From: Amphibalanus amphitrite
Taxonomy: Eukaryota; Arthropoda; Thecostraca; Balanomorpha; Balanidae
DNA: 64,000 nucleotides
Direction: 5' to 3'
NCBI RefSeq assembly: GCF_019059575.1
Contig: NW_024882976.1
Span: 91,217 to 155,216, forward strand
Program-made: the position numbers and the translations under genes
In this document: positions 1 through 64,000 of the stretch, one piece after another
Numbering within the stretch: the stretch's first letter is position 1
How the letters are laid out: each line of letters begins with the position of its first letter
Notes under the pieces: generated by a model
The model's database searches: none
The model's input: only the letters and a program-made list of their open reading frames with translations
What the model was told of the DNA's origin: nothing

Positions 1-55
1 CAGCTACCCTCAGCCCAGCTACAAGCCCACCTACAAGCCCGCCTACGGCAACTAA
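1..55 (+). CDS. 3' end of a cuticular protein gene (partial)
   Basis: The frame beginning at base 2 reads SYPQPSYKPTYKPAYGN and stops at TAA 53-55. This is almost the same as the last residues of the complete gene ending at 6391 (one P/Q difference), so it is the C-terminal Tyr/Lys/Pro tail of a second copy of that gene. The RR chitin-binding domain and start lie outside the window. The product would be a secreted extracellular cuticle protein. Identification rests only on the tail but the match is specific. Confidence 0.85.
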   Translation, partial: SYPQPSYKPTYKPAYGN

Positions 56-127
56 GTCACGAAAACTGGATCGTGTGTTTGAATCAAGACCTGTTTATGC
101 TGTATTTAATGTGTGATGTCCGTTCTC

Positions 128-133
128 AATAAA
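128..133 (+). terminator. AATAAA polyadenylation signal of the partial gene
   Basis: A canonical AATAAA lies 73 bp after the stop codon at 53-55, a usual spacing for these genes. Confidence 0.7.
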
Positions 134-180
134 GTGATGATACTTTATCACTTCTTTCAAGCATACTCAAAACTAATGCC

Positions 181-470
181 GGTCCCGTAGCTCAGTCGGT
201 AGAGCGTTGGACACCGCGTGGTGAGAGCACGCGTCCCGGTTACAAAAGTACGGGTTCGATGCGCGACGGGCGCTCGACGTTTATGAGCCTCCTGACAGGT
301 ATGGTTGCGGTTGAAGGCAGGCCGTAGTCAGGCGAAGTCAGTGAGGGGACGGGCCGTGCGCGGCCATGTGCGCAAGTTAAACTTTGGGCTTCAAATTCTG
401 TCATAGAACCGGAATTTCGCGATCAGAGGGTAGGGCAGAGTCAACTCAGCAAGCTTGGCTTAGTGAGGGC
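181..470 (+). repeat. tRNA-derived SINE-like element (head)
   Basis: From 181 the sequence looks like a tRNA 5' half: an acceptor-like GGTCCCG, then an A-box-like TAGCTCAGTCGGTAGAGCG with a pairing D stem. A B-box-like GGTTCGATGCG follows at about 253-263. The anticodon and T stems do not pair and the 3' acceptor is degenerate, so this is not a functional tRNA. Internal RNA polymerase III boxes followed by unrelated sequence are typical of a SINE. The 3' limit is uncertain and no second copy was found in the window. Confidence 0.55.
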
Positions 471-867
471 TCTGTCCTTGTGAATCCTTCCATTAAAAAG
501 GTTCGGTCTACATTGATAAAAAACTAGGCTGAATTCCATAAATAATCCTTAAATGTTTTAGTTATGCAACAATGTCATTAATATGCAAGGAAAATAAAGT
601 CACCGCAAGACCGCAAAACTCAATAAATACGCAAGACTTGAAGGCGAAGGCAGATGCAAAGAGCGCAAAAATGAAAACCTTTGAGTCAATCTGACACAAA
701 GGACAATGGCGTGCAGCATCTGGGCTCGAACTCGGTTGTGACGCACCATTAGCTGTAGTTCACTGATTTCGTGGGCAGCGTCCTCTACAATGTCGCTCAG
801 CTCTCTCAAGCATTGTGTCATGTAACGTTATATCATAATTTTTCGTAAAATTATCCCAAGCCCACAG
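471..867. other. Unassigned interval
   Basis: No supported gene. An open minus-strand stretch of about 70 codons (600-821) contains a helix-like segment, but it has no recognisable family, promoter or convincing splice context. Confidence 0.5.
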
Positions 868-1134
868 CAGGGGCGGATCCAGGGGAGGGGGTTTTCGGGG
901 CTAAAGCCTCTATCCGAAAAAAGCTGCCCTGCAGAGTGACGAATCGGAGCGTCGCAACGCCATCGAATCACAATATCCATAAACAACTGCATAGGAAGGG
1001 AAAGAGACAGAGGACGCTGTCTTCAAGTTTCGCTTTAGGCGCCCTAATCGTACATTTTGCCGGCCCTCGAGTAGGTGAAAAACATACCGCCCCATTCCAT
1101 ATGACCCCCGCCAAAAATCCCGGATCCGCCCCTG
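868..1134. mobile_element. hAT-type MITE, 267 bp
   Basis: The ends are inverted repeats: CAGGGGCGGATCC at 868 and its reverse complement ending CCCCTG at 1134. The flanking 8-mers are gcccacag (860-867) and gcccacaa (1135-1142), an 8-bp target duplication with one mismatch. CAG ends with 8-bp duplications are characteristic of hAT elements. No transposase is present. Confidence 0.85.
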
Positions 1135-1319
1135 GCCCACAATATTATGGTGATTTGTGATGCTTTGGTGATTGGTGATGCCTGCGTTGATGCCTGCGTT
1201 GATATTATCGTTGGGAAGAACCACACCATACAGAAGCACACAATAACTTCCACACAGAACCACACATCTTCTTCAGCCATATCTTGAATATCAATTGGTC
1301 TGCGCATTCAGGACGAAGT

Positions 1320-2348
1320 TTAACCCTCGCCGGCCGAGGGGGGGGGCGGGTGCCCCCCCCCCCCATAGGGTTTTTTCGCGATAGCTCCGAACACGCTGGA
1401 GATAGAGAGCTGAAACTTGGCATACCTGACTTTTGATTCAAGCCGGATCTTTTGACACCAACCGCATTTTTGGGTCAGGTCAGGTCACTGACCTATGACG
1501 TCATAAGTGAACCTCAGCACGGTCTTCAGATGTCGCAACTTCGCAACGCCCTCACTGCCAGAGGAGATGTCACAGGGAAATGAAACTTGCAGGATCTAGT
1601 ATCCATTATGAGTCTCACAACTTGTATATCTCGGATTTTTCCCAAAGGTCATATGAGGTCAGGTCATTTTCGTGACCTCACCATTATGAGTCTATGGGGA
1701 AAAATGAAAACTGCTATTCTGGCGCCGGGAACGATCTCCAACTATCTCAAGCACACAGAATCGTGATTTGATGCACTCCTTGCAAGGTTAGATGCGTCAC
1801 TTTTGCAATGTTGACCTTGCGTGACGTCATTTATGACGTCATCAAGGTCATATTAGTTTTTCGTCAATAACTCTTGATCAAATTGAGCTAGCGAGTCGAG
1901 AAAGCCACCAATGGACACAGGAAGACCTGCCGAATCGAATGATATGCGACATGACCTCTTTCGACCACCTTCGTGACCTGGGGGCGCTGACCTGACCTTG
2001 ACCTGAGGTCAACACCCTAAGTTGACCTGACCCAAACAAAAAGTATATCATTCGACGCGCCTGAACGAGACGAACACGATGCTGCCAAAATCGCGGCTCT
2101 GCGGCCGTTTTTTTGCGAAGTTATTCACCAAAAACTGAACCGTACCTTGGGCCACTTGACCTGACCTCAGAGGTCACCGGTTGACCTAGGACCTTAAAAT
2201 CGGGTACCAATCTCTGCGTCTCGTAACGGCGCACACGCTCGTTTTTTCCGCGATGCGCTAGCTCCACCAGGGGCGAAACGGCGAGGGGGGTCGTACCCCC
2301 CCTCGGCCGGCGCGTATGTAGAAAACCAATAGGTCCGGCGAGGGTTAA
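1320..2348. mobile_element. TTAA-type element A, copy 1 (piggyBac-like ends)
   Basis: TTAA at 1320-1323 is followed by CCCTCGCCGG. The other end is CCGGCGAGGG followed by TTAA at 2345-2348. The body is rich in TGACC/GGTCA repeats and poly-C/poly-G blocks. TTAA target sites and CCC/GGG ends resemble piggyBac, but no transposase is present and the assignment is by ends only. A truncated relative starts at 49777 in the opposite orientation. Confidence 0.8.
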
Positions 2349-2648
2349 GTTGACGGAGCTGCATACTTGGCTTCAAAAATGTTTCAGACAAGTCACGAAC
2401 ATTTCAACTTTTACACAAGCTCTTTCACAGCGACCCTAGTCCTAAGGGCAGCTGAGGACATGGTGAAGGATCAGTGAATGGCACACCCCTGAATGGCACG
2501 CCACTGATGGTCGCCGAGCTGAGCTCGGGGCTAGGTGAACATTTCGAATACCTTTTCTGACCACAAAACGAATAAGAAGTATCTTTTTATTGGACATCAA
2601 ATTGTGCAGCAATTGTTTGTAAACCCATGCCACTTTGTTATGCTGTGT
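2349..2648. other. Unassigned interval
   Basis: I see no gene or repeat boundary here. Confidence 0.4.
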
Positions 2649-2656
2649 GTTTATAT

Positions 2657-4298
2657 TAGTGGTGTCATTTTCCAAAAAAATATCTGACCGATACCGACCG
2701 AAACCAAAATTTGGGAAAAATTTCCGACCGAATACCGACCGATAACATCCCAAGCCAAAATTTGACCGAAATTTGACCGAAATTCTATTTGCTATGACTC
2801 TACCCCAAAATTAAAATATTTGGTAAATTATGATGGAAAATAATGGGAAATGGCATTTCAGTCCAAGTTCAGTCAATTCTTAGCCACTGCAAATTACATT
2901 TTGTGGCAGAAGTTACATTGCTAAGGGTAGGAACACATGGACCTAAGCATTTCACAGATTTGGTTAATTAGAATTGTCAAGAATCTACTGTGGTCTATGT
3001 AACGAAGAATACTCATTCATGTTGCTAAAGCACGATCAATTAGTAAGTCTAATGGTTGGTAATAGGCATGTTCATGACAACATTCTCTAGGAGAAAAGGC
3101 AGAATCAAAACACCACAAAACACATCAACACTGACACTGCTTGGAAACTGGCCTTGAGTCTTGAGATGTGGTCTGAGATACTCTACAAAGAATTTGACAC
3201 TGAAAATCCGGCTGAAATGGCAGGTATTATGGTAGCTCTGAGCCTGAATTTCGTCCCAAAAATGAAATGAAAATTCATTAAACTGGCACTTTGTCTTATC
3301 TTTAAAAGAAAGCACAATACGCAGACAAAATTAATACAAAGTGGCGCAAAATAATAGAAGAACCAAGGATCGACTTTTAAGATCCTCTCTTCCCTAACGA
3401 AACGATGTAAGATGATGACGTAATATTTATTTATATGCCCTTTTGGTTGAATTATTGAAGGGAAATTAATTTTCTTGTAGTGAATTACACTCACAATGTT
3501 GATTTCATTAGAATTCAATATCGTGTTGGATCATTTACATCAATAAAATCATTCACGAGGCAGCATGTAACAATCCAAAATCTTTTTTTTCCAGCAACTT
3601 AATCAGCTGATTTAAAGTCTCTGTTATGGCGCATCTGTTTCGAAATCCTTGATAACCTTGTGTTTGGAGATGATGTGGAAGACTCCAGAAAGCGGACATG
3701 GCCGAATCCGTAGTTTTTATCAATATTCCTATTTTTTATGTTGTGGTCGTCTAGATTTCAAACATTTGATGTGGAATAGTAGAACACCTGTGAAATGTAA
3801 ATGTGATCACTGCTAAGTGCTAAGTGCTAACTGTTCAGTCTTCAGAAACACATTTCAGTAATTCAAGTTCTTTTTGTCCTTGCATTTTTGATGGCTGTAT
3901 AATGATTTTTGTAGGCAATACTTCTTTGATTACAGGTGATATTTTAACAGTTAGACTGGAATAGAGTCAAAATTGTGTGTACTTGTGGGGCCAACTGAGT
4001 CAAAATCAGCCTGCTTGTAGTTGTGGTTGGACAATGGGGTGCTGCTGCCTGCTGGGTGGGATGGCTACTGAAGTTGCCAAAATGTGGCATCTCTTGTAGC
4101 CTTTGGGGGAAATTTTGCAACTCTTTGTCATTAACATCCCAATAAATCTCATTTTAACGAGGCAAAAATGGAATACTTTCTCTTTTTGAAAATGGTTTCA
4201 ATGGCAGGGTGACCGAAAGTGTCAGAATTTTGGGGGGCCTGACCGACCGATTACCGAATCGGTCAGCATATCTTTTCGGTAACCGATTGACACCACTA
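2657..4298. mobile_element. Non-autonomous hAT element, 1.64 kb
   Basis: Termini TAGTGGTGTCA (2657) and TGACACCACTA (ending 4298) are inverted. Both are followed inward by GACCGA/CGGTC-rich subterminal repeats. The 8-bp flank gttatat-type word, exactly gtttatat, occurs at 2649-2656 and 4299-4306, a perfect target duplication. No long reading frame exists inside, so it depends on a transposase made elsewhere. A related element lies at 46276-48109. Confidence 0.9.
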
Positions 4299-4306
4299 GT
4301 TTATAT

Positions 4307-5260
4307 ATCGTGGAGACTTACCTTTACTTGTTATTCATTAATTTTTCCCGCTAGTCTTTCGATAATTTATCGGAGAACGCATGCGGCGGTGACAACAACG
4401 CAGTGGAGGTCAGGGAATCAAAACGTTACTTTTTGTGCAAGCATAATTAGTGAATAGGTGACAAGAAGCTATCTTGTCGTGGCATAATCTCTGGTTGGCA
4501 AATCTGAGCACACTACGCCTATTATAGTAGGAAAATCCCTTGCAGGAGAAATCAACTGTAATATTCTGCGTCGTTTCATTCTTTGTGGTTCACCCGCTTA
4601 AGCGCACGCTAGCAAAAATTCATTCGTGAGACTTATCGTTTGATTAAATTTAAGCATATGGAATTAAATGAACTACATTTCTGATTCACGCTTTGGTTTT
4701 TGAGCTGATTGAAGATAAAACTAAATAAGCTTCTTTGACGCATCGCTTGATTGTTTGGCATAGGATTAGACGCCGTATTTATCTCCCCAATAGCGCAAGG
4801 ACAGCCAGGCACTTAAAGAGTGGCAGCATATAAACCGAAGCGCCAAGCTGCAATCCGACAGGCATTGACAACCAGACCGATCAGTCACCCTACATCAGGG
4901 TGCGAAAACCTGCACAGAAGCGTGCACAGTGAAATTGAGCTAAGCAGAATGAAGTGCACACTGCACAGCGATATAATGCGGGTATAACAAGACAATAACT
5001 GAAGGATTTCAACAGGTAACCTGATACAATTGAGGAGGACAAAACCTGTTAGCGAGCTAACCATACAATGAGTAAGATTGCAGGGTAAAAGGTGTACCAC
5101 AACTATTGTGGAGGATGTCATCTTTTTTGCAAACGACCAACGACAATCAATTTCTACCAGTCATGCAGCCAAGTACAGTTGAGAGAAGAACTAAAAGGTC
5201 ACTGTCGATAACGAGATTGTTCGATACCCATTTTATCTGGGCCAGCTACTGCTCCAGGAC
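4307..5260. other. Unassigned intergenic interval
   Basis: AT-rich sequence upstream of the gene at 5690. No coding, RNA or repeat feature could be supported. Confidence 0.4.
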
Positions 5261-5269
5261 AGGTCACGG

Positions 5270-5660
5270 TCACTGGCACTGCGTGATTCCCGTTCGTCCG
5301 CTCCATCGTCCCGCCCCCCGCAGTCTCCACCCATCTGTCGGGCGGGTCCGGTCACGGGCGGCGGTGGGCGGGTTTCGCTCAAAGGGGCGGGGCTGGGTCC
5401 GTCTCGCTCGGTGCCCCTGCGGTGCGGTCGTTCTGCGTCGATAGGTCACAGATGGGATTAAGAGGCCGCCGGCGCCCGTTGCACCACGGCGGAGGGCGCA
5501 GCTGTCACCGACGCTGGCCGGACGGCCCGCACAAGGTCATGGTCCATATAATAATACGGCGCCGCCGCTGGGCCGGCCGTGGACCACGCCCCACCACGGC
5601 CGGGTCACGGCCCGGCTCCGAGCCGTATAAAGCCGCTCCGGTCCGCAGGTCGGCATCAGT
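5270..5660 (+). promoter_or_regulatory. Promoter of the cuticle gene at 5690
   Basis: A GC-rich block ends in TATAAA (5626-5631) and an arthropod-type initiator TCAGT (5656-5660), whose A at 5658 is 32 bp from the TATA box. CAAGGTCA at 5532-5539 and other GGTCA words (near 5268, 5445 and 5603) match the half-site bound by FTZ-F1, HR3 and related nuclear receptors that drive moult genes. That regulation is inferred. Confidence 0.75.
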
Positions 5661-5689
5661 TGATCACACAGCTCCACAGCACTCTCAAC

Positions 5690-6391
5690 ATGAAGGTAAG
5701 TGCAAGGTAGAAACAAATCTGCAACAATCTACAAGAGCAGAAACTAGAAAGTTATATTGCAAGAAAAGAAACATCTAACTATGTGTCTCCTTAAATCAAT
5801 TTTATTCTAGTTCACAATAGAATCAATAACTTTTTCGTTTAAGAAACATAATTATCCATCCCGATCATTTATAAATGGCCTCATTGTATAACCTGCCTAA
5901 ATATTTTGTGCACTACAGCAATAGGATCACGGGAAAACGTGTCATGACAAGTGCTGTTCCTTGTGCTTCAGTTCTTCGTGGTTGCCGCCCTGCTGGCCGT
6001 TGCCGCCGCCGACAGCGCGCCCTCCTACGCGCCCAGGCCCGCCTACCACCCCCAGCCGGCCTACAAGCCCGCTCCCTACCACCAGGACAGCTACGACCAG
6101 CCGCCCAAGTACGACTACAGCTACGACGTCCACGGATACGGAGACTACGAGCCCGTCTTCAACGCCCAGGAGGCGCGTGACGGCTACGCCACCCAGGGAT
6201 CTTACTCGGTTGTGCTGCCCGACGGCCGTACCCAGACGGTCACCTACCGTGTGGATGACGCCTACTCTGGCACTGTTGCTGACGTCACCTACGAGGGTGA
6301 GGCTCGCTACGACGAGTACAAGCCCAGCTACAAGCCCAGCTACCCTCAGCAGAGCTACAAGCCCACCTACAAGCCCGCCTACGGCAACTAA
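5690..6391 (+). CDS. Cuticular protein, pro-resilin-like RR family, 141 aa
   Basis: Secreted structural protein of the exoskeleton; the RR (Chitin_bind_4) domain binds chitin. Coding exon 1 is ATGAAG (5690-5695), the intron is 5696-5971 (GT...AG), and exon 2 runs 5972-6391. I chose this start because it follows a TATA box and initiator and because every paralogue has the same two-codon exon. The protein begins MKFFVVAALLAVAAA, a signal peptide probably cut near residue 15. A Tyr/Pro spacer follows (about 17-46), then the RR domain (about 48-113) with EARDGYATQGSYSVVLPDGR and a closing YEGEA, and a Y-K-P-rich tail ending AYGN. The domain resembles the resilin/RR-2 type. Its intron is unrelated to those of the other small genes although exon 2 is nearly identical. 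A possible poly(A) signal is ATTAAA at 6639-6644. Confidence 0.93.
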
Positions 6392-7129
6392 ATTCTTAAT
6401 TCCACACAGTCCCCATAACGAGCTGGTTATTTGATATCTGTACCTGATTGCACGGTTGAATGTGAATGCCAAATGTGTGTTTATGTGTGCTTGCGTGCGC
6501 TTGTGGAGTGCCTCGTATTTATCGTGTGGGTGTGAAACATGATAATACAAACTTCGCACAGTCAACTAGGATTTGAAGGAATGTTCATCTGCACGGATTC
6601 GCAGTCGACAAGCTACTTAAGAAGTTCTAAAAACATAAATTAAAGTGAACATAAAATTTTATCAACGTACATAAATAAGAAATGAAAACTTGAACCTTTA
6701 AAGTAATACGCTTACTCACTCTCGCATCGGACTATCGCGTGCATGCCATATTTTGCAGCATTTAGTCGGTTTGCGGCAGGACGGGATTACACCAAAACGT
6801 ATGGTTTTTAAAACCAATAAAACAAGGCCCTAACACATACAGTAAAACGCCTTTCGGGGCGACAAACGAACGAGCGAGAGGGTGAGCCTTACACGTGCGG
6901 AATTGCGAGGGGTACAGTCCACAGCAGAAGTAATGTGGGGTTTCAGTCATGGGTATGTTCTGCTTCTGAAGCTTAGGAACGATTAGCCAGACTACAATGA
7001 AACTTTGAATGTAGCTTATATGTATCGTCACCCTTGCAGCTGCAACTTTAGCTATTGACATCTTCTTTTCGATCACTCCGCATTAAACAATCGCCAGTCT
7101 AAGCCAACCGTTGAGATTGGTAAAACCCT
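6392..7129. other. 3' flank and unassigned sequence
   Basis: Contains the probable 3' UTR of the preceding gene. Nothing else could be supported. Confidence 0.4.
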
Positions 7130-7245
7130 ACATTACTTTAGCGGTGGGCTGTACTTCCAAATGACTTGGCACGGCGCCCCACTAACCGGTCTCAAGCGAT
7201 GTGCCAAATTTGAGCGCAATCGGCCCAGGCGTTCTTCAGATCAGG
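7130..7245 (-). repeat. Dispersed repeat unit of about 115 bp (single copy)
   Basis: Read on the minus strand it contains GGGCCGATTGCGCTCAAATT followed by TTGGCACATCGCTTGAGACC. It aligns with the tandem units at 18410-18660, including the later GTTAGT and GTGCC words. It is one dispersed copy of the repeat that is tandem there. Confidence 0.7.
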
Positions 7246-7829
7246 GCCTCGTTTCATAGAGCTCTGCCGTAACTTACACCTTTCCGCAATTAACACCCTT
7301 TCAAGCTACGGAGCGTAAATAAAGCCGTTTTATAAAGCCACAAGTCTGGCCACAACTGGATATGTTTACACCTCCGTAACATAAGCACGTTTGCGTAGTT
7401 GCCTTTAATTATGAAGCGTCCTACAAATTAGAATTTTATGTCAACACTAATTTTTAAAAAGAAATTATTAACAAAAATGTTGCTTTTAAATCGTTAAAAA
7501 TATTTATGAAAAAAATATGATCTTGCTGGTCATACTTTATTGAATCAATATATTGTAAAAAAAAACATAAAGCCAGCTTAAGCAAAAGTACCTAGCTGCA
7601 AAAGTGGCGCGGTGCGGCGAATAAACAATATTCCGATAGTGGCAAGGCCATAAAAGCGACTGGTAGGTACAGAAGATTTGCAGTTTCTTGGCTCTTCATT
7701 CTCCTTCACCGAGCTCAACATGATCAATTAGACCAAAAATGTCCATACCATTAACTTCGAATCTTCACATTAATTCAAATTCACGCAACAAATGTGTTCG
7801 TTGTTTACACCACTGATATCAAGAACTTG
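7246..7829. other. Unassigned AT-rich interval
   Basis: A GGGCCTCGTTTCAT word near 7247 resembles a MITE terminus, but I found no matching second end. No gene is visible. Confidence 0.35.
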
Positions 7830-8205
7830 ATAAAGCCGCCTCTGACAGCTTCGTAACATGCTACGAAGGCACCAAAACTACTTCGTAAATGTTCAAATAG
7901 TTTCTAAATTCGAATTCAGCTCCAAAAACTAGCCTAGTAACATATAAAGCTCGAAAAAGTGAACCGAGGTCACCAAAGGTCATTGACCTGACCTGACCTT
8001 CAGGCGACCTTGACATCCACCTAAATGCATGGGAGCAACATCAAATCACATGTTTTAACGTTTGAAACCACGAGAAGCTTGCAAACGCGCGGCTAATGCG
8101 AGCCGAAATACGCCGCATCACGATTCCGGCCAAACATGGCCTCGAGAAATAGGTTACGGGTCAAAGGTCACTTGGGTCAGGGTCATGAAATTTTCCTTGT
8201 TACTA
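7830..8205 (+). mobile_element. Internal fragment of TTAA-type element C
   Basis: Sequence from CTCTGACAGCTTCGTAACATG onward parallels 31440-31815, inside the complete element at 31040-31944. Both share the GAACCGAG...TGACC tract and a CGCGATTCC-like block. Neither terminus is present, so this is an old truncated copy. Confidence 0.7.
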
Positions 8206-8320
8206 CTACAGAGGTCTCAGCCAGGGAAAATCGCTGTTCTCAAAGGGGAGGGACCTCAGCCAGTCACTACTCGATTCTGACAGCGATGAGTGAAATGCCG
8301 GAGCCGCTAGCCCAGTGACG

Positions 8321-10034
8321 TTAAAGGGACCCTCCCGCCTTCAAAAAGGTTGACGAATTGGCATAAAGGTGATGTATCGCGATTCACAAAGAGCAAAAAT
8401 AAATGTCTATCAAATTTCACCAAAAATGTTCACCGGTTTTTGAGACATTACACAGATGAGATTAAGATGAGATATTATACTTTTAATTTTGTTCATTTTG
8501 GGGGGCCTCTGCTGTTCCTATGACGTCATTAGTAAGCAATAATGTGGTATCTTAAAAGTGCGGCAGATGTTGCGCGCAAACAGTATATACCACCACTGCT
8601 TCACAAATATGCTAGAATACGATTTTAAAATCGCTAGATCTGACGATCTGACGCTGACGTCACTAATTCAAAGGGGGCATTCAAATGCATTAGTCCCTCT
8701 GAATCCAAAGTGCTGCAACTTTGAAATAAAATATCTCCGAATTAAAGCCTTTCTCGATGTTGTGAGTGCCCAAACCGGTAAGTGCAAGCCAGGGACCCAA
8801 ATTTGGCTACCTCAACTCAAAACTAATGTTAACCCGCGCCCCGCTGGGATGGGGCAGAATCTGCCCCCCTCCCGTTTTTCGCCAATAACTTCTAAACGCG
8901 TTACGCCAGCGACGTCAAACTTTCAGTACCTTATCATACATCAATTTGACACGTTCCCTGAAAATTTGAGCGAAATCCGTCGGAATTTTTTTTTGAGAAA
9001 TTGACGTTTTAGTGACGTCATGTTCGCCATTTTCGCTTAAAAAACGGCAAAATTTCAAACGCCGCTAACATCTTCATTTTTAAAGGAATCAAGACGTATC
9101 AAAAAAGGTTATACGTGATTCTACGTTGTCTATCAAATGCTTATCTCGGTTGTTTTGAAAATTTTGGATTTTAGCCCAAATTTTTTTCAAAAAACTGACT
9201 TTTTTGGAAAAATAATTATAAATCCAAAATTTTGAGTGTATCGAAAAAACCGGAATATATGACAGAGAAGTGGTCTATGTGCACCTACATACCAATTTTT
9301 AGAAGAATCAGTTCAAAAATGTGGGAGTTATTCAAAATTTTATGACGTCACGACATACAAAACTTTTGAAAAATGATTTTTTTGAAGTTCTAGACCTCGT
9401 ACGGAAACAAAAATAGCACCATTCGATTCACCGTGAAAAACTGCATCAGATAGACACCTTTTTAGGCCTTAACAACCAACTTCAAATTTTGACCTCACTT
9501 GACCTGACCTCGACCTGACATTCATCCAGAGGTGGTCCATATCACTTATTGAGTGTGCCTATTGAATTCTATGAATAAAATGACCCATAAAACATGTGTC
9601 GCACATGCCCTTTTCTATATTTTGTTTTTGGTGACCTGACCTGACCTGACCTGACCTGACTTTGACCTTGACCTTTGAATGACATTGTATGCAACGAATG
9701 TTGTCTTGGTAGTCTAAGAACACGTTTTGGGCAATCAGTCTCAGTCCATTCTTCGGCAACTACGGTGCAAGGCCGATACTGTAGAAACTTGCATTTTGTA
9801 CCCTTGACCTGACCTTGACCTGACCTCTGACCTACTTAAGCAAAACAAATTTGGGCTCTTAAGATCCGCCTTGTTGAGAGCTTTCGATTGCCGTTTTCCC
9901 CGTCTTTCTACGACCATCGGTTCGGAAGTTAGACAGGGGGCAGAATCTGCCCCCCCCCCCCCCCCCAGCAGGGCGCCTATGGCTGAATAAAATAGCCCAG
10001 CGGGGCGCGGGTTAAAATGGGATGGTCACTTTAT
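8321..10034. mobile_element. TTAA-bounded MITE D, copy 1, split by another insertion
   Basis: It starts TTAAAGGGACCCTCCCGCCT at 8321 and follows the complete copies at 17566 and 55203 up to the internal word AATGTTAA (8832). There the 1.2-kb element B is inserted. After that element, 10016-10034 matches the expected remaining terminus at 14 of 19 bases. The parent MITE would be about 0.5 kb and is non-coding. Confidence 0.8.
8829..10015. mobile_element. TTAA-type element B, copy 1, nested in MITE D
   Basis: Ends are TTAA (8829-8832) plus CCCGCGCCCCGCTGGG, and CCCAGCGGGGCGCGGG plus TTAA (10012-10015). The element sits exactly at the TTAA near the right end of MITE D. The interior has poly-C/poly-G blocks just inside each terminus and a run of TGACC units at 9632-9660. 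A close copy lies at 29889-31043. No transposase is encoded. Confidence 0.88.
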
Positions 10035-10035
10035 T

Positions 10036-10330
10036 CCCTGGGCCCTGACAAGACTGTGGTGCCCCTGACAAGCCTGAAGTGCCTCCGCTCCGACAGGTCC
10101 GTGCCCTGTGGTGCCTCTGACAGGCCCATGGTACCCCTGCGAGGCCGGTGGTGCCCCTGGCAGGTCTCTGGTGACCCCTGAGGTGCCTTCAAAAGAGGAC
10201 GTGGGGCCATCAGAAGCGGCTATATGAGCGCCCCTGCGAGGCCGGTGGTGCCCCTAGCAGGCCTCTGGTGACCCCTGAGGTGCCTTCAAAAGAGGACGTG
10301 GGGCCATCAGAAGCGGCTATATCACCGTTG
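10036..10330 (+). repeat. GC-rich degenerate repeat with a 97-bp tandem duplication
   Basis: Short degenerate units of the type GGTGCCCCTGACAGGCC repeat across the block. Within it 10134-10230 and 10231-10327 are adjacent 97-bp copies with few differences. The reading frames across it look like by-products of base composition. Confidence 0.8.
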
Positions 10331-12030
10331 GCATTGGGCCAGGAACTGCATGGGCCTCTGCTGTGAGTTGTGACCCAAAATAAGGCTCTCGAATGTCGAA
10401 ATGGGACCTTCAGAGACAGGTAGGGACCCTCACCTCAACGGCCTGAGGCCGTAGGCACCCAAAAAGCAGTCGGAGTCCCCCAGATGCCGAAATAGACCCA
10501 TTTTGCGCCCTTGGAGGCCAGCGCGGGCCCTCATAGGTCGATGTGAGCCCTCTGAAGCCGGTGAAAAACCTCAAAGGCCATCATAAGACCATCGGGCCAC
10601 TGGCCAGTATGGGACTCGATGGGCAATTTCGACCTTTGGAGACCGGCGTGGGCCCCAGGGACGTACCCAGGGGTTGGGGCCAGTGTTTGCCATGGGCCGG
10701 TGATCACCAGCATTTCTACACCACGCGAAACACCGCCAACTGCCAACTGCCGCGCCACAAACACGTGCCAACAACAGTTTTTTTTAAGGTCGACTCCGTT
10801 CGCGCAACTTTTGACTGACCCTCACTGCTACCATATTGCTTCCATATTATGCTGCGCAAAGCTTATCTTCACCAAGTGGCTAAAAACCTCCATCAAGGTA
10901 CATTTTCTTAGCAATTTGCCTCCAATTTTCTTAGCAATTTGCGTCCATGCTCTTCTGACGTTTTTTTTTTGTTTGGGGGGGGGGCAAACAGGCCACTTTA
11001 GGCCTGGGGGCATGGCCCCAAATGCCCCCCCCCCCTGGATCCGCCAGTGCACTTCAAGGCTTTATCATCAGCTGACAGGGCTCCCAATCGAACAAAAAAA
11101 GGCAACGCAGCGACGCAGGTTTCAGACATTGCACGCAGAGAAAAGAAGAAGCGCTCGGCGCAGGCTGAGATTTCATGAAGCGGTTGAAGATAAGTAACCA
11201 ATTTGCATTCTCCTCTGCACCAGACCCATTTCATTAAATATCTACAGACGCATCGTTAGCTAGTCGTGATCCGACACCTCCTCCAATGGAACCCGCTCTC
11301 AACGTGACTGACAGAAAACACGCAAATACAGCGTCAACAACAAACTACCCCGATATCTCCCGGCATCCCCGATCACGATCGGTCGACTCCGACCTAGGGG
11401 AATAGCCCATCGTCGGTCACGCTGATGTCAGTCGTACGCCGCTGTGACCATATCACACCTCTCTGGCCACCATCAGCCACGTCGTCCGTCACCGACGCCG
11501 CAGATCGACGGCTGATCGCAATCAGAGCCCCTAATGAGCATGTGCGGATTAATTTACGATTATGTAGAGTGGCGAAATGGCCCGGTCGGGTCACGCGCTG
11601 CGTCGTCAGCGCTGAAGGACGTGACATCTGCCCTCAGCGCTGACCCCGCCCGGTCGGAATCTGATCGCACGGGCTCGTGCGCCAGCGCGTGCGACGCATC
11701 TACATAATTCACCGGAGACATTGAGTGGGTAACGACAACAAAATTTATAGAGACGCACGGTAGAGGTGATGTTTCAAGCACGGCTGAGGAATATGCATTA
11801 GGAGTTACTTGATAGCGTGATATGCACTTGAAAACACAACTTCCCGTTGGTCTCGAACAACTCTTCACAATCGAAAACAGTTATGCCTTCGTTTTGACAA
11901 GTTGGAACTACAGCCTTAGCCGCCTGATTTACTCGGCCCAGCTCTGGGGAGTCCCAGGAGTTTCACCTCAGTTCTGCTGATCGCCGTAGCCACACTGTCC
12001 TAGCTCTGATGAAGGTGAATCAGCTTACTC
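10331..12030. other. Unassigned interval upstream of the giant cuticle gene
   Basis: Near 11035-11050 a CTGGATCCGCCAGTG word preceded by a C-run resembles a hAT terminus, but no partner end was found. No gene could be supported. Several GC-rich stretches give open frames without family resemblance. Confidence 0.4.
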
Positions 12031-12376
12031 CGCAGTTGGATCGCATCCGGTCCCCGTACTGATGGCCGCCGCAGCAGCTCGGCCTCAGATCTGTCCCCTC
12101 AGCGGCTCGAAGTCATTTCTGTCACCACAGCGGCGCGGCCACCCAGCGCGCACTCCGACCGCGGTCCCGGCCGGCTCCCGACGTCGATAACCCTGCCGCT
12201 CCGATACCATCTGGTCGACCGGCGCTCACGCGTCGGCCCCTGATCAGGGGGCACCCGAGGAGGGGTCGCGACCTGACCGGGAAGGGGTCGCGACCTGACC
12301 GGGCGCTTTGGCCGCGCCGTGCCGGCCACCAGTCCGGACCTATATAGGCGGTCACCGCTCTGCAGAGGCCATCAGT
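12030..12376 (+). promoter_or_regulatory. Promoter of the giant cuticle gene
   Basis: A GC-rich block leads to TATATA at 12341-12346 and the initiator TCAGT at 12372-12376, whose A (12374) is 33 bp downstream. A short repeated phrase, GGGGTCGCGACCTGACCGGG, occurs twice near 12260-12300 and includes TGACC (GGTCA) words. Confidence 0.75.
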
Positions 12377-12451
12377 CCGAGTACAGTGGATTCTGAGCGC
12401 AGGGGTGTTCCGTCCCCAGTCCCTAGAGCAGCGAATCGAACACCAGCCACA

Positions 12452-14571
12452 ATGAGGGTGAGTTTCCAGTGGGAATTTCTCGGGAAAAGGGGTTTTGTGG
12501 AATTCGCGTAGTCTAGGTCACGGACATGTGATAAATAACATCATGATTATTATTTTGTGATTGGGCCGATGATAGCAAAGACAAGTTTGAAGTCAACAAA
12601 GTCATTTCTTTCCATATTTCTATTCTGACGTTAACTTATGTCCGTTTCTTGCAGGGATTGACGATATTCGTCATAGCGCTGGGAGTGGCGGCCACTGAAA
12701 AACTGTCAACCTCGTCTGCTTCGCACGACCATAGATCGACTGAAACCGCGGCGCAACAGCATCCGACACATACAGCGGCATCTCAGAGACAAAGTGCAGC
12801 TGGTTCTAGCTACAAAGAGCCAGCAACAGGATACCAGCAGCCATCAACCAGCTATGACAAGCTAGCGAATTCTTACAAGGAACCCTCCGACAGCTACCAG
12901 CAACCTGCATCAAACTACCAGGCACCGGTATCGGACTACAAAGAACCTTCTTCCAGTTACCAGGCACCATCATCGGACTATAAAGACCCTTCCTCCAGTT
13001 ACGAGACAGCCTCAACCAGCTACCAAGAACCGTCTTCGGGCAATAAAGAACCTTCTTCTAGTTACCAGCAGCCTGCATCAAGTTATCAAGCACCGTCTTC
13101 GGACTATAAAGAACCTCTTTCCAGCTATCAAGCGCCTGCATCAAACTACCAGGAGCCGGCTTTAGCCTATAAAGAGCCTTCTTCCAGGTACCAAGCACCC
13201 TCTACCAGCTACCAAGCACCTTCTTCGGACTATAAAGAACCTCTTTCCAGTTACCAAGAACCCGCATCGAACTATCAGGCACCGGCATCAGAATATAAAG
13301 GACCTTCCAAATACCAAGAACCCGCAAATAGCTACCAAGCACCGTCTTCAAACTACAAAGAACCTGCTTCCAGTTACGAAGAGCCTTCTTCTGGTTACCA
13401 GCAACCAACTGGTGACTACAAAGAACCCGCAACCGTCTACAAACAGCCAACATCCAGCTACGTCCCCACACCAACTGTGATATACCGACAGCCAAGCTCC
13501 CAAGAGACTGCCACTAGCTACCGGGTACCTTCAGCAAGTTACGCGGCCCCGACTGCGACACCCGCGTACAATGTGGCGGTTACCCAGACCAAGATAGCAT
13601 CTGGCTACCAACAACCCACGTCCAGCTTCTCATCACCCACAGCGCACTCACAAGGCAGTAACTCGGCAAAGTATGAATACAGATATCGAGTCGACGGAGA
13701 TGGGTACACATCACCCAAGTTCAGCGCACAGGAGGCGCGTGACGGATACGCCACCCAAGGATCTTACTCGGTTGTGCTGCCCGACGGCCGTACCCAGACG
13801 GTGACTTACACAGTAAACGGTGACCAGGGCTATGTGGCTAAGGTGACGTACGACGGTGAAGCCATGTACCCAGATGCTACCAAAAAGAAAACGTATGAAA
13901 CGGTAGCCACTTACAGGCCCAAACCTTCCTACCAGTCATCCACTCCCAAAGCCCCAACTCAGATCTATCAGTCCGCCGCTACACCGGCTTTACCATACCA
14001 GCCCGCCCCTACACCCGATCCCTCCTACCAGCCGGCACCCTCCCCCAACCAGCAGTATAAGCCCGCACCCACACCCGCCCCCTCCCCCAACCAGCAGTAT
14101 AAGCCCGCGTCCACACCCGCTCAGACCTATCAACCCGCTCCAGAGCCCGCTAAAGTTTACCAGTCTCCCTCGAAACCCGCTCAAGCGTACCAGCCTCTCT
14201 CCAAACCGGCTGAAAGTTATAGTCCCCCTGCCAAGCCTGCTACAGCCTACTCATCTCCTCCGAAAAATGCCCCAGCCTACGAGTCTCCATCCAAGCCCAC
14301 TGAAAGCTACAATGCTCCCGCTAAACTTAAACAATCCTATCAGTCACCTTCCAAACCATCCTCATCTTATCAGTCTCTATCCAAACTTTCTGAGAGCTAC
14401 CAGCCTCCCTCTAAGCCTGCTGCGACCTACCAACCTGCCCCAGCCTACACCCCTAAGCCTACAGCAAAGCGTCCTGCTTACAGCAACCCCAATTATAAAC
14501 CTGCTCCCACCTACCCACCGTCCTACCAGCCCGAGCAGACATATCCTGCACCTTTGCCTGCCTACGGATGA
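12452..14571 (+). CDS. Giant pro-resilin-like cuticular protein, 640 aa
   Basis: A secreted, probably elastic chitin-binding matrix protein. Exon 1 is ATGAGG (12452-12457), the intron 12458-12654, and exon 2 12655-14571. The start follows a TATA box and initiator and matches the two-codon first exon of the family. The protein starts MRGLTIFVIALGVAAT (signal peptide). Residues of roughly 60-330 are tandem Tyr/Pro/Ser repeats of the form SSYQAPSSDYKEP. The RR domain spans about 341-406 and contains the same EARDGYATQGSYSVVLPDGR core as the small genes, and 407-640 is a second repeat region built on YQPAPTP and KPAESY units. Resilin likewise places an RR domain between elastic repeats, and the many tyrosines could form dityrosine cross-links (inference). 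AATAAA at 14641-14646 is the likely poly(A) signal. It is about four times the length of its neighbours. Confidence 0.93.
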
Positions 14572-14640
14572 GCATCGCCCTTCCTCCGATATCAACTAGG
14601 TGTGGCACTGTAAATAATCGAAAACAGGTTCGCGTTTTAT

Positions 14641-14646
14641 AATAAA
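14641..14646 (+). terminator. AATAAA polyadenylation signal
   Basis: Lies 70 bp after the stop codon of the giant cuticle gene. Confidence 0.65.
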
Positions 14647-14649
14647 TCC

Positions 14650-15751
14650 CAACATTCCGTCACCACGCAAATAGGCACGTGACAGCGCGAATAACATATT
14701 CATTGTTTTGTGGGTGAGGTTTGGTTTGAGGGTTGATTGATAAATACAACTGTTGTCAGCTATGAAATTGTTTGTGAAAGCGATTCCAGACAGCGTGTAT
14801 GCTCGCATGACTAGTGAGTAGTGCAAGTACGTTTATGAGGAGCAAGTATTTTCGTGTTCAAAACTCCACCTAGCAGAAATGTAGCTTATTGAAATGCATG
14901 AGCCATTCAGACCCTCGCTGCACTCAGAACAGTGCGCAGCTCCATTTTGGAGCCTACTCAGACCGGCACTGACCCCCACATAATATCAAGGGGCCAAGAC
15001 CGGTGACCCACCTGCCGGAGGTGTCTCTCGATAATTTCAACTGGGTGGGCGGGCGGAGTTCACTGACCCCTCTCAGAAGAACATACCTGAAACAAAGAAA
15101 GCAGATGGTTAGAAAAAAGATTGTCGTTTGCAGAAAAAGGATTGTTCGAAAAACTCGCTTTTTCTCCTTCTAAGCCATCATAGACAATGGCAAGCTTACG
15201 CGTCCACAAGCTACGCACATGTGGATGTGGTATCGTACAAACATCAGATTCAACCGCTTCATCCATAAATTTATTGGCAAATAATTGACGGGTTAAACCC
15301 AAGCCTCTTCATTCGGCTCGAGCAATAATACCCCTCAATTCTCATTCATAGCCACTTGTGTTCTTTTTGGGCCGTTTCGGTCCAATGAGACTATTCTAGG
15401 GCCCATGGGATGAGAGGATAAGACGGAGACAATAGATCGAGTCGACCACCGGCTTGTGCGCAGCAGTGGCTGAGCCCATCCCCATGGGACTCAGCACAGC
15501 CTCGCCCTGGTGGGACAGTACGACCGGACACCCGCCCGGCGCCCACCCACCTGCGCGCTGCGCGCTGCTGGCGCAGCGCGACGCCAGCGCTAAGCGGCGC
15601 GGCGCCGAACTAGAAACTCAGTACATCAAACAGATGGCGCCAGACAGTCCAGTGCAGGCAATGCACTAACGTGGCACTAACCTTCTGAGCAATATGTACC
15701 GCTTCAGCGGAACAAACTTTCCGAAAATCCTACCACAAAAAAAAATCATAG
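14650..15751. other. Unassigned interval
   Basis: Contains a GC-rich patch at about 15440-15620. No gene, promoter pair or repeat boundary was recognised. Confidence 0.4.
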
Positions 15752-16089
15752 CTAATCATTAGGGTGTCCCAAATTTCACGAAGTTTTCCAATTCGCTTAG
15801 GATACACCGGGATCCCGTTCCTTGGTTCATTTGAACCTTACACACCAATTTATAGAGTAAACTACCGGTAAACAAGGTTGCCGCTAGTGCTCTGAAGTTT
15901 TATTTGCATTTTGGTGTTATATGATAGTGCAGCGTTGTAGTCTCCGAATGCAAAATGGGAAATATGTGTGAACAACGTAGCAATATTACCTTCTCCGATG
16001 CTCAATGATGCTCAGATCCCACACACATTGCACAATGATGAATATCCGGGTATATGTACGCATACATACGTGTTTAACTGTGTGTGCGC

Positions 16090-16160
16090 GTGCCCGTATG
16101 CCTCCGTGCGTGTGTGTATGTGTGTATGTGTGTGTGTGCGCGCGCGCGACTGCGTGCGTG
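16090..16160 (+). repeat. TG/CG microsatellite in the left arm
   Basis: Alternating TGTGTG and CGCGCG tract. The inverted arm has the matching tract at about 18808-18860, with different lengths. Confidence 0.8.
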
Positions 16161-16657
16161 CCTACTGGAGAGAAGGCAATGCCCGTTTTAATCTTGGTGT
16201 GAGTAATCTTTTAATCTTCATGTGCCGCTGATTTTGTTAAGGAGTAAGTGATCAAATAAAGGTATCAGGTTGTTACTTCAAATGTCTCGCTTCAGTTCGA
16301 AAAGTCTGAGGCAATGGCGCACCACATAAACGCAGATTGAACAGAATCAAATTTACATTGCAGCTATGGGTATTAAGTTCACCGTACCCTGTCCTGAGAC
16401 CGTCCACGCGCAACATCACCGTACCCTGCTCCGAGATCCGTCTAAACAAACATCATGCCTTGCTCTGAAAACCGTCTGAAACATCGTACCCTATTCTGAG
16501 ATGCGTCTAAAGCATCGTACCCCATTCTGAGATCCGTCTTAAACATCATACACTGCTCTGAGATCCGTCTAAAACATCCTACACTGTTCTAAGGCCCAGC
16601 TACACTCTAAAGTCTACACATAACGTCATCGCAACTTGCTATAATATCTGTCTACCA

Positions 16658-16972
16658 CTACAGACCCACGTGGTCCTTCTTGGTGTGACCGTAAAGCGAC
16701 CTGTGCCATGCCACCACCTGGGCCAGCGCCTGCAGCTGGTCCTCATCTTTCGTTCTGTCCATCATCTCCTGTGCCAGCTTCACTCCGCGATCCGCTCCCT
16801 CATTCACAACTGCCAGGCTGTTGTATTTGTGAACTGCGTTGTAACCTGAGATACTTTTCCATTTTTGACAGGCTCTTGCAACCATTTGAGGGCGCACTAA
16901 TCCAGAATCTGGATGAGTGCGCCCTCGAATGGTTGCACCGGGCACCCGGCTATGAGAATCATAGGCACTCAT
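16658..16972 (-). pseudogene. Open frame of unknown function, left arm
   Basis: An open frame of 104 codons runs outward from the centre of the element. It includes GADRGVKLAQEMMDRTKD followed by a Gln/Leu-rich helix-like stretch and HRSLYGHTKK. The same peptide is encoded in the opposite arm (16980-17189, +) with one internal change. I recognise no family. It may be a captured exon or a transposase fragment. Confidence 0.35.
16878..16936. repeat. 28-bp inverted repeat with 3-base loop at the centre of the element
   Basis: GCAACCATTTGAGGGCGCAC and its following bases pair with the reverse complement that ends GAATGGTTGC, with two mismatches and loop AAT. It lies between the two long arms. 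Confidence 0.8.
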
Positions 16973-16979
16973 CCATAAT

Positions 16980-17189
16980 ATGGATGAGTGCGTTGTGAAT
17001 GATGTTGTGAATGATGGAGCGGATCGCGGAGTGAAGCTGGCACAGGAGATGATGGACAGAACGAAAGATGAGGACCAGCTGCAGGCGCTGGCCCAGGGGG
17101 TGGCATGGCACAGGTCGCTTTACGGTCACACGAAGAAGGACGTTACATGGGTCTGTAGTGGTAGACAGATATTAAACAGAGTGCGATGA
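16980..17189 (+). pseudogene. Open frame of unknown function, right arm
   Basis: Mirror copy of the left-arm frame: NDGADRGVKLAQEMMDRTKD, then the same helix-like segment and HRSLYGHTKKD. The near identity is explained by the arms being inverted copies, so it is not evidence of selection by itself. Confidence 0.35.
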
Positions 17190-17565
17190 CGTTACGTGTA
17201 GACCGTAGAGTGTAAATGGGCCTCAGAGCAGTGTACGATGTTTAAGACGGATCTCAGAATGGGGTACGATGTTTTAGACGCAGCTCAGAATAGGGTACGA
17301 TGTTTCAGACGGTTTTCAGAGCAAGGCATGATGTTTGTTTAGACGGATCTCGGAGCAGGGTACGGTGATGTTACGCAAGGACGGTCTCAGGACAGGGTAC
17401 GGTGAACTTAATACCCATAGCTGCAATGTAAATTTGATTCTGTCCAATCTGCGTTTATGTGATGTGCCATTGCCTCAGACGGTTCGATCTGAAGCGAGAT
17501 ATTTGAAGCACTAACCTGAGACCTTTATTACGGAGCGAGCGAAGCGAGCGTAGTCTTTCCTTAGA

Positions 17566-18055
17566 TTAAAGGGACCCTCCCACCTTCAAAAAAGTTTATG
17601 AATTGGCATGAAAGTGATGTCGCTCGGTTCAGAAAGAGCGAAAACGAATAGGTATCTACCAAATTTCACCGAAAAATATTCACCGGTTTTCAAGATATTA
17701 GACTTTTACTTTTGTTTACTTTTTTGGGATCTCCGCTGTTTCTAGCGACTTTATTTTAGAAGTGCGGCGTTTGCGGCAGATGTTGCGCGCAAATAGCATA
17801 CACCACCACGTGCTACAAAATGTTTTAGTCAAACATTTAAAAATCGTTAGATATCTGCGCTGACGTCACACATTCAGAGGGGTATTCCTAAGCATTAGCC
17901 CCTCTGAATCAAAATGCTGCAATTTTGAAATTCAATATTTCCGATTTAAGGCATTTCTCGATGTTGTGAGTGCCGAAACCGGTAATTGTGAGCCAGGGAC
18001 CCCATTTTGGCTATCTCAACTCAAATCTAATGTTAAGGTGGGAGGGTCCCTTTAA
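17566..18055. mobile_element. TTAA-bounded MITE D, copy 2 (complete)
   Basis: Both ends read TTAAAGGGACCCTCCCACCT in inverted orientation, and TTAA borders lie at 17566-17569 and 18052-18055. It is 490 bp and non-coding, and matches copies at 8321 and 55203. Confidence 0.9.
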
Positions 18056-18075
18056 CGGAAATTTCTGAGTATGAG

Positions 18076-18113
18076 CGGCCGGCCGGCCGACCGGCCGGCC
18101 GGCCGGCCGGCGG
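18076..18113. repeat. CCGG/GGCC simple repeat
   Basis: Nearly uninterrupted CGGC repeats over 38 bp, self-complementary throughout. Confidence 0.9.
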
Positions 18114-18114
18114 A

Positions 18115-18680
18115 CGCTTTTGCGAGGCTTATATCTCAGCAACCACTTGACCGATTTACACGCGGTAATTTTTGTAGGGTAGCTTCATTCCTTCTACCAA
18201 GTATTGGACTATTCTCGATGCATGTGGGTGACCCCTTATGCACGTGCCACGTGCAAAACGAAGAGGTGTCAGTTTTGTAATTGCTGCAATATCTCGGTAA
18301 CTACTTAGCCGATTGCGCTGAAAGTTGGCATGTAGGTAGGCAGCCACTAGGCACTGCATATCCATGTGCCAGAGTTGAGGTGCTGCTGCACGTGCGCACG
18401 TGGAGGGGTCGTTTCCAGATCTCGAGAACGGCTGGACCGATGGCGCTCAAATTTGGTACACGGTTAGGGACCAGTAAGTAGGGTGCCGTGCACAAGTCAG
18501 TTGGGACCCATTTTGCACGTGCGCACGTGCAGGGTGTCGCTTCCAGATCTCGAGAACGGCTGGGCCGATTGTGCTCAAATTTGGCACATCGCTAGAGACC
18601 GGTTAGTAAGGTGCCGTGCGCAAGTCAGTTGGAGGTACCCCCTCGAAATTTCGCACGTGCAAGGCCCACCCTCTCGCTCG
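18115..18680 (+). repeat. Tandem repeat of about 115-130 bp
   Basis: Three to four diverged units each begin ATCTCGAGAACGGCTG or a variant (ATCTCGGTAACTACTTAG, ATCTCAGCAACCACTTGA), then have CCGAT, GCGCT, AAATTTGG and an A-poor stretch with CACGTGC words. The last two units are the most alike. A single dispersed copy is at 7130-7245. Confidence 0.8.
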
Positions 18681-19211
18681 CTCCGTTACTCGCCCCAAAA
18701 GGCGTTATACTGGTTTGATCTCTTACTCCTAAACGAAATCAGCAGCACATGAAATCACCCACACCAAGATTAAAACTGGCATTGCCTTCTATCCGGTAGG
18801 CACGAACGCAGTCGCGCGCGCGCGCGCGCACACACACACATATATACACACACGCACAGAGGCATACGGGCACGCACACACACAGTTTCACACGCATGTA
18901 TGCGTACATATACCCGGATTTTCATCATTGTGCAATGTGCGTGGGATCTGAGCATCACTGAGCATCGAAGAAGGTAATATTGCTACGTTGCTTACACATA
19001 TTTCCCATTTTGCATCCGGAGACTACAACGCTGCACTATCATATAACACCAAAATGCAAATAAAACTTCAGAGCACTAGCGGCAACCTTGTTTACCGGTA
19101 GTTTACTCTATAAATTGGTGTGTGATGTTCAAATGAACCAAGGAACGGGATCCCGGTGTATTCTAAGCGAATGGGAAAACTTCGTGAAATTTGGGACACC
19201 CTACTAATCAT

Positions 19212-19980
19212 GACACAGGTCAGTCGAATCTGTAGTAAAACAAAACCGCAAAAACAAGAAAAATTGGGATTATATCAATAAAGACATATAAATTTCACAT
19301 GCCTATCATTTACTGAGACTGACCAATAATATCAAACCCCGAAAGCTAACGTCTCTTTGAATACCCAGACCTACCGACTCTTGCCCTTATCACCTATAGG
19401 TACTGTTAACTCCGGATAAGAAAAAAAAACTGAAGGTATGGAAGTGTGGCTCACAAAAACAGGCTCGTTTTTCACGTCAACAATAAACGGCGTTGCCAGG
19501 ATGGTATGAAGTTCCATACAATCATAAGATTTGACATATTTTATAAGGGACAAAAATGTGGCAGCCAGCCGTCGTAGAGTTAAATTCATCCAGATGACTA
19601 GCGTTATCAAATAAGCATGAAACAGCAACGGTGGTGCGTTGAAACCCTGTCGAACACTTGCAACAGAAGGGCAAAAATGAGGCTTAAAATGATAAAGGTT
19701 TACACGCACTTCCACCTCAGGGTCAACCCATATACCATTCACCGAAAGCGTTGCGAAAAAGGACCATGGCGACTACAAAAACAACAAATTTTAAGTGGCA
19801 TGCTTCAACCTCGTCGTGTTAACGATACCCTAGTAAGGTTACCTTATGGGTCGTAATTTACGATAAATAAGATCATTTCAGCACCATAATTGCAATATAC
19901 ATTGGTTTGGTTCCTGTTCCCTCTCACATACATTTGATGCGTTTGAACAGACATGCCACATTTCCAACTGTAATTAATGA
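19212..19980. other. Unassigned interval
   Basis: AT-rich sequence with no recognised feature. Confidence 0.4.
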
Positions 19981-20084
19981 CCCAGGGTCGGTCACTGCTT
20001 GCCCCACGGCCGACCGTCCACCATCAGTCCCGGTACGGTCTCTCACTCCTCCCCTCTCGCCTGGCGCTGCGCCGCCCCCGGCAG

Positions 20085-20157
20085 GGTCACCACCACTGGC
20101 GGTCACCGCAGCTGGACCGTGTATAAAACACGGCTCCACACCGCACCCACCATCAGA
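20085..20157 (+). promoter_or_regulatory. Conserved promoter core, gene at 20187
   Basis: Two GGTCAC words (20085-20090 and 20101-20106) precede CAGCTGGACCGTG, TATAAAA (20122-20128) and the initiator TCAGA (20153-20157), 33 bp from TATA. The same block occurs with very few changes before four other cuticle genes in the window. Confidence 0.85.
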
Positions 20158-20186
20158 CGATCACACACCGCCAAACTACCAATAAC

Positions 20187-20859
20187 ATGAAGGTGAGGGG
20201 ACGGGAAAACCATTTGAATATAAGAGTGAATTCAAGGCGCTGTGGTAGCGTTCTTTCAGATCCAGAGCTTTAAAAACTCGTGTTTAGCAATGAGTATATT
20301 AAAGATGTTTTCATGCAAAAGAAATATCGAACTTGCATTGATTATGATGTTCTCGTTTCAGTTCTTCGTGGTTGCCGCCCTGCTGGCCGTTGCCGCCGCC
20401 GACAACGCGCCCTACACCACTCCGGCGCCCACCTACGCCCCGACCTACAAGCCCACCTACGCGCCCAGGCCCGCCTACCACCCCCAGCCGGCCTACAAGC
20501 CCGCTCCCTACAAGCAGGAGAGCTACGACCAGCCGCCCAAATACGACTACAGCTACGACGTCCACGGATACGGAGACTACGAGCCCGTCTTCAACGCCCA
20601 GGAGGCGCGTGACGGCTACGCCACCCAGGGATCTTACTCGGTTGTGCTGCCCGACGGCCGTACCCAGACGGTCACCTACCGTGTGGATGACGCCTACTCT
20701 GGCCTCATTGCTGACGTCACCTACGAGGGTGAGGCCCGCTACGACGAGTACAAGCCCAGCTACAAGCCCGCCCCGGCCTACAAGCCCGCCCCGGCTTACA
20801 AGCCCGCCCCAACCTACAAGCCCGCCCCTACCTACAAGCCCACCCCCGCCTACAACTAG
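20187..20859 (+). CDS. Cuticular protein, pro-resilin-like RR family, 167 aa
   Basis: Secreted chitin-binding cuticle protein. Exon 1 is ATGAAG (20187-20192), the intron 20193-20361, exon 2 20362-20859. The protein has a signal peptide (about 1-15), a Tyr/Pro spacer with T-Y-A-P and Y-K-P units (17-60), the RR domain (62-127, closing YEGEA) and a tail of Y-K-P-A-P repeats ending TPAYN. The intron groups this gene with those at 25342 and 28756. Its 3' flank is an inverted match to the 3' flank of the gene at 25342, so the two form a tail-to-tail pair separated by transposon insertions. A second potential acceptor near 20260 is not used by homology. Confidence 0.94.
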
Positions 20860-20953
20860 AGCCAAGTCAATATTGAGCTTACTTTAATGTTTGCCAACGC
20901 GTGCAGTGTCTCTTATGTATGCCTGTGTATTTATTGAAAAGCGAATGCGAGTC

Positions 20954-20959
20954 AATAAA
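20954..20959 (+). terminator. AATAAA polyadenylation signal
   Basis: 95 bp after the stop codon, within the GAGTCAATAAA phrase conserved among the paralogues. Confidence 0.8.
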
Positions 20960-21703
20960 AAAAAATGATTACACGCATATGGTGCGGATGAGATGTCAAC
21001 ATGAAAGATAAGTGTCCAAATGTGATGAAGTGACGTACCGACTAAAGAAAATGGTCATACGAGCAACGTACGACTATAAGACTTTATATAGCAAGATCTT
21101 AACGTAGCTGAACAATGCTTGATTCCACCCGATGGCGAAAAATCACATAAATGGATCTGTTTCTACTAAACACCTTTGTGCAATCTGTCAACCTCCAAAT
21201 TCGCCCTTCTTAACCCAGATTCTGACCTGGCGTTTACATTATCCCCTGCTCAAATTGGCGTCACACGACACAGACGATACTCCCATACAACACCAATAAA
21301 ACTGGCCAGAAAATATGCGTCGCATGACGAATAACAATATGCTATGCAAACACCTTTTATAAGCCGTTTGCTATTGGAACATGTTCGAAATCGCCTAGTC
21401 AGTACTCAGTTCAAATTGGCAAAAGCATAACCAACACTGGGTCCACTTGAGCCCTGCTCTAAATATGCTAAATTTCGAGTTTGCACTGTCGTTTGACATA
21501 CGAAGTTCAAACTTAGGAACGCTGCGGCCTCTCTGATCTCGCAAATACCTTTCAGAGATGATTAGCTAGAGAGAAGGGTGGGGGGGCGGCGTTATACTCC
21601 GTTTACTCGGTCAGACCCGCACTTAGCTAAGCACAGGTATCCTAACCAGCTGCAACTGACTAATTGTGACTTACTGAATGAAATACAAATACGTTCAACA
21701 AGG
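20960..21703. repeat. Paralogous intergenic segment, unit 1 (first part)
   Basis: 21060-21130 is the reverse complement of the 3' flank of the gene at 25342. From about 21390 the + strand is similar to 32345-32500 and to part of 27700-27880, showing a shared ancestral intergenic segment. No gene is visible. Confidence 0.6.
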
Positions 21704-21707
21704 TTAG

Positions 21708-22869
21708 CCCGCGCCCCGCTGGGGTCTGCCGAGCAACGCGCCCTGCTGGGGGGGGGGGGGGCAATTTGGCCCACCCCGGTAAGATCTCGAGAACCACGCA
21801 ACATAGCGACAAGCGGCAAGCGGTGTTGGATAGCCCTACCAGCGAACTACCTTGTGACCCAGTTTCATTCACCTAGGTCAAACCGATGACGTCACAGGTC
21901 AGGTCAAATGCCGAATTTTCACCGTTTCCAGGCATTTCAAGAAATAAATGCGTTATAAAATCGAGTAAAATGCATTTCATTGAAAATCATCGGTGGGGAA
22001 ATGTTCGTCAAACACATATTCTGCTATATGAGGTCACGGATACCATGTCAGGTCACAGAGGTCTGGTCACTGAGGGTAACAATATGAAAATAACATGTGA
22101 TGCATGTTTTATGGTCCATTTTATATCCCAAATACGATTATGTGGGTCAGGTGGCCTTTGGGGTCAGGTTAGATTATGTTCTGGTGAAGGTCAGGTCAAG
22201 GTCAGGTCAAATTAGGTCAAATTTCAAAGTTGATATTTTTGCATAAAATGAGTATCGATTCGATGCAGCTCGTCACGGGGAGTTCAACGGTGGTCTTTGT
22301 TTTGAGCTACGTGGTCTAGAATTGCCAAAAATTGAGTTAAAATATTGGACGTCATCAATTTTGAGTTTTTTTTTTTTGCTATAACTTGGCCAAAAAAGAA
22401 GGTATCGATCTAAAATTTGGTATGGAGATAGAAGAGGGTAGGGACTATCACATCTATTCCTGTTTTTCGATATTCGGGAAAATTTTGGGATTTTTTGCGT
22501 TTTTCTAAAAACAAATCAATATTTGATTTTTTTGGGAGTCAAAATCCAAAATTTTTGAAAACCCGAGGCAGCAGTTTTGTAGCACTGCCTTTTGTCTACA
22601 TGACCATATAAAGAACTTTGAAATTGCTTGGTAATTGTAGTTTTTGTGAGCGTTTCAAGATTTCATGTTTTTTGCTCATTTTTGTTCGAGCATGACCTCA
22701 GTTTGACCTCAATAACTCCTGACCTAAAGTGACCTAAGACTTAAAATTTGTGTGATGGTGTCAAATTGAGGCCCGGGAAGGTACTGAAAATTTGGCCGCC
22801 GTTTTCTTGCTATTCAGGAAAAACCACAGGGGCGGGGCAAATTGCCCCCCCCCCCCAGCGGGGCGAGGG
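21708..22869. mobile_element. TTAA-type element B, copy 3, with TTAG target duplication
   Basis: Inverted ends CCCGCGCCCCGCTGGGG (21708) and CCCCAGCGGGGCGAGGG (to 22869) are flanked by TTAG on both sides (21704-21707 and 22870-22873). Paralogous segments at about 28055 and 32684 lack the element and read CAAGGTAAGA across the site. The interior holds GGTCA repeats and shares sequence with 63180-63550. No transposase. Confidence 0.88.
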
Positions 22870-23431
22870 TTAGAAACGCACTTAAATTTCGATGATTTTA
22901 GTAAAGCAGATCCAGCTATGATTCCTTCAAAACAAGATTCACAAGATTGCTACTCGCAGAGTCTTATCAGGGAATGTCACCAACCTCATTCAAAAAGGTC
23001 GGCTACCTTCCTCAAAAAAGTATCGTAAGCGGAAGCATTTCTCAAACAACACTCATGCAGTAGCCGTATCACGTTGAGCGAAGAAAGATAAAAACTACCA
23101 GGTAGTTTATGTTAGCTATGGTTGCAGGAATTTGAGCAATGAGGTCGTAGGTTGTCTAAATCAGTGGTCGGCAGGTCCTCCGGGGTCGTGCCCCCTTTTT
23201 TGGCGCCAGGCAGGGCCATTACCCCCACCTACCAGACCCCATTGGTGATACAACCAAGGTTACTGAAATTCCATACTTTTCCGTGACTCTTTGGGTACCA
23301 TATCTGCGAGAAACCGCTGCATTGAGTGACAGATCTCTTTCAAGCTTTCAGGAATTGATAAAGGCAACAACATGTACAAAATTTGTATCTCGGAGATTTG
23401 ATGTCGGTGACTAAAGTTCAGGTCAATTTCA

Positions 23432-23462
23432 CGCCCTCTCCCATTATCAATGGGAGAGGGCG
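23432..23462. repeat. Perfect hairpin, 14-bp stem, 3-base loop
   Basis: CGCCCTCTCCCATT, loop ATC, then AATGGGAGAGGGCG. Confidence 0.9.
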
Positions 23463-24169
23463 CAAAGTCAATGGTAGAAAATTGAAAGGCGCCTGTTTTG
23501 GACCAGTGTCATTCCTAACACTGTGACACTCTTATTTACAAGTAAACATGACCGCTGAACCGGAAAACTGCACCCGTAACCCCACTGTATGTCCCTGAGG
23601 TCATTTCAGGTAATGAATGGTCTAACAGCTATTCGCTAATAACTTTGATAAAGGCATCCCAGAGCGATGAAAATGCCTTAGATGTGTTCAGCTCGACGAT
23701 ACGGGTCGACTGATGTGCAACAAAACCTTCGATGCTTCTCGACGGGAGGATCACGATGCTGATACAAGTGAGCTCTTGCAAGTTTTGAGTGAAAAGTTAT
23801 TTAAGAAAAACTATCAGCAAGCAACGTACATTTTCAATTTTGGCAGCTTTTGTCTCCTGCAGGCTAAACCGTCTTCGGTTGAATCTGAGGACAGGCATCA
23901 GAAAAAACGTTAAGAGAGCTATCGAATGCGTTTTTCCGCAGCGCTGTAGCTCTATCCTTTCCTGAGCTATAGGCCAGTTTATCGAAAATTGTCAAAGGTT
24001 GACCTGGAACTTGGCGAAATTTTACGTTCGATGACCTCTGGTGACCTGACCTTTGATTTGACCTAAAAGGTGACCATAGTTTTTTCTTCATCATTTCTTA
24101 CGCTCTTTCGATCGCCGACTACGGCGTTTCGCTAGTGAAACAGGAGCCAAGTTAATAGGGGGTGTTTAA

Positions 24170-24240
24170 CCTCCATCTCCAGCAGGGCGTGGAAATCCAG
24201 GAGCCCCAGCGGGGCGCGGGTTAACCCCCATACGTATAGG
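24170..24240. mobile_element. Element B right end abutting an element C-like left end at one TTAA
   Basis: CCCCAGCGGGGCGCGGG runs directly into TTAA (24221-24224), then CCCCCATACGTATAGGTG, which resembles the left end of element C at 31040 (CCCTCGCCCGTATTGGTG). Other element C-like sequence lies inverted at about 24440-24600. The elements are incomplete. Confidence 0.55.
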
Positions 24241-24923
24241 TGTAGCGGGTATTTTTCGAGAATAGATCACATTAAAAGGGTCGGATCACGAAAAAAACTG
24301 TACCATCGAGCCGATCATTTTTATCTGTCCTGAAAATGGCATGACCTTAACCCGAATAACCGTTGATTTGTGAGATCTTTCTTGAGATCATGGCAGGCCA
24401 CAAAATCTCACCTCAAGAAGTTACAGCAGGACCCGATTAACTCGGCAGTTGTTATTGACCTATGGAAGGTCACCCAATGACCCACGACCTTTAAATTGGG
24501 TAGCAGCAGCTGCTTATCTTCACGGGCAACACGCTCAATTTTTCTGCCAAGCTCCAGCTCAGAGACCGAGATGCTCAGGTCAGGGTGCAATGGACGACTC
24601 CTCTCCCTTGCGTTAGTGACTGTGAAAACGCCAATAGACGAGCGCCGGGTAGTACATGACAGTTACTTTCCACGACTGTACGGAATGGTGAGCAGCTACA
24701 TGAAAATTGGCATGGGCCAGCTAATCAGTTCATGCTTTGTGCGTTTGACCTCGACTAATCTTTGAATCCTGGGGCACAATAGTTGCGATGTTTGTCCCAT
24801 CAAGGGAGCCATTAATTCTAAAAAAGATGAGGCTTTCTCAGAGGCCCTCATTACCCCCCGCCGAAGGGCGCCATTACCCCCAAAGGGGGCATGCCCCACC
24901 ATTTGCCGACCCCTGGTCTAAAT

Positions 24924-25241
24924 TAATGCGGTATACTTTAGGCTATACAGGACATCGCTGCGGCATTTCCTACGGAGCCCTTTTCAGTCCTGCTATAACC
25001 TTTAAAAGACAAAGCTCCTGAGGTCTGGCGCTCGTCACGTATCTTGCGGTATTGGGGATTTTTCGCCATCGAGTGGAATCGAACATTGCTCAGCTACGTT
25101 AAGGTCTTGCTGTCCCAGGTTTAGTAGTCGTACCTTGCTCGTATGACCATTTCCTTTCGCTAAACCCCTTCAGCATCAATCGACACTTGTCCTTCATTTT
25201 CACATCTCATCCAGCACTATATGTGTAATAATCATTTGTTT
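24924..25241. repeat. Paralogous intergenic segment, unit 1 (last part)
   Basis: Continues the segment interrupted by the hAT element. CGGCATTTCCTACGGAGC and the following bases match 28330-28380 and 36580-36650. It is the 3' flank of the minus-strand gene at 25342. Confidence 0.75.
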
Positions 25242-25246
25242 TTATT
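25241..25246 (-). terminator. AATAAA polyadenylation signal (minus strand)
   Basis: TTTATT on the + strand, 96-101 bp beyond the stop codon of the gene at 25342. Confidence 0.8.
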
Positions 25247-25341
25247 GACTCGCATTCGCTTTGCAATAAATACACACCACACGTAAGACACACTGCACGG
25301 TTTGGCAGACAGTTTGAAGTAAGCCCATTATTGACTCGTGT

Positions 25342-26034
25342 CTAGTTGTAGGCGGGGGTGGGCTTGTAGGTAGGGGCGGGCTTGTAGGCGGGGGCGGGCT
25401 TGTAGGCGGGGGCAGGCTGGTAAGCCGGGGCGGGCTTGTAGGCCGGGGCGGGCTTGTAGCTGGGCTTGTACTCGTCGTAGCGGGCCTCACCCTCGTAGGT
25501 GACGTCAGCAATCAGGCCAGAGTAGGCGTCATCCACACGGTAGGTGACCGTCTGGGTACGGCCGTCGGGCAGCACAACAGAGTAAGATCCCTGGGTGGCG
25601 TAGCCGTCACGCGCCTCCTGGGCGTTGAAGACGGGCTCGTAGTCTCCGTATCCGTGGACGTCGTAGCTGAAGTCGTACTTGGGCGGCTCGTCGTAGCTCT
25701 CCTGCTTGTAGGGAGCGGGCTTGTAGGCTGGCTGGGGGTGGTAGGCGGGCCTGGGCGCGTAGGTGGGCTTGTAGGTCGGGGCGTAAGTGGGCGCCGGAGT
25801 GGTGTAGGGCGCGTTGTCGGCGGCGGCAACGGCCAGCAGGGCGGCAACCACGAAGAACTGAAACAAGGACATCATCGTCAATATAATTTCCATTTTTCCA
25901 TTCCATGATACCTCTTTCACATACTCATTGCTGAGCACATGGGTTTTCAAAGCTCTTCAATCCATGAGAACATTAGGGCAGCGCCTTTAATTCAATCTTA
26001 CATTCAAATGGGTCTCCCGTCCCCTCACCTTCAT
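25342..26034 (-). CDS. Cuticular protein, pro-resilin-like RR family, 173 aa
   Basis: Secreted chitin-binding cuticle protein. On the minus strand exon 1 (ATGAAG) is 26029-26034, the intron 25858-26028, exon 2 25342-25857. Domain order is signal peptide, Tyr/Pro spacer, RR domain with EARDGYATQGSYSVVLPDGR, then a tail of seven Y-K/Q-P-A-P-type units. It differs from the gene at 20187 by a few residues, for example YDEPPKYDF instead of YDQPPKYDY before the domain. The intron and the 5' upstream region (to about 26355) match the gene at 28756, so the two are tandem duplicates. Confidence 0.94.
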
Positions 26035-26063
26035 GTTGTTGGTAGTGAGGCGGTGTGTGATCG

Positions 26064-26140
26064 TCTGATGGTGGGTGCGGTGTGGAGCCGTGTTTTATAC
26101 ACGGTCCAGCTGCGGTGACCGCCAGTGGTGGTGACCCTGC
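26064..26140 (-). promoter_or_regulatory. Conserved promoter core, gene at 25342
   Basis: On the minus strand: paired GGTCAC words (26116-26140 region), TATAAAA (26093-26099) and initiator TCAGA (26064-26068). Same arrangement as at 20085. Confidence 0.85.
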
Positions 26141-26179
26141 CGGGGGCGGCGCAGCGGCAGGCGGGGTGTTGCCGGCTGC

Positions 26180-26790
26180 AGCAAATGGTATCCCAAGCTT
26201 GGACGTCTCAACATACCCGTAATCATTGGTAAGGTCTTCGATTTCTGAATTCATTCGCAACATCCCAAGTCTTTTCATTGATTAATAAAATATCCGAAAA
26301 TAACCATGTTTCAAAATGCAAGCTAATTGGCGCATGATACGAGTATAAAAGTAAGAACGATAAAATTTCCATTCAGCGGGCATCTTGCAGGTTTTTCAAT
26401 GTATGCGCAAGCATGAACACTGGCGGAACTAAAAGAAAGCCTCTTTCACCGCCGGGGGCATAACCCAAAGACGTAAAAAAATCAGGTTTCGCTCCCGTAT
26501 GCAAGTTTAAGTGATCCTGATTGAGGTTAAGCATTCTTTTTATTCCAGAAAAACTCCATTGATTTCAGGCGATGATTCAGGTGATTTCAGGGGATTTGGT
26601 CGTATGCCCCAAAAGCCAGCTAGATCCCAAAGTGGGGATGTACGTGTAAATATGGGTACAGAAGTGTATCAGTGCATATATTTTGCGCAAGATTCACATT
26701 AACCCTATGTAGTGACTCAGTTCACCAGACATCTGGGCAGACAAACGGGACGGACATTGTGCAGCCAAGCGGCAACCAGGTAGTTGACAG
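26180..26790. repeat. Duplicated 5' upstream region and unassigned sequence
   Basis: 26196-26355 matches 29605-29770 upstream of the next gene. The remainder up to 26790 shows nothing recognisable. Confidence 0.65.
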
Positions 26791-27168
26791 GTACAGCCCT
26801 CAGCTCACTGCGTGGTAGGTGTTCTTTTTTCGACAAAACCGATAAATAACTCGAGAACCATGGAATCGGTCACTCGAATGCCTAATCACCAAGACGCGCG
26901 AGGCTCCACACCTTAGAGTAGGCTCATCGTGGTATAAAATTTCCACCCATTTGGCAACGATACACAGAAGTTTTTATTTGCCCCAAAACAAACTTTTGCC
27001 TTTTGTTGCCACACATGGTGTACAATTCATTTAATGATGCACACAATCAAAGAGTAGAGCATGGCAAATCTGTGCTATGAATTTCGATCAACTGATAACA
27101 CTGCCCTCGAGCTATTATTGGTTTTGTTTAAAAAAGAATACCTACCGCGAGTGAGGTGAGGGCTGTAC
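26791..27168. mobile_element. MITE with about 40-bp inverted ends
   Basis: GTACAGCCCTCAGCTCACTG followed by GTAGGTGTTCTTTTTT at the left is mirrored by AAAAAAGAATACCTACC and GTGAGGTGAGGGCTGTAC at the right, with a few mismatches. 378 bp, non-coding. No clear target duplication was seen, so the superfamily is open. Confidence 0.7.
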
Positions 27169-27424
27169 GCGAGTCATCAGCCACCGGTGCTTGGCGAAAC
27201 GTTATTCATATGGTCCCTTTCGATCGTTAAATAGAAGAATCCCATGTAGCTATGGGTTCAACGTTTTATTTCCATCAGATTATTGGCAAATTGGATTTGA
27301 GTCAAACTAGAGTCCACCGGTTGGAATCGCGTTTTTTTAGATCAAAAACTGTTATTTGATTGCAGAGGTACTGTGGTATTAGGATTGAGACGTACTTGGC
27401 ATCAAAAACTCTCACGTGACTTCG

Positions 27425-27655
27425 CCCAATCTTACCAATGCCGTAAATAGGATTTGGCAGCACTGGCCGGAGTTCACGGCTCTCGTATCAAAGATATCCC
27501 TTTTATTTACACCCAGCTAATCTTGTCCAATGATTTTGATAGCGTCAATGATTATAAATGTTGCCTGAATGAATGAATGAATGAATGAATGGGGAATAGT
27601 TCTGAATGTTACCAAATGCCGTGAATGCGCATTCACGGCATTTGGTAAGATTGGG
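27425..27655. mobile_element. 231-bp MITE in unit 2
   Basis: CCCAATCTTACCAATGCCGT at the left is inverted at the right (CGGCATTTGGTAAGATTGGG). The paralogous segment at about 32275 runs straight from GTGACTT to GGTTGTGCTAG without it. Contains a (GAAT)n tract and the palindrome at 27609. Confidence 0.75.
27609..27648. repeat. Perfect 40-bp palindrome
   Basis: TTACCAAATGCCGTGAATGC followed immediately by its exact reverse complement, with no loop. It lies at the right end of the 231-bp MITE. Confidence 0.95.
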
Positions 27656-28650
27656 CCGGTTGTGCTAGAAAGCTTAGAAAATTGCCAGCTGATTCTGTAG
27701 TTGAAATTCGGAATGCATTTGACATACCTTCTGTCGATACTCGATACGTGCTTCAAAATTGAGCATAACATAAGCAACACTGATTTTTACTTGTGCCCTT
27801 TAAAAAATATGCTCAAGTTCGAAATTGCACCGCCAGTTGACATGAAGTTAAAATTTCGGAAAACCACAGATCCGTCTTTGTGACAACTCCTCAACATCAC
27901 ATCACGGAATTCGCCCATACTTAGTTTCGGAGACAATTTAAAGGAGGGAGGGCGTTCGGTTCCCTTCCCTCAGTGGCGTTCAGGTAAGCGCGGGTATCCC
28001 AACGAGTTGCAATGCAACTGACTAAGATGGCACACTGAAAAAAACTGTTCATCAAGGTAAGATGCTTAGAATTGTCTAAGAGTATTGACTGAACTTTCCT
28101 TTGCTTTTGGGTTGTTTTAACACGATCATGAGCGAATAGTTGTGTCATCGAACCTTTAAAAGGGGTCGGCTCAAATGTCATATTTCTTAAAAGATAAGTA
28201 TTCTAGGGGAAAACATTCCTGAAACGACAATATTGTTGAATTAATCGTATTTCCTTGCAGAGTTTCAAGCAATGAGATCGCATGTGTTGTCTGAATGGAT
28301 GCAGTACACGATATCTGTAGCGCACCTTCCAGCATTTCCTATGGAACCTCTTTAGTCCTGTCGTGGCCTTCCTGAGACGAGGTTCCTGCAGGGTCTGGCG
28401 CTCGCCATGTACGAGCAGTACTGTCTATTTTCCGACATCGAGTGAAATCAGGCATTGCTTGTTCAGTTGCATAAAGTGCATAAAGACATTGCTTTCTGAG
28501 GTTTTTGACAGCGTATAGTAGAGCTTATGCTCCTATCTAGCACATGGTACATTTTTCTTTTAGCATGGTTACTTCGTCATACGTGTATGAAAAAAACTAT
28601 CCTCCATATTCACATTTCATCCAACATCAAATGTGTAAAATTCATTTACC

Positions 28651-28656
28651 TTTATT
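28651..28656 (-). terminator. AATAAA polyadenylation signal (minus strand)
   Basis: TTTATT on the + strand in the conserved TTTATTGACTCGC phrase. Confidence 0.8.
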
Positions 28657-28755
28657 GACTCGCATTCGCTTTGCAATAAATACACACAGACATACATAAG
28701 AGACACTGCACGCTTTGGCAGGCATTATTGAAGTAAACCCAATATTGACTCATCT

Positions 28756-29459
28756 CTAGTTGTAGGCCGGGGTGGGCTTATAGGTGGGGGCGGGCTTGTA
28801 GGTAGGGGCGGGCTTGTATGCGGGCGCGGGCTGGTAAGCAGGGGCGGGCTTGTAGGCCGGGGCAGGCTTGTAGCTGGGCTTGTACTCGTCGTAGCGGGCC
28901 TCACCCTCGTAGATGACGTCAGCAATCAGACCAGAGTAGGCGTCATCCACACGGTAGGTGACCGTCTGGGTACGGCCGTCGGGCAGCACAACCGAGTAAG
29001 ATCCCTGGGTGGCGTAGCCGTCACGCGCCTCCTGGGCGTTGAAGACGGGCTCGTAGTCTCCGTATCCGTGGACGTCGTAGCTGAAGTCGTACTTGGGCGG
29101 CTCGTCGTAGCTCTCCTGGTGGTAGGGAGCGGGCTTGTAGGCCGGCTGGGGGTGGTAGGCGGGCCTGGGCGCGTAGGTGGGCTTGTAGGTCGGGGCGTAG
29201 GTGGGCGCCGGAGTGGTGTAGGGCGCGTTGTCGGCGGCGGCAACGGCCAGCAGGGCGGCAACCACGAAGAGCTAGAACAAGGACATCATCGGCAATGTAA
29301 GTTCTACATTTCTTTTCCATAAAACCATTTTCATTTACTCATTGCTGAACACATGAGTTTCAAGCGAGTTTCAAGCTCTTTAATCCACGAGAACGTTAGG
29401 GTATAGCGCCTTAAATTCACTCTTACATTCAAATGGGTTTCCCGTCCCCTCACCTTCAT
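28756..29459 (-). CDS. Cuticular protein, pro-resilin-like RR family, 173 aa
   Basis: Secreted chitin-binding cuticle protein. Exon 1 (ATGAAG) is 29454-29459, intron 29272-29453, exon 2 28756-29271 on the minus strand. It has the usual signal peptide, Tyr/Pro spacer, RR domain and Y-K-P-A-P tail. Two changes stand out at the acceptor: the intron ends TAG where the paralogues have CAG, and the first base of exon 2 is C instead of T, giving Leu in place of Phe at residue 3. Both leave the gene intact. Inside the domain Ile replaces Thr in the ADVTYEG phrase. Confidence 0.93.
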
Positions 29460-29488
29460 GTTGTTGGTAGTGAGGCGGTGTGTGATCG

Positions 29489-29562
29489 TCTGATGGTGGG
29501 TGCGGTGTGGAGCCGTGTTTTATACACGGTCCAGCTGCGGTGACCGCCAGTGATGGTGACCC
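29489..29562 (-). promoter_or_regulatory. Conserved promoter core, gene at 28756
   Basis: TATAAAA (29518-29524, minus strand), initiator TCAGA (29489-29493) and two GGTCAC words upstream. Confidence 0.85.
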
Positions 29563-29888
29563 TGCCGGGGGCGGCGGCGCCACGCGGGGAGCGGCCGGCT
29601 CCAGCACATGGTATCCCCAGCTTGGACGTCTCAACATACCCGTAATCATTGGTAAGGTCTTCGATTTATGATTTCATTCGCAACATCCCAAGTTTTTTCA
29701 TTGATTAATAAATGATTCGAAAATAACCAGGTTTCAAAATACAGGCTAACAGCGCATGATATAATAGTAAGAACGGCGACCCTGTAGATGTACATAGTAG
29801 TAAGTTGGCGACTCTACTCGAGCTTGAGCATTGAGCAATGCCCAGTTCGATTCCAACTGGCTACCACTGCACACAAAAATTCGGGAAC
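29563..29888. other. Upstream flank
   Basis: 29605-29770 is the duplicate of 26196-26355. The rest is unassigned. Confidence 0.6.
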
Positions 29889-31043
29889 TTAACCCGCGCC
29901 CCGCTGGGGGGGGGGGGGGGCAGAATCTGCCACCCCTCCCGTTTTCGCCAATAACTTCTAAACGCGTTACGCCAGCGACGTCAAACTTTCAGTGCCTTAT
30001 CATACATCAATTTGACACGTTCCCTGAAAATTTGAGCGAAATCCGTCCGGAAAAAAATTGAGAAAATGACGTTTTAGTGACGTCATGTTCGCCATTTTAA
30101 AACGGCAAAATGTCAAACGCCGCTAACATCTTCATTTTTAAAGGAATCAAGACGTAACAAAAAGATTATACGTGATTTTACTTTGTCTATCAAATGACTA
30201 TCTCGGTTTTTTGAAAATTTTGGATTTTGGCCCATTTTTTAATTATAAAATCCAAAATTTTGAGTGTATCAATAAACCGGAATATATGTCAGAGAAGTGG
30301 TCTATGTGCACGTACATACCAATTTTCAGAAGAATCGGTTCAAAAATGTGGGAGTTATTCAAAATTTTATGACGTCACGACACACAAAATTTTTGAAGAA
30401 TGATTTTTTTGGAAGTTCTAGACCTCGTACGGAAACAAAAATAGCACCATTCGACTCGCCGTGAAAACCACATCAGATAGACACCTTTTTAGGCCTTAAC
30501 AACCAACTTCAAAATTTGACCCCACTTGACCTGACCTTGACCTGACCTCGACCTGAAATTCATCCAGAGGTGGTCCATATCACTTATTGAGTGTGCCTAT
30601 TGAATTCTATGAATAAAATGACCCATAAAACATGTGTCGCACATGCCCTTTTCTATATTTTGTTTTTGGTGACCTGACCTGACCTGACCTGACCTGACCT
30701 TGACCTTGAACTTTGAATGAAATTGTGTGCAAAGAATATTGTCTTGGTAGCCTAAGAACACGTTTTGGGCAATCAGTCTCAGTCCATTCTTCGGCAACTA
30801 CGGTGCAAGGCCGATATTGTAGAAATTTGCATTTTGTACCCTTGACCTGACATTGACCTGACCTCTGACCTACTTAAGCAAAAACATTGGGCTCCTAAGA
30901 TCCGCCTTGTTGAGAGCTTTCGATTTCCGTTTTCCCCCTCTTTCTACGACCATCGGTTCGGAAGTTAGACAGGGGGGGGGGGGTAGAATCTGCCCCCCCC
31001 CCAGGGCGTGTATGGCTGAATAGCCCAGCGGGGCGCAGGTTAA
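29889..31043. mobile_element. TTAA-type element B, copy 2
   Basis: TTAA (29889-29892) plus CCCGCGCCCCGCTGGGG; right end CCCAGCGGGGCGCAGG plus TTAA (31040-31043). The interior is closely similar throughout to 8829-10015, including the TGACC run at 30670-30706. The right TTAA is shared with the next element. Confidence 0.88.
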
Positions 31044-31944
31044 CCCTCGCCCGTATTGGTGTTTTGCCAGCCGCGAACGTATACGGCGGGAGGGGGTCCG
31101 TTGGACACCCCCCTTGCCCTTTGGCCCCTGATCAAGCTAGAGCATTGCGAAAAAAAACGAGCGAGTTACCCGTGACGAGAGAAAGCCGATGATACCCGAT
31201 TTTAAGGTCCTAGTTCATTGACTGACCTTCCAAGTCAGGTCAATGACCCAAAAGTCGGGAAAATCGGGATCTGTTGGAACGTCGTAAAGTGTGGCTGCTA
31301 CGAGGTTTTCCGCGGTGATGATCACGAATATCATGCCATTTTTTATCACAGATGATGTCTTCATGCATTTATGTCAGGTCGGGTCAGGTCAGGTCAGGTC
31401 AGCAAGTAGGGGTCCTGTTGGTATTCTTATCAGGTGTCAACCGTCTCTGATAGCTTCGTAACATGTTACGAACGCACCAAAACTACTTTGCGAATGTTCA
31501 AATGGTTGCTAAACTCGAATTTAACTCCAAATAGGTACTAGCCTAGAAACATGTTAAACTCGAAAAAGTGAACCGAGATCATCAAAGTTCAATGACTTGA
31601 CTTGACCTTCAGGTGACCTTGAAACCCACCCTAATGCATGGGACCAACGTCCAAAATCATATCACATGTTTGAGCGCTTGGAACCACGCAAAGACTGCAA
31701 ACGCGCGCCTAATGCAAGTCGACATACGCCGAATCGCGATTCCAGCCAAGCATGGTCTCGTAAAGTAGATCACAGGTCAAAGGTCATTTGAGTCAGAATT
31801 ATGAAATTTTCAGGGTAGGTGTAAAATTGATTACCGCGAGGGTACTAAGAGTTTTGTCGCGATCGGCCGCTTTTTACGCGAGTTCTTCGCGAAAAACCGA
31901 GGGTGGTCCATTCGACCCCCTACATATATACGGGCGAGTGTTAA
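31040..31944. mobile_element. TTAA-type element C, abutting element B
   Basis: TTAA (31040-31043) plus CCCTCGCCCGTAT; right end ATACGGGCGAGTG plus TTAA (31941-31944). The body has GGTCA-rich tracts and a short frame (about 31147-31215) reading KKNERVTRD...IPDFKV that recurs in other elements. No transposase. Confidence 0.8.
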
Positions 31945-32975
31945 TCAGATTTTTGTCCTGCTAGATCACAGTACTCGTAAGATCGGTCCACCCCGGTGGC
32001 GGACGACGCGGATGCCGATGAATATACGACCGATGAAAAGTGTTGGTGTTTGCTTCCAGCTGCATCCGATCGGTGTGCTCTGGGACAATGAGAACTGTCA
32101 GGTGAATGGTTTGGGACTGCAGGTTTGGGAACATTTTCATCAGACCTCAGTTCACCGATGGGTTAGGTTGGAATCGTGTTTGTCAGCTCAGAAACTGTTA
32201 TTTGATTGATGAGGTGCTGTGGTATAAGGATAGAGACGTACTTTTAGGCATCGAAAACTCTCGCGTGACTTATGGGTTGTGCTAGAGAGCTTCGAAAATT
32301 GCCAACTGATGTTGTAGTTCAAATTTGGAATGCATTGGTACAGCTTGTCAGTACTTAATTCAAAATTGAGCATAACATAACTAAGCAATACTCCGTAGTC
32401 CGTTCACTCGAGCCATAAAAAATATGCAAAGTTTTGAACTTGCACCACTATTTGACATGAAAAGTCGAAATTGTTGAACGTTCCAGATGCGCCTTTGTGG
32501 CAACCCCTCAACACCACCTCGCGGGACTCGGCCACAGCTAGTTTCGGAGAGAGAAGTTGGGGGAATGGCTTTAGGTCTTCTTCCCTCAGTGGCATTCAGC
32601 TTAAGGTTCAGGCAAGCGCGGGTATCATAACAAGTCGCAACTGACAATGATGGCATACTGAAAGAAATAAAAGTGTTCATCAAGGTAAGAAACTTAGAAA
32701 TAGTCTGAAAGCACAAACTTAACTATGCATTGTTTATGTGTCGATTAAACACGGCAATGGCCAAACAGTTGTGCCATCGAGCTCATAAAAAAGGTCAGCT
32801 CAAATTTCATATTTCTTAAAAATAAGTATTTTAGGGGAACATTCCCGAAACTATGCTATTTTTGCATTAACCGTGTTTCGTTGCAGAGTTTCGAGCAATG
32901 AGATAGTATGTTGCCTGAATGAATGCAGTAAATGGTGAATGGCGGTGAAAAATGGTGTAGCCTTCACCGCTTCCT
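31945..32975. repeat. Paralogous intergenic segment, unit 3 (first part)
   Basis: Matches 27260-28330, including the CCCTTCCCTCAGTGGC/TTCCCTCAGTGGCATTC block and the GTTCATCAAGGTAAGA block. It is interrupted at 32975 by the 3.6-kb element. Confidence 0.7.
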
Positions 32976-34707
32976 GGGGCATTCCACGATAGATCGACCA
33001 AAAAAACTTAAAATTTACACCCGCATATTTTATTTTTTGCTTAAAATTGGTCTAATGGGTTGTTATGGGCGGGGAACCCAGCTGTGGCAAGGATTTTTTT
33101 CTTCGAACAACGGTTTCCGAGATATAGCCTCGGGCAGTTCCTGGAGGTCACGCTGCAACCCTATGTTTGGCGGCTTATAACTCAGAAACTATTGGTTTTC
33201 TATGGTAAAAACTTAATATGGTTCAACTCGCAATCAACCAACAAACGTTTTGGCTATCTCGGATTTTCGAATTTTGAAAATTTTGATCACGTGACATCTT
33301 GACCTTTTTTTCGAAGAGTGACCTTGATATTTTCCCAACTGAAAGTCGCAATTTTGTCTGATGACGATTAAAGCCTTATCAATTGTCATTCATATGCGAT
33401 AATAAAAAAGTGGCTTTCGGCCTGCGTTGACCTCAGGTCAGGTCATTTTTATGACCTTCCCATTATTACGAGCGGGAGCGACAGCGAGATCTCGAGAACA
33501 AAGCAAGATAGCGACAAGCGGTAAACGGCACAGGGTACACATGGATAAGGTCTACACTTTTTACTGAGGTCATTTTCAGGTCAGGTCAAAGATGACGTCA
33601 CAGGGGTAAAAAGAAAGTCTAAATGGCGGCACCACATATAAATGAAGTTTTTCTCGAATAACTTTCGAAGTATCCCAGCTAGGAACAAACTAATAGCACC
33701 ATCGTGATCCTCTCGTCGATCCGCATCGAAACATGTGTATGTTGACCTCGAAAGGTCAAGGTCAAAAGTTGACCTTAGGTCACGTGACCTTAAGGTCATC
33801 ATATATATCATTCGATGGGCCTTGACGAGCTGAACACAATGAGCCTATCCGCGCGGCTGTAGGGGAGAGTGGGGCACATTCGTGCAAAAAATGGATAAAC
33901 CCATATATCTGTTCTTTGGTTAGTGCAATGGCAAAATTGTTGATTGTAGTATGGAAAGGAACTATTGCAGATAGTTTTCCTCTGTTAGTTATCCTATAAA
34001 ATTATTGCTTCCATTAGAAAAAATGACTTTTATTAACTCTGAACATTTGCACGAAACTGCCCCACCTATGGGGCACATTCGTTCAAGAGATGGGGCACTT
34101 CCGTTCACCCGGCAAAATTCGAGAAATTACCGGGCATTACCAGAAATTTACCAAAGGAAATTGGCAGGGGGTCATTTCACTTGATTCCTTTCGACAAGAA
34201 TGCATTGCACAACAAATGTAGAAAGAATGGGCTGGCCAACAAGAATGTGCCAACTGCCGGCCTCCGTGACCTCGCCAAGTTCGCGTGAATTGCTCGTCAC
34301 GACGTCGCAAGCAGTCGAGACTGAGTCAGGCGAGCGTCATTAGAGAAACCTACTACAGATAAAGTCATAAATCGCAAAAACTAAAAAAAATATGCACGAA
34401 TGTGCCCCCAGGCAGTGCGTACACGAACCTGCCCCACAACGTTATTAGTAATATATTTCAAAATTTCTTTTTGAAAAAATGACACTTTTCAACAAACAAG
34501 TTTGCAGCAGTTCCGTGAATAGAGTGGGCTTCTTCACCCCCAATTTTGAAAAGCTGAACCACATTTCCGAGTCAGGATCACGAAAATGGATGATATGAGA
34601 AAAGTTTGGAAAGCTCACGAATATTACAAATTTGCGTTTTTATCAAGCATGACAGCAGGTACAGTGTTGTCTTCTACGGTGAACGAAGGGCGGCAATGAT
34701 AGACATA

Positions 34708-35488
34708 CAGGGTGATTCATAGCCGTGTGACCGAAAATAAATGAAAACTACAGAAAATGCTTTCGTGCTACATGCGATTGCTAAGTACCATATGAAAGAG
34801 CCAAGTCTGAAGTTTTGATCCATGTATTGCATCAGTCACATACACTTTTCCTTTGAAGCTCACACTCCTTTTAGACAAGATGCTCAAAATGGCCACCTCG
34901 GCGACGGATGCATTCCAGCACCGGGCCCTAAAGTTAGCGATGGCGCGGGCGCACCACATGTCTAAGGAAATGGAGCCAAAGAAGCTCATGCAATGGCGTC
35001 CTTCAGCCGCATAATATCCTGGGGACTCTGCTAATAGACCTAGGACTTTGGACTTTGCATAGCTCCAGAGGAAGAAGTCTACGACGTTGAGATCCGGCGG
35101 GCGTGGCGCCCACCGGACCTCAGCGCTCTTTGAAATCAACTTTCCGGGGTTCGCTTACCAACAGTTTTTTCTGCCGTGTTTATCATTGAACCGTGTCCTC
35201 TGTTTTGAATTTATTAACAATTCTATTAATTACATATCTTCTTTGGAGCTTCCCTAGGGTGCAGGCGCTCAAGACGTGCAGAAATATCTTGTGCGTTAAA
35301 TTATACAAATTACACATTTTTACATTTTGCTGCACTGTGTACATCTTGAGCGACACACACAGACCAGACCAAGACAGAACAAAACCTCATAAAATTTGCT
35401 ACTAGCACGTGAAATTTCGCGCGCAAATATGCTATCCTCTTCTCAAGAGAGATTAACTAAATAGGTCACACGGCTATGAATCACCCTG
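34708..35488 (-). mobile_element. Deleted mariner-like element, nested
   Basis: Inverted ends CAGGGTGATTCATAGCCGTG, identical over 25 bp, flanked by TA (34706-34707 and 35489-35490). It holds a transposase fragment on the minus strand. At 781 bp it is shorter than a full mariner, so it is an internally deleted copy. Confidence 0.88.
34768..35139 (-). pseudogene. Mariner-like transposase, C-terminal fragment
   Basis: The open frame contains WAPRPPDLNVVDFFLW, the signature around the third catalytic acidic residue of mariner transposases (the D before FF), followed by a typical C-terminal region ending in a cysteine-containing WCARAIANFRARC segment. The DNA-binding domain and the first two catalytic residues are missing, so it cannot be active. 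Confidence 0.8.
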
Positions 35489-36585
35489 TATTTCCATAAT
35501 TTACCTTGAGCTCGTGCAGTCACTCGTGTTCCCATAAACTGCTGAAAACGAATGTGCCCCATGCACGAATGTGCCCCACTCTCCCCTATCTCAAACCTGT
35601 AAGGAGTTATTAGCAAAAAACATTTGGTGACCTTTAATGACGTCACATGACCCAAGAGCAACGTCACAGTTGACCAAGAGCAAAAAAGGTCTCAAGGTAG
35701 TCAAAGTTAGTCGCATATGGAGTCACTCATGGTATATTAGGCAATTCCGACGCGTTTTAGTGTAAAAATAAGGGAGCTGATTTTTCCCCAATTGACTTAT
35801 AATGGGGTGGTCAAGAAATTGACCTGACCTCAGGTCATCGGTATCGAAATTCAAAACGAACTGGCGCTAGGCGAAAGCAAACGGATTGGTGCCTATTCTA
35901 CGTCTCTTTCTTTATTAGATCAAAAGGTACAGCCAAAACTATTTTGACTTCCTTTTTACCCAGGTGTGACGTCATCTTTGACCTGACCTGAAAATGACCT
36001 CAGTAAAAATTGTAGACCTTATCCGTGTGAATCCTGTATCGTTTACCACTTGTCGCTATCTTGCTTAAGTCTCGAGATCTGGCTGTCGCTCCCGCTCGTA
36101 ATAATGGACAGGTCATAAAAATGACCTGACCTGAGGTCAATGCAGGCCGAAAGCCACTTTTTTATTGTCGCATATGAATGACAATTGATAAGGCTTTAAT
36201 CGTCATCAGACAAAATTGCGACTTTCAATTGGGAAAATATCAAAGTCAGTCTTCGAAAAAAAGATCAAGATGTCACGTGATCAAAATTTTCAAAAATCGA
36301 AAATCCGAGATAGCCAAAACGTTCGCTGCTGGATTGCAAATTGAACCATATAAAGTTTTTACCATTGAAAACCAATAGTTTCTGAGTTATAAGCCGCCAA
36401 ACATAGGGTTGCAGCGTGACCTCCAGGAATTGCCTGAGGCTATATCTCGGAAACCGGTGTTCGAAGAAAAAATCCTTGGCACAGCTGGCTTCCCCGCCCA
36501 TAACAACCCATTAGACCAATTTTAAGCAAAAAATAAAATATGAGGGTGTACGGCTTTGGTCGATCTATCGTGGAATGCCCCTCCT

Positions 36586-36867
36586 ATGAAGCCTTTCAGT
36601 CCTGTCGTAGCCTTCATGAGACGAGGTTCCTGGGGTCTGGCGCTCGCCACGTACGAGCACTTCTGTAGATTTTGCGCTTTCGAGTGAAATCAGGCATTGC
36701 TTGTTCAGTTGCATAAAGGCATTGCTTTCTGAGGTTGTGTAATCCTAACTAGCACAAGTAGCAATTTCCTTTTAAAGAGGCTTACTTCATCATACGAGTA
36801 TGTGCATCGACAGCTATCTCCCACTTTCACAGGTCATCCAACACCACATGAATACAAATCATTTTCT
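36586..36867. repeat. Paralogous intergenic segment, unit 3 (last part)
   Basis: Resumes the segment: GAGACGAGGTTCCTG...CTGGCGCTCGCCACGTACGAG parallels 28375-28420. Confidence 0.75.
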
Positions 36868-36873
36868 TTTATT
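36868..36873 (-). terminator. AATAAA polyadenylation signal (minus strand)
   Basis: TTTATT on the + strand, in the same position relative to the stop as in the paralogues. Confidence 0.8.
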
Positions 36874-36972
36874 GACTCGCATTCGCATTGCAATAAATAC
36901 ACACAGACATACATAAGAGACACTGCACGCTTTGGCAGACATTAATGAAGTAAACCCATTATTGACTCCTCT

Positions 36973-37674
36973 CTAGTTGTAGGCGGGGGTGGGCTTGTAG
37001 GTGGGGGCGGGCTTGTAGGTAGGGGCGGGCTTGTAGGCGGGGGCGGGCTTGTAAGCCGGGGCGGGCTTGTAGGCCGGGGCGGGCTTGTAGGCCGGGGCGG
37101 GCTTGTACTCGTCGTAGCGAGCCTCACCCTCGTAGGTGACGTCAGCAATCAGGCCAGAGTAGGCGTCATCCACACGGTAGGTGACCGTCTGGGTACGGCC
37201 GTCGGGCAGCACAACCGAGTAAGATCCCTGGGTAGCGTAGCCGTCACGCGCCTCCTGGGCGTTGAAGACGGGCTCGTAGTCTCCGTATCCGTGGACGTCG
37301 TAGCTGAAGTCGTACTTGGGCGGCTCGTCGTAGCTCTCCTGCTTGTAGGGAGCGGGCTTGTAGGCCGGCTGGGGGTGGTAGGCGGGCCTGGGCGCGTAGG
37401 TGGGCTTGTAGGTCGGGGCGTAGGTGGGCGCCGGAGTGGTGTAGGGCGCGTTGTCGGCGGCGGCAACGGCCAGCAGGGCGGCAACCACGAAGAACTGAAA
37501 GAAGAACGTCATGATCAATATAGGTTATTGGTCTCTTTTGCACGAAAAGCTTTTTTACGCTCATTACTGAACACTGTTTTCGAAGCTCTTTGACCTGAAA
37601 GAACACCACAGCAACTCAAATTTACACTCATCATGAAATGACAAAGTTGGGCTGAAGAGTCCCCTCACCTTCAT
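36973..37674 (-). CDS. Cuticular protein, pro-resilin-like RR family, 175 aa
   Basis: Secreted chitin-binding cuticle protein. Exon 1 (ATGAAG) is 37669-37674, intron 37495-37668, exon 2 36973-37494 on the minus strand. Layout is as in the paralogues, but the tail begins directly with Y-K-P-A-P units after YDEY and lacks the S-Y-K-P step. Its intron is clearly closest to that of the + strand gene at 61601 (shared ACTCTTCAGCCCAACTTTG and TTTGAGTTGCTGTGGTG), not to its immediate neighbours. Confidence 0.94.
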
Positions 37675-37703
37675 GTTGTTGGTAGTTTGGCGGTGTGTGA
37701 TTG

Positions 37704-37780
37704 TCTGATGGTGGGTGCGGTGTGGAGCCGTGTTTTATACACGGTCCAGGTGCGGTGACCGCCAGTGATGGTGACCCTGC
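37704..37780 (-). promoter_or_regulatory. Conserved promoter core, gene at 36973
   Basis: TATAAAA (37733-37739), initiator TCAGA (37704-37708) and two GGTCAC words upstream, all on the minus strand. Confidence 0.85.
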
Positions 37781-37834
37781 CGGGGGCGGCGGCGCCACGC
37801 GGGGAGCGGCCGGCTCCAGCACATGATATCCCCG

Positions 37835-38240
37835 CGTACCCGTTATACGAACCTCGAAAAACTCATGTCGTCAGGCAATATAGATGTATTCATACATTAA
37901 TTTAACAGACAAACTAAGCTTTTGAAAGAAAGGCTACTGGAGCTTCATATAAAAATTGGAGCGGCGATACAATTTTTCTGTAAAACGTCTACCTTGGACT
38001 TTCCAGGTATGCACACACGGACAAAAAGGTGCTGTCTCGATGCAGCATACAGCGAATTTTGTAACAACAAAAAAACTCATATAGGATTTTCTTGAGTTGC
38101 TATGCAATAAAAAGCAAACAATATATAATAAAAGATGTTGATTTTTGTTACCCTTTAAAAAGACAACTTCAATGCTTGATTTCGGACGCTGCGGGCCGAT
38201 GTGGCCAGAAGGCCTTCTGACAGAACTATCAGATTGGGCC
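37835..38240. other. Unassigned interval
   Basis: Similarity to the upstream flanks of the other genes ends at about 37832. Nothing else recognised. Confidence 0.4.
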
Positions 38241-38244
38241 AGGA

Positions 38245-38602
38245 TGAGTGGTGCCAGTTCCAGAGAATGTATGTCCAATGTCCGTCCAATGTCCGGTATT
38301 TTCGTAGACTGTCCGTCCAAAAATGTTCGAAAACTACGCAATAATTTACACACAGCACTGCTATTAAATTTGCTTTTAAAGTCCTACCACCCGCCCAAAA
38401 AGTGCTTATTATACTGAGAGCCGAGCTTTCTATTCGCCAATCACTGATACACATAACTTTATTAAAAAAAAAATAATGCTGAGGTGTAGCAAGTGATTGT
38501 CCAATGTTTTCCAAGACTTGTTTCCTTTGTCCAACCAATTTCCGAATTAGATATTAGACAAAAACGGAATTCCGAAGGTCCAACTGCCGATTGGCACTAC
38601 TA
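38245..38602. mobile_element. Possible degraded hAT MITE
   Basis: GAGTGGTGCCA near 38246 and TTGGCACTACTA ending at about 38602 are inverted, with the similar flanking words gccagga and gccagca. The ends resemble those of the hAT elements at 2657 and 46276. The boundaries are approximate. Confidence 0.45.
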
Positions 38603-38676
38603 GCCAGCATATACGCTGCCTGCAATGTAGGAATATAAGTGCACCTCTACAGATATTTGCACAGGGAACCAAATAT

Positions 38677-38900
38677 AGAGATGTCAATCGGATGCCAACT
38701 TATTGGTGCGCCGATACCAAACCGTAACCAACTTGATAGTTGGCAGTTGGTAGTTGGTATTCCAGTTAAATGGTTTTGGTATTTTGTTCGTTTTATGAAT
38801 CCTCATTAACGGTATTCGATTATCTAAAATGGGTAGAAGTTGGTATTTCTCTTACTTCAGTTTTTGACATTTTGCTATTGTTTTTGTTGATGTTTATTAT
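38677..38900. mobile_element. Possible single end of the TAGTGGTGTCAATCGG hAT family
   Basis: TAGAGATGTCAATCGG is followed by repeated TTGGTATT and GTTGGTA words like those inside the element at 46276. No second end was found. Confidence 0.45.
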
Positions 38901-41455
38901 AGTTTAGGATTGCTTCCAACATTACAGAACAGTGGCAAATCGCTCATATGTATTATGCAGAAGAGCATTTTACACTGAGCAATGCATCATGTAAACGTTG
39001 CTTGATAGTTCACACGTATAAAATAACAGAAGCTGATAATCACATCGAAGTGCATGACAGTGGCAGTATAACGAAAAAGTGATGCGGATTTAATCACAGC
39101 TTCCTTTTCACAGTTAGTAACACTGTCAAGGCCAAGAGCGGCGATAATTGTCGCGAACACGACCTAGACCTGGATGATTCGAAGGAACTCAATTGCCACC
39201 ACCGGGTTGCGTCATGGGAACTGTTACCGTTACGGTCCAAGGCGGACATGAGGACAGGTGGCGCCGCCGCCACTCGCATAGCGGCGGGAATGTGAACTAA
39301 CCTGTTTACCATAAGGCCGCTGTGCTAACGGCCGCTGCGGGCGCCGTTTCGGGCTAGTTTTGACTTTGTACCGCAATTAATGGTTTATTTATAATAAAAA
39401 ATGGACTAGCGAGAGTCGTGCCGGAATCAGAATTCAATGTTCTACAAAATTAAGCCATTTTCATTGTGATCACGTCATCGACTTCACCGCCCAACCCAAT
39501 AAAGCAGAAATATGTCGTGTCACCGGTGATTACACGCAAAAATTCTTTGGCATATAGCATAAAAACCAGAACACCTTTGACTGCAGCGACTATGCGGTAC
39601 TACAGAAAATTGTATGGCCTACCTAATGGTGCCCATTACTTAATAATTAAGCTGAGTATTTCGTCGCCTAACTCTTGTAAAACCGTATGTCCGCTTGTCT
39701 ATGGAGTTTGGACCGTAACGCCATTTGCTCGTGACCAAGCCCTTCCCGTGGAGAGCGACCGCATTTTCACCGCAACATTCCAGACAGTGAGCTGGCCGGA
39801 ACGGTCAGCGATACCATCACGACGTGTACCACCCAACGGCAGCCAAACCAGCAGCCGAACGGCAGCTCTGGAGAAAGATCCGAGAAAGAGACACGCCGCG
39901 GTCAGATCTGAGAAAGGGACACGCTCCAGTCACCACGCAACACTGCTGACTTCCTCATGATCTACGCGGAACCCATGGACCTCATAACGACCCACACCAA
40001 AGGCCACTCACCAACGTATAAGAATTACTTCAGCGTAAGTACACGCGTAAATAACCAGAGACAAATTATCGCAGAGAGAAATCGCCGTGGCGACCTTCTG
40101 GGGCGGGGCCGGCCTCCGGGCGCCGCCGCCGCGCCGGCGGGCACCGGGGCACGGCTGCCGGGCGGTTCCGGCCGGTTCCGGACCGCCCCCGGGGTACCGT
40201 GCCGCACGGCGACCCCGTTCCCGACGCCACCCGTGCGACAGTTGGGCGGCCGATTGAAGCCGTTTCAGGGCCGAGGCCGGAGGACACTGTCCGTTTCAGC
40301 GTGGGTGGCTCGGGGACGGTGAAGGAGGAAGACGTCCTTTCACGCCGAGCGCAGACTGTCGTGATACGCCATGCAAGGTGGCAGGACAGATGTGACATAC
40401 CTATAAGTGCGTATCTCACATCCTCAACGTGACAAGACAGCCCAGAGAGGGAAAGAGACAAGCAAGGTTGTCGGTGCTATGATGTGTTGTGCAGTGTGCA
40501 CGGTAACAGCCCAGGGAGGGAGGAAGGGTGTGCCGGCCGGCGCCGCCCTCCCTCGCTCGGTCAAGGCGGCGCGGCGGGACGCGAGTCGCCCCTCTCCAGC
40601 CGGCCCGGCACCCGTCCGCCACATGCACTCACAGTGATCGCTCCAGTATGCGGCTGCAAGGACACGAGCTGGCCGCTGGCGCAATCGAACATCATAGGCC
40701 GCAATCGGCAAATGTACCCCATGAAGCGGCGCCGACAATGATTGCTCTGATTAAAACAAGGTGGCCATTGGCATAGGCCATATCGTACATGATCTACATA
40801 AAGGCTCTCAGCGCAATGGTTTAGTGCACGATTAGCTGTCAGTGGGAGGGGCAGCCCGTGATGGAGGAACCTCAGTGGACTCAGAGAAATAGCTTCTTAG
40901 ATGAGGTGCCGAGCTAGCCGTTCGTTTTGAAGATAAACTCATGGCTGCACAGAGCAGGTCCGGTTATAGTGCTGAGACGGGTGTGGTTGTGAGAGACACA
41001 CTTGTAAATTAATTGCCAACGTGCATTCTGTAATGCAGGAACCTAGTGTCACCTAGATCTTCGAGGTCATGCAAGGACACCCGATGACGGAAAGCAGTGG
41101 ACAGCAGCCTGCACCTGCCCCACATTATCGCTCATCTGTCTGAGCAGGGGTACGGCAGATGGCGGGACGGGCAGCCACGCCCCCGACAGCCGCCGACCGT
41201 GTCGTCCGGCGGTCGGAACAGTGAGGCAACAAAAGAGTCAACGGCGGGCGAGAGAGTGAGAGATGTCCTGGAGGTTGTGCCCGGGGACTGAAGCCAGGCC
41301 AGCCATAAGAGGACCTGATATTAGCGTTTAGTACAATAGCTAAAAATGATACTTCAGGGACATGGACGGAAGTGAGATAGGTGATCGGTCAAATCTGCAG
41401 TCTGCCCCCCCCCCCCAAAAAAAAAAATAATACTCAAAATATTTTAAAATGTTAA
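38901..41455. other. Unassigned interval with a GC-rich island (about 40070-40640)
   Basis: The island has composition like the cuticle promoters and TATAAG at 40402-40407, but no initiator or coding exon follows. Long open frames here look compositional. Confidence 0.4.
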
Positions 41456-41486
41456 GTTCTAGGCAGACTTGTGCCGGGACCAAAAA

Positions 41487-41945
41487 TCAAGATCCAGGAT
41501 CCTCAAGGTCCCACGGCAAATTTAATTTTTAGAATCCAAGGTTTCCAAGGTCCCACGGCAAATTTAATTTTTAGAATCCAAGGTTTCCAAGGTCCCACGG
41601 CAAATTCAATTTCTAGAATCCAAGGTTTCCAAGGTCCCATGGCAAATTCAATTTCTAGAATCCAAGGTTTCCAAGGTCCCACGGCAAATTCAATTTCTAG
41701 AATCCAAGGTTTCCAAGGTCCCATGGCAAGTATACATTGCAGGGTCCACAGTCCCCAAGGTCCCACGACAAGAATGCATTGCAAGATCCACAGTCCCTAG
41801 GGTCCCACGACAAGTGTGAATTTCAGGATCCACAGTCCCCAAGGTCCCATGACAAGTACACACTTCAGAGTTCAGGGTCCACAATCCTCAAGGTCCCACG
41901 GCAAGAATACATCTCAGGATCCAAAGTATTCAGGGTCCCACAACA
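41487..41945 (+). repeat. Left 42-bp minisatellite, about 11 units
   Basis: Units contain TTTCCAAGGTCCCACGGCAA. The first six are very regular 42-bp units; later ones vary in length (about 41-49 bp). The unit is a multiple of three and open in both directions, which explains the repetitive frames across it. Confidence 0.9.
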
Positions 41946-42555
41946 AGAACTTAAGCAAACTAACATTCTGATGAGCAGACTTACTTCTAAATATTCTGCC
42001 AACGGATGCCCAGCAACATTGAAAGGGGCAGAACCTATGCAAACCTGTGGACTGTGGTGGTTTTATCATTAACCAACATAGGTAGGGGGAGCTTCATCAC
42101 AAGTTAAAAATGAATCATAATATCAATCTCTCCTTCTTTAACCTGACAAATTCATAAAAATGTAGGTAGGTAATAGGTAGGCCTTGCAATTTGTATTGTC
42201 ATGTACCTTTCAATTCAATCTTACCTGATCAGTAGGAATATAGGATAGCACCTTACAGTCATTGAAGACAGACATTCAAGTATTCTTTCAGGCAATATCA
42301 AAAAACCAGAAATAAAACTTACAGGCTTCATAAAAACGTAAAAGTTGAATTGGATAGGATGCTTTCGATTTTCTGCACATTCAGTTACATAATACCTAGG
42401 ATAAAAACTCAAATATGTTCTAAGTCTTGTTTGCGCGAGCGCTCACAGAAAAACTGATCGACTAAGCCAATAGAATTAGAGTATCAGCGAGCGCAAACCT
42501 TACTTACTGTTCATTCACATTAGATTGAAGGCTCTGAACAAAACTCCATGTGGTA

Positions 42556-42830
42556 ATTTTTTCGTCAGACGGTTATTCGTCGGCAGATTTTCGTCTGACT
42601 TTTTCGTCTTGCATTTTTTCGTCTGTACGAATTGATTTGGTGCATTTTTCGTTTGAGTATTTTTCTGTCCGGCATTTTTTCGTCTGGACGAGGCGGAAAA
42701 TGTCCTTATAAAAAAATGCGCGGACTTAAATATGCACAGACGAAAAAATGCATAGACGAAGTCACGAAAGTCTGCGGACGAAAATCTGCAGACGAAAAAT
42801 TGTCCGACGAAAACCTGCTAAACGAAAAAG
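42556..42830. repeat. Palindromic element built of TTTTTCGTCTG words
   Basis: The left half repeats TTTTTCGTCTG-like words about eight times; the right half repeats the reverse complement CAGACGAAAAA as often. It could fold into one long imperfect hairpin. Probably a MITE that inserted into the hAT element. Confidence 0.8.
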
Positions 42831-43254
42831 TTGAACTGTCATGGAATCATTGCTTATATTGCTCATTGCTCAATGCCTTGGCTCAATGGTGATTTGATGA
42901 ATTGCAAAACAAATAAGTTTGACACTAACTAGGTCAGTGGGTAGCTTCCAAATAGCTTCAAGCCCGGCATATCACAACCCCAGAAAATATGTGAGGTGAG
43001 ATTAGAAAAGAACTTTCCAAACCACCACTGTCCACTGTTTGACAGTTTCATAATCAATAACATCGATAATGTAAAAAGCTACCAGGTCTCTTGTTCCAGT
43101 TCTGCCTCACAGCCATGACAACGATTTGGCTTTATATATGTCTACACAGTCTGGTTCGTTTTCTCTTCATGTATCTATCTTAGCCCCTTGCAGCTGGTCG
43201 CTCAACCATAGATATTTATTGAAGTGCTTACAGACAAAACCTAGTGCAGGGTCC

Positions 43255-43740
43255 TTAGTGGCCCATGTGCAACATAAACCTCATGGTCCAGCTTCCAGGA
43301 TTCTTGAGGTCCCTCAGCAAAATGATGGTGTAGGTCCAGACCGTTCTCCTAAGATCCCATGACAAATAATAAAACTGGGACTGAAGGTCTGCATTCTGCA
43401 GGGTCTTGCAGCATACCAAAATTTTGAGGTCCCGACCCCTGGGTTTCCATTGTTTCACGGCATATGAAATGTTGAGGTCCTGGGTTTCTAAGGTCTCATG
43501 ACATATGAAATGTTGATGTCCTGGGATTCCAAGGTCTCGCGGCATATGCAAATGTTGAGGTCCTGGGATTCCAAGGTCTCGCGGCATATGCAAATGTTGA
43601 GGTCCTGGGATTCCAAGGTCTCGCGGCATATGGATGTTTTAAGGTCCTGGGTTTCCAAGGTCTCGCGACAAAAATGACAATGTGAGGTCCAGGATCCTTC
43701 AAGGTCCCAGACCTTGGACTCTGCGAACCCTGGATCTCGG
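43255..43740 (+). repeat. Right 42-bp minisatellite, about 10 units
   Basis: Units contain ATTCCAAGGTCTCGCGGCAT. They align with the left array in the same orientation on the + strand although the element ends are inverted. Also 42 bp. Confidence 0.88.
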
Positions 43741-43776
43741 ATCTTTTTGGGACCTTGGCACAAGTCTGGTTCTAGG

Positions 43777-44079
43777 ACAAGTACCAGCTAACTCAGAGAC
43801 GGAGAAAGTGCAATGGGAAAACAATTTAGCTATAGAAACCTTCACAAATTTATGCAAACATCATTACACGTAAAACTGCCAACTTGGGAAAGCAAGGAAA
43901 TCATAAAGATATGCGAAACACCTAACAGAAGAAACAATGAAATACACCCACGGAAATGAAAAGAGCAATTAAAAATCACATTCAACAACCGAGAAATAAT
44001 AGCCTGGCAGCGGAGTTTCGAATTTTCATCATCGCCACAAAAACGGGCATCATGTCCATGACGATAAAGTTCCCGAGTT
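43777..44079. other. Unassigned interval
   Basis: AT-rich, nothing recognised. Confidence 0.4.
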
Positions 44080-44160
44080 GCTGTGTCCCGTAACGACGCA
44101 CAGGCTCACCTTTTCCGCAAGATTCTACCTCAAAGCGAAACGGCTAAGGAGGGGGTCTTA
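44080..44160 (-). mobile_element. Relic of TTAA-type element A
   Basis: Parallels 2210-2290 (TCTCGTAACGGCGCACACGC region). On the minus strand it keeps a frame with CGKGEPVRRYGTQQL, comparable to the other copies. No terminus is left. Confidence 0.55.
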
Positions 44161-44180
44161 TCCATCACCTCTTTACCATG

Positions 44181-44215
44181 TTCGCGAACAGTTCATGAAC
44201 GTTCGCGAACTGTTC
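44181..44215. promoter_or_regulatory. Heat-shock-element-like array
   Basis: 44192-44209 reads TTCATGAACGTTCGCGAA, four alternating TTC/GAA triplets each separated by two bases, the HSF binding pattern. Another TTCGCGAA lies at 44181-44188. No gene was found beside it, so function is unproven. Confidence 0.4.
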
Positions 44216-44219
44216 GCTG

Positions 44220-46267
44220 TTTGTTTACCAAAATTTGGCCAAGGACGTCATTTGTTTGCGAACACAGTTGCTCGTGAAGTTGATTTATGGTTGCTTATTG
44301 GGGAAATTAAGCAAACATCAAACCCTGAGTATTACTGTCACCACGCGGTGGACTATGAAACCACCACCCGTGGCCGTCCCGCCCCAAGCACATTGCTTGA
44401 TAGCTTTGTAGCTGGCCCGGCGCACGTCAGGCGTCCATTGTGCGAACTCTGGTCTCGGCAGGGGGCACGGCGCCCCGCGGCTCACCGGGACGGTTATCGG
44501 CCTGGACTGCCCCAATGGATGGCGACACCAACCGCACTGACTGAACAGCCAGGTGCAAGCAGCGACAGTAGCGCAGCACGGACCGGGCCGCACCATCGCG
44601 ACGGGAAGGTCGGTGGCACTGACGGTAATCGACGGCACCGACGCACGTGCAGCACAAGCACCGTCAGCACGATAAACACAAAGTGGACAGGCAACAAGGA
44701 CAGAATCAACGGTAGAAACAGCTCAGACAGCACAGATTGAAGCAGTTGTGTCTACCAGTCGAAGACTCCGATTCAGAAAACAAATGATCCAACCGAGAAA
44801 AGACGAGACAACATGCGGTGGGAACCGTATCACAGGCAGTAGCACGTTACGAGTATTTATGCATTATCTTTTATGCCACTTTTAAATATTTTTATTTTTT
44901 AAAAATATCTGAGCGGTAGCAAACAGATAAGTTTACATGAAATCCGGAAAGGAAATCAAATATTCAACTATCATGAAAAATAAATATGGTTGTGATGTCG
45001 CTACAATCTACAATCTACATCAACCCATCACGGATTATTTCCAATGATAACAATCACTCACTGGCATTTAGCGGACCGCGAAGGGTTTTTCAGCCATCTG
45101 CCTGGGGCGTGGTGCCGAAACTCGCCATTGATTCGCCGTTAGCCCCCTAACGGAGCGCGCGGGCCGAGGCCAGTGGGCCCGATAGGATCACTGGTGGGTC
45201 GGGCCCGCCGGGCGGCCGGTCATCATCAGAGCCTGCAGACCCCCCAGTGACCGGACGAGCGCAGACCAACGGTCCTCGGTGACCGGGGGCATCAGACCGA
45301 CCCCCGCAGTCGGACCAGCAGACCAGCACAGCGACGACAGCGCTGCACTCGTGTCGAGCAATGCACATACGGCTAACGACAAACCAATAGCGATAACGCC
45401 ATACGCTTCTGAAAGGTCGCCTACAGGAAAACAGCAACAGAAGACATTTTGTGGGATTTGGTTTTATTGAAAACGAGTGTTTTATCACATGACAGGTAAA
45501 GAACGGACACGTCTTCCTCGCCATCTTTGCTGTATGTAAAAGGACACCAAAAGTACTGACGGACTGAGAGTCATCATATTGCAAATGACTCTGGGTCAGG
45601 CACGAATGAAGGCCATCAGCTCCAGAAAGCACGTGATAAATTACAGCGTTGCAACACAGAGCCATAATAGCAGTGCAGTACCCTGACACTGTCAGAGGGA
45701 GGGCATTTCGACGCGACCCCCTCCCCCCCCACACACACACATAATTATATATACATCTTCTCTCCAAATCGGACTGATCGACAAGAAACTGGTAACATAA
45801 TAAAAAGTAAATTGTGTCGCAATCAATTATATCGCAAAATGTGTTCTAAGAAAAATTGGGTAAAGCCGTATTATACGACTTAAAAGGCGAAATGAAAAAT
45901 GCGTAGGTATATGTACAAAAGCGCAAAATCTGTTCTATGGAAAATTAGGTACAGCCATATTTTACAACTTAAAAAGGCAAAATGAAAAATCCGTAGGCAT
46001 ATGTAGCAAAGCTATCAGGCTGGTGCCATTTTCTACACGTAGAATAGCACGTTTATATAGGTGTAAGGCATGCCTCAATACTACGCTAGACTGCAGAAAA
46101 TAGTGACCATACGGACCACCGCGGATTTGACAACTTCTGACAGCCTTCGTCGCATGTCTTTGAGCGTAAAAGTCACCAGTCCAGATTACGATGCACTAAA
46201 ACCGCGCGAAAGCAGTCAAAGGGCCAATTAGGGGTGTTTTCAGCGTTGTTATGGAAATACAAGGACA
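44220..46267. other. Unassigned interval with GC-rich islands
   Basis: GC-rich patches at about 44400-44660 and 45150-45310 resemble the cuticle upstream regions in composition but have no TATA plus initiator pair or exon. Open frames of up to about 220 codons look compositional. Confidence 0.4.
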
Positions 46268-46275
46268 CCAGCAAT

Positions 46276-48109
46276 TAGTGGTGTCAATCGGTTACCAAAA
46301 TTTCGGTATACCAATACCGAACCGATACCGATTCGGTATTCGGTATTTTATACCAAAAGCATTTGGTATTTTGTCGGTATTATGAAAGTCAACTATACTG
46401 TCATAAAAAATTTAAACATTTTTTACAAACCTTCTGAACTCAAATTTGATTTGCTAAATGACATTGGATGAAGAAAAAGGACAATCATGACACATTTCTC
46501 CCAAATGCATGATGTCATAACAAATGGGCAAACACGTTAACTGCAACATCAAACACATCAGTCTACCAATGTTAAAGGGCAACTTATCAGTGCCAGCAAA
46601 TTCCAATACCATGAGGATAATTATCTTACAAAAAAGATAATGTGCAAGACATGTATACATTAAATATTACATACATTACATTAAACATGTATCAATGTTT
46701 AACTCACTGTATACTGGAAAACATACTCTAACTACCTTACTCAAAATTTCCAAAGCATTCATTGGTAACAAATTTGACTTTGTTTTGAGAAGTCTGTGAT
46801 TGATCTTGACCTTGTCTTGCTCTCCATTTCACTGCAATGCGGTTACATTATCCAAAAGTCAAAACCCTGTTTTTTATAGCACTAGCTTCACCAATATCAT
46901 CTAATATTGAAGGCAGCATTCATCACTTCATCATCACCCCACAAATTCTCAACTTCGTTCAACTTCAAAAAGATCCTGTGGATAATCTATTTTCTTTACT
47001 TAGTGTTCTCTTTCCTGATCTCCTCAACAGATAGAAATCGCTAGCAATGTAATCAAAAGCATTCCTAAAATATAATTGGGTCTTGGCTTGATTCGCAATT
47101 AGCAGTTTAAAACTGAACACATCTAAGAACTTTTAAATGTCGCATCTGCGCCAAATTTCGATGTAGCTCAAAACTAATTTAAAATAATTGAGCAACATTG
47201 TTTTCTGGTTCATTTTTTAGCGATAGCGGCGTACAATCTTTCTTGAATTAATTTAAAGATACCAAAATATGAACATCATATTTCTTAATTAAGTTTACAT
47301 AAGCAAAAAAAGAAAAAAACTATTTTATGCAGTTCCGTGCGTTTCGTGCCTAAATGCAAATGGCCGCCGCCTGCAAGGCTGCCATTGTGGAAGTGATGCC
47401 ACGTGACACGTGTCAATGATTCCTTAAAATTATGGACATTTTACTTAGCTTTCATCGCGATATCATTACAGTGGTGTCTGCTATCTATCAGTGTGCCTCG
47501 TAAGTAATTGTTTATTAAGATTTGTTGTGTTAAACATTTATTTATGATGAAAAATTGGCTGCGTCACTATCGTCACCATCGCTTCTTGAGAGTTGAACTG
47601 TAGGTAGGTATCATGGATTTTGTTTACATTAATGGTATAGCCCAGCCCATCATTGTCATTTGGTTTCCATTTTTGGATCATGATAACATACGTAACCCTG
47701 TCTTGACTGGACTCGAATTGAATTGACTTGGGTTCAGGCATGGATGAGATTCAGGGTTCAAGTTCTTGTCCTATCACCTCATGCAGGGGACTTGATCCGC
47801 ATCCCAGTTAAGTAACTGACCTGAATATTTGTTAATAGTTACACAATACAATTATATGTTTTTGCAGTGAAAATAATTTAGAGATTTCCTGACTTGTTTT
47901 TGTTGCCTTATTTTAGAGTATTACCTTTTAATGCTTATCATTTGTTTTGAGAAAGTTTGAAGCATTTGTTTGATGGTTCCCTCAATTCGGTACCTAGTCG
48001 GTATTTCACCCTATTTCTGAAAATCGGTTCGGTTTTGGTATACTCTCAGTGGTTTTGGTCGGTATCGGTTTGGTATTGGTTTCCAAAATTTCTGAAATTG
48101 ACATCACTA
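46276..48109. mobile_element. Non-autonomous hAT element, 1.83 kb
   Basis: Ends TAGTGGTGTCAATCGG (46276) and TTGACATCACTA (ending 48109) are inverted. ccagcaat flanks both sides (46268-46275, 48110-48117), a perfect 8-bp duplication. The subterminal regions are rich in CGGTAT/ATACCG words. Same family as 2657-4298. No transposase frame. Confidence 0.9.
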
Positions 48110-48117
48110 CCAGCAAT

Positions 48118-49776
48118 CGTATGCATGGACTGGCCTAGTGCATGTACCTACATATGTGCCTTAGGACATCCTAAAAACCAGTGTTTTCAGAAGTGTCAGT
48201 GGGTTACACGTGATAACTGCGAAATGACATGTGAATAGCTTCACTTATCTCGAGCCCAAATGTTGTAAAAGTGGGGCGTAGCTAACTATCTCGTCAAGAC
48301 CAGCCGTCCACGCTAAGTAGAAAACTACTGTTTTATGGAGGCAGCGAAAGAGCGCAGTGAGCATCGTAAGCGCAACATCTGCATCAAAGGGCTTCGTTTA
48401 CGAAAGTCAACGATACCACCAGTGGCTATCACACTTCCAGACTTGATGATTTTACTACTCTATTACACTGGTCAGATAGGAGTGCTGATAAAGCCACACA
48501 TCTTACCACAACAAGCGTCAGCCAACATAATCAGCCACATAATGTAGACGAAAAGCTCGCCGACTGTACTTGGCGGTTAGCCGCAACGGCGGCATGAAAA
48601 ACGGATTGGGCGCCGCGCCGAAGGACGCGCGGCTGGAAATCGGTGGCCGCCGATTGACGCCGGGTCCATCGGCGGCGAGCCAGTGACCAGGTCAGTCCCG
48701 GCGGACCACACCCGGCGGCGCCGTGTCGAAACCCCGGCCACAAAACACCGCCACTGCCGATTACAATCTCGGGCAAATAGGACAATGGCGGTGTGCTGGC
48801 TCCCGCCGAGCAGGACGCCACCGATAATGAGAATAACACTGGACAGATGTGGTCGATTCAGGCGATAATAGGCAGTCAACAGGCAATCAGGAGGGAGGGA
48901 AACAATTCATACGGAGCGCATGAGCATGACGTTATGGGATTATTGAGTCGTATCTCAGGATAAACGCAAGGATAATGGAACAATCCTTCGATTGGAACGA
49001 GACTTGTGATGAAGAGCATAGGATCAATAGGTACAGCTGATAGCAAAAAATGTTAAGTCCCGACTAATCAATCGAAAAACATGAGGCTTAATTGCAAGGT
49101 ATAATTGCCCGACGGTTAACTGATGGTCCCGATACAAATAGATGCAGACTCGCAATTAGACAAATAAGCTCACATTGTGCACTCCAGCTCTACAAAAAAT
49201 GAATGAACTTTCTTATGAAATGCATTAAGAACTAATAAAATATTGCAGGATGTGATTCATGGCTGTATCATTTTTTCACGAGGAAAGATTTAAGTTTTGA
49301 TTTAAGTTTTGTTATTGACAACCGTTCAAGAGAAACAAGTGCAAAGGCAGTAGTAATTTTGGGTACTTCAAACGATAAGCAATTGAATAGGAATGCAACA
49401 AGGGTAATACAGCGACATTTGATAGAGGAATATTACACGGTTATAACAGTAAAATGTTTTTTCTTTTTAGTTATTGCAGGCCGGCTACAAATCACATTCA
49501 ACGTGAACGGGTCCACGTCAGGCAATGGAAGCACTGACAGCACCGTCTCGTCCGTGAGGCCTGTTGACGGCGGTGGGCGGGTCCCTAGCCCTACCGACCG
49601 GCGTGATGACAGCGACGGAGCCGGGGGCGCCGCCGCCGACCGTCCCACGCGGGGCTGAAGGGGCGCCCGCTCCACTGCACACTGGGCCGGGGGCCCGGAA
49701 AAGTGCTAGAAATTATTTGTGATTGAGTTGTTGATCTCAGCGACAAGCAAACATGCTAAAAACGAAGTGGGGCTGC
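48118..49776. other. Unassigned interval with two GC-rich islands
   Basis: GC-rich patches at about 48560-48790 and 49540-49690. No coding exon or core promoter could be supported. Confidence 0.4.
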
Positions 49777-50475
49777 TTAACCCTCGCCGGACCTGTTGTC
49801 GGACCCCCCACCCCCTCGGCCGGCCGAGGGGGGAGGGTTGGTACGACCCCTTTTCGCCGTTTCGCCCCTAATGGAGCTAGAGCCTCGCGGAAAAAACAAG
49901 CGTGTGCGCCGTTTCAAGACGGAACGATTGATACCCGATTTCAAGGTCCCATGTCAACCGGTAACCTCTGAGGTGGTCAAAAAGCCCAAGGTAGGGTTTG
50001 GTTTTTGGTAAATAATTTCGCATAAAATGGTCGCAGAGCAGCGATTTTGACACCATCGTGTTTGCCTGGCTCAGGCGCGTCGAATGGTATACTTTTTGTT
50101 CGGGTGAGGTCAACTTAAGGTGTTGACCTCAGGTCAAGGTCAGGTCAGCATCCTCAGGTCACGAAGTTGGTCGAAAGAGGTCATGTCGCATATCATTCGA
50201 TTCGGGAGGTCTTCCCGAGTCCATTGGTGGCTTTCCCGAGTCGCTGGCTCAATTTGATCATGAGTTATTGACAAGAAACTCCTATGACCGTAGTGACGTC
50301 ATAAATGACGTCACGGAAGGTCAAAAATGCAAAAGTAAAGCATCGGATCTTGCAAGGAGTGCATGAAATCACGATTCCGTGTGCTTGAGATAGTTTGAGA
50401 TCATTCCATGCGCAAAAACAACAGTTTCCTTATCTCCCCATTTACTTTTAATGGTGATGTCACGTGACCTCGAAG
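49777..50475 (+). mobile_element. TTAA-type element A, copy 2 (truncated)
   Basis: TTAA (49777-49780) plus CCCTCGCCGGACCTGTTG. It follows the reverse complement of 1320-2348 up to about 50475, where similarity ends. The right terminus is missing. It keeps the short frame with RGKNKRVRR...LIPDFKV. Confidence 0.8.
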
Positions 50476-50962
50476 AGTAGCAGGCATTAGCAAAAATTGC
50501 GAGTAGGGAATGACAGAAAGATGATTAGTGGTTTGTATGGCACGGTCATTTTTAGCGGCTCGAAATAACATTTCTCAAAAAGTCTAACTTAAGAGCAAGT
50601 TGTTGTTGATTATCACTTACTTGTGTTTGGGGGTTAATAATGACTGATTTTTTTAGTTTGGCCCAAAAATTTTGACAGCATTGTGTGCGTTGATCAATTC
50701 TGAGCTCAGGGACATATATTTTATTCAGATTATAAGCCTTAGTTTTTCACAACTTCCAGCGCTATAAAGAGCGCCGGGCATTCAGTAGAGCGGCGAGGTG
50801 ACAATTGCCCCTACATCATGTGGTTTACTGGCGCATATCTCGAAAAGTAGCAGGGAAAAGCAGCAAAGTACCTATATGGAACGAAAGATGAGTAATCAGC
50901 GGCTAGTATAAGATGTTTATTTTTAGCTGCTCGAAATAACGTTTTTTTTTAAAGTCTATTTA
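50470..50962 (+). repeat. Two diverged direct copies of an about 130-bp unit
   Basis: 50470-50600 and 50835-50962 share GAAAGATGA...TTTTTAGC(G/T)GCTCGAAATAAC and the preceding AGTAGCAGG. They are about 360 bp apart. Confidence 0.65.
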
Positions 50963-51764
50963 AAAATTTAGATATTATTTTTATTTAGGTCTTGCAGCTG
51001 CTTGCAAAAAGCTAGCTTATGTTGCAGAAAAGCGATGCAATATGTAAGAATGTTGTTGGGACAGTGAACAACAGTGCCCTGAACTAGTCTGACAGAAAAT
51101 TGCGTTCAAAACGACAACTGGTCAACTAATAAATATCAACTAAAGATTAGCATTAAAATCGGCAAATGTGGTGGCCACTAGCGAGTCTAAATAGTCTTGT
51201 GTTTGGTGACAACTGACCACCTCAATTTCGACCTTAGGGCAAAAATGGCATCGGAATCGTATTCTTCGATCAATTGGGATTAAATGATACCTATTTTGTT
51301 CATATTGCGGACAGTCAGTTTGGGGGAATTTCTAGCGCTTTTTCGGGCTGCCGGCCTACAGTGCACTGCCGCGGGCGGCAGGCCGGCGAGAGAGGCGACG
51401 GGGTAAATCACATCGAAAATGACACCAACTTACATCAGAAGGAGCTTGTAATTAACCTTCGCAAACGCTTCAACACGTATTGCATATACAAGGCGCAAAA
51501 CAGCAGAATAAGTGGTGTTTATGAGGAAGGGTGCCCAGGCTGCGGACTCTGAGGTCATCGGCGTCAAATGATGTACCGAAGAAGTTATCACGAGACGCCA
51601 CCACACTTCGCAGTCCTCGCCAGTGTTGATTAGACGCGTGACAGGTCAGTGTTCGGTTTGATTTGCCTTCGCAACTTCAGCTCTTCATTTTTGTTGAAAT
51701 CATTCATCACGCTAAACACAGGGATTCCACAGGAAAATAGCGGCTACTCCTATCCTTTCGGTCT
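50963..51764. other. Unassigned interval
   Basis: No supported feature. Confidence 0.4.
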
Positions 51765-52847
51765 TTAAAGGTAGTGTGCCACCTTTGAAAGATTTCCCAT
51801 TTTATTTTTCCTATGATAAGAAGCTTCTGTTTTTACCTAATATCGCAAAAAAAAAATCAAAAATGGGCCTGGAATAGTGCCTTTTTCGCCTAAAAGTTTA
51901 TCGGTTTTTCGATATGTATAACAACTGTAGTGGGCTGAGCTGCAAACAGGCGTCGGCAACAATCGCGAATGCGGCGCACATGTGACAATAAGCAAAGGTC
52001 ATTATAGAGTTACGACGTACGGGAATGAGTTATCAGCTGTCTAATCGTAGACAACACAATGTCGAGCCTTAAACTGTAAGCCTGTATTGGTATTGTTTCT
52101 TTTATTTGGCTGTCGAACATTATTCATGGTTTGAAATATTATTTTATGTAAAATAATTGATATGAAAAAGCCGTCTCTTAAGTTATGACCCCATTTCACC
52201 ACACGCAAGTGGCAGAAATGACAATGATCAGCTGACGCATTTTTCTTGGCCGAAGTCAGAGCGCGCGTCCCGACGCACCACCACACCGCACCACAAAGTA
52301 TGAGCAGAAGCCGCGCCCAAAGCCAGAGCCCCGGTAACGTGAGATAGCCGAGTCGGGGCAGCGTGCGCTGACCCAAGCCGGGGCCGCGGCTTTGGGCGCG
52401 GTCTACCGCATCCCCGCGGGCAGCCCCGGGCTATCACATGACACCGGGAGGACGCGCGGCCCCGGCTTGGGTCAGCGCACGCTGCCCCGACTCGGCTACC
52501 TCACGTTACCGGGGCCCTGGCTTTGGGCGCGGTCTACCGCACCACCTAACAGGCGTGTTCGAAACCGCAGGAGATGATGATGAACGGGTTTATCGAAACT
52601 TGATTGGATGAGCATATCGGTAATAGCGATTTCAGTGTGTGCATTTATTGTTCATAGTGGTGTGAAATGTGGTTGGGGTACGACCGACAACCCGTCGGGG
52701 CGAATTTCGCACTGGGGTACTCAAAATTTGAAGAATTTAAGACGTTTCCATGAGTTTTGAAGGTATGGATAAGTTCCAAAAATCCGGTTCTCCTTATCTG
52801 GGCCATTAACTCCATACAGTCCAGGAAAGCTGGCACACTACCTTTAA
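51765..52847. mobile_element. TTAA-bounded element I, 1.08 kb
   Basis: TTAAAGGTAGTGTGCCA at the left is mirrored by TGGCACACTACCTTTAA at the right, with TTAA at 51765-51768 and 52844-52847. Different family from MITE D despite the similar first bases. It contains a long GC-rich hairpin. Confidence 0.8.
52311..52532. repeat. 78-bp inverted repeat, GC-rich
   Basis: 52311-52388 and 52455-52532 are reverse complements with two mismatches in 78. The phrase GCTTTGGGCGCGGTCTACCG occurs directly after the left arm and again at the right arm's end. Confidence 0.9.
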
Positions 52848-55202
52848 TATTGGAGTCTAGAAGAGACATCCTGCTTTAGAAGACGTTCACCGTACCCTCT
52901 GAATCCGTCTCGGCAAAGTGTTAGTGACCAGCATGCGTGATAACTCGCCTCTAGGCTCCTATGGTGGTGAATAACACGTGCACCGGACCCTGGTCACGGG
53001 TACACTCGGCTCACGTTTTCAACATGGCACGCTCCTGGTGCGCCTGCCCGACGGTCGAGCGGCGTTTCCGCTGTGCGTGTCTACTGCGTGTCAGTAGTGC
53101 CTAATCGTGCAAAGCGACTCACTAGTGCGCCAGCTGACGAGTTACCAACCACTTCAGACTCGTTGCTACTATACCTACCGTATTTCGAGACTTATATTGT
53201 CGATGGTCATGAGAGCGATTCCACTTCAAACTGAATAAAGCAGAGTGCAGATCGTTGGCCTGTCCATTTCATTTCAAGCTAGAAAGTAGAATGTTTCAAT
53301 GGAGCAGAGTTTCCTGTCCCGGTTTCGACCACAACCATCCGTTCAGGTGCTTTCGGGGTTCGGGAGAATCCGGATGTCAATGTGAAACAAAAGGTGTATC
53401 AATGGAAATATGGTGACGTTACATAATACACATCCAATTCCGGCTAATCCCCGAGTTCAATCCTACTTCCAGTCCTTTAATATTGTAGATAGCAGGCTTG
53501 TACTGGTTCTAACTCTTTCGGTACATTCCGAGCATTAATTATCCATATTTGTAGCTTCATTAGAGTGCCGTCCTGACAGCTAACAACGCGCCTTGACCGC
53601 GCCTGCCCACACGACTGATGGCTCGAATCTCACTCGCCATGGCCCGTCTGACGTCAGCAAAAACGGGCCGACACAAACGGTTCGTCTGGCAATCGGTGCA
53701 GGCCATTCAGTGGTGGGGGAGGGAGGCCCGGATCCCCCGGGGCCGCCAGTCGTCCCACCCACCGCACCTCGCGGCACGGGGAACTGGGTCACATTTCATC
53801 GGGGGTCGGCGGCGGCCCCACCCCACCTGGCCACTCCGTCCGGAGTCCTGCAGTGCCCCTCCGCCCACACAGAGCGCCAGCAGAAGAATTCGCGGCGTGT
53901 CACGATGGCGCAACTAACAGCGGGACGGGGTGGGGCGGGGTGGCCGTGAGAGCGTCGGCGGCCGCCACGGCCGGTGGGCCGGCCCCTCCCTGCCTGCTGG
54001 CCGTCACCTGACTGATGGGTGCCCGCTGTCCACCGGACCACAGCACCCCATCAGCAGGTAATGGCCAGCTCGCCTCAAATAACGGCCGAAAGAATGGCGC
54101 AAATCCGAGCGGATGCGATACCATTAAGAACTCTCACAGCACACGTGATCTATGATTTGTAATATCGCACAAACATACACAAACACTTTCCCTCTGAGCA
54201 GCAAAAAGGCTTGAACGTCACCGTTTCCACTGAATAGTTAAGATCTTCGATGAACATTGCCACCACTCCACACTTACATCTGCAAGGTTCCGGCCGTTGG
54301 TGTTGATGGGACCGACAAGCGCGGGCTCTTGGTCTCTCATTCATTTAGCAGAAATCGTGCCTACTTTTCGAATGCTCATGCTATTGCCATCTTCTTATAC
54401 GCAACAAGTTCATATGACAATAATTCATCCGTTTAGGATGAATTATTGTTTATTCATATTAGGATCCGTATTAGAATATCTGTTTAGGATGAATCGTGGG
54501 CGCCATCTGATATTATTATTGTCAGTATTTTCTATCGTAGATTGTCACTTGTTCAACTCGGATTGCATTAGACTATGCATGAGACTAGGGTGAAATGGGA
54601 ATTCAACTGGAGGGGAATAGCGAGAGCGACGCATGGTGGCATTAAACACCTTCATCTACACAGCACACTGAATAACTATGCTATCTTTAGGGAAAAACTG
54701 ATCATCTCTGCAACACACCGCGTCGCCGGACACTGCATCATTGCCCGCCGCGAAGGTCAGCTGACGTCACTTGGGGTACCGGTGACGTCACCGATGGAGG
54801 GCGTGACGCGGAACAGACGGCCGTTTCTCCAGAAATGGGTCACTGCCGGAGGGCGTCGTCCGCAGCAGCGGCGCCCGACTGTCTGCGAGAGGGGCGCCGT
54901 TGCGCGCCCGCCGATGTCACAGCCATTGGCCTAGCGACCGTCGCCAGCGCTAGGACCCAACGGAGGACCTATGAGCTGGATCTATAAGCACGTTGACGTG
55001 GGGTGGCTAGATTCCCCCCCCCCCCTCTGACTATTCGCGATAGATTGACGACTAATGATGAAATCGCCCGACAATTTTTTTTAAGTTCTGTAATTAATTT
55101 AGCATGGTCTGTGAAACTTCCGTTAGGCTTCACAGATACCTTACTTAGATGTGAACAATTCGTGATGCTATTAAAAAAAAAAAATCCGGACCAAAAAGAG
55201 GC
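52848..55202. other. Unassigned interval with GC-rich islands
   Basis: GC-rich islands at about 53580-54080 and 54720-54960. The second is followed by TATAAG at 54983-54988 but there is no initiator or exon. No gene supported. Confidence 0.4.
54417..54449. repeat. Perfect hairpin, 14-bp stem, 5-base loop
   Basis: ACAATAATTCATCC, loop GTTTA, then GGATGAATTATTGT. Confidence 0.9.
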
Positions 55203-55676
55203 TTAAAGGGACCCTCCCACCTTCAAAAAAGTTAATGAATTGGCATGAAAGTGATGTCGCTCGGTTCAGAAAGAGCAAAAACGAATATCTACCAAATTTC
55301 ATCGAAAATATTCACCGGTTTTCAAGATATTAGACTTTTACTTTTGTTTACTTTTTGGGATCTCCGCTGTTCCTAGCGACTTTATTTGAAAGTGCGGCAT
55401 TTGTTGCGCGCAAAGCAGCATATACCACCGCGTGCTGCCAAACGTTTTAGTAAAAGATTTAAAAATCGTTAGATCTCCGCTGACGTCACAAATTCTAAGG
55501 GGGCATACCAATGCATTAGCCCCTTAGAATCCGAAAACTGCAAGTTTGAAATTCCATATCTCCGAATTAAAGCATTTTTCGATGTTGTGAATGCCCAAAC
55601 CGGTATTTTCAGGCCATGGCCACCAATTTGGCTATCTCAACTCAAAACTAATGTTAAGGTGGGAGGGTCCCTTTAA
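55203..55676. mobile_element. TTAA-bounded MITE D, copy 3 (complete)
   Basis: Inverted ends TTAAAGGGACCCTCCCACCT with TTAA at 55203-55206 and 55673-55676; 474 bp, non-coding. Confidence 0.9.
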
Positions 55677-55867
55677 TATAACACCATATAAAATGTACGT
55701 TGGATTTTCCCAGCGATTTTCACGTAAAATCCATCGAAGGGGTCACACGAGAAGCTCTAAAACTTGGCTAACTTGGATGTTAAAAGAAAGGCTTTTGATT
55801 CGTAGATCTCAGAAATCCTAGTTGAAAAACCAATCAATTTTTCATTAAAAAAATGCGACGTAGCTAT

Positions 55868-55928
55868 AACCATGACTATGAAGATAACTATATAACTATA
55901 TAACTATAACTATATAACTATAACTATG
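55868..55928 (+). repeat. (TATAAC)n tract at the LINE 5' side
   Basis: Repeated CTATATAACTATAAC words immediately before the LINE ORF1. Confidence 0.8.
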
Positions 55929-56770
55929 AAGACAGTTGAGATCTCTCAACTCAAATTAAGGTGGACCAGCAAAACAACGAGTACTGAGCTAGCAGATGAT
56001 TCAGCAAGCTTGGGTGCAGGAACCAAAGTTGATGAACAGAAGAATGAAGCCTGTACAGCAAGCACACCACCGAAGCTTCTGAAATGGCTGGGCTCCCTGC
56101 CCAAGGATCGTCCTGCGGTCCTGGCGACTCTTATGCTGCTTCCAGCAGCAAGAGCACATGTGGTGGTACACCAAAGCGAGATCAGGAAATTCTATCAAAG
56201 AAGAGTGATGCTACTCCAACACCCCACTACAACGGCCAAGGAGCTAGGCCAAAGGAAAAATCAGAAGTCAAGTCCCAACAAGCCAAGGGAAGTTCTCCAG
56301 CAGAAGAGAGACCAAACAGACCTACATATGCTGACATAGCAGGCGAATGGAAGACTATGAAGAGAGTAGCGGGCAAACTTAAAGCTGTGACAGAAATGAC
56401 AGAAGACGAGAAAATGCTAGATGAGGCTAAACAGGAAAACAAACTCATGAATAAGATGAACGACAAGAAGAAAAACCATATCAATGGAACTATGAAAAAC
56501 ACTGGACTCCCAACTATAAAAAAGAAAAGGTTTGCCAGCATATTTGCATCGAGATTCGACCCAAAAGTGAAGAAAGAGGACCTTCGACAGTATTTGGAGG
56601 AGAGACTGGAAACCAAGGTGATGGTATCAGATGTGAAGACCCGTTACAACACCTACACTTCATTTCATGTGTTGTGTGAATGTTCAGATCCAAAGTTACT
56701 ACTTTGTGATGAGATATGGCCTGAGGGGTCCTATGTCAGGTGGTGGAAGGAGGACTTTCAGAAAATGTAA
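55926..56770 (+). pseudogene. LINE ORF1 (gag-like)
   Basis: The first part is open in one frame from 55926, and from about 56084 the plausible frame shifts by one. The second part is Lys/Glu-rich with a coiled-coil-like segment, then FASRFDPKVKKEDLRQYLEE and TRYNTYTSFHV and WPEGSYVRWW, the RRM-like C-terminal phrases common in LINE ORF1 proteins. It ends at TAA near 56770, about 50 bp before ORF2. The role would be binding element RNA. Confidence 0.7.
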
Positions 56771-56821
56771 GTAAATGTAAGTGGATCCCTATCAGTGGAC
56801 AAACTAGTTTAGATCTCAGAA

Positions 56822-59651
56822 ATGATGGAAAATCTTAAAGTTGCTTCCTGTAATTGTAGGGGACTTCCAAAAGATAGCAGGTCCCTTTCCTTAAGGCCTG
56901 ACTTGATTTCTCTTTTGAATCAAAATGATATTATTTGTTTACAAGAAACATGGTACTATCATCAGGAACTTGCCAATCTAAATTCGCTTGATTCACGTTT
57001 CATTGGAATTGGGGTTTCTGGTGTGGACTTAAGTCAAGGCTTCATTACTGGTCATGCTCCAGGAGGTGTGGCCATCCTTTATAGAAAGTCAATATCAACA
57101 GTTGTGAAACCTTTGCTAACTGAGCTAGATTGGTGTGTAGGTGTTAATGTAAAAAATGATGGGAAAAGCTTCACTCTTATAACAATTTATTTACCCTATC
57201 AATGTCCAGAGAATGAGAATGAATACCAGATAAACTAGGCCAGCTCACTTTGACATTAAATGGCATTGAAACAAGCTCTTTTTTAATTATAGGTGATTGG
57301 AATGCTAATCTAGGGTTGCATGGACAGAATATGTTTGCAAAACATATGCTAGAGTTTTGCAAAGATCACACTCTGAACATTTCAAGCTTTACCATGCTGC
57401 CACCAGATAGCTTTTCTTTTGTAAGTGATAGCTGGGGTTCAAAATCCTGGTTGGATCATGCAGTCTCAAGTGCGGACCTGCATAGAGTAATAACTGAGAT
57501 GCATATAGATTATGGCATATCCCAAGAGGACCACATGCCTTTGTGCCTCACTCTTTCAGTGGATCAGCCCCAGAGGTCACTGATGATGATCATTTTCATG
57601 CAGTTGTCAATTGGGACAACTTCAGCACCAGTGCCTTGCTTAAGTTCAATGAATTAACAGATGAGTACTTAAAAGATGTACCGATGCTTCCAGGTTTGAC
57701 ATGTGCTGAAGGGAATTGCAAGTTAAAGGAGCACATGAATGATATAAATGAGACATATGAGCAAATAATTGATTGCCTGCGAATAGCTAGCCATGAGATG
57801 ATGCAGAGAGATAGGAGACATTCACACCCTCAAGGTAAGCCTGGTTGGAATAGATTTGTAAAAGACAAGTATGATCATTCTAGGGAAACATTTCTGCTAT
57901 GGAAAGCATCTGGAATGCCTCGGGATGGTCCCATCTATCAGGCACACATTCAAGCTAAGCTTGAATGTAAAAGAGCGATACGCTTCATCAAAAGGTATGA
58001 AAACGAATTACGACAGGAGTCTTTGGCTTCAAAATTTGTTGATAAGGATGTTAAGAGTTTTTGGAAGGAAGTAAGCAATGTCAAAGGAGCAAAGATCCCG
58101 AGACCAAATACGATTAATGACGTATCAGGTGAAGCTAACATTGCTTCTTTATGGCAAACACATTTTAAGGATCTGCTTAACTCCGTGCCAGATAGCATGA
58201 CAGACAAAGATAACGTATGGAATACAGAAGAGGATAATGAAATAGTACCTGTTACTGTTGAGGAGGTCAGGCATGCTTTGTTCGAGCTGAAGAAGGGTAA
58301 GGCAGGTGGTCCTGATCAAATATCTCCTGAGCATCTCCTACATGCTTCACATAGGCTTGTGACATTACTATGCTTGTGTTTCAATGCTTTCCTTCTTCAT
58401 GGTTTCCTCCCAAGGTCTTTGATGACGGTGAGCATTGTTCCAATAGTAAAGAACAAAGCTGCTTCGATCACCGAAATGAATAACTATAGACCTGTGGCAA
58501 CCCCTAACATGGTGAGTAAGCTTTTCGAGGTAGTACTGCAAAAACGACTTGAGAATTATTTGTTGACACAGGACAACCAGTTTGGCTTTAAAAAGAACCT
58601 TGGTACAGACCAATGCATTTACACTTTGAAAGAGATAGTTGAAAAGTATAAGTCAATGAATAGCATTGTCCATCTGTGTTTTCTTGATGCAAGCAAGGCG
58701 TTTGACCGTGTTAATCATAAAATTCTCTTTCAGAGGCTTTCAGAGAGAGGTGTTCCTTATGTGTACCTAAGATTGCTTGCGTTCTGGTACCAAGAGCAAG
58801 AAATGGTCATTAAATGGGGATCCACTTTTTCAGGAAAGTTTAAAGTGTCCAATGGTGTCCGGCAGGGAGGTATCTTGTCACCTCCCCTTTTCAACGTGTT
58901 TATAGATGAGTTGTCTAGCAGATTAAATGAAATGGGCATAGGTTGTCTGATAGGTCGGAAATTGGTCAATCACTTGATGTATGCTGATGATGTGGTGCTT
59001 ATCTCTCCATCAAGTGCAGGGATGCAAAAACTGTTGAATGTTTGCCATGAATTTGGTATAGCAAATGATGTTGTGTATAATAGTTCAAAAAGTGTTGCAA
59101 TGTCATGTAGATCGAAAGGGATGAGGAATGTCAAAATACCTGATTTTATGTTAGGGCCCATGCCGTTAGTATGTGTTGATAAAGTTAAATATCTTGGGCA
59201 TATCATAGAGGAAGACATGACTGATGATCTAGATATTGCCAATCAGAACAGAGGTTTATTTGTCAGAGGGAATATGATCATAAGGATGTTTCACATGTGT
59301 GTAGATGTCAAACTGAAACTATTTGAGACTTACTGTTCATCGATGTACTGTGCACACCTGTGGTGGAACTATAGGAAGGCAACTATGAATCGACTCATTG
59401 TGAGCTATCACAACCTTCTTAAACGACTTATCGGGTTATCTAAATTTGAGAGTACGAGTATGACATGTGCATATTTTAGAGTGCTGAATTGTGAAAGCGT
59501 GTTCAGGAAACTTATTTATAAGTTTCTGAGAAGACTTGAAGAGAGCCCCAATAGCATCATTGAATCAATCAATTCAGGGGATCTCCGTTTCAGATCAAAA
59601 CTGAGACGTTTTTGGCTCAGTAAGCTCTATTGTCATGCTGTGCTACATTGA
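56822..59651 (+). pseudogene. LINE ORF2 (endonuclease plus reverse transcriptase), frameshifted
   Basis: ORF2 starts MMENLKVASCNCRGL. The AP-like endonuclease is split over two frames: 56822-57238, then 57250-57570, which has GDWNANLG, SWLDHAVSS and a final ED-H. The rest (57570-59651) is a third frame. Reverse-transcriptase motifs are FLDASKAFDRVNH (58681), NGVRQGGILSP (58849) and the catalytic YADD (58979). The active-site residues are kept, so the frameshifts look recent. No RNase H domain is seen. Confidence 0.9.
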
Positions 59652-59785
59652 ATGTGCATCGACTGGGAGTGTGCCTTAACCGATGTTTGTTGTTGTTCAT
59701 CCATCATCCATCTGGTACATCCATCATCAACTCATAGCAATGGACTGTTAGTCTGAAATACAAATCTATCTATCTATCATCTATC

Positions 59786-60027
59786 TAACCATACAACCAC
59801 TGCGCTAAGTTACAAAAAATGTTTCATATTTTGCCTCCCAAAACAAACGTAATTGCTGCCAGGCCGTTTCGGTGACACATTTCACGGTGACGTTCACGTT
59901 CACGGTGACGTTTAGGTAACCGACACCGCCTCCTGCGTGTCGCTGCGATACTTTAGTTTCAGAGATTACGCCTAAACACAGGGTCCGGTAAAAGTTTTGT
60001 CCTCTACCTATCACAACACTTTTCGGT
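59786..60027. other. Unassigned interval
   Basis: Contains a short CACGGTGACGTTCACG direct repeat. Nothing else. Confidence 0.4.
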
Positions 60028-60925
60028 TCCCAATCGTTGATAACCATATGGAATTACAGTTTTGGTTGCACCCCAGCATTGCACGGTCTTTGACCGCGGG
60101 ACATGATGTCACAAACGGACCTCGGGCCATTGGTCACCGAGCTACGGTCGGTTTCGCACAGATTGTTCACCCGAACCGCCGCGTCGAAAAATGAAGGTTT
60201 GAAGTGTTTTTCTCGATGAGCTGAACCAGACAGTCGACATGCTCCAGGCCAAAATGACACAGCGTGCCATTGCTGATCAGTTGAGACATCTATCTGCACA
60301 GTCTGCAGTTCGTGGAATAAGAATACAGCTGCTGGCAGCGTTGCTGATCGTTACAGTTTGGGCATACGGCCATCATTTCGCCCGTGGCAGAAGTCACATT
60401 GAGAAAGGCGGCCGGGAAGAAGGGCTGCAGTTGGTGACAAAATTGGCAAAGTGGCTTACGCGCAACGACCATCCCCTCTCCCAAACAGGACCGTGGGACG
60501 CCATTGGATGAGCTCTCTGAAGCTCATTACCTACAAGAGCCTCCAGCGGCTCAGGTCTACGTCGACGCATGGTCGAGCATGGTCGATGACAATGACGTAG
60601 ACATGCTTTTTCATGTAGGACGACGCGCCAGGTCATCGCTCTGCCAAGGCCCAGTGGTGGTGCGAATCGAACCTGCCGGAGTTCTGAAGGAAGGAAGTGT
60701 TAGCCGGCTACAACCCAGACCAAATCCTGATTGAGAGATTTTGGGCTATCGTCCAGCAGGGCCCGGACAAACGGAAGCCGGCGGCCATCCTCGGCGTCCT
60801 GCCGTTACAGCTCAAACGGGCATGGTCGAAAATCAAGCCGTCTGTGCTGCACAACCTGGTTGCCAGCATGCCAAATTGTGTTCGTGTGTCGATTTCTATA
60901 CGTGGGGAATATACTGGACGCTAAA
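60028..60925 (+). mobile_element. Tc1/mariner-like element remnant, copy 1
   Basis: The first about 490 bp recur in direct orientation at 63566-64000. It contains an HTH-like phrase AKMTQRAIADQL near 60248 and transposase catalytic phrases downstream (60613-60924). I found no clear terminal inverted repeats. Confidence 0.6.
60613..60924 (+). pseudogene. Tc1-like transposase fragment with two stops
   Basis: One frame reads DDAPGHRSAKAQWW, then NPDQILIERFW, then LVASMPNCVRVSISIRGEYTGR. These match the second catalytic Asp region, the catalytic Glu region and the C-terminus of Tc1-like transposases. The Asp to Glu spacing is about 37 residues, as in the DD37E group, if no indel lies between. 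Stops at 60616 and about 60679 inactivate it. Confidence 0.7.
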
Positions 60926-61440
60926 AGGGATCGCCACCTCTTAGAGAGCAACTCAGAGAGCACATCTTTTGAAAGGATAAAACTCATGCCGGGCCTTGCA
61001 ACGCGTTAAACGCCTCCATCAATGACGTTCAGATGGATGCCCAGTAAAACTCGCCTCACACACTTCTCCAGCATGTCATTTTTCATTTATGACTGATCAA
61101 ATTGAGCATGTCAAACAGATTACAGACGTCGCAATGTCCAATGAACAATTTATAGTGTGTATTATCCCCCCCCCCATTGTAAAAGTATATGCAGCCATTG
61201 ATGGTAAAACTGGATAAGCGTCACCCTTTCCAGCCTCCTATTGGAAAATCAGCCACTAAGATGGATAAAAAAGACAAAATAACTACAACCGCATCTTTCA
61301 TGGAATCACAAATACCTCAAAATTCATTAAACACTTTTCTGACTTATTGCAGTCAGCTTGGTCAAAACTGCTAACCAAATATATGACTAAGATGTAAATA
61401 AAACGAAGAATCTCCCTGCATAGACGTTTACCCTACATCC
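60926..61440. other. Unassigned interval
   Basis: AT-rich sequence upstream of the last cuticle promoter. No feature supported. Confidence 0.4.
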
Positions 61441-61444
61441 CTCA

Positions 61445-61571
61445 GCGTCTCGTGGCTGGAGCCGGCCGCTCCCCGCCTGGCGCCGCCGCCCCCGGCAGGG
61501 TCACCATCACTGGCGGTCACCGCAGCTGGACCGTGTATAAAACACGGCTCCACACCGCACCCACCATCAGA
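61445..61571 (+). promoter_or_regulatory. Conserved promoter, gene at 61601
   Basis: GGAGCCGGCCGCTCCCCGCC, two GGTCAC words, TATAAAA (61536-61542) and initiator TCAGA (61567-61571), 33 bp from TATA. Closest to the promoters of the genes at 36973 and 28756. Confidence 0.87.
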
Positions 61572-61600
61572 CGATCACACACCGCCAAACTACCAACAAC

Positions 61601-62334
61601 ATGAAGGTGAGTAGACTCTTCAGCCCAACTTTGTCATTTCGTGATGAGGGTAAATTTGAGTTGCTGTGGTGTTCTTTCAGGTCAAACAGCTTCGAAAACA
61701 GTGTTCAGTAAGGAGCATATTAAAATCGTTTTAATGCCAAGGAGACGTAGAGCTTATAATGATGATGACGTTCTTGTTCCAGTTCTTCGTGGTTGCCGCC
61801 CTGCTGGCCGTTGCCGCCGCCGACAACGCGCCCTACACCACTCCGGCGCCCACCTACGCCCCGACCTACAAGCCCACCTACGCGCCCAGGCCCGCCTACC
61901 ACCCCCAGCCGGCCTACAAGCCCGCTCCCTACAAGCAGGAGAGCTACGACCAGCCGCCCAAGTACGACTTCAGCTACGACGTCCACGGATACGGAGACTA
62001 CGAGCCCGTCTTCAACGCCCAGGAGGCGCGTGACGGCTACGCCACCCAGGGATCTTACTCGGTTGTGCTGCCCGACGGCCGTACCCAGACGGTCACCTAC
62101 CGTGTGGATGACGCCTACTCTGGCCTGATTGCTGACGTCACCTACGAGGGCGAGGCCCGCTACGACGAGTACAAGCCCAGCTACAAGCCCGCCCCCGCCT
62201 ACAAGCCCGCCCCGGCTTACCAGCCCGCCCCGGCTTACCAGCCCGCCCCCACTTACAAGCCCGCCCCCACCTACAAGCCCGCCCCCACCTACAAGCCCGC
62301 CCCTACCTACAAGCCCACCCCCGCCTACAACTAG
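61601..62334 (+). CDS. Cuticular protein, pro-resilin-like RR family, 185 aa
   Basis: Secreted chitin-binding cuticle protein, the longest of the small members. Exon 1 is ATGAAG (61601-61606), intron 61607-61782, exon 2 61783-62334. It has a signal peptide, Tyr/Pro spacer with T-Y-A-P units, RR domain with EARDGYATQGSYSVVLPDGR and YEGEA, then a tail of nine Y-K/Q-P-A-P-type repeats ending TPAYN. Tail length is the main difference among paralogues. The intron is very similar to that of the minus-strand gene at 36973, so these two are an inverted duplicate pair despite 24 kb between them. Confidence 0.94.
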
Positions 62335-62434
62335 AGAGGAGTCAGCAACGCACTTTTCTTCAAGCTCTCAGACGAAGAAGTGCAGTGCCTTTCATGTATG
62401 CTTGAGTGTATTTATTGTGCAATGAGTGGAAGTC

Positions 62435-62440
62435 AATAAA
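62435..62440 (+). terminator. AATAAA polyadenylation signal
   Basis: About 100 bp after the stop codon, in the AGTCAATAAA phrase seen in the paralogues. Confidence 0.8.
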
Positions 62441-63002
62441 AGCAAAGCATCATCAAAAACGTTGTGTTGGATATCTGAATCTACGATACGATTACAAGAA
62501 ATACGAGTAGAGGGAGTGAATACATGCATACAACGTGCGCCAGGGCGATGGTCCAATCGTAAAGTACGGAAACAAGGGGGAGACAGCGTTTTCACGTCAC
62601 TCTGTAAATCGGATCGCGGACCACGTGACCGGGTCACCATAAGAGAGGTTCGAAAGATATCCCGCGCCCCAGTGGCGGTCTCAGCCAACTTCGCCATATT
62701 GGGGGGGGGGGGCATATGTTACCACCCACCTCTAACTCAAAAACTAAGAGGGCTAAAAAGACGCGGTAAAAAGCAGTTAATAGCTCTAAATTCATACGTT
62801 TGAAAGTATGCGAAGCATTTTTCATCTTAGAGCAATATTGGGGTCACCAGAGGTAATCTGGTGACCCCAAAATTGTCATATATTCAAAAATAAAGGTCAA
62901 AATTTGCCAAATGTCATTATATTTTTCAGAAAACATGCCATTATCTCAAGAACTGTGATAGCTAGAAAAACGCACGGAAAATCAATTGATAGCTATTGCC
63001 TA
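62441..63002. other. Unassigned interval
   Basis: Holds a G-run near 62700 and a perfect hairpin at 62838-62870. No gene. Confidence 0.4.
62838..62870. repeat. Perfect hairpin, 14-bp stem, 5-base loop
   Basis: TTGGGGTCACCAGA, loop GGTAA, then TCTGGTGACCCCAA. The stem contains GGTCA/TGACC. Confidence 0.9.
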
Positions 63003-63550
63003 TTAACCCGGCAGGCGGTGGGCCTCCCGGCCACCTTCCGCGCGGGGGGGGGGGGCTTTTTTTTTGCCCCCAACCCCCTCGTATCTCCGAAACTACTGGA
63101 CGGATCCGGAAAATTCAAACGGCGTTCGATAGCCCTGTCAAATTTCTTCTAGGGAAAGCGCTATAACACCGAGTAAAACGCATTTTGTCGAAAATCAGCG
63201 ATAGGGCGTCAGTTGTCTTGTACATATGCTGCTATTAGAGGTCACTGGTCATACCAGGTCAGGTCACAGGTCAGGTCACCAAGGGTCACCAAATGAACCC
63301 AACTTTACTAAGGTTGTGCGATGCATGTTTTATGGCAAATTTTTCATTTCCAACTCAATGGTGCTGGTTATAAGACCATCAGGTACGGTTTAGGTCACTT
63401 TCTGGTGGAGGTCAGGTCAAGGTCAGGTAAAAAAGGTCAAATTTCAAAGTTGTTAGTTTTGCATAAAATGGATATTGATTCGATGCAGCTCGTCACGGGG
63501 AGTCTAATGGTGGTCATTGTTTTGCGCTACGAGGTCTTGAATTGCATTGC
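63003..63550 (+). mobile_element. TTAA-type element related to B copy 3, truncated
   Basis: TTAA (63003-63006) plus CCCGGCAGGCGGTGGGCC. The interior GGTCA tract and the CGATGCAGCTCGTCACGGGG phrase match 22020-22320. Similarity stops where the Tc1-like repeat begins at about 63566. Confidence 0.6.
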
Positions 63551-63565
63551 ATTGCATATAATTGC

Positions 63566-64000
63566 AATCGTTGATAACCATATGGAATGACGGTTTTGGT
63601 TGCACCCCAGCATCGCACGATCTTTGAGACCGCGGGACATGATGTCACAAACGGACCTCGGGCCATTGGTCACCGAGCTACGGTCGGTTTCGCACAGATT
63701 GTTCACCCGAACCGCCGCGTCGAAAAATGAAGGTTTGAAGTGTTTTTCTCGATGAGCTGAACCAGACAGTCGACATGCTCCGGGCAAAAATGACACAGCG
63801 CATGCCATTGCTGATCAGTTGGGACATCTATCTGCACAGTCTGGAGTTCGTGGAATAATAATACAGCTGCTGGCAGCGTTGCTAATCGTTACAGTTTGGG
63901 CATACGGCCATCATTTCGCCCGTGGCAGAAGTCACATTGAGAAAGGCGGCTGGGAAGAAGGGCCAGTTGGTGACAAAATTGGCAAAGCAGCTAACGCGCA
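63566..64000 (+). mobile_element. Tc1/mariner-like element remnant, copy 2 (runs off the window)
   Basis: Direct repeat of 60028-60520 with scattered substitutions and small indels, starting at the same CAATCGTTGATAACCATATG. The small indels differ between copies and break frames, so the duplicated part is not under coding constraint. Confidence 0.8.

Follow-up and report, generated by a model that had tools for sequence, protein, structure and literature searches.

The 64,000-nucleotide stretch analysed here (the window; right end of contig C1479, 91217-155216, in an assembly of 807.55 Mb and 2644 contigs) very probably preserves an array of cuticle genes that was duplicated long ago and in which DNA transposons afterwards landed in single spacers, in the order proposed below. 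Genes resembling those of the array are spread along both C1479 and a second contig, C480. Four of them border the region of interest, U0 and U1 standing tail to tail:

20242-20859, plus strand: cuticle gene U0 (exon 2 and upstream frame), recognised by its open reading frame, its similarity to U1-U3 and a reading of exon 2
25342-25950, minus strand: cuticle gene of unit 1 (U1), Pfam PF00379 Chitin_bind_4, E 2.6e-9
28756-29265, minus strand: cuticle gene of unit 2 (U2), from its open reading frame and self-comparison; the unit spans about 27268-31039
36973-37518, minus strand: cuticle gene of unit 3 (U3), from its open reading frame and self-comparison

The original prediction held that the segments behind the minus-strand genes at 25342, 28756 and 36973 share ancestry, and that each insertion site in one unit is unoccupied in at least one other. 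Self-comparison and sensitive BLAST recovered all three units, pairwise alignment found them homologous across the insertion points, and the quoted empty-site strings were present for every insertion in at least one sister unit. Homology and empty sites thus stood, while the reading of a 3.6-kb insert as one element and the junction given for a MITE did not. Units 2 and 3 are 85% identical over 27319-27422/32166-32271, 73% over 27658-28306/32275-32930, and 85% from 28337 and 36582 onward. In unit 1, 21374-21707 matches both at 62-63% (BLAST, E about 1e-14), and the match to both resumes from about 24965 on. With the inserts cut out, whole-unit alignments, which include some conserved gene-proximal sequence, gave z = 30.2 (U1 and U2), 36.7 (U1 and U3) and 80.0 (U2 and U3) against 100 single-base shuffles. 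For spacer pieces alone, scored against 200 shuffles, z was 15.6 left of element B, 11.3 after the hAT copy and 52.7 for U3 against U2. The piece between B and the hAT copy was the weakest (6.1 with U2, 6.5 with U3), and BLAST detected no more than the final ~50 bases of it (E 0.007). The two aligned spacer sides are 72-81% identical. By these alignments, the spacers are homologous and old.

The elements found in and beside these spacers, to which no strand was assigned, are the following:

21708-22869: element B, piggyBac-type, TIR CCCgCGCCCCGCTGGGG, TTAG on both sides; also on C480 at 329496-330673
23162-24915: hAT-type copy of 1754 bp, TSD GTCTAAAT at 23154-23161 and 24916-24923
27425-27655: MITE of 231 bp, CWG-TSD family (NuwaI-like), its own TSD eroded
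32976-36581: outer long-TIR element, about 1.88 kb without its inner insert, TIRs of ~650 bp starting GGGGCATTCC, TSD TCCT
33862-35586: middle element, inserted in the outer one at TA (33860-33861 and 35587-35588), TIR GGGGAGAGTGGGGCACATTCGTGC, about 0.94 kb without its inner insert
34708-35488: inner 781-bp element, inserted in the middle one at TA, TIR CAGGGTGATTCATAGCCGTGTGACC
39228-39720: 493-bp inverted-repeat element, absent on C480
41464-43768: 2305-bp hAT-like insertion, TSD GTTCTAGG on both sides, TIR CAGACTTGTGCC, absent on C480

That the insertions postdate the duplications, as had been claimed, is supported, because each insert is confined to one unit of old, homologous spacers, and for three of the four the bounding TSD is seen in single-copy form in the sister units. 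The element limits, said to be fixed to the base, are exact for B (flanking repeat TTAG), the hAT copy (GTCTAAAT) and the insert at 32976-36581 (TCCT), but those of the MITE are not set by a TSD of its own.

At the site of element B, units 2 and 3 have TAAG. Its C480 counterpart is 92% identical, and since B is common to the window and C480, it predates the split of the two haplotypes. Of the 28 loci fetched besides this counterpart, 15 copies were printed, two pairs of which look like one locus on two contigs; TTAA flanks 12 of the 15 on both sides, which points to a piggyBac-type family, and the family TIR starts CCC. Unlike a canonical piggyBac element, both the window copy and the one on C480 have TTAG flanks, so that either the target was non-canonical or the two copies mutated alike, and no transposase was seen in the pieces scanned: one of the two listed frames was searched and gave no meaningful Pfam match.

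Flanking the hAT copy is an 8-bp target duplication, GTCTAAAT, which is single on C480; its second base is T and its seventh A, as in the hAT pattern nTnnnnAn, and the element has TIR CAGTGGTCGGC. In contrast to a complete hAT element, its 1754 bp hold no recognised transposase, the one frame scanned among those listed (at least 70 aa) giving no Pfam match. The site is single-copy in the sister units, as GTCTGAAT in unit 2 and GCCTGAAT in unit 3. On C480, the unit with the empty site is duplicated at 99.84%, and the site is empty in both copies, each with one unaltered GTCTAAAT and no footprint. Among 40 scored copies (of 7232 first-look candidates), the contiguous 1754-bp form was found only in the window and at C480:271844-273597, the other 38 having ~190 extra bases near position 155. 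These twins are about one base apart, judged from the bit score alone, and differ in their flanks (GTCTAAAT in the window vs GTCTAGAA on C480). The C480 twin adjoins another cuticle gene, and about 57 kb separate this twin from the empty U1 site of that contig; among the 40 scored, none was a second copy on C1479. Local transposition is well known for DNA transposons, and a near-identical twin at such a distance suggests a local jump within the array. The site of the twin has 9 extra bases beside the TSD, and the two C1479 relatives of this site that were read, of five strong matches, are both without a hAT copy. We considered C480:271687-274194 as the allele of window 5603-6391 and rejected it, since the counterpart of the latter lies at C480:309132-310810 and the 271.8-kb position belongs to another array gene.

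The 3.6-kb insert of unit 3 turned out to be three DNA transposons nested in one another. Insert positions 887-2611 (of 3606 bases) are missing from relatives of the outer family, and in the ten relatives with the junction printed the sequence is continuous through the TA at which the window holds the insert. A 4-bp TSD flanks 10 of 12 other outer copies examined; one of the remaining two has a mismatch, and in the other the right end was not found. The middle element has 24-25-bp inverted ends and TA duplications. The 39 further relatives that were scored align with the first 846 bases of it, and most of them with the last 99 too, while the 781 bases between, themselves bounded by TA duplications at both ends, are absent from them. 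With three nested levels, the order of the three events is fixed by nesting alone. On C480, the nest is absent and ATTCCTATGAAG stands at that place.

The TA duplications of the middle and inner elements resemble those of Tc1/mariner. Unlike an intact member, however, the inner element has just a broken protein fragment (34771-35154, minus strand), which we take to be mariner-like from a motif; a search of its 128 aa for a DDE/D transposase matched 0 Pfam families. Its closest scored relative, C480:30633-32065, is 94-98% identical in pieces and differs in its flanks, the other 38 reaching at most 91%. Going by this resemblance, the relative would fit local transposition. For the hAT copy as for the inner nested element, the nearest of the relatives scored lies on C480. 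As an autonomous partner of the outer family we considered the sole DDE-like frame found, in a relative on C194 (locus L023), and rejected it, as this frame belongs to a separate, further nested insert with 25-bp inverted ends; it gave weak helix-turn-helix Pfam matches only, below the cut-offs. Except for the superfamily of the outer long-TIR element, all transposon families here are probably of known kinds; a transposase was identified for none of them.

For the MITE, the original prediction had GTGACTT joined to GGTTGTGC in unit 3, but ATG sits between the two, likewise on C480. Its limits were set by comparison with five other copies, all five of which have a CTG or CAG duplication, whereas the window copy has no CWG duplication. 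The portion of the PHIS survey available to us (PMC4482050) gives a CWG target duplication as the signature of the NuwaI group of the PHIS superfamily, with TIRs that usually start GGG. The CTG/CAG duplications of the other copies and the TIR GGCCCAATCTTACC, which starts GG, agree with this description, while the 231-bp element, with no transposase seen and no intact TSD in the window copy, departs from it. The same portion of that survey also uses insertion-free sister sequences to fix element ends and TSDs; here, in contrast, the four reported sites lie in one tandem array, with a second haplotype at hand. Because C480 has no unit 2, the MITE is not placeable relative to the haplotype split.

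C480 is collinear with much of the window: 4301-5950 corresponds to C480:309132-310810 (89%), 20761-23161 and 24913-26391 to 328519-332430, 31470-39231 to 342915-346923, and 43769-58794 to 348660-363700 (99.85%), with unit 2 (about 27268-31039) lacking a counterpart at the collinear place. C480 thus looks like a second haplotype of the window locus; with C480 as the allele of C1479, the empty sites that it has for the hAT copy and for the nest would be directly allelic. Substitutions between the two amount to 1.65% over 20860-21707, 5.20% in element B, 3.19%, 4.16% and 5.18% in the next three blocks, 7.20% over 31470-32975, 5.67% over 36586-39227 and 2.49% over 39722-41463. All 43 substitutions of the last block fall at or before 40487, and the stretch beyond it, as far as 58768, contains 1 substitution in about 16 kb. 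For comparison, three presumed allelic pairs encountered by chance in other places show about 0.1-0.4% difference, in a sample whose long-match filter favours close pairs and in which one pair has 3 or 13 mismatches depending on settings. As the divergence left of 40487 (1.65-7.2%) exceeds this range, the allelism of C480 is open to doubt. In one barnacle, alleles differ on average by about 5.5% in coding sequence, according to PMC8270832, a figure that bears on this locus only if the window is of barnacle origin. Three readings of the array are therefore left: a haplotype block of unusual divergence, a locus that is not strictly allelic, or a join made by the assembler at 40487.

An assembly artefact, in which a haplotype switch or polishing produced the identical right flank and the change at 40487, has a real if lesser chance of being correct. 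In its favour, C1479 stops some 20 kb after the identical tract begins, and nearly all differences in the 15 kb right of the 2305-bp insertion are indels, with 17 gap openings against 1 substitution; however, the 2305-bp insertion, with its clean 8-bp TSD, lies in that very tract and is absent from C480, so that two real types of molecule must exist. More tentatively, the array might form a strongly divergent, structurally different haplotype block, with units gained and lost and an abrupt end against an otherwise identical flank, within and between whose versions transposons hop locally; balancing selection might maintain such a block, or introgression might have brought it in. We consider it rather unlikely that C480 and C1479 represent two distinct copies of a large, duplicated cuticle array and have a recently copied right flank in common. 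The abrupt drop at 40487 from several per cent to almost none, a left divergence well above that of the three presumed allelic pairs and the many similar units on both contigs would all agree with separate copies, but the two contigs agree in order and spacing from 4.3 to 58.8 kb of the window, stretches of single-copy sequence (for instance 37840-39230) have matches just on C480 and C1479 among the places scored, and a haplotype branch in a long-read assembly would be expected to end inside the identical tract, as C1479 does. The gene array itself is unusually divergent.

Dating by the divergence of flanks and of element families, as originally suggested, is usable with the spacers only, as both gene bodies and TIRs fail as clocks. 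In exon 2, ten paralog pairs show 2-5 differences in 71-72 fourfold sites, with introns 67-88% identical, and three presumed allelic pairs show 1-4 in 71-72, with introns at 63% (U0), 97% and 97%. Paralogs thus appear to have exchanged exon sequence, and the 5' half of U0 is itself non-allelic. Since exon 2 is almost as alike between paralogs as between alleles, the gene bodies provide no clock and the spacers must date the events. Exon divergence is accordingly misleading for dating arrays of this type, in which exons are homogenised and spacers and introns are not. The divergence between the two TIRs of the outer element was likewise rejected as a clock: its left TIR is 97-99% identical to those of 39 other scored copies and 92% to its own right TIR, indicating that the two arms already differed before insertion.

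hAT excision usually leaves a footprint, and the single unaltered GTCTAAAT at the hAT site in both C480 copies, together with the poor economy of several independent precise losses compared with one insertion each, makes it highly improbable that precise losses, and not sites that were never filled, explain the empty positions in the sister units or on C480, even if gene conversion, of which the exons show the like, could restore outer and inner units. Excision of piggyBac elements, according to the abstract of PMC7351741, is footprint-free, so that a loss of B from U2 and U3 would be indistinguishable from absence by the junction alone.

In the history that we favour, the tandem units of chitin-binding cuticle genes would have been duplicated long ago, the piggyBac-type element B would have inserted after these duplications, and the haplotypes of C1479 and C480 would then have separated. 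On the window haplotype only, the hAT copy, the outer long-TIR element, the 493-bp element and the 2.3-kb hAT-like element would have followed, the outer element later being struck by a TA-targeting element and that one by another. The MITE would have entered unit 2 some time after the separation of U2 and U3. All these elements, as copies in the window without a recognised transposase, would have been moved by transposases encoded elsewhere. Paralogs, nesting and a second haplotype together make the locus yield a clean relative chronology of seven insertions. Both the kinds of element and the empty-site logic are already familiar, and the locus is a good example of an ordinary transposon history. 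A literature search returned nothing specific to this locus beyond the passage on piggyBac flanks in PMC7351741, a source available in part.

The insertions at 39228-39720 and 41464-43768 were missing from the original list of elements. The 2305-bp insertion is very young, as the tract that contains it shows 1 substitution in ~16 kb; such a position, in sequence free of nearby substitutions, suggests recent activity of the hAT-like family. C199 holds a near-identical copy of the interior of this insertion.

The plus-strand cuticle gene at 20242-20859, which lies tail to tail with that of unit 1, has its counterpart at C480:327874-328505, on a contig of the same assembly that is collinear with the window and presumably represents the second haplotype of the cuticle array. 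In the downstream part the two genes agree at 98-100% in most columns, while the intron and upstream part disagree (46-70%), a split pattern that looks as after an exchange within exon 2. The unit-1 gene and its spacer are present on C480 as tandem copies with 99.84% identity (matched loci L012, C480:330793-332688, and L009, C480:334415-336309), a very recent change in copy number that the window lacks. Because three pairs of matched loci on different contigs (L045/L046, L050/L051 and L065/L068) resemble two alleles at one locus, the assembly seems to hold some haplotypes separate.

C480 also carries about 2 kb of extra sequence (C480:340874-342914), missing at window 31470-31476, which contains diverged tandem repeats and inverted-looking ends. 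Nine additional bases at C480:271829-271843, adjoining the target duplication of the near-identical twin of the window's hAT copy, are missing from two related sites on C1479, the contig containing the window.

Elsewhere in the window, a repeat of about 1.83 kb (46276-48110) has six further copies, 97-99% along the full length; among the places scored, it occurs together with both flanks only on C1479 and C480. The 1.27-kb segment 16255-17529, when compared with its reverse complement, gives a match of 83%.
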